From Pseudomonadota bacterium (lineage in GTDB: Bacteria; Desulfobacterota; JAPLJL01): a DNA stretch of 36,750 bases. The notes below the pieces were generated by a model. The model ran no database searches and was not told the DNA's origin. It worked only from the letters and a program-made list of their open reading frames with translations. The stretch covers positions 1-36,750 of the forward strand of contig JAPLJI010000183.1 in NCBI GenBank assembly GCA_026388655.1, written 5' to 3'. The position numbers were made by a program, and so were the translations under genes. Shown in pieces: positions 1-36,750 of the stretch (positions within the stretch are counted from its first letter, which is position 1; each line of letters opens with the position of its first letter).

Positions 1-2
1 TG

Positions 3-926
3 GTTTTCCTCCTTTCGATTTCCTGCGGCGATGGCGGGAAATCAGCCCCAAGCACCCTGAGAAAAATCATTCTTTCCTCCGATATCTCCGTTTGCCTGCC
101 GGCGGTCCACGAGGTGGATGACGGATATGTCCTCGGCTACGCCCTCGGAACCCCGGGGATCGAGCTCCTCGGCCTGGTCGCTTCCCACGGGAACACGACC
201 TCGCTCAACTCCTACGACTGCGCCCTGAAATTAACCCAGCTGGCCGACCGGACGGACATCCCCGTGTTCCGGGGGGCGGAAGGGATCCCGGAGCGGTGGC
301 TGATTACCGATGCCGCCCGGGGGATGAAAGAAATCGTGGACGCACACCCGGGCGAGGTCTGGATTGTCACCACCGGCGCCGCCACCGACCTGGCGAGTTT
401 CATAAAAAACTATCCGGAAAGCGCCTCGCGGGCCGCCGGGATGCTGGTGATGGCCGGGGTCGTTTATGGAACCGAGGGATACCTGGCCGCCGATATCATT
501 AATGTCCAGAAGGACACCGAATCCGCCGACTATGTCTTGAAAAACGCCACCAACCTGGTGGTCGCGCCCCTCGATCTTACCGAAGACGTGGTTTTCCCTT
601 ACGAGCTCTGGCTGGAGGCAATGAAAACCGCGAAAAGTCCTTATACCAAATACCTGTTGAGCCAGACGGAGGAATGGATAACCCTGCAAAAACCCATTAC
701 CGGCGGTTTCTATCCCTTCGACGCGGTCGGGCTCTCCGGGCTTTTATATCCCGAGATCATCACCCGGACAGAATTCCTGCGCCTGGAGGAAGACCTCGAC
801 CGCGGCTCGCCGACCTGGTCGCGTTTTTTACCCTCGACGGATACCGCCCGGCCCGTGGCCGAGGTCTGGTTCGATTTAAATGAAGAAAAATTCATGCGGA
901 CGCTGAGAAAAGCGCTGGGAATTTAG
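3..926 (+). CDS. Nucleoside hydrolase-like lipoprotein (5' end outside window)
   Basis: The reading frame is open from base 3, so the true start lies left of the window; a GTG at 114 is internal. The visible N-terminus is hydrophobic and ends in LLSISC, a slightly atypical lipobox, so the protein is probably a lipoprotein. The rest matches the inosine-uridine nucleoside hydrolase fold (ribohydrolase of nucleosides, Ca-dependent). It has an Asp-bearing IILSSDISV strand, then the VDDG calcium-binding aspartates, the Asn of SHGNTT, and a C-terminal YPFDAVGL motif carrying the late calcium Asp. Compared with classical enzymes the first Asp of the DxDxG motif is Ser, and the His before the late Asp is Phe. 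Substrate range, and even activity, are therefore uncertain. The family is secure, the exact substrate is not. The gene ends before a repeat-filled gap and faces the convergent START-domain gene. Confidence 0.8.
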   Translation, partial: VFLLSISCGDGGKSAPSTLRKIILSSDISVCLPAVHEVDDGYVLGYALGTPGIELLGLVASHGNTTSLNSYDCALKLTQLADRTDIPVFRGAEGIPERWLITDAARGMKEIVDAHPGEVWIVTTGAATDLASFIKNYPESASRAAGMLVMAGVVYGTEGYLAADIINVQKDTESADYVLKNATNLVVAPLDLTEDVVFPYELWLEAMKTAKSPYTKYLLSQTEEWITLQKPITGGFYPFDAVGLSGLLYPEIITRTEFLRLEEDLDRGSPTWSRFLPSTDTARPVAEVWFDLNEEKFMRTLRKALGI

Positions 927-1308
927 CAGAGAGCAAAGAGTAGAAAGACCAACAGTCCAACAGTCCAACAGTAGGCCGGGCATCCTGCCCGGTGAGGGCA
1001 GAGAGCAAAGGGCAAAGAGCCAATTGACGATTGAAGATTGACGAATGACGAATGAAAAAGAAATGCGGATTTCGGATTGCGGCCTCTGGCCCACGCTTCC
1101 AGCCCGTAAGGGCTTACAGGCCGGAGGGTAGGGCTTACGGCCCGGAGGGATTGCGGAATGAAAGCCAAATAAATTTACAAATCACGAGACGTTAGGTTGT
1201 TCGGTGGTTAGGCCTGCCTGCCGAAGCCTCGGCGCAGGCAGGTGGTTAGAAATAAATCAGGTAGCCAGTGACCAGTAACCAGAGACTAGAAACTGGAGAC
1301 TAGAAACT
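927..1308. repeat. Repeat-filled gap between convergent genes
   Basis: No gene is visible. The stretch is built from degenerate short words: CCAACAGTCCAACAGTCCAA near 950, GAGCAAAGGGCAAAGAGC near 1003, GACGATTGAAGATTGACGAATGACGAATG near 1024 (read as words) and CCAGTAACCAGAGACTAGAAACTGGAG near 1270. It also has hairpin-like blocks: AGCCCGTAAGGGCTTAC near 1100, and CCTGCCTGC near 1210 pairing with GCAGGCAGG near 1234. The same word types recur in other gaps of the window. Confidence 0.7.
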
Positions 1309-1344
1309 AAAAAGCAGTAACCGGCTACCGGTTACTGCTTTTTT
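1309..1344. terminator. Bidirectional terminator built into the end of the START gene
   Basis: GCAGTAACCGG (1314-1324) pairs perfectly with CCGGTTACTGC (1328-1338) around a 3-nt loop. The stem is flanked by A5 on the left and T6 on the right, so it reads as an intrinsic terminator on both strands. On the minus strand the last codons and the TAA stop of the START-domain gene (1332-1334) lie inside the stem. Confidence 0.8.
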
Positions 1345-2006
1345 ACCCACGTTCCCCCCGACTCGATCCGTTTCTTGATGTTGGTAACGATCGGGGGTAG
1401 ATCCCGGGCGGACAGATGCGTGTACGCATAAGTCCTGATAAATCCGGGGACTTTGAGCCCGATTTCCAACCGGGTCATTTCATAGAACAGGAGCGAGGTC
1501 TTCGCATCCACCTTCACAAAGCGGAAAAATCCGGCGCTGAGTTTGAAGCTGTTCTCCCCCTTTGGGTCGGTAATGAAATCCACCTGGAAATCTTCCGGAA
1601 CGATGGTGATAAAGTGCGTGTACTTAGCGGTGACAATAGTGAAATCGAGTTCCTTGTACATCCGGACCCGGTTGCCCTCCCGCCCGAGCACCCGGCTCAC
1701 CGTCATTCTCGGGAAATACTTGTATTGCTGATCCAGATCGAGGAAGACCCGGAAACATTCCTCCACCGGACGATTGATGAGCACCGCGCCCCTCCCGTGC
1801 CCCTCGTCCTTCCCGTCCTGATCTTTGGCGATCACGTATTCAAAGATGGCCTCCCCGGCCAGAAGCTTTTTCTGATTTTCCGGGGAAAACTGCGAGAGGA
1901 CCGGCGCGGTAACCGGGCCGGGGGCGGAATCCTCCGCCCGGGCGAGCTCCGCCCCGGAAAAGAGAATCAATCCGATAAGAAGGTATAAATAGGTATAGGA
2001 TTTCAT
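1332..2006 (-). CDS. Exported START/SRPBCC-fold protein
   Basis: A 224-residue protein starting MKSYTYLYLLIGLILF, a clear signal peptide with likely cleavage after ELARA, so it is periplasmic or lipid-facing. The mature part reads as a START/SRPBCC (polyketide cyclase-like) helix-grip domain: RPVEECFRVFLDLDQQYKYF, then alternating strands with RVRMYKELDF and FFRFVKVDAKTSLLFYE, and a long C-terminal helix. Such folds bind a hydrophobic ligand in a cavity; the ligand here is unknown. The frame stays open upstream to 2318, but that extension runs antisense through the neighbouring dehydrogenase gene, and the signal peptide marks the ATG at 2006 as the true start. The gene is divergent from the dehydrogenase, with which it shares a 133-bp promoter region. 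No strong Shine-Dalgarno precedes it. Confidence 0.72.
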   Translation of the reverse strand: MKSYTYLYLLIGLILFSGAELARAEDSAPGPVTAPVLSQFSPENQKKLLAGEAIFEYVIAKDQDGKDEGHGRGAVLINRPVEECFRVFLDLDQQYKYFPRMTVSRVLGREGNRVRMYKELDFTIVTAKYTHFITIVPEDFQVDFITDPKGENSFKLSAGFFRFVKVDAKTSLLFYEMTRLEIGLKVPGFIRTYAYTHLSARDLPPIVTNIKKRIESGGTWVKKQ

Positions 2007-2068
2007 CTGAATCAATATAAGCTTATAACAATTTTCGGAAAAAGCACGGGGAATTTTTCCGCATTTTA

Positions 2069-2097
2069 TTGCTCCATGATAGCTATGATAAGATAAA
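2069..2097 (+). promoter_or_regulatory. Possible sigma70 promoter for the SDR gene
   Basis: TTGCTC (2069-2074), 17-nt spacer, GATAAA (2092-2097). The spacer contains the 8-bp palindrome ATAGCTAT, a possible operator shared with the divergent START gene. The match to consensus is moderate. Confidence 0.35.
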
Positions 2098-2139
2098 AGG
2101 GAAGGTTTTTTTAACCGAAGAAGCCGGGAGGGAAGACAA

Positions 2140-2970
2140 ATGAAGATCGAACCTGGGATGAAGGTTTTTATCACCGGCGCCGCCTCCGGGATCGGCCGGG
2201 CCACGGCCATCGCCATGGGCAGACGGGGCTCCCGGCTGTTCCTGACCGACCGGAACGAGGCCGGGTTGAAGGAAACCGTCAAGTTCATTTCCCCGCCCGG
2301 GGAGGTCTCCCGGTTCAAGTCCTTCGATATCTCCAGCTACGAGGCGGTCAAGGCTTTCGCCGACGAGATCCACGCCGAATTCGGGCCGATGGACATTATC
2401 GTCAACAACGCCGGGATCGCCCTCTACGCCCTGGTCGAGGACATGACCCACGCCCACTGGCAGAAGGTGATCAACGTGAACCTTTGGGGCCCGATCCACG
2501 GGATCGAGTGCTTCCTCCCCGAAATGATCCGGGCCAAAAAAGGCCATGTGGTTACCGTCTCCTCCGCCTCCGGGCTGATCGGCGCCCCCCTGCACGCCGC
2601 CTACGCCAGCGCCAAGTTCGGTCTCGTCGGGCTTTCCGAGGTCCTGCGCTACGACCTGATGATGCACAACATCGGCGTGACCGTGATCTGTCCCGGGGCG
2701 GTGGATACCCCCCTGAAAAACACCGTGGAAATCCTGGGCGCGGACCCGAAAGATCCCCGGGTCAAGGAGCTCAAGGAAAAATTCTCCCGGCACGCCGTCC
2801 CCCCGGAGAAGGTGGCCGGGCTGATCGTCAGGGCGGTGGAGAAAAACCGGTTCCTGGTTATTACCTCTTTTGACATCAAGCTCGTCTATTTCCTCAAACG
2901 CTGTTTTTTCCCCCTTTATCATTTCATCATGATCCGGATCACTAATCTGCTAACCGGAATTAAGAAATAA
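2140..2970 (+). CDS. Short-chain dehydrogenase/reductase (SDR)
   Basis: A 276-residue NAD(P)-dependent oxidoreductase of the classical SDR family. Visible motifs, in order: the nucleotide-binding TGAASGIG near residue 12, NNAG near residue 90, the catalytic Ser in TVSSASG, YASAK with the catalytic Tyr and Lys, and CPGAVDTP after the active site. The acidic residue after strand 2 (FLTDRNE) suggests NAD(H) rather than NADP(H) preference, which is inference. The C-terminus ends in a hydrophobic, basic stretch (FFPLYHFIMIRITN) that could touch the membrane. A GGAGGG Shine-Dalgarno lies about 8 nt before the ATG. The substrate cannot be read from sequence. The gene stands alone, divergent from the START-domain gene; a possible functional link through a shared lipid-like substrate is speculation. 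Confidence 0.88.
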   Translation: MKIEPGMKVFITGAASGIGRATAIAMGRRGSRLFLTDRNEAGLKETVKFISPPGEVSRFKSFDISSYEAVKAFADEIHAEFGPMDIIVNNAGIALYALVEDMTHAHWQKVINVNLWGPIHGIECFLPEMIRAKKGHVVTVSSASGLIGAPLHAAYASAKFGLVGLSEVLRYDLMMHNIGVTVICPGAVDTPLKNTVEILGADPKDPRVKELKEKFSRHAVPPEKVAGLIVRAVEKNRFLVITSFDIKLVYFLKRCFFPLYHFIMIRITNLLTGIKK

Positions 2971-3077
2971 AGGTAGATGGTAGACGGTAGATGGGGAAAA
3001 GCAAAGGATCAGAATACCCATTGATCAGTTAGCCAAATAAACTAAAGAAACCAGAATCGAGAAAGGAGAGAATAACA

Positions 3078-3668
3078 ATGAAGAAGATCCTGATGGCACT
3101 GGCGATCCTGGCGGTCACCGCGGGCCCGGCCCTGGCGGCGGAACAGGAAACATTGATCAAGGGCGATCACGAGCACGGCGGCTTCGGCGGCCCGGTGGTG
3201 AAATTCACCACCTTCGACTTTGAGCCCGGCGTAGTCGTGGGCGGCCGGGGCGGCTGGATCATCGATCACAAGCTTGTCATCGGCGGCGGGGGCTATGGCC
3301 TGACTAAAAATCTCAACAAAGATGATGGGAACTATTCGGACGAATCCCAGCTAAGTTTCGGCTACGGGGGGTTCGAGCTGGAATACATCTTCGGGTCGGA
3401 CAAACTGGTCCACGGCAGTATATACACCTTAATTGGAGGCGGCTCGCTCACCCTGATGGGGAATGAAAATGATAACCACATGGTTGAAAGCAACGAGTAC
3501 TTTGTTTTCGAGCCGGACCTGAACCTGGAATTGAACGTCGCCAAATTCTTCCGGATCGGCCTTGGCCTGGGCTACCGGGTTGTCGCCGGCGATGAATTTC
3601 ATGGATACGACTACCTGGGCCTGAGCGGGGTAACCGGCACGCTGACGTTTAAGTTCGGGAAGTTCTAG
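3078..3668 (+). CDS. Small exported beta-barrel-like protein
   Basis: A 196-residue protein with a signal peptide (MKKILMALAILAVTAG) and likely cleavage after PALA. The mature part is rich in Gly and alternating hydrophobic/aromatic residues. It contains GGRGGWIIDHKLVIGGGG, several candidate amphipathic strands, and a C-terminus ending in the aromatic LTFKFGKF, the usual form of outer-membrane barrel proteins that end in Phe. An early His/Asp patch (KGDHEHGGFGG) might bind a metal. I do not recognise a named family and assign no function. AAAGGAGAG precedes the ATG at good spacing, and a strong terminator lies about 100 bp after the stop, so it is probably a single-gene transcript. Confidence 0.65.
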   Translation: MKKILMALAILAVTAGPALAAEQETLIKGDHEHGGFGGPVVKFTTFDFEPGVVVGGRGGWIIDHKLVIGGGGYGLTKNLNKDDGNYSDESQLSFGYGGFELEYIFGSDKLVHGSIYTLIGGGSLTLMGNENDNHMVESNEYFVFEPDLNLELNVAKFFRIGLGLGYRVVAGDEFHGYDYLGLSGVTGTLTFKFGKF

Positions 3669-3763
3669 GAGATTGTCGATTTACGATTGACGATTGACGA
3701 ATGTAAATCGTTTAAGCAATGGGCTAAAGATCGCAGACAAGGAAATAAATTCTGGATATAGAT

Positions 3764-3800
3764 CGGAGGCCGGATCATCTGATTCGGCCTCCGTTTTATT
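3764..3800 (+). terminator. Intrinsic terminator after the barrel-like gene
   Basis: CGGAGGCCG (3764-3772) pairs perfectly with CGGCCTCCG (3785-3793) across a 12-nt loop, followed by TTTTATT. This is a textbook rho-independent terminator. Confidence 0.85.
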
Positions 3801-3805
3801 AGGTT

Positions 3806-3932
3806 GTCATTCTGAGTCCCGCCAAAGGCAGGACGAAGAATCTATTCTTCAACCAATCCCGTCATTCTGAGGCGTAGCCGAAGAATCTCTCTTTTACCAA
3901 TCCCGTCATTCTGAGGCGCAGCCGAAGAATCT
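3806..3932. repeat. Three GTCATTCTGAG...GAAGAATCT repeat units
   Basis: Units at 3806-3843, 3861-3888 and 3904-3932 all start GTCATTCTGAG and end GAAGAATCT. Two share the middle GGCGTAGCC or GGCGCAGCC; the first has a longer middle. They are spaced by CCAATCCC. The reverse complement of the same unit (AGATTCTTCACTTCGTTCAGAATGAC, as words) occurs near 4083-4108, so the block is a set of facing inverted copies. Confidence 0.8.
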
Positions 3933-4014
3933 AGCCTTTGTTAGGAAAATTTAAAAATCAGATCCTTCGCGAACAGATTCACTTCGCTCACTGCATGGTT
4001 TATCCTGAGCGCCT

Positions 4015-4196
4015 TGAGATTCTTCACGGAGTTTACCCTGAACGCATTGAGATTCTTCACGGAGTTTACCCTGAACGCATTGAGATTCTTCACTTCGTTC
4101 AGAATGACAGGGAGTGAAGGGTTCAGAATGACAGGGAGTGAAGGGTTCGGGATGACAAAGAGCGAAGAACTCAGGATGACAAAGAATGAAGGGATC
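4015..4196. repeat. 33-bp and 24-bp tandem repeat tract
   Basis: A 33-bp unit beginning TGAGATTCTTCAC starts at 4015, 4048 and (partial) 4081. It is followed by about four degenerate 24-bp units of the type TTCAGAATGACAGGGAGTGA (about 4099-4196). Both unit lengths are multiples of three, which keeps a spurious repetitive reading frame open. There is no ribosome site or family match, so I do not call a gene. The rest of the 3669-4381 gap is also repeat-like, including the hairpin CAGGCTGAAGCCTG with GCGGCTACC tail at 4253-4274. Confidence 0.75.
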
Positions 4197-4381
4197 AGGC
4201 GCCGTCCTGAATGAAATGAAGGAATGACAAAGTATGTAATTTCTTTTTCACACAGGCTGAAGCCTGCGGCTACCGAGCTCTGCGAGCCCGACGTAGCCTT
4301 TGGCGAAGTCTGGGCCAGTCACCTTCTTTTTCTATCCTTTGACCTTTGACCTTTCACCTGTTTCCTGTTACTGGCTCCCAG

Positions 4382-4813
4382 CTACCCGATTTTTTCCCAA
4401 ACCAGTCTTCCCACCGCCTCGGTCTTTCCCACCCGGACCGGAGGGGTCCGGAAGACCACCTGGGTATCCGAGACCTCCGCGTAGCGGAACTGCTCTCCCC
4501 CCACCCAGTCCGGGATCACGGCGCCTTCCACGCGGGTGCTGAAGGTTCCATCTTTCTCGTTGACCTGGTAGGGGCCGAAATATGCGGTATATCCCTGGAA
4601 GGCGGCCTTGATTGCTTCCGGGGCCGGAGACTTGCCGGCGAGAAGCGGGCGGTCGCGGCGCATGATCTGGACGGACATGTAGCCGCTCTTGTCAATAATG
4701 GCGAGCCCGATGGGGTCCTTTCCCCACTGTTGAAAAACCTGCCCGTCCGCGCTTTTGAATTCGTAGGACACCAATCTCCAACAACCAAGAATTTTTTCGC
4801 TTAAGGTCGCCAT
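4382..4813 (-). CDS. Lipocalin-like domain protein
   Basis: A 143-residue cytosolic protein with no signal peptide. It begins LSEKILGCWRLVSYEF and continues with GLAIIDKSGYMSVQIMRRDRP, AYFGPYQVNE and FRTPPVRVG. This is the pattern of the lipocalin-like family (Pfam Lipocalin_5 type), small single-barrel proteins often found next to oxidoreductases or in secondary metabolism. The ligand is unknown. An AGGAG lies 7 nt before the ATG. It is the last minus-strand gene after the sulfur-relay cluster, but a 195-bp gap with a MITE-like element separates it from the tusA-like gene. A functional connection is therefore doubtful. Confidence 0.72.
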   Translation of the reverse strand: MATLSEKILGCWRLVSYEFKSADGQVFQQWGKDPIGLAIIDKSGYMSVQIMRRDRPLLAGKSPAPEAIKAAFQGYTAYFGPYQVNEKDGTFSTRVEGAVIPDWVGGEQFRYAEVSDTQVVFRTPPVRVGKTEAVGRLVWEKIG

Positions 4814-4861
4814 TTTTTCTCCTGGTCTCGTTCATATTCAATTTTTCTTGTTTTCATGCTT

Positions 4862-4955
4862 GTCATTCCCACGAAACTTGTCCTCGAGTGACTTAATCGG
4901 GGAGTGGGAATCCAGAAGAAAACAAAACTAGATTCCGCATCAAGTGCGGAATGAC
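4862..4955. repeat. MITE-like element with GTCATTCC / GGAATGAC ends
   Basis: It starts GTCATTCCCACG and ends with a perfect 8-bp hairpin ATTCCGCA-TCAAG-TGCGGAAT (4932-4952) followed by GAC. A relative with the same ends and architecture lies at 34498-34586. No coding capacity. Confidence 0.65.
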
Positions 4956-5008
4956 GGAAAAGATTGAGATTTCTTCGCTCAGGGCTCAGAATGACACCGG
5001 CAACTTAA

Positions 5009-5236
5009 TTATTTTTTCTTCACGTAACCCTTTAGGATTCCGCCTTCTTTTTTCATTTCCAAAAACTGCTCCCCGGTCATCCCGCACCAGGAAGGAAGGT
5101 CCTTCTCAAACCCGGGGTCGTCGGCAATCACCTCCAGGACCTCCCCGGATTTCATCACTTCCATCTCTTCCTTGGTTTTCACGATCGGCATCGGGCAGAA
5201 GAGACCGATGCAGTCGAGAGATTTATCTGATTTCAT
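5009..5236 (-). CDS. TusA/SirA-family sulfur carrier
   Basis: A 75-residue protein of the TusA (SirA-like) fold. It has the family signature LDCIGLFCPMPIVKTKE, in which Cys14 of CPMP is the persulfide-carrying residue, and a second block DDPGFEKDLPSWC with Cys51, as seen in many anaerobe TusA proteins. TusA proteins accept sulfane sulfur from desulfurases or thiotransferases and hand it to DsrE-type proteins or tRNA/cofactor thiolation. It lies 109 bp downstream of the dsrE-like gene in the same direction, consistent with that partner. The gap contains two small hairpins (GCCGAT/ATCGGC at 5263-5276 and GCCCGAT/ATCGGGC at 5289-5304). Family assignment is secure; the acceptor is not known. Confidence 0.9.
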   Translation of the reverse strand: MKSDKSLDCIGLFCPMPIVKTKEEMEVMKSGEVLEVIADDPGFEKDLPSWCGMTGEQFLEMKKEGGILKGYVKKK

Positions 5237-5345
5237 CTATTAAGAGAGGGTTTATGTAGTATGCCGATTCATCGGCGGTTTTTAAATCGCCCGATAAATC
5301 GGGCAGCTACAAGATATTCGGAAATATTAAATGCATTTTTCCGGT

Positions 5346-5813
5346 TTAAATGAAAAGGTTTATTTTCGATTCCCGGGCGATGGCCAGATAAGTGGCCGCC
5401 CCGGTAAAATCGTCCACGGTGTCGGCCAGCTGTTCCCGGCCCAGGCCCATCACCCCGCAGCTGGTGGTGCAGGCGATGTATTTAACCTTGAGCGCCCGGG
5501 CGGTTTTCATCAGGTCCTCGAGCGATGCCATCTTGGTTTTCTTCATCAGTTTTCTCATCATCCAGGGCCCCAGGCCCAGCATGTTCAGGCGGGAGAGCGG
5601 CAGGCCCCGGTTCATGAAATTCAGCATCTTCTGCATCAGGAGCTGGGTTTTGGAAAGGGAAAACTCGGATTTCTTCAGGAGGTTCAATCCCCAGAAAGTA
5701 AAAAAAATGGTCACGTCCATTCCGCTGGCGGCCGCGGTGGTGGCGAGCGTAAAAGCGGCCAAGGCCTTGTCGAACTCGCCGGAAAACAGGATGATGGTCA
5801 TCTTTTCGCTCAT
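5346..5813 (-). CDS. DsrE/DsrF-like sulfur-transfer protein
   Basis: A 155-residue protein of the DsrE-like family (DrsE_2 type). It has the N-terminal strand MTIILFSGEFDKALAAF, an amphipathic insertion LNMLGLGPWMMRKLMKK typical of this membrane-associated subgroup, and VKYIACTTSCGVMGL carrying Cys115 and Cys119, the likely persulfide site. Family members relay sulfane sulfur together with TusA; here the two are adjacent. Its ATG overlaps the stop of the upstream zinc-ribbon gene (ATGA, 5810-5813), implying translational coupling. The second cysteine four residues after the first could allow disulfide or metal chemistry. Function is inferred from family and context. Confidence 0.85.
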   Translation of the reverse strand: MSEKMTIILFSGEFDKALAAFTLATTAAASGMDVTIFFTFWGLNLLKKSEFSLSKTQLLMQKMLNFMNRGLPLSRLNMLGLGPWMMRKLMKKTKMASLEDLMKTARALKVKYIACTTSCGVMGLGREQLADTVDDFTGAATYLAIARESKINLFI

Positions 5814-6019
5814 CGGCAGGTCTCACAGGTCGGACAACTTTTCAAACCGCTCTGGTAAAGCCTCCCGCACTTTGGGCACTGTTTCAACTTGATCTCACAG
5901 GGCTGGCAAACCAATGTTTCCCGGCACTGCGAAACCAGTTCCTGCTCGCACATCGGGCACTTGCAGCTGATTTTCCCGCTGGTTTTGGTCTTTCTGGAGG
6001 TTTTTTTCGTTTTTTTCAC
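5810..6019 (-). CDS. 11-cysteine zinc-ribbon protein in sulfur cluster
   Basis: A 69-residue basic protein (N-terminus MKKTKKTSRKTKTSGK) followed by a cysteine-packed core: C19, C21, C24, C32, C38, C41, C48, C51, C62, C65, C68. At least three CxxC pairs (CQPC, CPKC, CPTC) look like stacked zinc ribbons, but a thiol-rich protein placed between iscU and dsrE could also carry iron-sulfur or persulfide sulfur. I recognise no named family. Its stop overlaps the dsrE start by four bases, so the two are probably made together. The upstream gap to iscU (135 bp) holds a word repeat of GACCGCTGACC type and a CTACC-tailed hairpin. The existence of the gene is well supported by the coupling and the Cys pattern. 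Confidence 0.75.
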   Translation of the reverse strand: MKKTKKTSRKTKTSGKISCKCPMCEQELVSQCRETLVCQPCEIKLKQCPKCGRLYQSGLKSCPTCETCR

Positions 6020-6125
6020 TGTCTTCCTCCTTCTTTAATGATCAACTTAGCGACCGCGGACCACCGACCGCTGACCGCCGTAAAAACAGGTAATAGGTGA
6101 TGGGTCATAGGTTAAGAAATTAAGC

Positions 6126-6148
6126 GCAACCTAAAGGTTGCGGCTACC
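6126..6148. repeat. Hairpin with GCGGCTACC tail
   Basis: GCAACCT pairs with AGGTTGC around AA and is followed by GGCTACC. It belongs to the CTACC-tail hairpin family of this window. It lies between iscU and the zinc-ribbon gene. Confidence 0.7.
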
Positions 6149-6154
6149 TGCCTT

Positions 6155-6553
6155 TTATTTTGAAATTTGAGCTTTGACATTTGGATTTTTTTTAAGATAG
6201 TCCTCAATCGCCTTGTGGAGCGCGTCCGCGCCCAGGTTGGAACAGTGCATTTTGTTCTTGGGCAGCCCCCCGAGCTGTTCCGCCACCATCTCCTTGGTCA
6301 TTTTCATGGCCTCATCGATCGTTTTGCCCTTGGCCATCTCCGAAACCATCGAGGAAACCGCGATCGCCGCCCCGCATCCGAAGGTCTGGAATTTAACATC
6401 CTCGATCACGTTATCCTTGACCTTGATATAAAAGGTCATCATATCCCCGCAAACCGGGTTGCCTATTTCTCCCACCCCGTCGGCATCCGGGATCTCTCCG
6501 ACATTGCGCGGGTTCTGGAAGTGGTCCATCACTTTTTCGGAATAGATCGGCAT
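6155..6553 (-). CDS. iscU: Iron-sulfur scaffold protein IscU
   Basis: A 132-residue IscU/NifU-N scaffold, the platform on which [2Fe-2S] clusters are built before transfer to apo-proteins. It begins YSEKVMDHFQNPRNVG and has the three conserved cysteines C35 (GNPVCGD, with the conserved Asp37), C60 (FGCGAA) and C104 with its preceding His (HCSNLGADAL). Length and ends are those of bacterial IscU of the non-proteobacterial type. It follows the iscS-like gene by 82 bp in the same orientation. Because that partner lacks the catalytic lysine, sulfur may reach this scaffold by another route (see the iscS entry). The gap upstream contains TTTCGGGTTTC word repeats. Confidence 0.93.
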   Translation of the reverse strand: MPIYSEKVMDHFQNPRNVGEIPDADGVGEIGNPVCGDMMTFYIKVKDNVIEDVKFQTFGCGAAIAVSSMVSEMAKGKTIDEAMKMTKEMVAEQLGGLPKNKMHCSNLGADALHKAIEDYLKKNPNVKAQISK

Positions 6554-6635
6554 CTTTATCCCTCCAGGTTAAACCCCATAGTTTCGGGTTTCAAGTTTCG
6601 GGTTTCTAGTTTGGAATTTGTGATTTGTGATTTGG

Positions 6636-7871
6636 TTATTGGTCATCATGTTCATGCTCATGCTCGTAATCCGTGCCCGGGCCGGCGGGCTTTCTCTCCC
6701 CGGTCTTTAAGAAATAGGCATAAAGGGGCGACATCTCCCGCAACTTTTTCACAATGGGGGGAAATTCGGAAAGGATGTAATCGATATCGGCATCGGTGTT
6801 GTTCCGGGACAGGGCGAAAAGGATGGAACCCTGCCCCACCGCCGGGTCAACCTGGATCGCGGTCAGGACATGCGACATTTTCAGGGCCTTGGAAGCGCAG
6901 GCCGAGCCGCTGGAAATACTAATCGCCTTCTGGTCCAGGAACAGGAGCATGGCCTCGCCCTCGATGAATTCCACCGAAAAATTCACGTTGCTGGGAAGGC
7001 GCCGGGTCGGGTGTCCGTTCAGATACACATACTCAATTTTCGCGGGGAGCTCGGCAATCAGGCGGCGGCTCAAACCGGACAGCTTCCGGTAATTATCCTC
7101 GCGCTCGCTTTTGGCTATCTCGCAGGCCTTGCCGAAGCCGACTATGCCCGGAAGATTCTCGGTCCCGGCCCGCCTCCCGTTTTCCTGGATGCCGCCGTCG
7201 ATCTGGGGGATTACCCTTACTCCCTTTTTTAAATATAGGGCGGCCGCCCCCGGAGGTCCGTAAATCGGCGTTCCGGAAAATGTTAAAAGGTCGACCCCCA
7301 GCGCCCCGACCTCCACCGGCAGTAATCCCGCCGTGCACACGGCATCGGTGTGAAAAAGAGCCCCCTTCGCGCGGGCGATCCGGGCGAATTCCTCGATGGG
7401 CTGGATGGTCCCGATCTCGGGATTGGCCTGCTGGATGGAAACCAGGACCGTGTCATCCCGGACGGATTTTTTCACTTCCTCCGGGGAGATCAACCCGGAA
7501 CCATCAACGGGAAGATGGGTAACCTCGAAACCCGCCTGGGCCAGCCGGCGGGCGGAATAAAGCACGGAAAAGTGCTCGATCCCGGAAACCACGATGTGTT
7601 TTCCTTTCTGACGGTAGGCTTCCGCCGTCCCTTTCACCGCCAGGTTGTTCGCTTCGGAACCGCAGGAAGTGAAATAAATCTCTTCCGCCCCGGCCCCGAT
7701 CAGGCCCGCCGCCCGCTCCCGGGCCTGGTCCAGGGCCTCCCGGGACCTGGACCCTAGGGTATGCATACTCTGCGCGTTCCCGTAATTCTCCCCCAGGTAG
7801 GGTAGCATCTCCTCCAAGACCCGGGGATCGATCCGCGTATTCGATAGATTATCCAGATATACTTCTCTCAT
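6636..7871 (-). CDS. IscS-like protein lacking the PLP-binding lysine
   Basis: A 411-residue class V aminotransferase-fold protein of the NifS/IscS family. Conserved parts: YLDNLSNT start, TSCGSEANNLA, H100 (IEHFSV), NPEIGTIQPI, D176 (HTDAV), RAGTENLPGIVGFGKA, and the sulfur-carrying C324 (SSGSACAS). The lysine that normally forms the PLP Schiff base (the HK of SGHK) is missing: the sequence reads FSGTPIYGPPG, with T201-P202 in place of His-Lys. The following GPKG is GPPG, and the Gln of HTDAVQ is Cys179. The C-terminal ending LREMSPLY matches my memory of Archaeoglobus fulgidus IscS, a relative reported to lack this lysine and desulfurase activity yet to bind IscU. The tail ends in an acidic, His-rich EHEHEHDD that may bind metal. 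GGAG lies 9 nt before the ATG. First gene of the sulfur-relay cluster. Confidence 0.9.
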   Translation of the reverse strand: MREVYLDNLSNTRIDPRVLEEMLPYLGENYGNAQSMHTLGSRSREALDQARERAAGLIGAGAEEIYFTSCGSEANNLAVKGTAEAYRQKGKHIVVSGIEHFSVLYSARRLAQAGFEVTHLPVDGSGLISPEEVKKSVRDDTVLVSIQQANPEIGTIQPIEEFARIARAKGALFHTDAVCTAGLLPVEVGALGVDLLTFSGTPIYGPPGAAALYLKKGVRVIPQIDGGIQENGRRAGTENLPGIVGFGKACEIAKSEREDNYRKLSGLSRRLIAELPAKIEYVYLNGHPTRRLPSNVNFSVEFIEGEAMLLFLDQKAISISSGSACASKALKMSHVLTAIQVDPAVGQGSILFALSRNNTDADIDYILSEFPPIVKKLREMSPLYAYFLKTGERKPAGPGTDYEHEHEHDDQ

Positions 7872-7926
7872 TACAGTCTGCTCCGGAAAACACCTGCTTT
7901 AAGCCGGGGTGATAAGTGTATATATA

Positions 7927-7955
7927 AGGATAGAAACCAGGGAGGTCCAAGTCAA
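7927..7955 (-). promoter_or_regulatory. Sigma70-type promoter of the iscS cluster
   Basis: On the minus strand TTGACT (7955-7950), 17-nt spacer, TATCCT (7932-7927), about 55 nt before the iscS-like ATG. Good consensus and spacing. No iscR gene is in the window, and I could not recognise an IscR-type operator. Confidence 0.55.
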
Positions 7956-8166
7956 GGAAAAAAGACCTTATCTTTTTTCCCTTTCGTAAAAATTGAGACT
8001 GTTTTCAGGGAGGAAATAAACAGGGTTGAGAAAATTATTCTTGCCTTTATGGACATTTCATTATATCCTCATAAAATGAATTAGAGTGGTAAAAACAGGG
8101 TAGGGAATATTAATCCAAATTCCTCAATTTGAGGAATTTGCCCAAAGGGCCGCCACCGCCTTGGCG

Positions 8167-8240
8167 GGGCGGGATTAACCCCGCCCACAATTCTGTAGGC
8201 GGTCTTACAGACGAAAATTGCCAATCTTGTGCAATTTTCG
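8167..8240. other. Two hairpins in the iscS/LysM intergenic region
   Basis: The 387-bp divergent gap (7872-8258) holds no gene. GGGCGGG (8167-8173) pairs with CCCGCCC (8180-8186), and CGAAAATTG (8212-8220) pairs with CAATTTTCG (8232-8240). The second hairpin ends just before the ribosome site of the LysM/SPOR gene, so it could affect its translation or be the end of a short upstream transcript. The rest is AT-rich with a small palindrome CCTCAATTTGAGG near 8124. Confidence 0.5.
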
Positions 8241-8258
8241 GGTTAAAAGGGGGATAAA

Positions 8259-8996
8259 ATGAACGAAAAGCAAAAGAAAACATTAATGATCGCCGGGATT
8301 GCCGCGGGTGCCCTGATTCTCATTCTGATCCTGCTTCTGGTCCTCTGGCCGAAAAAAGCCCCGGTCCGCCCCGCTCCCGCCCCGGTGGCGGCCGCGCCCA
8401 AGCCGGTTACCGCCCCGGTCGTTCCCGTGGCCCCGATCCAGGTAACCAAAACCATCAACTACGCGCATGACAACTACCGGACCAAGCCGGGAGACACCCT
8501 CTGGGACATCGCGAAAAGGCCGGAGGTTTACGGCAATCCCGAACTCTGGTGGTACCTGGTCGAACCCAACGAGGAAATAATTTCCTATATCTACCAGAAA
8601 CCCAGCGGACGCTGGATCGCCTACGTCCTCCCGGACAAAGACCTGATCATCCCGCGGGAAAAATACACCCCCCAGGAAAAAATCTCCCAGTACCAGAGAA
8701 ACCTGGTTACCTACGCGGTTGACCTGGGAACCTATTCCAGCCAGGCGGAGGCCAATGCGCTCCAGATTAAACTCCGCAACGACGTTTACAGCGCCTACAT
8801 TGCCCCGGCGGCCAACGGGGTTTCGCTGCGGATCGGTTTCTTCACCAACCGGAAACTGGCCGATTTCGTCGGCAACGAGGTGACCAAGAAATACCCGGAA
8901 CTTAAGAGTTTCCAGGTGGCCCAGCCCGGCCAGGAAGAAATCCAAAAATGCCGTGACGAGCTGAGAAAATTCTTCGCCAACAAGATGAAGCTTTAA
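8259..8996 (+). CDS. Membrane-anchored LysM/SPOR-type cell-wall protein
   Basis: A 245-residue protein: short cytoplasmic start, one transmembrane helix at residues 9-30, and an Ala/Pro-rich spacer (31-60). A LysM-like peptidoglycan-binding domain follows at about 72-132 (KPGDTLWDIAKRPEVYGNPELWWYLVE, read in parts, then DLIIPRE). The C-terminal part at about 150-220 (VTYAVDLGTYSSQAEANAL and SLRIGFFTNRKLADF) resembles a SPOR repeat, which binds denuded septal glycan. It therefore probably sits in the inner membrane and contacts peptidoglycan. A second, shorter LysM protein lies at 25107-25628. A GGGGG-type Shine-Dalgarno precedes the ATG. The SPOR assignment is less certain than the LysM. Confidence 0.8.
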   Translation: MNEKQKKTLMIAGIAAGALILILILLLVLWPKKAPVRPAPAPVAAAPKPVTAPVVPVAPIQVTKTINYAHDNYRTKPGDTLWDIAKRPEVYGNPELWWYLVEPNEEIISYIYQKPSGRWIAYVLPDKDLIIPREKYTPQEKISQYQRNLVTYAVDLGTYSSQAEANALQIKLRNDVYSAYIAPAANGVSLRIGFFTNRKLADFVGNEVTKKYPELKSFQVAQPGQEEIQKCRDELRKFFANKMKL

Positions 8997-9093
8997 GCCG
9001 GAACCGGCGTTTCGGGTTTCGGGTTTCGGGTCTCGAGTTTCGGGTTCTAATCCGACCAAGCTATAAGGGTGGGGGATTCTTAACGCGTAAAGC

Positions 9094-10011
9094 ATGCCTG
9101 CGCCCATCCTATTTCTTCTCATCCTATTAAGTCTTCCGATTGAAACCCGGCATTTTGTGTTCTCTTACTCGGCCGAGGATCAAAAGCTGGCCCGGGAGCT
9201 GTCCGGAAATATTGAAAATATTCGGGAAGAAATCGTCTCTACCATCGGCTACGACCCCCCTGGAAAAATCGAGATCCTCCTGGCGGGCCCGGAAAGGATC
9301 GCCGCGGAGGAATCCACCCTGGAAAACTGGATCCCGCCGTGGAGCTCGGCCGTGGCCATCCCCGAAAAGCGGCTGGTCATCCTGAAAACCAGGGGCCAGA
9401 GGGCCGGCCTGCCTTTCGAACCGGAAAAAATCCTGACCCACGAACTGGTCCACATGGTCCTGGGTCCGGCCACTGGCCACCACCCGATTCCTCCCTGGCT
9501 GAACGAGGGCCTGGCCATGTTCCTGGCCCGGGAGTGGAAATTCCAGCACACCTTCATCCTCTTCAAGGCCTCGATCAGCGGTCCCCTTCCCCGCCTCTCC
9601 GAGCTCGACCGGGATTTTTCCGGAACCGAGGATGAGGTCCGGCTGGCCTACGGCCTGAGCTTCAGTTTCATCTCCTTTCTCCTGGAATCCTTCGGGAAAG
9701 ACCGCCTGCGGGAATGGATCGGAAGAATCGGCAACGGCCAGGACTGGGAAGAAGCCTTTTCGGAATCTTTCCCGAAAAACTTTTTCCAGGCGGAAAACGA
9801 ATGGCGGAAAAAGCTCAAGCTCCGTTACGCCTGGGCGCCGTTTATTTTCAGCGGGACCGGGATCTGGTTTTTGCTCACGCTCCTCTTCATTCTTGGCTAT
9901 CTGGCCAAGCGCCGCCGGGCCGAGCAAACCCTAAATCGCTGGCGGCAGGAAGAGGGATATTATTTTCCGGAAGAGGAGGATGACGATCCGATCGATCCGA
10001 CGGTGCACTAA
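9094..10011 (+). CDS. Membrane-bound zinc peptidase (peptidase MA-like)
   Basis: A 305-residue protein with an N-terminal hydrophobic signal (MPAPILFLLILLSLP), an extracytoplasmic catalytic domain and a C-terminal transmembrane helix (about 245-265) followed by a charged cytoplasmic tail rich in Glu/Asp. The catalytic domain has the zinc motif HELVH (116-120) and a downstream NEGLA with Glu138 as the expected third zinc ligand. This is the gluzincin pattern of the peptidase MA-like family, several members of which are membrane-tethered. The substrate is unknown. There is no clear Shine-Dalgarno before the ATG; a TTTCGGG word repeat fills the 97-bp gap after the LysM/SPOR gene, so co-transcription is possible. 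The tail EEEDDDP is notably acidic. Confidence 0.8.
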   Translation: MPAPILFLLILLSLPIETRHFVFSYSAEDQKLARELSGNIENIREEIVSTIGYDPPGKIEILLAGPERIAAEESTLENWIPPWSSAVAIPEKRLVILKTRGQRAGLPFEPEKILTHELVHMVLGPATGHHPIPPWLNEGLAMFLAREWKFQHTFILFKASISGPLPRLSELDRDFSGTEDEVRLAYGLSFSFISFLLESFGKDRLREWIGRIGNGQDWEEAFSESFPKNFFQAENEWRKKLKLRYAWAPFIFSGTGIWFLLTLLFILGYLAKRRRAEQTLNRWRQEEGYYFPEEEDDDPIDPTVH

Positions 10012-10017
10012 TTAAAA

Positions 10018-10149
10018 AAAGGTTCAAGGGTCAAAGTTCAAATGACAAATGAAACCCCAAGCTTCAAGGCCCAAGGTTTCGACATTTGGTGTTGATCCTT
10101 ATTTGAAATTTGGATTTTGGAATTTGAACTTCGGGCTCCCGGGAGCCCG
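10018..10149. repeat. Word-repeat gap ending in an 18-bp palindrome
   Basis: Between convergent genes. It contains GGTTCAAGGGTCAAAGTTC and the facing GGAATTTGAACTTC, i.e. inverted degenerate words, and ends in the perfect palindrome CGGGCTCCCGGGAGCCCG (10132-10149), two bases after the stop of the GT39 gene. The palindrome may act as a transcript end for both genes, but no T-run follows on either strand. Confidence 0.6.
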
Positions 10150-10151
10150 GC

Positions 10152-11657
10152 TTATTTCAGCCGGAAGAGATACAGCTCCGGATCCCCCCGGCTTTTCGCC
10201 ACCATCGAGTAGTTCTCGGCCAAATAACCTACCACGATTCCGTAGGGATCGCTGTCCCAGCTGTGGGCCTGCAAAAGCCAGATTCTCTTATACTTATAAT
10301 GGAGCTGCTCCATCTCCGCTTTTAACTTGGGCAGATCGCTTTCTCCCGACTTGAAATAGGGAAAACGATACAGCTCCATGTACCTGCCCCGGAAGTTGAG
10401 GTCGATATAATACTGGAAAATCCGGCTGATGTACCCGGCATTAAATCCCACCACATCCCCATCCTGGTAATTCAACGCCACCAGGCGGTTGGCCTCCCGC
10501 CAGGTGGTTCCCCGGACGAGGGAGTAGTGCAGGTAGAGCGGATAGGCAAATGATAAAAGCAAAAGTCCGGCCAGGATGATTTTCATCCATTTCCGCCGGA
10601 AGAAAAATATCCCTCCGGAGACCAGGAACAGGTAAAAGGGATACAAACCGATAAGATACTTGACCTGGTAGGCAGGTTTGAACAAGGAGGCCAGGAAAAC
10701 CACGAATAAAGGCAGGAAAAGGGAAAGGCCCAGAAACAACCCCGGGTGGAACGGCGAGACCTGCCCCCGGAAAAACAAACCCAACAGGGCCAGGGCCAGG
10801 AATAAAAGCGAAAAGGCCTCAAGCCAGGTCCCCGGCAGGGCCGGCCCGGTCCCGAAGACCCGGATGGTTTCCAGAATATTCCTGACGCCGGGATAGCCAA
10901 AGTAACGGATCATCCATTCCCCTTTCCCGGACCGGTACTGGGCGAGCAAAACCGGCAACCAGGGGGCGAAAACCAGCAGGATAATCCCCTGGCTGGCCAG
11001 CCAGCGGAGCAGGAAACCCTTCTGAAAATCTTTCCGGATCCAGTAAATCAGGACATAGAGGTTCTGGGCGAGCAGGATAAAAACCGTGAAATAGTGGGTA
11101 TAAAGCGAGAAGGCCGTGGCCAGGGCGTACCCGATCCAGAATTTCCATTGCCCGCCGCGCAAGGCCAGGATCAGGAGATAGGTGGAGAGGCAGACCCAGA
11201 AGAAAAAAAGCGGGTACATCCTGGCTTCCTGCGAATAAAAAATATGGAAGGGAGAAAAAGCCAGCAGCAAAGCGGCGATCAACCCCTGCGGCTTCCCGTA
11301 TAATTCCCGGCCGATGAGGTAAACCAGCGGGATCGCCAGACTGCCGAAGAGAAAGGACGGAAGGCGTAAAATCTCCTCCCGGATCCCCAGGGACAGGAAG
11401 GGATGAAGGATCAGGTAGTAAAGGGGGGGATGGACATCGGCCGCGGTCCGGCGAACGATTTCCACGATCGAGCTCCGGGCGAATTCGTAGCTTAAGACCT
11501 CGTCCAGCCAGACGCTTTCGTGACCCAGGTGGAAGAAACGCAAAATAAGCCCGGCCAGGAAAAGGGCGGAAACCGCGTAAAGCTCCCATCCGCTCCCGAC
11601 TGGGGAAGATGAAGTTGACTGTTTTTCCGGATCTTCCATTATTCTCTTTCCAGTCAT
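10152..11657 (-). CDS. Multi-spanning GT39-type glycosyltransferase
   Basis: A 501-residue polytopic inner-membrane protein of the GT-C fold (PMT/ArnT-like, GT39). The first periplasmic loop carries ESVWLDEVLSYEF with the catalytic Asp-Glu pair, followed by VHPPLYYLILHPFL, both hallmarks of this group. About 10-12 hydrophobic helices follow, then a C-terminal soluble tail. Such enzymes move a sugar from a polyprenyl-phosphate donor to lipid or protein at the periplasmic face. The dolichyl-phosphate-type GT2 at 12634 could supply the donor (inference). The start is ambiguous: the ATG at 11657 (GAGG close upstream) or the ATG six codons later (11639, with GGAAAGAG). It is the last gene of the glycan cluster. 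Confidence 0.87.
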   Translation of the reverse strand: MTGKRIMEDPEKQSTSSSPVGSGWELYAVSALFLAGLILRFFHLGHESVWLDEVLSYEFARSSIVEIVRRTAADVHPPLYYLILHPFLSLGIREEILRLPSFLFGSLAIPLVYLIGRELYGKPQGLIAALLLAFSPFHIFYSQEARMYPLFFFWVCLSTYLLILALRGGQWKFWIGYALATAFSLYTHYFTVFILLAQNLYVLIYWIRKDFQKGFLLRWLASQGIILLVFAPWLPVLLAQYRSGKGEWMIRYFGYPGVRNILETIRVFGTGPALPGTWLEAFSLLFLALALLGLFFRGQVSPFHPGLFLGLSLFLPLFVVFLASLFKPAYQVKYLIGLYPFYLFLVSGGIFFFRRKWMKIILAGLLLLSFAYPLYLHYSLVRGTTWREANRLVALNYQDGDVVGFNAGYISRIFQYYIDLNFRGRYMELYRFPYFKSGESDLPKLKAEMEQLHYKYKRIWLLQAHSWDSDPYGIVVGYLAENYSMVAKSRGDPELYLFRLK

Positions 11658-11787
11658 TTTCCTCGCCCCGAGAGAAAACGGGGAATTGGTTTATTCCCAC
11701 CTTCTCCCTCCCCCCTCCGGGAGGAGGGAAATATTAAGAAATGACTCTCCTAAACAATATCTCCCCTCCCTCAGCTTGCCCCGTCAA

Positions 11788-11818
11788 GGGCGGGGAGGGG
11801 AGGGGATTGAGGGGAGGG
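11788..11818 (+). other. G-run tract with G-quadruplex potential
   Basis: Six runs of 3-4 G (11788-90, 11792-95, 11797-800, 11802-05, 11811-14, 11816-18) with loops of 1-5 nt, facing a C-rich partner block (CTCCCCTCCC, 11761 on). It lies just after the methyltransferase stop and on the template strand of the minus-strand operon. The 11658-11821 gap also has CCTCCC...GGGAGG inverted blocks near 11705-11730. Confidence 0.5.
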
Positions 11819-11821
11819 TGA

Positions 11822-12559
11822 TTATTTTCCCCCGGGTTTTTGCAGCACCGCCACCAGGGAAACCCCCAGGGGCAGGCGGGATTTAAGCACAACCCACGTT
11901 TCCAGTATAAGCAGCTTATATAAGCAGGCGTTTAAACCTGCCGGGAACGGGAAAAGATCGCTCCCCGATTCCTTCCGGGATTTCCGGCGCCAGGCCCGAA
12001 ACAGGAAAATCGGAAAAAAAAGAAGAAAATTAAAATAGCTGATTTTCAACATTTCCAGGCCGCCGCCGTTGAAAATCCGGAGCAGGTCTTTCTTCCGGTA
12101 ACGGCGGAAATGCCCGTGGGCCCGGTCATGACCGCTGAAAAGAAAAGGAAAGGCCGGAACCGTAACGAGCAAAAATCCTCCCGGCCGGAGCACCCGGGCG
12201 GCCTCGGCGATGACCCGCTGATCATCCCGGACATGCTCAACCAGATCCAGCGCCAGGACCGCGTCGAAGGCCTGGCTCTTCAACGCCAGGTCCTGCGCGT
12301 CGGACCTGGCCAGCCGGGTAATCCCCCGCGACCGGCAGAATTTCAGGGCCGGGTCAACGCTATCCACCCCCACCGCGAAGCCCGAATCCGGGAGAGCCTT
12401 GAGCGTAATCCCGGTGCCGCAGCCCAGATCCAGGATCCGGGGCGCGGGCTTTCCGGGCAGATACCGGTCCAGGAGTTTCAGCAGCAAATGCCGTCTGCCC
12501 CGGAACCAGAAGTGGGAGGCTTCCAGGGAAAACATCTTCTCGTATTCGCGGAGGTCCAT
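11822..12559 (-). CDS. Class I SAM-dependent methyltransferase
   Basis: A 245-residue methyltransferase. Motif I ILDLGCGTG binds SAM; FDAVLALDLVEHV is the acidic/post-motif region; RVLRPGGFLLVTVP is motif III. The region after it (GHDRAHGHFRRYRK) is typical of methyltransferases found in polysaccharide and glycolipid clusters. The C-terminal third has a hydrophobic segment (YFNFLLFFPIFLFRAW) that may anchor it to the membrane. I choose the ATG at 12559 (MDLREYEKMF); the longer alternative begins with TTG at 12574, inside a repeat. Neither start has a Shine-Dalgarno, because the repeat element reaches almost to the ATG. Its place between GT2 and GT39 suggests a role in the same glycan pathway. 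Confidence 0.85.
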   Translation of the reverse strand: MDLREYEKMFSLEASHFWFRGRRHLLLKLLDRYLPGKPAPRILDLGCGTGITLKALPDSGFAVGVDSVDPALKFCRSRGITRLARSDAQDLALKSQAFDAVLALDLVEHVRDDQRVIAEAARVLRPGGFLLVTVPAFPFLFSGHDRAHGHFRRYRKKDLLRIFNGGGLEMLKISYFNFLLFFPIFLFRAWRRKSRKESGSDLFPFPAGLNACLYKLLILETWVVLKSRLPLGVSLVAVLQKPGGK

Positions 12560-12571
12560 GGAAAGGAAATT

Positions 12572-12666
12572 CAAAGTTCAAAATCCAAATGCCAAACAAA
12601 TGTCAAAAACCCAAATCATTTGAACTTAGACATTCATTGGGACTTTGGGCTTTGACATTTGGCATT
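12572..12666. repeat. Inverted word-repeat element between GT2 and methyltransferase
   Basis: The left half is A-rich words (CAAAGTTCAAAATCCAAATG, then CCAAACAAATGTCAAA) and the right half is their T-rich complements (GGACTTTGGGCTTTGACATT, then TGGCATTT), so the block can fold on itself. It reaches into the 3' coding end of the GT2 gene (12634 onward) and stops about 12 bp before the methyltransferase ATG. Confidence 0.7.
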
Positions 12667-13440
12667 TAATTTTTCCGTATACTCGCCCCGGAGGTCGAAC
12701 CAGCGAATCCGGAAAAGATCCCAGATCATCCGGAAGGAATCCCGAAAAATCCGGACCCGGCTCTTCGGTGAATTGATCCAGTGGATCGGAATCTCGCAAA
12801 TCGAGTAGCCGAACTTCCTGGCTAGGTAGAGGATCTCGACGTCGAAGCCGAACCTCTCGACCCTTTGCCGGGGAATGATCCGCTGGATGGCCTCCCGCGT
12901 AAAAGCCTTGAACCCGCACTGGGTATCCTTCAATCCGGAGATGACCAGGGACTGCACCAGGAGGTTGAAAGATTTTCCCATCGTTTCCCGAACCCAGTTT
13001 TGATGAACCTCGATCCGGGAGTCGGCCAGGGCCCGGGAACCGATCACCACGGAAATCCCCTCTTCCAGCAGGGGGAGAAAACGGTCGAATTCCCCGATCG
13101 GGGTGGAATGATCGGCGTCGGAAAACAGGATGTAGCGGCCCCGGGCTTTCTCGATCCCGGCCCGGACCGCGAATCCCTTGCCCCGGTTTTCCCCGAGCTC
13201 AATCAGGGCCAGCTCCGGGATCTCCCGGGCCTTTTCCCGGACCACCTCCGGGGTCCGGTCGCGGGACCCGTCTGAAACCACGATGATCTCGGACCGGAGC
13301 TTCCGCTCGCGCAGGTATTTCGCCACCTCGGAAAGGGTCAGGCCGATCCGGTCCTGCTCGTTGAAGGCCGGGATCACCACGGACAGATCCAGGTCATCTG
13401 ACCGCGGGACCGGTTTTTTTTCCTGAGTCTTATTCATCAT
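12634..13440 (-). CDS. Dolichyl-phosphate sugar synthase-like GT2
   Basis: A 268-residue family 2 glycosyltransferase of the DPM1/dolichyl-phosphate glucosyl-transferase kind. It has LSVVIPAFNEQDRI, VVSDGSRDRT, ENRGKGFAVRAG and FSDADHSTP (metal-binding DxD-like), then CGFKAFTREA and GFDVEILYLA. There is no C-terminal transmembrane pair, so it is a peripheral enzyme that would charge polyprenyl phosphate with a sugar for a GT-C enzyme such as the GT39 nearby. The ATG directly abuts the GT4 stop (13441), implying coupling. Oddity: the last ten or so residues (LNAKCQSPKSQ) are encoded by the intergenic repeat at 12634-12666, so the native C-terminus seems to have been replaced or extended by repeat insertion. 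Confidence 0.88.
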   Translation of the reverse strand: MMNKTQEKKPVPRSDDLDLSVVIPAFNEQDRIGLTLSEVAKYLRERKLRSEIIVVSDGSRDRTPEVVREKAREIPELALIELGENRGKGFAVRAGIEKARGRYILFSDADHSTPIGEFDRFLPLLEEGISVVIGSRALADSRIEVHQNWVRETMGKSFNLLVQSLVISGLKDTQCGFKAFTREAIQRIIPRQRVERFGFDVEILYLARKFGYSICEIPIHWINSPKSRVRIFRDSFRMIWDLFRIRWFDLRGEYTEKLNAKCQSPKSQ

Positions 13441-14601
13441 TCACGACACCAGGGAATCATAAAGCTCGGAATATTTCCGGGCGACCTCCGCCAGGGAAAA
13501 TTTTTCCACCGCCCGCTTTCGATTTTCGCCCCCCGCCTCCGGCCAGCGCCCCGGGACGGATAGCATCTCCTCCAACCCCCGGGTCAATTCCTGAACCTCT
13601 CCGGGGGCGACCAGGACGGCTCCCTCGCTTCCGCCCAGGGCTTCCACCGTTCCCGGAAGCCTGGTCGCCACCACCGGGAGACCGGCCGCCATCGCCTCGA
13701 GCAGGGCGTTGGAAAGGCCTTCCTGAACGGAAGGGAGGACAAACAGATCCGCCGCCTTCAGGTAGGGAGCCAGGTCCGGGATTTCACCTCTCCGGAAAAC
13801 CCGCTCCCGAAAAACCCGGGCCGCGGGCTCGGACAGGAGTTGATCCATCCTGGGCTCGACATTCTGTCCCTGGAATTGGCCGGACCCGATTATAACCAGG
13901 AACAGGTCGGGAAACCCGCCCGCCAGCCGGAGCCAGGCTTCCAGCAGGAGATGAGGGCCTTTTTCCGCCGAGATCCTCCCGGCATAAAGGATGATTTTCC
14001 CCTCCTCCGGGAGGTTGAGAGCCCGGCGTTGTTTTTTTTTCTCGGGGCCGGCGAGCGGGGAAAAATGCCCGGTATCGACGCCGTTGGGGATCCGGTGAAT
14101 CCGGCGGGGATCGAAACCCGTCCCCTGGAACTCGCGGGCAATCTCATCGGTAGTGGCCAGGAAACCGTCCATCCGCCGGAGGATGAAATTCCGGATGAGC
14201 CGAACCGATGGATTTCCCCGGCTCAAAACCCCCGCCCCGGCGATTTTTACCAGCACCCTTTTGCCCAGGAGTTTCATCGCCAGAGCGACCAGGGAATTGG
14301 GAAAAGAAACCAGGAGGAAATGCAGGATTTGAAAATCTTTCCGCTTCCGCCAGAGAAAAATTATCGAGGAAAGCGCGAAGGAGAATTCGGCCCGCTTTCC
14401 CAGGCCGGCGGGGGGAATCCGGTAGATCGAGAGGCCGGCCACTTCTTCGGATTCCGGCCGGGAAAGGTCGTGCCGGCGGGTGACCACCATGAAGCTGACC
14501 CGGCCCGCTTCCGCCAGTTTCCCGGCCATCCGGAACGCCTGGAGCTCGGTGCCCCCGACGATCGGAAAGAAACGATCCGAGTAAAGGCAAACCTTAATCA
14601 T
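13441..14601 (-). CDS. GT4 family glycosyltransferase
   Basis: A 386-residue GT-B fold glycosyltransferase. The N-terminal half has the GG loop FFPIVGGTELQAFRMA. The C-terminal half carries IILYAGRISAEKGPHLLLEA, the nucleotide-sugar site ADLFVLPSVQEGLSNALLEA with the paired glutamates of the EX7E motif, and GLPVVATRLPG. It transfers a sugar from an activated donor to a growing glycan or lipid at the cytoplasmic face. First gene of the four-gene glycan set, followed without gap by the GT2. The 122-bp upstream gap holds GGTGAAAGGTGAAAGG word repeats and leads to lolA. The acceptor is unknown. Confidence 0.9.
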   Translation of the reverse strand: MIKVCLYSDRFFPIVGGTELQAFRMAGKLAEAGRVSFMVVTRRHDLSRPESEEVAGLSIYRIPPAGLGKRAEFSFALSSIIFLWRKRKDFQILHFLLVSFPNSLVALAMKLLGKRVLVKIAGAGVLSRGNPSVRLIRNFILRRMDGFLATTDEIAREFQGTGFDPRRIHRIPNGVDTGHFSPLAGPEKKKQRRALNLPEEGKIILYAGRISAEKGPHLLLEAWLRLAGGFPDLFLVIIGSGQFQGQNVEPRMDQLLSEPAARVFRERVFRRGEIPDLAPYLKAADLFVLPSVQEGLSNALLEAMAAGLPVVATRLPGTVEALGGSEGAVLVAPGEVQELTRGLEEMLSVPGRWPEAGGENRKRAVEKFSLAEVARKYSELYDSLVS

Positions 14602-14723
14602 TCCATACCGGTGAAAGGTGAGAGGTGAAAGGTGAAAGGTTAATGGATAAAAGACCCGTTACTGGTTATCGGTAAACGGTTTTGCTTTCCCGCTTTCCCG
14701 CCTTCCAGCTTTCTCGCGCCTTC

Positions 14724-15464
14724 TCACTTTTCACTCTTCTTCGGGACGGGAGGCGGCGGAGCCGGGGTTGCCGGAAACTGGGGAGGCTCCACCACCTTCG
14801 CCCCCTTCGGGGGGGTAAAGGTAAAAACCTTTTCCGCCAGGGAAGGGTTGGTTTTCACCTTGGTGAACTTGATCTCGTTCTGGTTGAGAAAAAAATCATA
14901 AATCTTGATGCCGCGGACCAGGAAATCACCCCGGCCCGCCTGGAGAACGATTTTTTTGACATCCGCCAGGTTTTCCTTGGGGGTCATTTCCAGTTCGAAG
15001 TAATTCCCCTCCTTTTCGCCCTTCACGGACAGGAGCTGGAGGTTGAAATCCTCCTGGATTTGGCCGATCCCCATCAGGAAATTCACCGGGGTCTTGCCGC
15101 TGAAGGCCCGGTTGACCTTGTCCACCAATACCTGGCCATCCTTCGGCCGGTAAAACCAGATTTTTTCCCCGTCACAGACCACGTATTGTTTGTCCGGGAT
15201 TTTGTACTCCCAGCGCATTTTCCCCGGTTTCTGGAAGAAAACCCGGCCCCGGCCCGAGAAGCTGCCCTGCACATTCGCCACCCGGGAAACCTGCTCGAAA
15301 TCCGCCACCATCGTTTTCACGCCTTCGTAGCGTTCCTGCAGTTTCTGAACCAGGTCCTTGAGCTTGGGCGCTTCGCCCGCCGCCGCCGGCTGGAACCAGA
15401 GAAAAGCCGCAGCCAGCGCCACCCCGCCGATCCAGAAAATTTGTTTACCTTTTTCTTTCCTCAT
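14724..15464 (-). CDS. lolA: Outer-membrane lipoprotein carrier LolA-like
   Basis: A 246-residue periplasmic protein with signal peptide (IFWIGGVALAAAFLWF, cleavage near AAAG). The mature part is LolA-like: LQERYEGVKTMVADFEQVSR, FSGRGRVFFQKPGKMRWEY, QYVVCDGEKIWFYRP, NFLMGIGQI and FFLNQNEIKFTKV. LolA ferries lipoproteins from the inner-membrane LolCDE complex to the outer membrane. The C-terminus carries an unusual Pro-rich tail (PATPAPPPPVPKKSEK) beyond the normal fold. GGGGGAGGAG lies just before the ATG. It follows ftsK, a common neighbour in many bacteria, although 567 bp of repeats separate them here. The presence of lolA is the best sign in the window that the cell has an outer membrane. 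Confidence 0.86.
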   Translation of the reverse strand: MRKEKGKQIFWIGGVALAAAFLWFQPAAAGEAPKLKDLVQKLQERYEGVKTMVADFEQVSRVANVQGSFSGRGRVFFQKPGKMRWEYKIPDKQYVVCDGEKIWFYRPKDGQVLVDKVNRAFSGKTPVNFLMGIGQIQEDFNLQLLSVKGEKEGNYFELEMTPKENLADVKKIVLQAGRGDFLVRGIKIYDFFLNQNEIKFTKVKTNPSLAEKVFTFTPPKGAKVVEPPQFPATPAPPPPVPKKSEK

Positions 15465-16031
15465 CTGCTCCTCCCCCGTTTCCTGCTATTTTTCCCGGTT
15501 TTATATCTTTACCTGATAATCTGATATAAGGTTTCAGGTTCAACGTTCAAGGTTCAGGGTTTTGAAGATTAACTTCGCAAGGCTAAAGCCTTGCCCTCTC
15601 CGAGCCGTAGGCTCTTCCGAGCCGGAGGCTACGTTCCGGTTCATTTACTTTTCATTCGTCAATCGTCATTCCCTCCGGGCCGTAGGCCCTACAGGGCCGG
15701 AGGCGTAAATCGTCAATTGGTTTGACCTTATTATCCGTTATTATCCCGAAAAATGCGATTGGGAGTAAATAACGATTTTTAGGCAGTTCATCGCTTCCAA
15801 AACATTCCTTCCCGCAAGTAAAGCCGGGCGGCCCTTCGGCTTCCCTCGTTTTAACTCGGGATAAATCGCTCAGGACAAGCCGCCCCGCCAGGTCTGGCCT
15901 TGGAATGTTTTCGGTATCGGTCCGATCTGTCGAACCCTGATTTACGAAGAGCTTTGGTTCGCTCCGACCTGCCCAAAAATCTCTCGCTTACTTTTAATTT
16001 CATTTTCGACTGCTTTAATGATTCTCCAGGA
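15465..16031. repeat. 567-bp repeat-filled gap between ftsK and lolA
   Basis: No gene found. Contents: GGTTCAACGTTCAAGGTTC words (about 15535); the hairpin GCAAGGCT/AGCCTTGC (15577-15594); GAGCCGTAGGCTCTTCCGAG (15600 on); a hairpin starting CCTCCGGGCCGTAGGCCCTA (15672-15703); an inverted pair CCAAAACATTCC (about 15797) and GGAATGTTTT (about 15901). The inverted pair encloses GGCGGCCCTTCGGCTTCCC and CGCTCAGGACAAGCCGCC. A short AATGAT/ATCATT hairpin sits at the ftsK stop (about 16015-16034). Confidence 0.65.
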
Positions 16032-18299
16032 TCATTTCCGGGATTTCCCCTCCGGGGTCACCAGGACCTCCCGGGGCCGGGCCCCGTCCGCCGGACCGAT
16101 AATCCCTTCCCGCTCCATCCTTTCCACCAGCCGGGCGGCCCGGTTGTACCCGATCCGGAACTTTCTCTGGATCATGGAAATCGAAACCTGACCGATCTCC
16201 TTCACGAACTCCAGCACCTCCGCGTACTTTTTGTCCAGATCCGGGTCAAAATCATCAGGACGATTCTCGGACTTGACCACCACCTGGGCGTACTCCGGCT
16301 TGCCCTGCTTCTTCCAGAATTCCACCACCCGCTTGATCTCTTCCTCGGAAACAAAGGCGCCGTGGACCCTTTCGATCTGCTTGGTGATCGGGGGGATGAA
16401 AAGCATGTCGCCCTTCCCGAGCAGACTTGCCGCCCCGTCATCGTCCAGGATCGTGCGGGAATCCACCCGGCTGGAAACCTGGAAGGAAATCCGGGAGGGG
16501 AAATTGGCTTTGATCACTCCGGTGATGATATCCACCGAGGGCCTCTGGGTGGCCACGATCAGGTGGATTCCCGCCTGCCGGGCTTTCTGGGCCAGGCGCT
16601 GGAGCGAAACCTCCACGTCGTTGGCCGCCACCGCCATCAGGTCGGCCAGCTCGTCGATTATCACCACGATGTAGGGCAGGCGCCCCGGGGGGATCTCCTC
16701 GCCGGGGCTTTCTCCCCCGGGTTCCCCCGCCGGCCCCTTTTCCTTGAGCGGCAGGGAGGAGCGCAGGCGCCGGTCTTTTTCGATTTTGTTGTTCAGGCTC
16801 TCGATGGATTTGATCGCCATCCGGTTCATCAACCGGTACCGCTCCTCCATTTTTTCCACTATCCATTTCAGGGACTGGGCCGCCGACTTGGAATCGGTGA
16901 TCACCGGGACCAGGAGATGGGGGAGCCCTTCATAGGCGGTCAGTTCGAGCATCTTGGGATCGATCAGGAGCAGGCGGACATCCTCGGGGGTGGCCTTGAA
17001 AAGAATGGAGAGGATCATCGCGTTCAGGGAGACGCTCTTCCCCGAGCCGGTGGTGCCGGCCACCAGGAGGTGGGGGAGGGTGTTGCCCAGGCTGACCACC
17101 ACGGGGTCGCCGAAAATCCCCTTGCCCAGCGCCAGGGTGAGCGGGGAGCGGCTCCCGCGAAAGCTCTCGCTCTCCAGGACGGACCGGAGAACGATCTGAT
17201 CCCGGGCGGGATTGGGCACCTCGATCCCGACCACGCTCTTGCCCGGGGGCCGGATCACCCGGACGCTCTGGGCCCCGATGGCCATCGCGATATCGTCGGA
17301 CAGGCTTTCCACCCGGCTGAGCCGGATGCCGGGGGCGAGCTCAAATTCATAGAGGGAAACCACCGGCCCGGTCCGGATCTCGGTCACCCGCCCCTCCACC
17401 CCGAAGTTGGAAAGCTTCTGGACCAGGGTCCGGGAATTGAATTCCAGGCTCTTCTGGTCCAGCTGCCGCTCCTCCTTCGGGACCGGATCCAGGAGGTTGA
17501 GCGAAGGCAGTTTGAACTGCCCGGACCGGTCCATGAAGGAAAATATCTCCTGCGCCGTCACCCGGACCGGCGGGGGGGGAGGCGCGTTCTCCACTACCAC
17601 CGGGGGACGGTGGACCTCTCCCGGGGTCTGCGGCTCCTCTTTTGGCTCCGGGCTCCGGCGAACCACCCGGCGCTGGCGACGCATCCAGGCGACCATGATG
17701 CGCTGGTGCAGGTAAAGAAAAGGCCAGGAAAGAACCTTGAGGACCTGGGCCAGGGCCCGGACCAGGGACACCCGGAAAAAAATGGTGATACAGACGAACC
17801 AGCCCACCAGGAGAACGACCCCCGCTCCGAGACGGCCGAGATAATGGATGAAAAAATGGGCGAGAATGATCCCGGCCGAGCCGCCCAGGGGGAACGGCAG
17901 TCTTCCCCCGATTTTCCACTCCCCGGCCAGCCCGAAGAGGGAGGAAAGAAAAATCAGGGAACTGCCCGTCCCCAGGAGGACCCGGACCGAAGGCGGATTG
18001 AACCAGTTGGGAAAGAGGAGGAGAACCCCGATCCCGAGCAGGATCGGGATGAGGAGCCAGGCCAGAAGCCCCAGGGTCTGGAAGGAAAGATCCGCGAGGT
18101 GGGAGCCGACGATTCCCCCCCAGTTCTGAACGGGAATCTCGAACTTGCCCTGGACCACGTTGAAGGAGGAATCTTCCGGGTGGGAGGAAAAAAGGACCAG
18201 GAAAAGGAAAACCGCCAGGGCCACGAGCACCACCCCGAAAATTTCCCGGTAGATTTTTATCTCCCCCCGGCCCTTCTTGGACTTGGCGTTGGCTTTCAT
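16032..18299 (-). CDS. ftsK: DNA translocase FtsK/SpoIIIE
   Basis: A 755-residue hexameric DNA pump that clears and aligns chromosome ends at the division septum. The N-terminal part (about 20-185) has four hydrophobic helices that anchor it at the septum. A short Pro-rich linker follows (about 215-245), much shorter than in E. coli, making this the SpoIIIE/short-FtsK type. The motor has Walker A GTTGSGKS (415-422), Walker B IVVIIDELADLM (544-555) and IVATQRPSVDIITG. The C-terminal winged-helix gamma domain (about 700-750, MIQRKFRIGYNRAARLVERM) reads polar guide sequences and contacts XerD. Its ATG overlaps the hflX stop (ATGA, 18296-18299). A long antisense frame across it is a composition artefact. 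Confidence 0.97.
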   Translation of the reverse strand: MKANAKSKKGRGEIKIYREIFGVVLVALAVFLFLVLFSSHPEDSSFNVVQGKFEIPVQNWGGIVGSHLADLSFQTLGLLAWLLIPILLGIGVLLLFPNWFNPPSVRVLLGTGSSLIFLSSLFGLAGEWKIGGRLPFPLGGSAGIILAHFFIHYLGRLGAGVVLLVGWFVCITIFFRVSLVRALAQVLKVLSWPFLYLHQRIMVAWMRRQRRVVRRSPEPKEEPQTPGEVHRPPVVVENAPPPPPVRVTAQEIFSFMDRSGQFKLPSLNLLDPVPKEERQLDQKSLEFNSRTLVQKLSNFGVEGRVTEIRTGPVVSLYEFELAPGIRLSRVESLSDDIAMAIGAQSVRVIRPPGKSVVGIEVPNPARDQIVLRSVLESESFRGSRSPLTLALGKGIFGDPVVVSLGNTLPHLLVAGTTGSGKSVSLNAMILSILFKATPEDVRLLLIDPKMLELTAYEGLPHLLVPVITDSKSAAQSLKWIVEKMEERYRLMNRMAIKSIESLNNKIEKDRRLRSSLPLKEKGPAGEPGGESPGEEIPPGRLPYIVVIIDELADLMAVAANDVEVSLQRLAQKARQAGIHLIVATQRPSVDIITGVIKANFPSRISFQVSSRVDSRTILDDDGAASLLGKGDMLFIPPITKQIERVHGAFVSEEEIKRVVEFWKKQGKPEYAQVVVKSENRPDDFDPDLDKKYAEVLEFVKEIGQVSISMIQRKFRIGYNRAARLVERMEREGIIGPADGARPREVLVTPEGKSRK

Positions 18300-19378
18300 T
18301 CTCCCACCCGCGCGGATTCCACGATTTTCCTCATCTCCGCCTTTAAATCCTCCATCCCCTCCCCGGTCAGGGCGGAAAGGCAGACCACCGGGGGATCAAA
18401 ACCCTGGGAAAGGCGCGAGAGCTCCAGGGGATTTTCAACCAGGTCGCACTTGTTCAAAACCATGATCGTCGCCTTCCGACCGATCTCCACCTCTTCCATC
18501 ACCCGGAAAACCGTTTCGGCCTGGACCCCGGCCCGGGAATTACTGGCGTCCAAAACCACGATGAGGCCCAGGGCTTCCCGCACCTCCTCAAAGGTGGCCC
18601 GGAAGGCCGCCACCAGGGAATGGGGAATCCCCTGGATCAGTCCCACGGTGTCGATCACCGCGGCCCCCAGACCATCCGCCAGCCAGACCCGGCGGATGGT
18701 GGGATCCAGAGTGCAAAAAAGCCGGTCGGCGGTCTCAACCTGGGCCTTGCCCAGCCGGTTCAAAAGGGTGGATTTTCCCGTGTTGGTGTAACCGACCAGG
18801 GCAAAAGTGGGCAGGGCCCGGGAGACCCGTCCCCGCCGCTGCACCTCCCGGTGCCGGGTGATTTTCTCCAGCTCCCGCTCGAGATGGGCGATCCGCTTTC
18901 TGACCCGCTGGCGGTCCACCTCCAGCTTGGTTTCCCCCGGTCCCCGGGTGCCGATCCCCCCGCCCAGCCGGGAAAGGGTTTTGCCCTTTCCCGAGAGCCG
19001 GGGCAGGAGGTAGGCCAGCTGGGCCGCTTCGACCTGGATCTTGCCCTCGCGGGTCCGGGCCCGCTGGGCGAAAATATCCAGGATCAAACCGGTCCGGTCC
19101 ACCACCTTGACCCCGAGAAAATCCTCGAGATTGCGATACTGCACCGGGCTTAAATCCCGGTTGAAAATCACCAGGTCCAGTTCCCGGACCTTTTCCCGGA
19201 TTTCCTCGAGCTTGCCCCGCCCGACCAGGAAAGCCGGGTGGAAATTTTCCAGCTGCTGTTCCAGCCGTTCGACCACGATGGCCCCGGCGCTTTCCGCCAG
19301 CCGCTCCAGCTCGCGCCCGGAATCGGGGGAACGATCCTGGCCTTTCCTGTGCACCTCAACCAGTGCCGATCTTTCCAT
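18296..19378 (-). CDS. hflX: Ribosome-associated GTPase HflX
   Basis: A 360-residue GTPase that binds the 50S subunit and splits stalled ribosomes. The N-terminal HflX domain has FLVGRGKLEEIRE and the glycine-rich RLGGGIGTRGPGETKLE segment typical of the family, followed by a coiled region. The G domain has G1 GYTNTGKST, G3 DTVGL and G4 NKCD. The C-terminus is short. The gene follows hfq, an order also known from E. coli. No Shine-Dalgarno precedes the ATG; instead a 7-bp hairpin of the CTACC-tail family (19388-19411) starts ten bases upstream, so translation initiation may be weak or leaderless-like. Its stop overlaps the ftsK start. Confidence 0.96.
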   Translation of the reverse strand: MERSALVEVHRKGQDRSPDSGRELERLAESAGAIVVERLEQQLENFHPAFLVGRGKLEEIREKVRELDLVIFNRDLSPVQYRNLEDFLGVKVVDRTGLILDIFAQRARTREGKIQVEAAQLAYLLPRLSGKGKTLSRLGGGIGTRGPGETKLEVDRQRVRKRIAHLERELEKITRHREVQRRGRVSRALPTFALVGYTNTGKSTLLNRLGKAQVETADRLFCTLDPTIRRVWLADGLGAAVIDTVGLIQGIPHSLVAAFRATFEEVREALGLIVVLDASNSRAGVQAETVFRVMEEVEIGRKATIMVLNKCDLVENPLELSRLSQGFDPPVVCLSALTGEGMEDLKAEMRKIVESARVGE

Positions 19379-19387
19379 AAAATTTGC

Positions 19388-19456
19388 GCGGGCTAAAAGC
19401 CCGCGGCTACCTTGGAACCCTTGAACCCTCTTTGCAAGGCTAAAGCCTTGCCCTAC
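19388..19456. repeat. Two adjacent hairpins with CTAC(C) tails
   Basis: GCGGGCTAAAAGCCCGC followed by GGCTACC (19388-19411), and GCAAGGCT-AA-AGCCTTGC followed by CCTAC (19434-19456). The stems differ in sequence but pair perfectly; the tail is shared. The second is nearly identical to the one at 15577-15594. The remaining hfq-hflX gap is TTGCTTTC / CAATCGTCATTCG word repeats. Confidence 0.75.
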
Positions 19457-19556
19457 GCTCTAGTCTGTTTGCTTTCTTTAGTTTATTTGTTTTCCAAATC
19501 TACAATCGTCATTCGTCAATCTACAATTGAGCCGTTCCGCAATCCGCATTCTACAT

Positions 19557-19871
19557 TCAAGTTCCTTGGGACTGACCCTCGGGCGGCTTTCCGGAGAACC
19601 GGGGTTGATTGTGGAAACCCTCCTTTTCGGGGGGGGCCAGCGAGAGCCGGAGCCGGAGCCCGGGGGCCGGCCGGATCGAGGCCACCGCGTGCTTGTAAAC
19701 CAGGACCTGGGTGTTTTCCGGTTCCGGCTTGTCCAGGAGCAGGCAGAAATTGTCAAAGGAAATCACCCTGACCCCCTCGAGGCGGTTGCCGGACAAAAGC
19801 TCCACGGTCACCTTGAGCTTGTCCCTCCGCACCTGGTTCAAAAACTGGTCCTGAATATTGATCCGGTTCAT
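19557..19871 (-). CDS. hfq: RNA chaperone Hfq
   Basis: A 104-residue Sm-like protein that pairs small RNAs with mRNAs. The core is complete: N-terminal IQDQFLNQVRRDK with rim arginines, Sm1 VELLSGNRLEGVRVISFDNF, and Sm2 QVLVYKHAVASI with the proximal-face Tyr-Lys-His. A loop between the Sm motifs is slightly longer than in E. coli (KPEPENTQ), and the roughly 35-residue C-terminal tail is basic and Pro-rich. The Shine-Dalgarno AAGGAG overlaps the TAA stop of dnaE, only 8 nt separating the two genes, which suggests coupled translation of the polymerase and Hfq. No small RNA gene is evident in the window. Confidence 0.95.
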   Translation of the reverse strand: MNRINIQDQFLNQVRRDKLKVTVELLSGNRLEGVRVISFDNFCLLLDKPEPENTQVLVYKHAVASIRPAPGLRLRLSLAPPEKEGFHNQPRFSGKPPEGQSQGT

Positions 19872-19879
19872 GGCTCTCC

Positions 19880-22800
19880 TTATTGTAAGGTTATCGATGC
19901 CCCTCCGAAAATCTCCCGGAACCGGGCGAATAACTTCTCGCTCGGATCCGCCCGCAGGCTTTCCGGCAGGGTGATTACCGCCTCGGTTTGGTTGGGAAAA
20001 TTAAGATGCAAAATCGTCTGGCATTTCCCGGGATGTTCCTGGATCAGGCGCTTGAGCTCATGGAAAACCTCCCCGTTGGTCCCGGGCGCGGAAATCTGGA
20101 AGTGGATCCGCTGGCAGAATTTCTGCCCGGCCAGCCGCAGGGGATAGATCTCCCCGTCCAGAATTTTCACCCGCTCTTCATTCCGCTCGAGCTTGCCCGC
20201 GACCACGATCGGCTCATCCTCCCGGACCTCCCGGATAAACCGCGCGTAGCTCTTGGCGAAAACCACCACCTCGACAAAACCGTCCAGGCCCTCCAGGGTG
20301 ATAAAACCCATGCGCTCCCCCTGCCGGGTGGTGACCTCCCGCTTCCCGGAAATCATCCCCCCCACCCGCACGGGCTTGCCGTCGGGAGCCTCGGCCAGCT
20401 CGGAGATCTGGTGGGTGACATAGCGGTTCATCTCCTCGGAATAATCGAGCAGGGGATGCCCGGTGATGTAAAATCCCAGGGCCTCCTTTTCGTTCCGCAG
20501 GAGTTCGGTCCGCGGCCATTCGGGAAGCCCGGCCCCGCCGCCCGCCTGCCTCGACCGCGGGGGACCCAGGCGCCCGAAGAGGCTCTCCTGGCCCTGTTCC
20601 CTTTCCCGCTGGAACAGGTTTCCCGCTTCCAGAGCGGGGTCGAGCGCGTCCTGGGTCGTGGCCCGGTTCATCCCCAGGCCTTCAAAAGCCCCACATTTGA
20701 TCAGGTTTTCCACCACCCGGTGGTTGACCTTGCGGAGGTCCACCCGCTCGCAGAAGTCATAAATCGAGGTGAATTTCCCCTTTTCCCTCCGGGCCTCGAT
20801 CACCGCTTCCACCGCCGCTTCCCCCACGTTCTTGACCGCGGAAAGCCCGAACCGGACGGTATCTTCCCCCACCACCATGAAATCCTTCTCGCTCTCGTTC
20901 ACCTCCGGCGGCAAAACCTTCATTCCCATCGCCTTGCACTCGTTCAGGTTTTTCAGGACCTTGTCGGAATCATCCATGTCGGCCGAAAGCAGGGCCGCCA
21001 GGAAGAAAACCGGGTAATTGGCCTTGAGGTAGGCGGACTGATAGGCGATCAGGGCATAAGCGGCGCTGTGGGACTTGTTAAAAGCGTATTCCGCGAACTT
21101 GGAGATCTCCTCAAAAAGCTTTTCCGCTTCCTCGCGGGGCACCTTGTTCTGGACCGCTCCCTCGATAAAGCGAGGCCGGGCCACCTCCATCTCCTCCCGC
21201 TTCTTCTTGGCCATCGCCTTCCGGAGCCGGTCCGACTCGGTCAGGCTGAATCCCCCGATCCGGTTGGCGATCTTCATCACCTGCTCCTGGTACACGATCA
21301 CGCCGTAGGTTTCCTCCAGGATTTCCTTCAGCTGGGGGATCTGGTACTGGGTCTTGATCCGCTTGGATTTCTTCCGCTTGATGAATTCGTCGATCTTGCC
21401 GCCCCCGAGGGGGCCCGGGCGGTAAAGCGCGTTTACGGAAACCAGGTCCCGGAACTCGGTCGGCCGGATCCGGGTCAGGAGCTCGACCATCCCCGAGCTT
21501 TCCAGCTGGAAGATCCCCACGGTTTTTCCGGCGGAGAGGAGCTCGTAGGACTTCTCGTCATCCAGCGGGATGGTGGAGAGATCGAGTCTGGTCCCCTTCA
21601 CCTGTTCCACCATCCGGATGGTATGGGCGAAGATGGAAAGGGTCTTCAACCCGAGCAGATCAAACTTGATCAGTCCCGAGGCCTCGACATCCTCCATGGC
21701 GTACTGGGTCACCACCTCGTCGTTCTGGCCCCGGTAAAGGGGGAGGCAATCCGAGAGGGGACGGTCGGCGATCACCACGCCGGCCGCGTGGGTGGAGGCG
21801 TGCCGGACCATCCCTTCAATGGACTGGGCGGTGTCGATCAGGTCCCGGATCCGCGGCTCTTTCTGGTACATTTCGCGCAGGCGGGATTCCTGCTCCAGGG
21901 CCAGCTTAATCGTTACCCCCGGACCGAGCGGGATGAGCTTGGCCACCTGGTCCACCTCGCTGTAGGGCATTTCCAGGGCCCGGCCGACATCCCGGATCGC
22001 GGCCTTGGCCTGCATCACGCTGAAGGTGATGATATGCCCGACGTTATCCTTCCCGTATTTCTCGGTGAGGTACTGGTAAACCTCCTCCCGCCGCTCCGGG
22101 CCGAAATCCACGTCGATATCCGGGAGGCTGGCCCGGCCCTCGTTCAGGAAGCGCTCGAAGAGGAGTCCCTCCGCGATCGGGTCAATCTCGGTGATCCCCA
22201 GGGAGAAAGCCACCAGGCTCCCGGGCGCCGACCCCCGGCCGGGTCCCACCGGGATGCCTTGCCGGCGGGCATGCCGGACAAAATCCGCCACGATCAGGAA
22301 GTAGCCGGCAAAGCCGGTTTTCCTGATCACCCGGAGCTCGTCCGCCAGACGCGCCTCGTAGGCCTCCCGGCTCTCCGGCTTGGCCCTCCCCATCGCCACC
22401 AGTCGCTGGAAATTCTCCGCCAGGCCCGCCCGGGCGTCCTTTTCTAGATACTCGTCCGCGCCGGTTCCCTCCGGGAGGGGAAAGGCCGGGTAATGCCTCT
22501 CCCCCAGGTTGAGCTCCAGGTTGCAATCCCCCGCGATCCGGACGGTGTTTTCAATCGCCTCCGGGAGATCCCGGAAAAGTTCCTCCATCTCCTGGGGCGA
22601 GCGGAAGTAAAAGGTATCCGACCGGAAAGCCATCCGATCCTTGTCGCTCATGGTCTTGCCGGTCTGGATGGCCAGGAGAATGTCGTGGGCCCGGGCATCC
22701 TTCTTTTCCAGGTAATGACAATCATTGGTCGCCACCAGCGGCAGGGAAAGTTCCCGGGCGAGTTCGATCAGCAGGGGATTAACCTTCTCCTGGTCGGGAA

Positions 22801-23359
22801 GACCGTTGCGCTGGATTTCCACGAAAAACCGTCCGGGGCCGAAGATCTCGGAAAGCTCCCGGGCGGCCCGCCGGGCCTCGTCCCCCCGGCCCTGCAGCAG
22901 GTACCAGGGGATCTCCCCTTTCAGACAGGAGGAAAGCCCGATCAAGCCCTCCCGGTGCTGGTCTAAAATCTCCCGGTCGATCCGGGGACGGTAATAAAAA
23001 CCTTCAAAATACGCCCGGGTGATCAGCCGCGAGAGATTGCGGTAACCCTCGAGGTTCCGGGCCAAGAGGACCAGGTGAAAGGCCGTCTCATCCGCCCCGC
23101 CCCGTTTCTTGTCCAGGCGGCTCCCGGGCGCCATGTAACACTCGCAGCCCAGGATGGGCTTGATCCCGTGGCGGTAAGCCAGCTGGTAAAACTCGATCGC
23201 CCCGAAAAGATTGCCGTGATCGGTCAGGGCCAGGGCCGGAAGCCCGTACTCCTCCGCCCGCTTGATCAGTTGTTCGGGACGGATGGCCCCGTCGAGCAGA
23301 CTGTAATGGGAATGGACGTGCAGGTGGGTAAAATTACTATGGGTGGAAGAATGACTCAA
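19880..23359 (-). CDS. dnaE: DNA polymerase III alpha subunit
   Basis: A 1159-residue replicative polymerase of the DnaE1 type. The N-terminal PHP domain keeps the full metal-binding set (H12, H14, D23, H48, E73, H95, C145, D213, H215), unlike E. coli where it has decayed, so it might have intrinsic 3'-5' exonuclease activity. The palm has GPGRGSAPGSL (372-382) and PDIDVDF with catalytic D416 and D418; the third catalytic Asp is in the IKFDLLGLKTL block. The tandem HhH region and an OB domain (VRVGGMISGKREVTTRQGE) follow. The C-terminal domain (ending GGASITLQ) resembles the tau-binding region. The ATG at 23359 has no strong Shine-Dalgarno; it lies 34 bp after guaB in the same direction. Confidence 0.97.
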   Translation of the reverse strand: MSHSSTHSNFTHLHVHSHYSLLDGAIRPEQLIKRAEEYGLPALALTDHGNLFGAIEFYQLAYRHGIKPILGCECYMAPGSRLDKKRGGADETAFHLVLLARNLEGYRNLSRLITRAYFEGFYYRPRIDREILDQHREGLIGLSSCLKGEIPWYLLQGRGDEARRAARELSEIFGPGRFFVEIQRNGLPDQEKVNPLLIELARELSLPLVATNDCHYLEKKDARAHDILLAIQTGKTMSDKDRMAFRSDTFYFRSPQEMEELFRDLPEAIENTVRIAGDCNLELNLGERHYPAFPLPEGTGADEYLEKDARAGLAENFQRLVAMGRAKPESREAYEARLADELRVIRKTGFAGYFLIVADFVRHARRQGIPVGPGRGSAPGSLVAFSLGITEIDPIAEGLLFERFLNEGRASLPDIDVDFGPERREEVYQYLTEKYGKDNVGHIITFSVMQAKAAIRDVGRALEMPYSEVDQVAKLIPLGPGVTIKLALEQESRLREMYQKEPRIRDLIDTAQSIEGMVRHASTHAAGVVIADRPLSDCLPLYRGQNDEVVTQYAMEDVEASGLIKFDLLGLKTLSIFAHTIRMVEQVKGTRLDLSTIPLDDEKSYELLSAGKTVGIFQLESSGMVELLTRIRPTEFRDLVSVNALYRPGPLGGGKIDEFIKRKKSKRIKTQYQIPQLKEILEETYGVIVYQEQVMKIANRIGGFSLTESDRLRKAMAKKKREEMEVARPRFIEGAVQNKVPREEAEKLFEEISKFAEYAFNKSHSAAYALIAYQSAYLKANYPVFFLAALLSADMDDSDKVLKNLNECKAMGMKVLPPEVNESEKDFMVVGEDTVRFGLSAVKNVGEAAVEAVIEARREKGKFTSIYDFCERVDLRKVNHRVVENLIKCGAFEGLGMNRATTQDALDPALEAGNLFQREREQGQESLFGRLGPPRSRQAGGGAGLPEWPRTELLRNEKEALGFYITGHPLLDYSEEMNRYVTHQISELAEAPDGKPVRVGGMISGKREVTTRQGERMGFITLEGLDGFVEVVVFAKSYARFIREVREDEPIVVAGKLERNEERVKILDGEIYPLRLAGQKFCQRIHFQISAPGTNGEVFHELKRLIQEHPGKCQTILHLNFPNQTEAVITLPESLRADPSEKLFARFREIFGGASITLQ

Positions 23360-23393
23360 AGCTGATTTTTATTCCCGCGGGAAAGACCCTTCC

Positions 23394-24902
<1,509 letters not shown>

Positions 24903-24942
24903 TTAGGAAATCCCCATCCGTCAACCTCTATCTTACCCAACA

Positions 24943-25105
24943 AATTCCAATGACCAAGCACCAATAACCAATCAAATTCCAATCACCAAATTCCAATCAT
25001 CAAACAATTACCAAACATCAATGACCAAATAAAACAAATATAAATCTTTAAAAAACATATCTATATATTTCTCCCGGATTTGATTATTGGTCATTGGTTA
25101 TTTTG
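24943..25105. repeat. Inverted word-repeat element upstream of guaB
   Basis: The left arm is runs of AATTCCAATGACCAAGCACC and CAATAACCAATC, then CAATCACC, CAATCATC and CAATTACC words (about 24943-25030). A central AT-rich part follows. The right arm GATTTGATTATTGGTCATTG, then GTTATTTTG (about 25077-25105), is the complement of the left words. It lies between the guaB start and the LysM gene stop. Confidence 0.7.
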
Positions 25106-25106
25106 T

Positions 25107-25628
25107 TTAAATAGGCGGCGCCGGGACAAGAATGGTGATCCCCTCCGGCAGCTTGTTCGGATTGGGGAGAACCTTGCGGTTGGCTTCATAAATTAGTCTC
25201 CAGAGCCGGGCGTTCCCGTAATAATAAGCCGCGATCAGGTGCAGGTCTTCCCCGGCCAGGATTTTATGCTGGGCGGGGGTGACATGGGTAACCACGCCCA
25301 AAACCACGCCCCTTCCCCAGGGAACCTGCGGGAGAGGAGTCGCCGCGGCCGGGGCGGGGGCTTCACTCGGGGCCGGAGCCGGGGGAGCGTTGAGATCTTC
25401 CCCGGGCGCGGGCGCTTCCGGGGAGGAAACCGCGGGTGGTCCCGGTTCCGCCAGGGGAGGAAAATCCGGACCCGGGGAGGCCGGCTCGATCACGGCCCCG
25501 GAATCCGGAGCCGGGGAAACCGCCTCGGGTCCCACCTCGGTCTGGGCCCATACCCAGCCGGTCCAGATCCCGCCCAGGATCAGGCTCGAAGCCAATATTC
25601 CGATTCTGCCTTTTCTTTTTGAATTCAT
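25107..25628 (-). CDS. Exported LysM-type protein with Pro-rich linker
   Basis: A 173-residue protein: signal peptide (RIGILASSLILGGIWTGW, cleavage near VWAQ), then a roughly 75-residue Ala/Pro/Glu-rich low-complexity linker. A C-terminal LysM-like domain follows (HKILAGEDLHLIAAYYYGN, RLWRLIYEANRKVLPNPNKL, EGITILVPAPP). It resembles the LysM part of the 8259-8996 protein and probably binds peptidoglycan in the periplasm. GGAGG lies six bases before the ATG. It is the third gene of a minus-strand run with the lipoprotein and the cyclic-nucleotide-binding protein, 23 bp after the lipoprotein stop. The linker would span the periplasm; no catalytic domain is present. Confidence 0.8.
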   Translation of the reverse strand: MNSKRKGRIGILASSLILGGIWTGWVWAQTEVGPEAVSPAPDSGAVIEPASPGPDFPPLAEPGPPAVSSPEAPAPGEDLNAPPAPAPSEAPAPAAATPLPQVPWGRGVVLGVVTHVTPAQHKILAGEDLHLIAAYYYGNARLWRLIYEANRKVLPNPNKLPEGITILVPAPPI

Positions 25629-25651
25629 TGGTTACCTCCCCTTATTACTAT

Positions 25652-26308
25652 TTACTTAGACCGAAACCTCAGCTCTAAATTCACCGGCTCAGCCGGGGGT
25701 AGATTCTTCTGAAACTTCAAGCTGAATTCATGCGCTTTCTTCAGTCCCCCCCGGAAAAACACCATCCCCTGGGCGAAAGCCCGGGGTTCAATGGGTTGCG
25801 TACTCAAAGCCTTTAGAAATATCTCCGCGGGACATCGATCGGACCGGGAGATGGTATTATACCCGAGCGGAAAACCCGCCCCCAGGGCTTCCCTTCCGCC
25901 TTCGTACCCGTAAGCCAGGCCGAAGGTAAAAAAGGCGGAACGCCCCCCCTCACCTCTGGGTTCGAGGGCCGAAAGCTCCCGGGCGTCAACCGCCTGGTAT
26001 TGCCGGCCGCTTTCATCCTGCAAAATAAAATCCTCCGGCTGGATCGAAATCCTGCCCTCCGTCCTGTTCTCGATCCTCACCTCCAGGGGGATGAGGAGCT
26101 TATCCCAGTCCGGGGAGCAGTGTTCGAGCTCGCCCTGGCGGGCGGAGAAACCGAGAACCGGGCTCTCCGCCCTCGCGAAGCCCGCGCTGGCCGGGTTCCC
26201 CGGCCCGGCCGGGGTCAGGGGCAGAAGTTTCGGGGCGCACCCCCACCCACTTAAACCGAAAAGCAGAATCCCGCAAGCAACTACGAATTTTCCTGACCGG
26301 ATTTCCAT
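25652..26308 (-). CDS. Probable lipoprotein of unknown function
   Basis: A 218-residue protein with a hydrophobic signal (FVVACGILLFGLSGWGC) that ends in a Cys after Gly, a loose lipobox, suggesting lipid attachment at that Cys. The mature part has a beta-rich middle (LLIPLEVRIENRTEGRISIQ, then PEDFILQDESGRQY) that looks like an Ig-like, DUF4352-type fold, followed by a stretch on surface exposure (FAQGMVFFRGG) and a C-terminal strand ENLELRFRSK-like. I recognise no specific family. The start overlaps the end of the upstream cyclic-nucleotide-binding gene by 28 bp, and no good Shine-Dalgarno is visible, so translation is probably coupled to it. Confidence 0.6.
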   Translation of the reverse strand: MEIRSGKFVVACGILLFGLSGWGCAPKLLPLTPAGPGNPASAGFARAESPVLGFSARQGELEHCSPDWDKLLIPLEVRIENRTEGRISIQPEDFILQDESGRQYQAVDARELSALEPRGEGGRSAFFTFGLAYGYEGGREALGAGFPLGYNTISRSDRCPAEIFLKALSTQPIEPRAFAQGMVFFRGGLKKAHEFSLKFQKNLPPAEPVNLELRFRSK

Positions 26309-26754
26309 GCCAGATACTCGTCAATCTGGGCGAGTCCGCCCCGGGTCTTCTCACTCAAGTTTAGGGAAAGGGCCATAACCAGTCGAAGAGCCACCAGTGC
26401 GTCCGTCTTCAGGAATTCCTGAAAATCCTCCCGATCGATCGTCAAGAAATCGGTTTCCTCAACCGTCCGGGCCGAAACTTCCCGGGGTCCCTCAGACAGC
26501 AAAGCCATTTCCCCGAAATATTCTCCGCTTTGAATCGTAGCCAGCGACGTTTCCCCCACCCCGGGAATGTTCCGCGAGGTCTGCACCGAACCCTTTTTGA
26601 CAATAAAAAGGGTCTCTCCAATCATTCCTTCGATGAAGAGGGGGGTCCCGGCCGGGATTTTTTTCTCGGACACGATCTTGGAGATTACCGCAATTTCCTT
26701 GTCGCTGAAGTTCCGGAACAGCGGGCATTCTTTCAGGGGCTTGATCTTCGCCAT
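26281..26754 (-). CDS. Cyclic nucleotide-binding domain protein
   Basis: A 157-residue stand-alone cNMP-binding domain: LFRNFSDKEIAVISKIVSEK start, the beta-roll GTPLFIEGMIGETLFIVKKG, and the phosphate-binding cassette FGEMALLSEGPREVSART with the ligand residues E82 and R91. A helical end follows with no DNA-binding helix-turn-helix, so it is not a Crp-type regulator but a sensor module. It may control its operon partners (lipoprotein, LysM protein) or a protein elsewhere. AAGGGA lies upstream of the ATG. A CTAGA-N6-TCTAG inverted repeat at 26796-26811 lies about 40 bp upstream and could be an operator. Confidence 0.85.
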   Translation of the reverse strand: MAKIKPLKECPLFRNFSDKEIAVISKIVSEKKIPAGTPLFIEGMIGETLFIVKKGSVQTSRNIPGVGETSLATIQSGEYFGEMALLSEGPREVSARTVEETDFLTIDREDFQEFLKTDALVALRLVMALSLNLSEKTRGGLAQIDEYLAWKSGQENS

Positions 26755-26795
26755 GAATAATCCCTTGGTCTAGCTCTCAACGTTAATTTATATAA

Positions 26796-26811
26796 CTAGA
26801 CCCTATTCTAG
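26796..26811. promoter_or_regulatory. Inverted repeat upstream of the cNMP gene
   Basis: CTAGA (26796-26800) and TCTAG (26807-26811) separated by CCCTAT, in an AT-rich stretch before the gene. A possible operator; no regulator is identified. Confidence 0.3.
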
Positions 26812-26864
26812 CAGATTTCATTCCAGAGGAAATACTATTTAACCCCGCCTTTGAGGATGGTTTT

Positions 26865-27002
26865 TCACTCAGGTAAAAGCTCAAGGGGTGTTATGATCGC
26901 GGGGGTATTTAAACCCAAACGTCGATTGACGACACGGATATGCTCCTGTTTTCTGATATTGGCAAGATGTTCGCAATTCCAGGTCAACAAGTAATCAGTT
27001 AA
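26865..27002 (-). pseudogene. Decayed PIN-domain toxin, C-terminal remnant
   Basis: On the minus strand a frame reads TDYLLTWNCEHLANIRKQEH, then IRVVNRRLGLNTPAIITP and LELLPE before a TGA at 26867-26865. This is the recognisable C-terminal end of a PIN-domain toxin of the DYLLTWN...HIAN type with its closing P-(I/A)-I-x-TP-x-EL motif. Nothing upstream in frame gives a start or the N-terminal PIN half; the 5' part is missing and the next gene upstream is the complete PIN toxin ending at 27028. It is too short to function and is best seen as a fossil of a former vapC gene. Confidence 0.7.
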
Positions 27003-27027
27003 ATGCTTTGAGTTTTCGCAATTGTTG

Positions 27028-27447
27028 TTATCTTCGAGGAAGAATATCTACTGGATGGGAAAATCGATATTCTCGGAAGTGATGGTCGAAGGTTAAAACC
27101 TTTTCTATCTTGAATTTTTCGATTAGGGCAAAACTGGTGCAATCCACGAAGCTGAATCGTTTATCGGAATATTTAAGGAAGATGCCTTTTGCTTTATCTT
27201 CGATTTCTTCTGTTATCCTGATGATTTCGATTTTCGATTGGGGAAAACGCTTCATAAATTCAGCCGCTAATCGGTGCGCTGTTCGAATCATGATTAAAGT
27301 ATATGTTTCGGAGAGGACATAATCGGACGTACAAAAAGCCGCGCCGGATTCGGTCAGCTCCTTAATAACCTGGTTGGCGGCGGTATTTCCAGCGTCGCCC
27401 CGGTTAGCCAGGGCGCAAAAAAAGCCGGTATCGATGAAAGCTCTCAA
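27028..27447 (-). CDS. PIN-domain toxin (VapC-like) of TA module 1
   Basis: A 139-residue PIN ribonuclease. The acidic quartet is complete: D6 (FIDTGFF), E47 (VLSETYT), D102 (FVDCTSFA) and D121 (TFDHHF). Such toxins cleave RNA, often tRNA or rRNA, when freed from the antitoxin. It lies 3 bp after the DUF104-type antitoxin on the minus strand, forming a two-gene module. The group with FSFVDCTSFALIEK is commonly paired with AF2212-like antitoxins, as here. The gene seems intact. Downstream is the fossil PIN remnant. Confidence 0.87.
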   Translation of the reverse strand: MRAFIDTGFFCALANRGDAGNTAANQVIKELTESGAAFCTSDYVLSETYTLIMIRTAHRLAAEFMKRFPQSKIEIIRITEEIEDKAKGIFLKYSDKRFSFVDCTSFALIEKFKIEKVLTFDHHFREYRFSHPVDILPRR

Positions 27448-27450
27448 TGA

Positions 27451-27696
27451 TTAGGATTGGGATTTGGAATAAAGATGGTCGTCGTGTGATTGGGACAAAT
27501 CCGAAACCTTGCTTTGAAAAATATTGGCAATGGCGAGAATCGGATGGGCCGACTTTTTCGGTTTGCCTTTGACTTCTTTTTTGGCCGGTTTTTCCGTCAC
27601 AACGGTGATCTGGCAGGGCTGGTGCTCCTGCAAATGGAGCCTGCCCAAGGGTTTGAAGACCCCGCCTTCATAAATGGCCTTGGTTTTAATCGTCAT
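27451..27696 (-). CDS. DUF104 (AF2212-like) antitoxin of TA module 1
   Basis: An 81-residue protein beginning TIKTKAIYEGGVFKPLGRL, the signature of AF2212-like antitoxins. The typical LxEGxxVxV segment is represented by LHLQEHQPCQITVV. The C-terminal half is basic then polar and probably wraps the toxin. It precedes the PIN toxin by three bases. GGAGGAG is well spaced before the ATG. A promoter TTGAGG-N17-TAAAAT (27746-27718) lies upstream; its -35 falls inside the dispersed TA-island repeat, so the repeat may supply regulatory sequence. Confidence 0.85.
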   Translation of the reverse strand: MTIKTKAIYEGGVFKPLGRLHLQEHQPCQITVVTEKPAKKEVKGKPKKSAHPILAIANIFQSKVSDLSQSHDDHLYSKSQS

Positions 27697-27717
27697 TTTT
27701 CTTCTCCTCCCCAGAAT

Positions 27718-27746
27718 ATTTTATCTTATCTTCCCGCTTTCCTCAA
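27718..27746 (-). promoter_or_regulatory. Promoter of TA module 1, -35 inside the dispersed repeat
   Basis: TTGAGG (27746-27741), 17-nt spacer, TAAAAT (27723-27718) on the minus strand, about 22 nt before the antitoxin ATG. Confidence 0.45.
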
Positions 27747-27930
27747 ACCGTTTTTAGACTAAATAGGCCAGACAGATTTATCCTCCGAAGCCCATGTCCT
27801 TCGAAGCTCTTGTCCTTCGAAGCTTTAGCGAAGGAGGATCAGCGTAGGAGGATTGGCGTAGGAGGACCAAATAGACCAGATTGGCGGGCGAGAAAGAGTC
27901 GGGGAAGCCGAAGGGTTAATTATGTCCCCC
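27733..27930. repeat. TA-island repeat, copy A
   Basis: It begins CCCGCTTTCCTCAAACCG then TTTTTAGAC and AAATAGGCCAGACAG. It is interrupted by hairpin words TCCTCCGAAGC...TAGCGAAGGAGGA and GCGTAGGAGGA, resumes with AAATAGACCAGATTGGCGGG, and ends GGTTAATTATGTCCC. Copies B (28672) and C (29530) share both ends. Confidence 0.65.
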
Positions 27931-27953
27931 AAATTTCACGCTTGTTTGAGTGT

Positions 27954-28355
27954 TCAAACCCAGATTATTTCAATAAACGAAGACACTTTCTCAAAATCCG
28001 GATCGGAAGTGATCACCGCCGCGGAATGCTCCAAGGCCGAAGCCATGGTAAAAGCATCGGCATAGGAAATGGGATAATCCCCCTTTATCTCGGCCGCCCG
28101 AAAAACCAGGTCATCTTTAGCCGGTAAAATTTCAAACCCCAAACGATGAATATTGCCGAGGATTCCCAGCTTTTTCTCATTACCGAAATGCTTTTTGGTA
28201 ATGTAAATAATTTCTCCCAGGTTAATAATATTCAATAATTTACGGAGATTTTCTTCCTGGGCGATACGAAGAATCCTGATTACCTTCTCAAAACCTGGTT
28301 CTTTTTGGAATAACTTGAGCAAAGCTGAGCTGTCAAAAATCAGGGAGGCCTTCAT
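27954..28355 (-). CDS. PIN-domain toxin (VapC-like) of TA module 2
   Basis: A 133-residue PIN ribonuclease with D8 (IFDSSALLKL), E48 (NLGEIIY), D100 (SYADAFTMA) and D118 (TSDPDF), i.e. a complete active site. It is coupled to the AbrB-type antitoxin by a four-base ATGA overlap (28352-28355). The product would be an RNA-cleaving toxin neutralised by that partner. It is distinct in sequence from the PIN proteins of modules 1 and 3, so the modules are not recent duplicates. No oddities in reading frame. Confidence 0.88.
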   Translation of the reverse strand: MKASLIFDSSALLKLFQKEPGFEKVIRILRIAQEENLRKLLNIINLGEIIYITKKHFGNEKKLGILGNIHRLGFEILPAKDDLVFRAAEIKGDYPISYADAFTMASALEHSAAVITSDPDFEKVSSFIEIIWV

Positions 28356-28585
28356 CGGGGAAAATCTTGCTTCCTCTGTTTCAACAGTTCTTTGCTCAAG
28401 GAAGGCTTGGCGGGGAGATAACCGCAGGCCGCTTTAATCGGGTCTTTGACTTTGGGGATGAGATGGATTACCCCCCCGGAATCGAAAATCTTCAGCTCGG
28501 TTCCCGGACGAATGCTGTACTTCTCTCTTAATTCCTTGGGAATCACGATCTGGCCTTTGGCGTAAGCTTTGACTTTTTCGACCAT
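28352..28585 (-). CDS. AbrB/MazE-fold antitoxin of TA module 2
   Basis: A 77-residue swapped-hairpin DNA-binding antitoxin: KVKAYAKGQIVIPKELREKY, then SIRPGTELKIF, the SpoVT/AbrB signature (VapB type). The C-terminal part (KAACGYLPAKPSLSKELL) is the usual toxin-wrapping tail. AAGGAGG lies eight bases before the ATG. The promoter TTGATA-N18-TATACT lies upstream, and two GTATAAC direct repeats spaced two helical turns apart overlap its -10, which suggests autoregulation by the antitoxin. Confidence 0.88.
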   Translation of the reverse strand: MVEKVKAYAKGQIVIPKELREKYSIRPGTELKIFDSGGVIHLIPKVKDPIKAACGYLPAKPSLSKELLKQRKQDFPR

Positions 28586-28608
28586 AAAACCCGCCTCCTT
28601 AATTTACG

Positions 28609-28658
28609 GTATAACGAAAATTGATTTTAGTATAACCTAATGAGGGAGAAATTATCAA
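28609..28658 (-). promoter_or_regulatory. Promoter and putative autoregulatory operator of TA module 2
   Basis: Minus strand TTGATA (28658-28653), 18-nt spacer, TATACT (28634-28629). GTATAAC occurs at 28609-28615 and 28630-28636 (21 bp apart on one strand); the second copy overlaps the -10. Confidence 0.5.
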
Positions 28659-28671
28659 GAAAAATCCGATC

Positions 28672-28880
28672 TTCCCGCTTTCCTCAAACCGGTTTTTAGA
28701 TCAAATAGACGAGATAGACTAGATAGACTAGATAGACTAGATAGACAAAATAGACCAGACAGGCCAAAGGAACCAAACATTTTATTCTTTGCTCTTGGCT
28801 CCCTGCTCTATGCCCTTTGCCCTATGCGATTGATAGCGGGCGGGGAAGTATTTAGGAAGTCAATTTGATAATTATGTTCA
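28672..28880. repeat. TA-island repeat, copy B, with 9-bp tandem tract
   Basis: It starts TTCCCGCTTTCCTCAAACCG, then contains GATAGACTA repeated 3.8 times (28713-28746), AAATAGACCAGACAGG, GCTC/CCCT word repeats (28790-28830), and ends with GGGCGGGGAAG and GGAAGTCAATTTGATAATTA. It occupies most of the 28586-28945 gap. Confidence 0.65.
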
Positions 28881-28890
28881 ATTCGTCATA

Positions 28891-28919
28891 TTGCCCCGGT
28901 TCGTCACTAGTGGTACACT
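28891..28919 (+). promoter_or_regulatory. Promoter of the RelB/RelE-type module
   Basis: TTGCCC (28891-28896), 17-nt spacer, TACACT (28914-28919). AGGAGG follows at 28930-28935, ahead of the ATG at 28946. Confidence 0.5.
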
Positions 28920-28945
28920 GAACAAGAAAAGGAGGAAACATTAAT

Positions 28946-29176
28946 ATGCCTGCCAAAAACCCCAGGATCCACGTTGTTCTCGAAAAGCCGCTTTATCAAG
29001 CGGTTCAATCGCTGGCTCGGAAAGAACAAATATCCCTTTCTATGAAAATCCGGGATTTGGTCCGGGAGGCCCTCGAAATCGAAGAGGATCTGGCCCTGGC
29101 GGAGATCGCCCAGGAACGAGACAAAACTTTTAAAAGAGTTCAGGTGCTATCTCACAAGCAGGTTTGGGGCTCTTAG
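28946..29176 (+). CDS. Ribbon-helix-helix antitoxin of TA module 3
   Basis: A 76-residue protein with the short ribbon start NPRIHVVLEKPLYQAVQSLA, then SLSMKIRDLVREALEIEED, the ribbon-helix-helix pattern of RelB/ParD-like antitoxins. It ends in a charged helix (LALAEIAQERDKTFKRVQV). It precedes a RelE-fold toxin by 16 bp. AGGAGG lies upstream. This is the only TA module of the island on the plus strand. It probably represses its own promoter (28891-28919). Confidence 0.82.
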   Translation: MPAKNPRIHVVLEKPLYQAVQSLARKEQISLSMKIRDLVREALEIEEDLALAEIAQERDKTFKRVQVLSHKQVWGS

Positions 29177-29192
29177 TCTTCCCGACCTTTCA

Positions 29193-29477
29193 ATGGCTTA
29201 CACCCTCATATACCATCCGGCGGTGCGTGAGACGGATCTGCCGCAGATTAATCCGGATGTCAAAGCTCGGATCGCGCGGGCGATCGAATCACGACTTGCC
29301 ACAGAACCCCAAAAATATGGCCGGCCATTGCGAAAAACTCTAAAGGGCTATTGGAAACTTCGGGTTGGTGATTACCGGGTGATTTATAAAATTATTGGAG
29401 ATGACGTATGGATTCTGGGGATCATTCACCGAAGAATTGTCTATGAAAAAGCCGGGAAACGACTTAAAACGAATTAG
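29193..29477 (+). CDS. RelE/ParE-fold toxin of TA module 3
   Basis: A 94-residue protein with the RelE-like pattern: YTLIYHPAVRETDLPQINPD, the conserved GRPLRKTLKGYWKLRVGDYR, VIYKI and a C-terminal IHRRIVYEKAGKR. The R-V-G-D-Y-R-V-I-Y block is the family core. RelE members cut mRNA at the ribosome, ParE members poison gyrase; sequence alone does not decide which. It forms a pair with the upstream antitoxin. Following DNA is the third copy of the island repeat. Confidence 0.87.
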   Translation: MAYTLIYHPAVRETDLPQINPDVKARIARAIESRLATEPQKYGRPLRKTLKGYWKLRVGDYRVIYKIIGDDVWILGIIHRRIVYEKAGKRLKTN

Positions 29478-29529
29478 AAACCATGATTTTTTTCATTTTA
29501 AATCCTTTAAATTTTCTTCTGTTACATCG

Positions 29530-29645
29530 ATTTTCTCAAACCGTTTTTTAGACGAAATAGACCAGACAGACTAAATGGACTAAATGGACTAGATGGGCGG
29601 GGAAGAGTATGGGAAGTTAATTTTTCAATTCTGTCCCACAAATTG
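29530..29645. repeat. TA-island repeat, copy C
   Basis: It starts TTTTCTCAAACCG then TTTTTTAGAC, followed by AAATAGACCAGACAGAC, AAATGGACTAAATGGACTAG, GGGCGGGGAAG and GGAAGTTAATT, ending with CTGTCCCACAAATTG. It lies just downstream of the RelE-type toxin. Confidence 0.65.
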
Positions 29646-29657
29646 TATGAATTTGTT

Positions 29658-29792
29658 TCATTTCCCTGCGGCTTTTGCAGCTTCATCAATCCAATCGCCC
29701 ATATTTTTATAACCATCATCATCAACCCAATCATAAACAGGATAAGTGACTACGTTGCCACCTTTCTTGAAAAAAATTCCAGGGTCAAGTCT
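29658..29792 (-). pseudogene. Orphan gene fragment, unknown family
   Basis: On the minus strand an in-frame stretch without start codon reads LDPGIFFKKGGNVVTYPV, YDWVDDDGYKNMGDWIDEAA and KAAGK before a TGA (29660-29658). The composition is protein-like rather than repeat-like and it ends cleanly, so it looks like the 3' end of a lost gene. I do not recognise the family. Upstream the frame is closed by a TAA at 29795-29793. Confidence 0.4.
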
Positions 29793-29849
29793 TTACTTTG
29801 ACGTTTGGGGGTTCATAACTTCCTTGATAATCGCCTTCGTTTTGAGAAG

Positions 29850-29939
29850 CTAAACGTTATATGCCGGGCTTTTGTAGGATTCGAGGTTTTTATCGAAGCG
29901 TTCGACCAGGTCGAGGATTTGTTTAGGGGCGGAGGACAT
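29850..29939 (-). pseudogene. Truncated 5' end of an Eco57I-like restriction-methylase gene (copy 1)
   Basis: A 29-codon frame starting at ATG 29939: MSSAPKQILDLVERFDKN, then LESYKSPAYNV and a TAG. The pattern DLVERF..N.ESYKS..YN is the start of Eco57I-type (type IIG) restriction-modification proteins, which normally continue ETQLR. Here the frame ends at once. It follows the YgiT zinc-finger antitoxin on the same strand by 28 bp. A second copy lies at 30499-30603. Confidence 0.6.
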
Positions 29940-29967
29940 GATTGTTGTTAATGAACCATCAAAATCT

Positions 29968-30165
29968 CTAAACCACCCTTAATTCCAAAATCGGAACTTG
30001 AATTTTTTCCTCCACCTTTTCAGAAGAAATTGCCGTCTGTTCCATCTTCTTGACTACCTCAGCCTTAAAATACTTTTCTCCGCATACCTGACAGACGCCT
30101 GCCGGTACTCCTTTTAACACAACATCCCCTCCACAAAAATGGCATTTGTGATAAATTCTGCCCAT
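29968..30165 (-). CDS. YgiT-type zinc-finger antitoxin of TA module 4
   Basis: A 65-residue protein with two CxxC knuckles (CHFCGG and CQVCGEKYF) separated by VVLKGVPAGV, the N-terminal zinc domain of MqsA/YgiT-type antitoxins. The MqsA helix-turn-helix part is absent and a short tail (VEEKIQVPILELRVV) takes its place. The frame extends to a GTG at 30174, but AAGGAGG sits directly on that GTG and eight bases before the ATG at 30165, which I take as the start. It follows the DUF4258 toxin by 5 bp, so toxin precedes antitoxin, as in mqsRA. Confidence 0.82.
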   Translation of the reverse strand: MGRIYHKCHFCGGDVVLKGVPAGVCQVCGEKYFKAEVVKKMEQTAISSEKVEEKIQVPILELRVV

Positions 30166-30170
30166 TTTCC

Positions 30171-30485
30171 TCACCTCCTTCGGCGATAATTATCCATCCA
30201 CCTCCACGAATGGCGGGAAGGATCATATACCGTTATCAAAAAAAGTTCCTCGGGATCCGATTTGATCGAACAGACTGCATGAATAGGCCTCGACCCGGCG
30301 AACCCCACAACCAGACAGCTCGCGCCGCGACGATCTTGCGGATAGTCCTCAATAACCTCGCAATTCTTCAAAGCCGCCTCAAGTTCTTCGACTTTAATTT
30401 GATCCTCTTCCCGCTCCTTCTCTGCGTGCTGGGAAAATTCATACTTTCCCGCCCGAACTAAATCACGAACCTTACTTTGATCCAT
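30171..30485 (-). CDS. DUF4258 toxin of TA module 4
   Basis: A 104-residue protein of the DUF4258 family: KYEFSQHAEKEREEDQIKVE, then EVIEDYPQDRRGASCLVVGF, the conserved RPIHAVCSIK, and a C-terminal LFLITVYDPSRHSW with WMDNYRRRR. DUF4258 proteins are RelE/MqsR-like small toxins commonly encoded just before a YgiT zinc finger, exactly as here. The His in SQHAEKE and the C-terminal Tyr/Arg are the likely active residues (inference). Thirteen bases upstream lies the truncated restriction-methylase start, copy 2. Confidence 0.84.
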   Translation of the reverse strand: MDQSKVRDLVRAGKYEFSQHAEKEREEDQIKVEELEAALKNCEVIEDYPQDRRGASCLVVGFAGSRPIHAVCSIKSDPEELFLITVYDPSRHSWRWMDNYRRRR

Positions 30486-30498
30486 AAATATTATTTCC

Positions 30499-30603
30499 TT
30501 AAAGGATAATTATATAACTTTTTCCAACCAGTAACCCGCGGAATTCGATATTTTTATCGAATCGTTCGACCAGGTCGAGGATTTGCTTGGGGGCGGAGGA
30601 CAT
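30499..30603 (-). pseudogene. Truncated 5' end of an Eco57I-like restriction-methylase gene (copy 2)
   Basis: A 34-codon frame from ATG 30603: MSSAPKQILDLVERFDKN, then IEFRGLLVGKSYIIIL and a TAA. The first 18 residues are identical to copy 1 (29850-29939), while the DNA differs mostly at third codon positions. Similarity to type IIG proteins ends after NIE. It follows the PIN toxin of module 5 by 25 bp on the same strand. Confidence 0.6.
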
Positions 30604-30628
30604 GATCAATTAAAAATATTCACGGATT

Positions 30629-31000
30629 TTATTTTCCGACGAAAATTACGTCGGGGAGATTTTTAAAGTGAGGATCGGAGGAGGCCAACTGGCACCCCTC
30701 ATTGACGGCCGTGGAATAAACAATCGCGTCCGCCATCGGCAGCCCAAATTGCAGACTCAAATCCGCCGCGCTCAGCGTAATCCTCTCGTCGAAAGAAATA
30801 ATCCGGGTATTTTGCATCTGCGCCACCGCTTCCAGGGCATCCCTTTCCCCCCGCTCACGCTTGATTTTCTTGTAAACCTCGCAAATGACGACCGTCGGGG
30901 TGATAACCTGGGAAGGTTTTTCCAGGTACTCCGCGTATCGTTCGGCCAAAGGCCCGTCCAGAAAATACTCAATCCATCCGAAGGAGTCGACCAGGATCAC
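30629..31000 (-). CDS. PIN-domain toxin (VapC-like) of TA module 5
   Basis: A 123-residue PIN ribonuclease with D5 (LVDSFGWIEY), E41 (VICEVYK), D91 (PMADAIVY) and D109 (SSDPHF), a complete active site. The FGWIEYF and GLPMADAIVYSTA blocks are typical of VapC toxins paired with AbrB-type antitoxins. It overlaps the antitoxin gene by four bases (30997-31000). The gene is intact and different in sequence from the other two PIN toxins. Confidence 0.9.
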   Translation of the reverse strand: MILVDSFGWIEYFLDGPLAERYAEYLEKPSQVITPTVVICEVYKKIKRERGERDALEAVAQMQNTRIISFDERITLSAADLSLQFGLPMADAIVYSTAVNEGCQLASSDPHFKNLPDVIFVGK

Positions 31001-31206
31001 AACCGTTCCTCCTCCTCCCGGATTCCTCTGGCATCCATTCCCTTTATAAATCCCCGCAATTCCGGGATCTCCCGATTAGGAATCAAATGGATAATCCCGT
31101 CTTTGGCGATCGCGACCATTTTTTGGCCAGGCTTCAGATTAAGAGATTTTCGAACCTCTTTTGGAATAACCACTTGATATTTCGGAGATATTTTTACTTC
31201 ATTCAT
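30997..31206 (-). CDS. AbrB/MazE-fold antitoxin of TA module 5
   Basis: A 69-residue swapped-hairpin antitoxin: EVKISPKYQVVIPKEVRKSL, then NLKPGQKMVAIAKDGIIHLI, with a C-terminal toxin-binding tail. The frame has ATGs at 31212 and 31206; GGAGG abuts the first and lies six bases from the second, so I choose 31206. A strong promoter (TTGACA-N17-GAAAAT) lies upstream, with ATCGATC at 31234-31240 and 31286-31292 flanking it, possible antitoxin operators. Confidence 0.88.
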   Translation of the reverse strand: MNEVKISPKYQVVIPKEVRKSLNLKPGQKMVAIAKDGIIHLIPNREIPELRGFIKGMDARGIREEEERL

Positions 31207-31255
31207 AATCATCCTCCATAAAACATAATAATGATCGATCTATATATTGTTTTAC

Positions 31256-31284
31256 ATTTTCAAATAATAATCCCTATTTGTCAA
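31256..31284 (-). promoter_or_regulatory. Promoter of TA module 5
   Basis: Minus strand TTGACA (31284-31279), 17-nt spacer, GAAAAT (31261-31256). ATCGATC repeats sit on both sides, 52 bp apart. Confidence 0.55.
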
Positions 31285-31293
31285 CATCGATCA

Positions 31294-31758
31294 AAATAAT
31301 GGGGAGCTCTGGTTTATATCCTGGTTGTTGGCGGGCAGGGAACATTATAGTTTTCAATATATCATAAATAGGGTGGCATCATAAATATGAGATTCTGGGG
31401 AGGGGAATTTTAAACCCTGGATTCCCGTTTCCCTCCGGGCCGTAGACCCTACAGGCCGGAGGCCACGGGAATGACGGGTTGGAGGGGAAGTGAAATTGAT
31501 TGGGAAAAAACACAAAAAAGGAAGCCTATAGAAAGGCTCCCTACAAAAAAAGCAAACAACGCATCAGTCCCTCCCCTGTCGGGATAAACAAGCTGATGCA
31601 GTCCAAAAAATCCGAGCTTTAAAATAAAGGGAGGCCGTGGAAGGCCTCCCCTACGATAATCATTACCAGAAGTTTCGGGTTTCGGGTTTCAACTTTGAAC
31701 CTTGAACCCCTGTCCTCCGTAGCCTATGGCGTAGGAGGATTGAACTTTAAACTTTTTG
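31294..31758. repeat. Repeat-filled gap between TA island and ppdK
   Basis: No gene found. Contents: a hairpin starting CCTCCGGGCCGTAGACCCTA (about 31434-31462); GGAAGCC...GGCTCCCTAC (about 31520-31544); CATCAGTCC...CTGATGCAG (31563-31600); GGGAGGCC/GGCCTCCC with CTACG tail (31629-31655); TTTCGGGTTTCGGGTTTC words (31675); and TCCTCCGTAGCC with GGCGTAGGAGGA (31713-31739). Confidence 0.65.
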
Positions 31759-34443
31759 TTAGTCTCCTTCTCCCGTGCCGGCCCCGATCGCGGCCCGGGC
31801 GGCGGAAAGCCGGGCGATCGGAACCCGGAAGGGAGAACAGCTGACGTAATTGAGACCGACCTGGTGACAGAAGATGATCGAAGCCGGGTCCCCGCCGTGC
31901 TCCCCGCAGATCCCGACCTTGAGCTTCGGGCGGGTCTTCCGGCCCTTCTCCACCCCCATCCGGATGAGTTGCCCCACCCCTTGCTGATCCAGGGAGGCGA
32001 AGGGATCGATCGGGAAGATGCCGGCCTTAATATAAGCCCCGAGGAATTTCCCGGCGTCGTCCCGGGATAAGCCCCAGGTGGTCTGGGTCAAATCGTTGGT
32101 CCCGAAGGAGAAAAACTCCGCGTACTCGGCGATCTGGTCGGCGGTGAGGGCGGCCCGGGGCAGCTCGATCATCGTGCCGATCAGGTAGTCGTACTTGATT
32201 CCCATTTCCTCCTGGACCTTCTCCACCGTCTGCTTGGTCAGGTCCCGCAGGATCTTGAGCTCTTTCCAGTCTCCGACCAGGGGGATCATGATCTCGGGGT
32301 GAATCTTCCGCTTCTCGTCCCGGATCAGCTCCCCGGCCGCGAGGGCGATCGCCCGGACCTGCATCTCGTAAATGTCCGGGAAGGTGATCCCCAGCCGGCA
32401 GCCCCGGTGGCCGAGCATGGGATTGGCCTCCTGCAGGGCGATGAGCTTGGCCTTGAGCCGGTCGGCCGGGATCCCCGAGGTCTGGACCAGTTCCTGGATC
32501 TCCGCCTCGGTGTGGGGGAGGAATTCGTGCAGGGGCGGATCCAGGAGCCGGATCGTGACCGGCAAGCCTTCCATCACCCGGAAGATCTCCACGAAATCGC
32601 CCCGCTGCATCGGCAGGATCTTGTTGAGCGCCACCCGGCGGCCGGCCTCGTCGTCGGCCATGATCATCTCCCGGACCGCGGGAATCCGGTCGGGCGCGAA
32701 GAACATGTGCTCGGTCCGGCAGAGCCCGATGCCCTCGGCCCCGAGCTCCCTGGCCTTCCGGCAGTCGCGGGGGGTGTCGGCGTTGGTCCGGACCCCGAGG
32801 GTGCGGACCTTGTCCACGATCTGCATGAACCGGGCGAAGGCCGGGCTGGAAAGGTCGGGATCGCTCTTCTTCAATTGGCCGAGAATTATTTCACCGGTGG
32901 AGCCGTTCAGGCTGATATAGTCGCCCTGCTTGATTACCCGGTCCCCCACCCGGAAGAGGCCCTTTTCGTAATCGATCTCCAGCGCGCCGCAGCCGACCAC
33001 CGCGCATTTCCCCATCCCCCGGGCCACCACCGCCGCGTGCGAGGTCATCCCCCCGCGGGCGGTCAGGATTCCCTGGGCCGCGTTCATCCCGTGGATATCG
33101 TCGGGAGAGGTTTCGACCCGGACCAGGATGACATCCTTTTTATCCTTGGCCCACTGCTCGGCATCCTCGGCGTTGAAGACCACCATCCCCACCGCCGCCC
33201 CCGGGGAAGCCGGCAGTCCCTTGGCGATGACCTCCTTCTTCTCCTGGGGATCGAAGGCGGGATGGAGGAAGTGCGAGAGCTGGTCCGGGGTCACCCGGGC
33301 CACCGCTTCCTCCGGCTTGATCAGGCCCTCGTCCACCATCTCCACGGCGATCCGCACCGCCGCCTGGGCGGTGCGCTTGCCCCGGCGGGTCTGGAGCATC
33401 CAGAGCCGTCCGTCCTCGATCGTGAACTCGATATCCTGCATGTCGCGGTAATGCTTTTCGAGATTCTGGTAAACCGCCTCCAGCTCCTTAAAGGGTTTCG
33501 GCATCAGCTCGTCGAGGGATTCGGCGTCCCCCGGCTGCTTCTGGGCCCGGGTGATCGGCTGGGGAGTGCGGATCCCGGCCACCACGTCCTCGCCCTGGGC
33601 GTTGGGGAGGAACTCCCCGTAGAACAATTTTTCCCCGGTGGAGGGATTGCGGATGAAGGCCACCCCGGTGGCGCTGGAATCGCCCAGGTTGCCGAAGACC
33701 ATCGCCTGGACGTTCACCGCCGTCCCCCAGTCGTCCGGGATCCTGTTCAGGGAGCGGTAGGTGATGGCCCGGGGGTTGTTCCAGGAGCCGAACACCGCCC
33801 CGATCGCCCCCCAGAGCTGGTCATCGGGGTTGTCCGGAAAGGAGCGGCCCGATTCCTTTTCCGCCGTCGTCCGGAGCCGGTCGATCAGGATCTCCAGGTC
33901 CTCCGCGGTCAGATCGGTATCCTTGGCCTTGCCCTTCTCCTTTTTCAAATTTGCGAGGACCTCTTCCAGGGCATCACCCTTTACCCCCATCACCACGTCC
34001 CCGTACATCTGGATGAAGCGCCGGTTGCTGTCCAGGGCGAAGCGCCGGTTGCCGCTCTTCTTGGCCAGGCCCTTGACCGAGAGGCGGTTCAGCCCCAGGT
34101 TCAGGATCGTGTCCATCATCCCCGGCATGGAAGCCCGGGCCCCGGAACGGACCGAGACCAGGAGGGGATTGTCGGGGTCGGCGAACCTCCGCCCCAGGAG
34201 CTCCTCCATCCGCCGGAGCGCTTTTTCCACCTCGCCCCGCAACCCGGGGGGGTAGGTGTTTTTATTCTGGGAATAATAAGTGCAGACCTCGGTCGAGATG
34301 GTGAACCCGGGCGGCACCGGGATCCCGAGGTTGGTCATCTCCGCGAGGTTGGCTCCCTTGCCGCCCAGGATATCCTTCATCTGGGACTTGCCCTCCGCCT
34401 TGCCGCCGCCGAAGAAGTAAACGTATTTGGTCTTGTTTGCCAT
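31759..34443 (-). CDS. ppdK: Pyruvate, phosphate dikinase
   Basis: An 894-residue PPDK that interconverts pyruvate + ATP + Pi and PEP + AMP + PPi, used for gluconeogenesis or PPi-linked glycolysis in anaerobes. The order of domains is the usual one. The N-terminal nucleotide domain has LGGKGANLAEM, VRSGARASMPGMMDT and the ATP-grasp residues in QDIEFTIEDGRLWMLQTRRG. The swivelling domain has the phospho-histidine in GGMTSHAAVVARGMGK. The C-terminal PEP/pyruvate barrel has GIGLCRTEHMF, EANPMLGHRGCRL and ICGEHGGDP with the catalytic Cys. AAGGAGG is well placed before the ATG. It follows glyS in the same direction after a 215-bp gap with a MITE-like element. Confidence 0.97.
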   Translation of the reverse strand: MANKTKYVYFFGGGKAEGKSQMKDILGGKGANLAEMTNLGIPVPPGFTISTEVCTYYSQNKNTYPPGLRGEVEKALRRMEELLGRRFADPDNPLLVSVRSGARASMPGMMDTILNLGLNRLSVKGLAKKSGNRRFALDSNRRFIQMYGDVVMGVKGDALEEVLANLKKEKGKAKDTDLTAEDLEILIDRLRTTAEKESGRSFPDNPDDQLWGAIGAVFGSWNNPRAITYRSLNRIPDDWGTAVNVQAMVFGNLGDSSATGVAFIRNPSTGEKLFYGEFLPNAQGEDVVAGIRTPQPITRAQKQPGDAESLDELMPKPFKELEAVYQNLEKHYRDMQDIEFTIEDGRLWMLQTRRGKRTAQAAVRIAVEMVDEGLIKPEEAVARVTPDQLSHFLHPAFDPQEKKEVIAKGLPASPGAAVGMVVFNAEDAEQWAKDKKDVILVRVETSPDDIHGMNAAQGILTARGGMTSHAAVVARGMGKCAVVGCGALEIDYEKGLFRVGDRVIKQGDYISLNGSTGEIILGQLKKSDPDLSSPAFARFMQIVDKVRTLGVRTNADTPRDCRKARELGAEGIGLCRTEHMFFAPDRIPAVREMIMADDEAGRRVALNKILPMQRGDFVEIFRVMEGLPVTIRLLDPPLHEFLPHTEAEIQELVQTSGIPADRLKAKLIALQEANPMLGHRGCRLGITFPDIYEMQVRAIALAAGELIRDEKRKIHPEIMIPLVGDWKELKILRDLTKQTVEKVQEEMGIKYDYLIGTMIELPRAALTADQIAEYAEFFSFGTNDLTQTTWGLSRDDAGKFLGAYIKAGIFPIDPFASLDQQGVGQLIRMGVEKGRKTRPKLKVGICGEHGGDPASIIFCHQVGLNYVSCSPFRVPIARLSAARAAIGAGTGEGD

Positions 34444-34497
34444 CTCCGTCCTCCTTAAAAATTGTTTGCTGTTCTGAAATCTCTCTTGCGCTTATTT

Positions 34498-34586
34498 GTC
34501 ATTCCGGGCTTGACTAAGCCTGCCCCGGACTTGATCCGGGGGAATTCAGTCTGGTAGATCTGGATTCCCGCTTTCGCGGGAATGAC
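34498..34586. repeat. MITE-like element between glyS and ppdK
   Basis: Starts GTCATTCCGGGC, has an inner hairpin CCCCGGA...TCCGGGG (34522-34541), and ends with the perfect hairpin ATTCCCGC-TTTC-GCGGGAAT then GAC. Same ends and layout as 4862-4955. Confidence 0.65.
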
Positions 34587-34658
34587 GATAAAAAACTAAA
34601 TTCCTCCGCCGCTATAATGACGGGAATGACGTAATCATGTTGATATACACTGAATGTA

Positions 34659-36731
34659 TTACTTTATCACCAGCTTGGAAAAATCCGCGACCCGGCGAAA
34701 GATCCGGGAAATCCGGAAGAGCAGCGCCAGCCGGTTTTCCCTCAGCTCGCGTTCTTCGCACATAACCATAACCTTATCAAAGAAGCTATCCACCGGATCC
34801 TTTAAAACCAAAAGCTGGGATAAGACCCCGGTGTAATCTCTTTGCTTAAAAAAATAATCCACTTCAATTTCAAGTCTTTCGATAATCTTACTGAGTTCTT
34901 TTTCCTCCGGTTCGGTTAGAAGCGCATGGTTGACCGCCGTCTTTTGAAAATCCCCAAGGATATTGGCCGCCCGCTTGCAGGCGATGGCAAGCTTTTCGAA
35001 CTCGGGGCGGGCGCGGAACTGGGAGAGCGCCGCGAGCCGGAGTTTGGCGTCGCAAGGATCATCCGACCCGGCCGTAAGGACCGCGTCCACCGAATCGTAA
35101 ACCGCCCCCGAGGCCAGGAATATCCCCCGGAGCCGGGTCTGGAAATAATTGAGAATCTCCGTCTTCACTTCGGTTTCGGAAAAGCGCGCCACCCCGGAGA
35201 GATTTTTCAGGGCCTCGCCAAAGAGCTCCGACAACGAGAGGAAAATTTCCCGGCCTAAAAGAATATTCAAGATCGCCAGGGTGTGCCGGCGGGTCCCGAA
35301 GGGATCGGCCTCGCCCGAGGGCTTGATCCCGACCGCCAGGAACCCGGCGATCGTGTCCGCCCGGTCGGCCAGGCCCACCAGGATCCCCGTCCGGGATTCG
35401 GGCAGGCGGTCTTCGGCTTGGCGCGGGAGGTAATGTTCTAAGATCGCCCGGGCCACCTCGGGATCTTCCCCCTGCTTCCGGGCGTATTCCGAACCCATCA
35501 CCCCCTGAAGCTCGGGGAATTCCCCTACCATCTCGCTCGCCAGGTCCGCCTTGGCCAGGAAGGCCGCCCGCTGGACCCGGACTTCCTCTTCCGGCCAGAG
35601 CTTGCGGGTCAAAAAAAGCGCCAACCGGGTAAATCTTTCTACCTTTTCATAGGCTGTCCCCAACCGTGAATGAAATACTACGCCTTTTAAGCGTTGGACC
35701 CTGTCCGCCAGGGAAATTTCGAGATCCTTCTTGTAGAAGAAAATAGCGTCGTTCAAGCGCGCCCGCATCACCCGTTCGTATCCCCGGATCGCCGGTCCCG
35801 GATCCCGGGGAACGTTGTTCATCACCGCGACGAAACGCGGGAGCAGGGCCCCGTCCGCCCCTTCCACCGCGAAACAGCGCTCGTGGTTCTCCAGGGCGGC
35901 TATGACCACCTCGCGAGGAAGTCGGCCAACTTCATCGGCTAATCGACCCAGGACCCCCTGTGGGTACTCGACCAGGTTTGCAACTTCGCGCAAAAGCTTC
36001 GGTCGGGAAAAAGGCAATCCACCGACCTCTTTAGCCAGTCGTTCCAGTTCCCGCTCGACTAGTTGTATCCTATCTTCCGGATCCAAAATTACGAAAGCTT
36101 TAGGAAGCCAAGAGAGGTATTCATCGAGATTCTGGACATCTCTCTCTCCGGGAGAAAGAAAACGGTGTCCCCGGGTCTTTCGACCTGCCTTGATTTGTCC
36201 CACCTTAATTTCAAGTATTTCATCCCCAAAAAGGGCGAGGATCCAGTGAATGGGACGGACAAAGCCGATCTTTTCCTCGGCCCAGCGCATTGTCTTGGGG
36301 AAAGGAATTTCGAGAATCAGACGGGAAAGCATCTCCGCAATGAGGGGAGCCGCGGGCTTTCCCTCTTCTTTCTTCACCGCGGCGAGATATTTGCCTTTTT
36401 CGGTTTCCCGTACCGCCAGGTCTTTTACCTCCAAACCCTGGGAGCGGGCGAAGCCCTGGGCCGTCTTGGTCGGGGTTCCCTGGGCGTCAAAGGCGGAGGC
36501 CCAGGCCGGCCCCAGCTTTTCCGTCACCAGCGGGGCCTGCAGTTCCTCCACCTTCCGGCCGAAAAGCACGATCCGGCGGGGGGTGCCCAGAGCCTGGAGT
36601 TCTCCGGAGCCGATCCGGGCCTTCTTGAATTCTTCCCGGGCCATCCGGGCCAGGGCTTCCAGGGCCGGGGGTAGATATCCCGCCGGGATTTCCTCGGTTC
36701 CAATCTCCAAGATGAGATCTCTGGTCTTCAT
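34659..36731 (-). CDS. glyS: Glycyl-tRNA synthetase beta subunit
   Basis: A 690-residue beta subunit of the bacterial alpha2beta2 glycyl-tRNA synthetase; it recognises tRNA and completes the enzyme whose catalytic alpha subunit is GlyQ. The N-terminus RDLILEIGTEEIPAGYLPPA, the RWAEEKIGFVRPIHWILALF block, ALENHERCFAVE, RARLNDAIFFYKKDL and RADTIAGFLAVG are all characteristic. The C-terminal anticodon-binding domain ends with RLALLFRISRIFRRVADFSK. The length is normal. Only 19 bp lie upstream in the window; they contain a TGA and a TAG in different frames, consistent with a glyQ gene ending just before, but glyQ itself is outside. No strong Shine-Dalgarno is visible. Confidence 0.97.
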   Translation of the reverse strand: MKTRDLILEIGTEEIPAGYLPPALEALARMAREEFKKARIGSGELQALGTPRRIVLFGRKVEELQAPLVTEKLGPAWASAFDAQGTPTKTAQGFARSQGLEVKDLAVRETEKGKYLAAVKKEEGKPAAPLIAEMLSRLILEIPFPKTMRWAEEKIGFVRPIHWILALFGDEILEIKVGQIKAGRKTRGHRFLSPGERDVQNLDEYLSWLPKAFVILDPEDRIQLVERELERLAKEVGGLPFSRPKLLREVANLVEYPQGVLGRLADEVGRLPREVVIAALENHERCFAVEGADGALLPRFVAVMNNVPRDPGPAIRGYERVMRARLNDAIFFYKKDLEISLADRVQRLKGVVFHSRLGTAYEKVERFTRLALFLTRKLWPEEEVRVQRAAFLAKADLASEMVGEFPELQGVMGSEYARKQGEDPEVARAILEHYLPRQAEDRLPESRTGILVGLADRADTIAGFLAVGIKPSGEADPFGTRRHTLAILNILLGREIFLSLSELFGEALKNLSGVARFSETEVKTEILNYFQTRLRGIFLASGAVYDSVDAVLTAGSDDPCDAKLRLAALSQFRARPEFEKLAIACKRAANILGDFQKTAVNHALLTEPEEKELSKIIERLEIEVDYFFKQRDYTGVLSQLLVLKDPVDSFFDKVMVMCEERELRENRLALLFRISRIFRRVADFSKLVIK

Positions 36732-36750
36732 GGTGGCTAATCAAGTATAC

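Follow-up and report, generated by a model that had tools for sequence, protein, structure and literature searches.

Fe-S cluster assembly is commonly assumed to start with a cysteine desulfurase. It has been reported that the IscS protein of Archaeoglobus fulgidus has neither the catalytic lysine nor desulfurase activity and provides a cysteine ligand to the cluster on IscU, and that IscS1 of Methanosarcina acetivorans, which is paired with IscU1, is devoid of the catalytic lysine as well (PMC7585200; here and below, papers given by PMC number are cited from their accessible parts). Lysine-less IscS is thus already known, and the idea of such a protein in Fe-S assembly is not wholly new. An IscS-IscU pair that operates without carriers has been described as the Minimal Iron-Sulfur system (MIS, MisS-MisU; Garcia et al., 2022; PMC12192291, PMC12442378), and in Escherichia coli both TusA and IscU bind IscS (PMC11302665, PMC2854127). 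A search of the open-access literature, short of full text, found no description of an IscS module with DsrE2, TusA and a zinc ribbon, and the accessible part of PMC12803347 contains nothing on such a module.

A five-gene cluster with a lysine-less IscS

The window (the entire stretch of DNA analyzed here, 36,750 nucleotides, from a genome that is 94% complete) contains, at positions 5009–7871 of the minus strand, five ORFs whose order, strand and coordinates agree with the sequence-only reading of this DNA; Pfam supports four of the five assignments (Table 1). The cysteine count of the zinc-ribbon protein and the stop/start coupling of its gene with dsrE2 given in that reading are also correct. 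A promoter-like sequence lies in front of iscS, where a good promoter had been called, but its agreement with the consensus is partial and there are several similar sites around it (7 promoter-like sites in 4800–8260 vs. 2.6, sd 1.8, in shuffled sequences). Given the intergenic gaps of 82 (IscS/IscU), 135 (IscU/zinc ribbon) and 109 (DsrE/TusA) bases, calculated from the ORF coordinates, and the terminator-like hairpin located in the second of these, a single transcript is only a possibility. At the gathering thresholds, Rfam identified no RNA elements within the cluster and no rRNA in the ORF-poor stretch 24900–31800.

Table 1. Features of the cluster and of its iscS-like gene (window coordinates)
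Feature	Position	Strand	Basis
iscS-like gene, 411 aa	6636..7871	-	Pfam Aminotran_5, 235.9 bits, above gathering cut-off
Codon of Pro202 at PLP-lysine position	7266..7268	-	Sequence, motif comparison
Codon of retained persulfide Cys325	6897..6899	-	Motif comparison
iscU scaffold gene, 132 aa	6155..6553	-	Pfam NifU_N, 170.5 bits, cut-off 22
Double zinc-ribbon protein gene, 69 aa, 11 Cys, GTG start	5810..6019	-	Pfam DZR, weak, below cut-off
DsrE2-family (PF13686, DrsE_2) protein gene, 155 aa	5346..5813	-	Pfam, 160.6 bits, cut-off 25
tusA, 75 aa, CPMP motif with Cys14	5009..5236	-	Pfam PF01206, 86.8 bits, cut-off 28.6
ATGA stop/start overlap, zinc-ribbon/dsrE2 genes	5810..5813	-	Sequence
Sigma-70-like promoter TTGACT-17-TATCCT upstream of iscS	7927..7955	-	Consensus match only, 9/12
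Terminator-like hairpin between iscU and zinc-ribbon gene	6125..6142	-	Consensus match only

The claim that this IscS is devoid of the catalytic lysine is confirmed: it has SGTPIYGPPG where the PLP-lysine motif is SGHKxYGPKG, and Pro202 occupies the lysine position. The losses extend to the Gln of the PLP ring, replaced by Cys179, and to the substrate Arg of the GSxRF motif, replaced by Leu351 (GSILF) and missing throughout the family; these roles of the Gln and of the Arg, the latter in binding the substrate carboxylate, are what we take them to be from IscS/NifS structures. Cys325 is retained in the mobile-loop motif SGSACAS (test pattern SGSACxS). The protein scores below the cut-offs of both the NifS (468.5 vs. 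530.75 bits) and the IscS (359.9 vs. 643.2 bits) equivalogs of NCBIfam. From the loss of these residues, we predict that the IscS of the cluster has given up cysteine desulfuration.

The partner proteins retain their characteristic residues. The window IscU contains the cluster cysteines Cys35, Cys60 and Cys104 with a nearby Asp, which are kept in 54 or 55 of the 55 homologs, and exceeds the cut-off of the clostridial NifU equivalog (206.6 vs. 187.9 bits). The Cys of the TusA CPxP motif is conserved in 41 of 42 cluster homologs, and the column of DsrE2 Cys115 is Cys in 21 of 22, the remaining one being cut by a contig end; both proteins score below the respective equivalog cut-offs (TusA, PRK00299, 57.7 vs. 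78 bits; DsrE2, the NCBIfam sulfur carrier NF047629, 84.5 vs. 210 bits). At nine loci, the zinc ribbon and IscU are encoded in one ORF in which the ribbon joins the IscU C-terminus. An apparent triple fusion with IscS (L080) was discarded, the long frame encoding IscU and the zinc ribbon only, with IscS in another frame, and a structure model of the zinc ribbon was not used (mean pLDDT 71, pTM 0.46; best PDB matches to LysW-type ribbons, E 0.17 or worse).

Conservation of the module across genomes

The 114 IscS homologs that were gathered comprise 77 lysine-less and 37 lysine-bearing proteins. The substrate Arg is kept in none of the 76 readable lysine-less sequences vs. 36 of the 37 lysine-bearing ones, and the persulfide Cys in all 76 readable lysine-less sequences. 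When neighbors were counted on the same strand within 3 kb of the IscS gene, TusA or DsrE2 was found at 45 of the 77 lysine-less loci compared to 2 of the 37 lysine-bearing ones (Fisher p 1.4e-8, uncorrected for kinship; a test of the TusA link that controlled for kinship could draw on only 2 to 4 independent pairs and was without power). IscU is a neighbor at 54 lysine-less loci, and the complete five-gene set is present at 13 of them, in several phyla, vs. none of the lysine-bearing loci. At the remaining 32 lysine-less loci, some of which have short flanks, both TusA and DsrE2 are missing within 3 kb of IscS; these include loci of Endomicrobia in which IscU and the zinc ribbon are kept. The two lysine-bearing genes adjacent to TusA are L088, which bears the lysine yet falls inside the lysine-less clade, and L110, where TusA has a lysine-less IscS on one side and a lysine-bearing one on the other.

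A second sampling, drawn from the class (Dehalococcoidia) of genome G061 with 1.5 kb flanks, gave a similar picture: the neighbors of the 14 lysine-less genes include IscU (13), the zinc ribbon (13), DsrE2 (11) and TusA (9), whereas the zinc ribbon, DsrE2 and TusA are each absent next to the 15 lysine-bearing genes. Furthermore, a genome of the same genus as the window genome (G002) keeps the IscS-IscU-zinc ribbon-DsrE arrangement, with an IscS that is 90% identical, and the gene order recurs in distant phyla, indicating that the arrangement is more than chance. The co-occurrence of IscU, DsrE2, TusA and the zinc ribbon with lysine-less IscS, which the sequence-only reading had left to a genome search, is thus conserved across phyla and specific to this type of IscS. 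Judged by these sequence comparisons, the five-gene set is a conserved module in many anaerobic microbes rather than an accident of one genome.

The source of sulfur

We hypothesize, with a probability of roughly 0.5, that the cluster is an Fe-S assembly module of the IscS-IscU type in which IscS, without desulfurating cysteine, is a platform fed by TusA and DsrE2 or acts as a cluster ligand. Under this hypothesis, IscS would be a dimeric platform, and its Cys325 would either take sulfane sulfur from TusA or serve as the cluster ligand; TusA could be loaded by DsrE2 or, in a sulfidic anaerobe, by persulfides or polysulfides; the Fe-S cluster would form on Cys35, Cys60 and Cys104 of IscU; and the zinc ribbon might work together with IscU, perhaps in handling iron or electrons. 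In E. coli, sulfur passes from IscS to TusA; in the module it would run the opposite way or be directed to IscU. The composition of the module suggests that the carriers may hand over sulfur for Fe-S clusters instead of on-site cysteine cleavage.

An unlikely alternative is that free sulfide is the sulfur source, as could be the case in a system of the A. fulgidus type, with IscS in a structural role, its Cys a ligand to the IscU cluster, and with TusA and DsrE2 being neighbors that perform a separate sulfur-carrier task. The top PDB hit for the window IscU is the IscU of A. fulgidus, whose structure was determined together with lysine-less IscS (4eb5_C), and sequence comparison shows that the latter has Asp at the lysine site and no Arg. 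Sulfide is sufficient both for E. coli IscU, which works without IscS if H2S is supplied anaerobically (PMC13015791), and for SMS (PMC12192291), and certain lysine-less loci encode IscU without TusA or DsrE2 nearby. Free sulfide, however, leaves unexplained why in both samplings TusA and DsrE2 prefer lysine-less over lysine-bearing IscS, and why TusA is also found immediately upstream of L092 and L028, which are related to the gene of A. fulgidus.

It is also conceivable, albeit unlikely, that labor is divided, so that a lysine-bearing IscS converts cysteine sulfur to persulfide, which TusA then delivers to the lysine-less IscS-IscU pair. There is no functional desulfurase near the cluster, a finding that accords with the sequence-only reading, but elsewhere in the window genome a lysine-bearing IscS with all catalytic residues (L002) is encoded beside mnmA and could act in trans. 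The TusA of the cluster is the only plain TusA in this genome, a second match lying within a 203-aa frame, and E. coli IscS binds TusA (PMC11302665). Lysine-bearing IscS- or SufS-type genes are also present in 11 of 12 further genomes of the same phylum that have the lysine-less gene (the set in which other copies were examined; the twelfth is G034, with all copies but one covered), so that cysteine could still supply sulfur in trans. Against such a division, no lysine-bearing IscS or SufS was found in G060, G061, G065 and G068 (in the first three also by Pfam), where the module is complete (loci L039, L040, L046 and L073), and G144 likewise shows only lysine-less IscS. This pattern favors independence of cysteine, as far as metagenome-assembled genomes (MAGs) of unstated completeness can be relied upon. 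Two further candidates were set aside, G062, where the N-terminus of a second IscS runs into a masked stretch, and G075, which has a SufS-type gene with the lysine. The cysteine-independent route proposed in the sequence-only reading is partly supported, by the loss of Lys and Arg, the conserved module and at least four genomes (MAGs) in which no lysine-bearing IscS was seen; the lysine-bearing IscS in the window genome itself speaks against it.

In the window genome, no NifU_N match and no scaffold other than this IscU was found, nor was SufB; a sole clear IscU with no SufB is the pattern in 8 of the 25 genomes examined. Provided that the assemblies have not missed any genes, general Fe-S assembly in these organisms must use this IscU. 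In other systems, TusA and DsrE2 are used in sulfur routes to thio-tRNA and cofactors. That the module supplies sulfur to such a target, be it thio-tRNA, molybdenum cofactor or some special metal cofactor, and that IscU carries the sulfur or a metal, is highly improbable despite the service of TusA in Moco and tRNA routes (PMC11302665), given the near-invariant cluster ligands of IscU and its position as the sole scaffold in those eight genomes.

Returning to the carrier-fed module, we tentatively extend it to a widespread, previously undescribed Fe-S system, present in anaerobic bacteria and certain archaea, where a pseudo-desulfurase IscS, IscU, an IscU-specific zinc ribbon and a DsrE2-TusA persulfide relay would operate without cysteine desulfuration and, in some organisms, would be the sole route. 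Because a desulfurase without catalytic residues is combined here with sulfane-sulfur carriers and, in some genomes, with the only scaffold found, the long-standing question of non-cysteine sulfur for Fe-S clusters becomes directly testable, with the proteins named. The module bears on how anaerobes make clusters in sulfidic settings and, perhaps, on early life.

Comparison with known systems

The A. fulgidus IscS-IscU complex (PDB 4eb5, 4eb7 and 4hvk; lysine-restored mutant 4r5f) shares with the module the loss of Lys and Arg, the Cys loop and the IscU partner; its IscS is 47% identical to that of the window and differs in having Asp at the lysine site vs. Pro or Gln here. No TusA, DsrE2 or zinc ribbon is named for this system in the accessible part of PMC7585200. 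A quick tree separates A. fulgidus IscS from the lysine-less sequences; nevertheless, a tree in which they all form one clade is better and is not rejected (p-AU 0.896, with the two L110 sequences left out and L088 counted with the lysine-less group), and accordingly, the reading that A. fulgidus and the bacteria lost the lysine separately was dropped, a common origin being no more than compatible with these trees. The E. coli ISC system with TusA has the binding of TusA and IscU to IscS in common with the proposed module, but IscS is an active desulfurase there and, to our knowledge, tusA is not part of the isc operon. IscS1-IscU1 of M. acetivorans shares the loss of the lysine and the IscU partner, and is described as uncharacterized and as forming a cluster with four genes that have no assigned function (PMC7585200, accessible part). 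With MIS, as defined in the accessible part of PMC12192291, the module shares IscU and hence the minimal IscS-IscU pair; the IscS of MIS, however, is a working desulfurase, whereas that of the window is devoid of the required Lys and Arg and is accompanied by added genes for sulfur carriers.

Gene content of the cluster and the residues of its IscS

All five minus-strand genes described by the sequence-only reading, for a lysine-less IscS, IscU, an 11-Cys zinc ribbon, a DsrE-like protein and TusA, are found in the window, and so is the claimed coupling of the zinc-ribbon and dsrE2 genes, where the stop of the former overlaps the start of the latter in the sequence ATGA. The claim of a promoter stands in part: a promoter-like site (sequence match) precedes iscS, but the gap between iscU and the zinc-ribbon gene, within the cluster, contains a terminator-like hairpin (sequence match), so that a single transcript of all five genes is only putative.

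Features of the window
Feature	Coordinates	Strand	Remarks
Lysine-less IscS	6636-7871	minus	
His/Glu-rich tail of IscS	6636-6700		EHEHEHDDQ, C-terminus
IscU	6155-6553	minus	Cys35, Cys60, Cys104 kept
Double zinc ribbon	5810-6019	minus	69 aa, 11 Cys
DsrE2-family protein	5346-5813	minus	
TusA	5009-5236	minus	
Three adjoining tandem arrays	3834-4199		units of 44, 33 and 24 bases
Low-GC region	27028-31000		GC 0.43-0.46 vs 0.51-0.64 in rest of window
PIN-domain toxin-like small genes	27028-27447, 27954-28355, 30629-31000	minus	translations, by eye
RelE-like gene	29193-29477	plus	translation, by eye

The tail of the window IscS could be a metal binder. Elsewhere in the window, the tandem arrays translate to repeats such as YPERIEILH, and the low-GC region, judged by eye, is a putative toxin-antitoxin island.

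As claimed, the IscS lacks the PLP-binding lysine: its motif is SGTPIYGPPG, with Pro202 at the lysine position. Furthermore, Leu351 replaces the substrate Arg of GSxRF and Cys179 replaces the Gln after DAV, whereas Cys325 is retained in SGSACAS. IscS homologues were collected from 59 genomes called as relatives (best 30 loci) and from a scan of named genomes (best 80 of 586 confirmed matches); without L001, a duplicate of the window, and L003, of SufS type, 114 rows were retained, 77 without and 37 with the lysine, among best-ranked loci and with a scan query, an alignment of lysine-less IscS, that favours the former. The Arg is kept in 0/76 readable lysine-less vs 36/37 lysine-bearing rows, the Gln in 6/77 vs 35/37, and the Cys in 76/76 vs 37/37; the lysine, Arg and Gln states thus covary as a set across the 114 rows. 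Across several phyla the reading frame stays intact and the Cys loop is retained, unlike in a decaying pseudogene; we infer that the lysine-less IscS is under selection for something other than desulfuration.

Gene neighbours and the zinc ribbon

Among same-strand matches no more than 3 kb from IscS, counts of which are lower bounds because loci from the genome search carry only ~1.5 kb flanks, IscU adjoins 54/77 lysine-less vs 21/37 lysine-bearing loci, the zinc ribbon 28/77 vs 1/37, DsrE2 24/77 vs 0/37, TusA 42/77 vs 2/37, and TusA or DsrE2 45/77 vs 2/37 (Fisher p 1.4e-8, kinship ignored). When the count is limited to loci whose flanks reach 1.2 kb or more upstream and 2.3 kb or more downstream, TusA is present in 26/42 vs 1/13 loci and DsrE2 in 13/42 vs 0/13. 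The co-occurrence of lysine-less IscS with DsrE, TusA and the zinc ribbon, proposed as a check on the sequence-only reading, is borne out by the presence of all five genes in 13/77 vs 0/37 loci, and a second draw agrees. The 13 loci come from Dehalococcoidia, Deltaproteobacteria, Geothermincola, Elusimicrobia, Clostridia and members of the window's phylum; nine, including the window, have separate genes in the same order, three (L010, L012, L073) have the zinc ribbon inside the IscU frame and one (L043) is rearranged. Four of five Endomicrobia loci keep IscS-IscU-zinc ribbon without TusA or DsrE2 nearby, and the fifth (L068) has IscU alone beside IscS.

The second draw sampled the class to which G061 belongs (80 genomes), with the IscS of locus L040 as query, and 29 further loci were read. 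IscU adjoins 13 of the 14 lysine-less loci, the zinc ribbon 13, DsrE2 11 (the match in L203 being weak) and TusA 9, with all five together in 8; two of the 14 (L195, L203) are from genomes already sampled (G077, G078). For the 15 lysine-bearing loci the corresponding counts are 7 for IscU and 0 for each of the other three.

IscU and zinc-ribbon domains share a single open frame in nine loci (L010, L012, L022, L026, L062, L070, L073, L080 and L087, the last on the opposite strand ~4 kb from IscS) and likewise in L145, the second lysine-less locus of genome G068. Eight Cys or Pro columns are invariant in the zinc-ribbon alignment (n=21). From sequence, we take the zinc ribbon to be an IscU-linked protein, perhaps, at a guess, one that delivers iron or electrons; a fold model was too weak to be relied on and was set aside. 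The IscU-zinc ribbon of L026 has a His-rich linker resembling the tail of the window IscS.

Relationships and possible dependence on the scaffold

The window IscS is closest to its homologues in genome G002 (90% identity) and in MAGs of Desantisbacteria (69%) and Elusimicrobia (67%); identity to the Archaeoglobus fulgidus IscS is 47%. A quick tree built from 134 rows after masking of the trait columns places 75 lysine-less rows together with L088, which has the lysine and has lost the Arg, on one side of a starred branch. It sets the A. fulgidus IscS, along with L092 and L028 (both with TusA directly upstream), apart from this group. A tree forcing all lysine-less rows together, in which L088 was assigned to the lysine-less group and both rows of L110 were omitted, is better and is not rejected (p-AU 0.896), so that a single origin is possible and convergence is not claimed.

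The IscS gene of L088 (7001-8149), inside the lysine-less clade, lies 1.4 kb from TusA and may have regained its lysine by reversion. L110 (3090-6360, a Euryarchaeota contig), possibly an intermediate arrangement, encodes in a row a lysine-less IscS, followed by TusA, an IscS with the lysine and two IscU; in the first of these IscS, Arg occupies the lysine site and Gln replaces the otherwise conserved EHxxV His. Four genomes (G045, G008, G025, G034) have a second, distinct lysine-less paralogue (L159, L162, L164, L166).

In the window genome (3.56 Mb assembly, 94.4% completeness), NifU_N matches the IscU of the module alone, and a search for SufB/D that was positive in 14/14 control genomes found none. 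SufB matches are absent from 16 of 25 genomes examined together; in eight of these 25 (the window genome G000 and G061, G062, G069, G071, G072, G073 and G075) SufB is absent and no NifU_N match exceeds 100 bits except the IscU next to the lysine-less IscS. Since assemblies are incomplete, single genomes prove little; the sole-scaffold pattern nonetheless repeats.

Sulfur source and comparison with known systems

The IscS of A. fulgidus lacks desulfurase activity and supplies a Cys ligand (PMC7585200), H2S stands in for IscS with E. coli IscU under anaerobic conditions (PMC13015791), and sulfide is the sulfur source of SMS (PMC12192291). These precedents make both sulfide and persulfide plausible. 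Of the two, sulfide alone is nevertheless the less likely source, because TusA and DsrE2 specifically accompany the lysine-less IscS; this association leads us to prefer a persulfide relay to the lysine-less IscS/IscU pair, with a probability of about 0.5.

The evidence on the proposed independence from cysteine is divided. Against it, the window genome has an intact lysine-bearing IscS (L002) beside mnmA on another contig, and a lysine-bearing IscS or SufS-type gene is present in 11/12 further genomes of the phylum that carry the lysine-less gene (judged from the other copies compared, all but one in the twelfth, G034). Supply in trans, which these genes would permit, is about as improbable as sulfide alone. 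In favour of cysteine independence, G060, G061, G065 and G068 show only the lysine-less IscS with a query that detects SufS types elsewhere. An Aminotran_5 search of G060, G061 and G065 adds only weak matches and, judging from the translations read, aminotransferases of other kinds. In G144 the single IscS-like match is lysine-less, and other Aminotran_5 matches, unread, score at most 132.9 bits. G062 was dropped as a genome without desulfurase, its second IscS running into a masked stretch.

One open-paper library, outside which the original MIS paper lies, yielded no paper on the five-gene module, and none on the breadth of the bacterial lysine-less IscS family or on the IscU zinc ribbon. 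The lysine-less IscS itself is already known, from A. fulgidus and as IscS1 of M. acetivorans (PMC7585200), and minimal IscS-IscU pairs are known as the Minimal Iron-Sulfur (MIS) system.

Follow-up and report, generated by a model that had tools for sequence, protein, structure and literature searches.

In Escherichia coli, the activity of IscS requires His104, Asp180, Gln183, Lys206, and Cys328, and Arg354 holds the substrate carboxylate (PMC9978102). The crystal structure of E. coli IscS with TusA places IscS Cys328 approximately 4 Å from TusA Cys19, and IscU and TusA reach this same cysteine from different sides (PMC2854127). The minimal ISC system (MIS), which combines IscS with IscU and has no carriers, is described with a cysteine desulfurase (PMC12192291).

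Archaeal IscS proteins that lack the Schiff-base lysine are already known singly. Archaeoglobus fulgidus IscS is the only characterized one found in the literature searched, and is reported as inactive, with a cysteine of IscS ligating the [2Fe-2S] cluster in IscU (PMC7585200). In this protein, IscS2 (PDB 4EB5, 4EB7, and 4HVK; D199K mutant 4R5F), Lys is replaced by Asp, Gln by Ala, and Arg by Leu with the cysteine kept, and its structure was solved in complex with IscU according to the PDB title. The catalytic lysine is likewise reported absent from the IscU-paired IscS1 of Methanosarcina acetivorans, of which nothing more is reported than that it was insoluble when expressed (PMC7585200). The IscS homologue described here shares the losses of A. 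fulgidus IscS2 and the IscU pairing of both proteins, but M. acetivorans IscS1 is archaeal and lies outside the sampled set.

An IscS homologue without the Schiff-base lysine

The window, meaning the whole stretch of 36,750 nucleotides that was analyzed, carries on its minus strand the gene order IscS, IscU, zinc ribbon, DsrE2, and TusA, with the lysine-less IscS first (Table 1). Its reading frame is uninterrupted and reads DLLTFSGTPIYGPPG. The protein aligns over its full length with IscS/NifS, matches PF00266 with 235.9 bits, and finds cysteine desulfurases as its best PDB matches. It scores under the cut-offs of the NCBIfam models, although the best NCBIfam matches are still desulfurases. 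An AlphaFold model (mean pLDDT 90) gives Foldseek TM scores of 0.88-0.92 against IscS/NFS1 structures, and A. fulgidus IscS likewise scores about 0.9; together with the PF00266 match, this places the protein in fold type I, class V. The cysteine loop (residues 324-329) is modeled at pLDDT below 50, as expected of a mobile loop, and the His-rich tail is also of low confidence. The C-terminal SPL(Y) segment, which docks IscU in E. coli IscS, is retained. The EHEHEHDD tail pointed out in the initial annotation is present in the sequence, and has counterparts, with variation, only in the nearest relatives (L121, L060, L055, and L039).

Table 1. Features of the lysine-less IscS locus, listed in the direction of the minus strand.
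Feature	Positions	Strand	Basis
IscS-like protein without Schiff-base lysine, 411 aa	6636..7871	-	ORF, profile match, alignment, AlphaFold model
Cys179 codon, replacing PLP-binding Gln (E. coli Gln183)	7335..7337	-	alignment
Thr201-Pro202 codons, replacing His-Lys (E. coli His205-Lys206)	7266..7271	-	alignment
Cys325 codon, persulfide/cluster-ligand cysteine (E. coli Cys328), kept	6897..6899	-	alignment
Lys331 codon, cysteine loop	6879..6881	-	alignment
Leu351 codon, replacing substrate-carboxylate Arg (E. coli Arg354)	6819..6821	-	alignment
EHEHEHDD tail, acidic, His-rich, C-terminal	6642..6665	-	sequence comparison
IscU/NifU_N scaffold; Cys35, Asp37, Cys60, His103, Cys104 conserved	6155..6553	-	profile match, alignment
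Small zinc-ribbon-like protein, CxxC pairs, no Pfam match	5810..6019	-	present at same place in some relatives
DsrE2-type sulfur carrier (PF13686), conserved Cys115	5346..5813	-	profile match
TusA-family sulfur carrier (PF01206), CPMP motif, Cys14	5009..5236	-	profile match

Alignment with IscS agrees with the initial annotation on most of the active site, where Ser-Gly-Thr201-Pro202 stands against Ser-Ala-His205-Lys206 of the E. coli enzyme, Cys179 occupies the Gln183 column, and His100 and Asp176 are kept. The sulfur-bearing cysteine had been given the wrong number, as residue 324 is Ala and the correct position is Cys325. Three of the residues that define a desulfurase are missing: the Lys that forms the internal aldimine with PLP (now Pro202), the Arg for the substrate carboxylate (Leu351), and the Gln hydrogen-bonded to the PLP phenolate oxygen (Cys179). 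The His and Asp that touch the PLP ring in E. coli IscS (His104 and Asp180) and the persulfide Cys on the mobile loop all have their counterparts.

A congener (G002) encodes an orthologue that is 90% identical and has Ser-Pro at the His-Lys site. A base-call error restoring His-Lys, one of the two conditions under which the initial annotation would have fallen, is ruled out by this orthologue together with approximately 80 further lysine-less homologues. Between the window and G002, dN/dS is 0.058/0.522, or about 0.11, for the lysine-less IscS and 0.04-0.11 for IscU, DsrE2, and TusA; all four genes are under purifying selection.

A family that has lost both lysine and arginine

Homologues were gathered from same-phylum genomes and named genome contigs. 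The lysine is absent from 76 of the 111 homologues sampled with scan patterns that were derived from lysine-less sequences and so favored these, which means that the fractions given here are not population frequencies. None of the 76 keeps an Arg at position 351 (E. coli Arg354), as opposed to 33 of the 35 Lys-containing homologues. The two exceptions, L079 and L103, retain the lysine, have lost the Arg, and adjoin TusA. These two genes (L079:6001-7152 and L103:6001-7143), with His-Lys still in place, may represent a stage on the way to losing desulfurase function, or a return from it.

The resulting family is diverse, with about 80 sampled members in more than 10 phyla, mostly anaerobic lineages. 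The His-Lys position is occupied in homologues by Asn-Gln, Ser-Gln, Asp-Gln, Ser-Pro, Asn-Pro, Pro-Ala, Ile-Ser, His-Gln, His-Arg, and others. The substrate Arg is found in 0/80 members and the Gln183 equivalent is usually lost, and yet Cys325 is kept throughout (80/80 members, and 122/122 aligned rows), with His100 and Asp176 equally invariant (80/80). Six residues C-terminal of Cys325, at position 331, the window's clade carries a basic residue: of its 80 Arg-lacking members, 78 have Lys or Arg there (Arg in eight). An acidic residue, Glu or Asp, takes this place in 37 of the 39 homologues that contain the substrate Arg, and Gln or Glu in A. fulgidus IscS with its two relatives. The cysteine loop reads SGSACxSKALKxSH in the family as opposed to SGSACTSGSLEPSH in active-type homologues. 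In comparison with IscS/NifS/NFS1, the fold (TM about 0.9), the Cys loop, His100/Asp176, the C-terminal SPL segment, and the IscU pairing are preserved, but the equivalents of Lys206, His205, Gln183, and Arg354 are lost, the charge at position 331 is reversed, and the neighbors are TusA/DsrE2 instead of MnmA.

No description of the bacterial lysine-less family, its joint Lys/Arg loss, the charge change in the loop, or the TusA/DsrE2 linkage was found in the literature searched, mostly titles and abstracts, and the family is apparently undescribed. Some genomes encode more than one such protein. Two genomes (G008, with L138 and L157; G045, with L133 and L151) each have two different lysine-less IscS, each beside IscU. 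Genome G025 has, besides the lysine-less L139, a divergent second copy without the lysine (L154:6001-7200), whose cysteine loop is lengthened by an insertion of 7 residues.

Two phylogenetic trees were built, one from 122 rows with the trait columns left out and a second, careful one from 61 rows. In both, the window protein falls in a large clade that lacks the Arg, together with Elusimicrobia and Desantisbacteria sequences. A. fulgidus IscS forms a separate group with a Bathyarchaeota and one same-phylum sequence among Arg-containing homologues. In the 61-row tree, supported branches force two changes in the Arg state and 0/200 bootstraps need only one, so the loss is probably convergent between A. 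fulgidus IscS and the family described here, and an orthologous relationship between the two is rejected. The comparison with A. fulgidus IscS drawn in the initial annotation holds for an analogue that is likewise lysine-less, but not for a close relative. The two proteins share the loss of Lys and Arg, the kept Cys, and an adjoining IscU, but not a common descent that excludes Arg-containing enzymes; they are about 46% identical, and the archaeal protein has no Lys/Arg at position 331. Two close relatives of A. fulgidus IscS2 in the set adjoin IscU and TusA. The nearest named relatives of the window protein are from Elusimicrobiota (67-71%), and same-phylum genomes outside the genus reach at most 55%; this closeness may reflect horizontal transfer or uncertain placement.

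Neighboring genes and the iron-sulfur inventory

The scaffold recognized at the outset as IscU lies on the minus strand next to the lysine-less IscS, and its ligands are conserved, as are the TusA CPxP cysteine (Cys14; 51/52) and DsrE2 Cys115 (20/20 covered rows). The order IscS-IscU-(zinc ribbon)-DsrE2-TusA recurs in Desantisbacteria, Elusimicrobia, Chloroflexota, Myxococcota, an actinobacterial MAG, and others, and a second arrangement, with TusA directly upstream, is found in Nitrospirota and Thermodesulfobacteriota. The zinc-ribbon-like protein has 69 aa, its gene overlaps that of DsrE2 by 4 bases, and it was recognized in L046, L051, L055, L060, and L086.

TusA, counted on the same strand within 2.5 kb at loci with adequate flanks, is near 47 of 71 Arg-lacking homologues and 0 of 32 Arg-containing ones. 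Collapsing at 60% identity leaves 17/26 as opposed to 0/9 (Fisher p 0.001, a value that is descriptive only, as the tree holds approximately two Arg changes and p-values do not count independent events). The association goes back to one or two independent Arg losses, so it is phylogenetically not significant. TusA is also present at L118, an archaeal locus with an Arg-containing homologue whose flanks are inadequate for the count; this locus carries a divergent Arg-lacking copy as well. MnmA shows the opposite distribution, being a neighbor of 10/19 Lys-containing but 1/52 Lys-lacking homologues. Unguided clustering of the neighbors gave a flavodiiron-type flavoprotein at 10 Arg-lacking and 0 Arg-containing loci and a rubrerythrin at 9 and 0, respectively; both lie on the same strand (e.g., L127, L049, and L074) and are named from the appearance of their sequences rather than a family search. 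Elsewhere in the window, positions 16032-36731 encode housekeeping functions, namely FtsK, an HflX-type GTPase, DNA polymerase III alpha, IMP dehydrogenase, pyruvate phosphate dikinase, and glycyl-tRNA synthetase beta.

The genome is a 3.56 Mb draft that is 94% complete, and absences are read with that caveat. Within it, SufB/D, an A-type carrier (PF01521), and a NIR_SIR sulfite reductase were not found, and the one NifU_N/IscU domain protein is the neighbor of the lysine-less IscS. The search for a second, lysine-containing IscS that the initial annotation had called for was successful, and the idea of a genome without such an enzyme is rejected: contig C127 encodes a canonical IscS with His-Lys (SAHK) and Arg, adjoining mnmA. 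This genome and the congener agree in having mnmA, and not IscU, beside the Lys-containing gene. With one recognized scaffold, these neighbor pairs indicate, on presence and absence, that the sole scaffold is paired with the lysine-less IscS and that the Lys-containing IscS is linked to tRNA thiolation. Every Lys-lacking genome that was checked for other copies has a Lys-containing paralogue of desulfurase type. The genome is similar to the MIS in its adjacent IscS and IscU genes and in that PF01521 was not found at 94% completeness, but the IscS component looks inactive, as judged by its residues, and sulfane-sulfur carriers are co-encoded. A second TusA domain, possibly YedF-like, lies in a 203-residue open frame (G000:C170:20485-20691).

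Sulfur supply to IscU

The explanation favored here, with moderate confidence, is that the protein is a retired desulfurase that acts as a partner of IscU, either receiving persulfide from TusA/DsrE2 or serving as a cluster ligand. That it is an IscU partner and not a desulfurase was already proposed in the initial annotation, and is supported by the joint loss of Lys, Arg, and Gln, the kept Cys and IscU linkage, and purifying selection. At the level of sequence these traits (the Gln loss being usual) are well supported, as is the TusA/DsrE2 linkage. From its residues, the protein is very probably inactive as a desulfurase, and it quite probably partners IscU. Gene order gives the TusA/DsrE2 route an even chance, or slightly better, of being how sulfur reaches it.

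The sulfur source would then be something other than cysteine bound within the lysine-less IscS. A persulfide relay of TusA and DsrE2, with sulfide, polysulfide, or a different desulfurase as its source, would put sulfane sulfur on Cys325, in the direction opposite to the E. coli IscS-to-TusA step, and the cysteine loop would then deliver it to IscU. Alternatively, by analogy with A. fulgidus, Cys325 may ligate a nascent [2Fe-2S] cluster. Sulfur exchange between TusA and DsrE is bidirectional in vitro (PMC13293266); together with the IscS-TusA crystal structure, the feeding of IscU by sulfide described below, and the A. fulgidus data, this suggests that the family may use the IscS protein both to relay sulfur loaded from TusA/DsrE2 and to help assemble clusters. 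A persulfide carrier as sulfur source, which the initial annotation had suggested, gains support from the conserved TusA and DsrE2 linkage, but since a Lys-containing IscS lies beside mnmA, TusA could still be relaying cysteine-derived sulfur. The IscS at C127 could also feed IscU directly, which counts against the relay. A broader proposal, that a TusA/DsrE2 persulfide relay through the lysine-less IscS to IscU replaced cysteine desulfuration at IscU across more than 10 phyla, and independently in A. fulgidus-type archaea, is tentative and has somewhat less than an even chance.

A widespread family beside IscU, often with sulfur carriers, suggests that many microbes assemble iron-sulfur clusters with sulfur supplied otherwise. 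Automated annotation would take the family for 'cysteine desulfurase', and pathway reconstructions for anaerobes therefore probably credit an impossible step. If sulfur does come from TusA/DsrE2 and sulfide, this would be a third mode of sulfur supply for IscU-type scaffolds, and the entry of inorganic sulfur into the iron-sulfur clusters of anaerobes would be testable with a defined five-gene set. The SMS system (SmsCB) of M. jannaschii is similar to this proposal in that it makes clusters from mineral sulfur without a dedicated cysteine desulfurase (PMC12192291). It differs in its SufBC-type scaffold, which was not found in the window's genome.

Free sulfide might instead enter on IscU, with the lysine-less IscS solely a structural partner or cluster ligand and TusA/DsrE2 at work in another pathway. 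The precedents are the inactive A. fulgidus IscS, which reportedly gives a cysteine ligand to the IscU [2Fe-2S] cluster (PMC7585200; structures 4eb5/4eb7), and an anaerobic E. coli iscS deletion, in which H2S can feed IscU (PMC13015791); moreover, TusA/DsrE2 were not found nearby at 28 Arg-lacking loci. This remains unlikely: the TusA/DsrE2 linkage is conserved, TusA occurs in both gene orders, upstream in one and downstream in the other, and the loop has changed to Lys/Arg, all of which suggests that the cysteine works with a partner protein.

The canonical IscS next to mnmA could also be the real desulfurase, passing sulfur to IscU directly or through TusA to the lysine-less IscS, which would be a docking platform. 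The Lys-containing paralogues in all Lys-lacking genomes checked are consistent with this, as is the charging of TusA by IscS in E. coli (PMC2854127). The linkage of the Lys-containing gene to mnmA and not IscU in the genome and its congener makes such an arrangement distinctly improbable; where it invokes the relay, that step is common to the favored explanation, and the ultimate sulfur source is the sole difference.

Because His100 and Asp176, which correspond to the PLP-ring contacts of E. coli IscS, are invariant, the lysine-less IscS may still bind PLP or a similar ligand. Their invariance, the Lys/Arg at position 331 (78/80), and the slow partial chemistry that remains in E. coli K206A (PMC9978102) would also suit PLP chemistry by another way, either with non-covalent PLP or through a Schiff base with the loop residue Lys331. 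This is very unlikely, given that Arg351 is gone in 80/80 members and Gln in most, that the PLP-phosphate contacts His201 and often Ser199 are lost, and that the eight members with Arg at position 331 could not form an aldimine there. Gene decay or misassembly, for which the lost catalytic residues are the only argument, is hardly credible in view of the open frame, the G002 orthologue with the same loss, the dN/dS of about 0.11, and the approximately 80 homologues.
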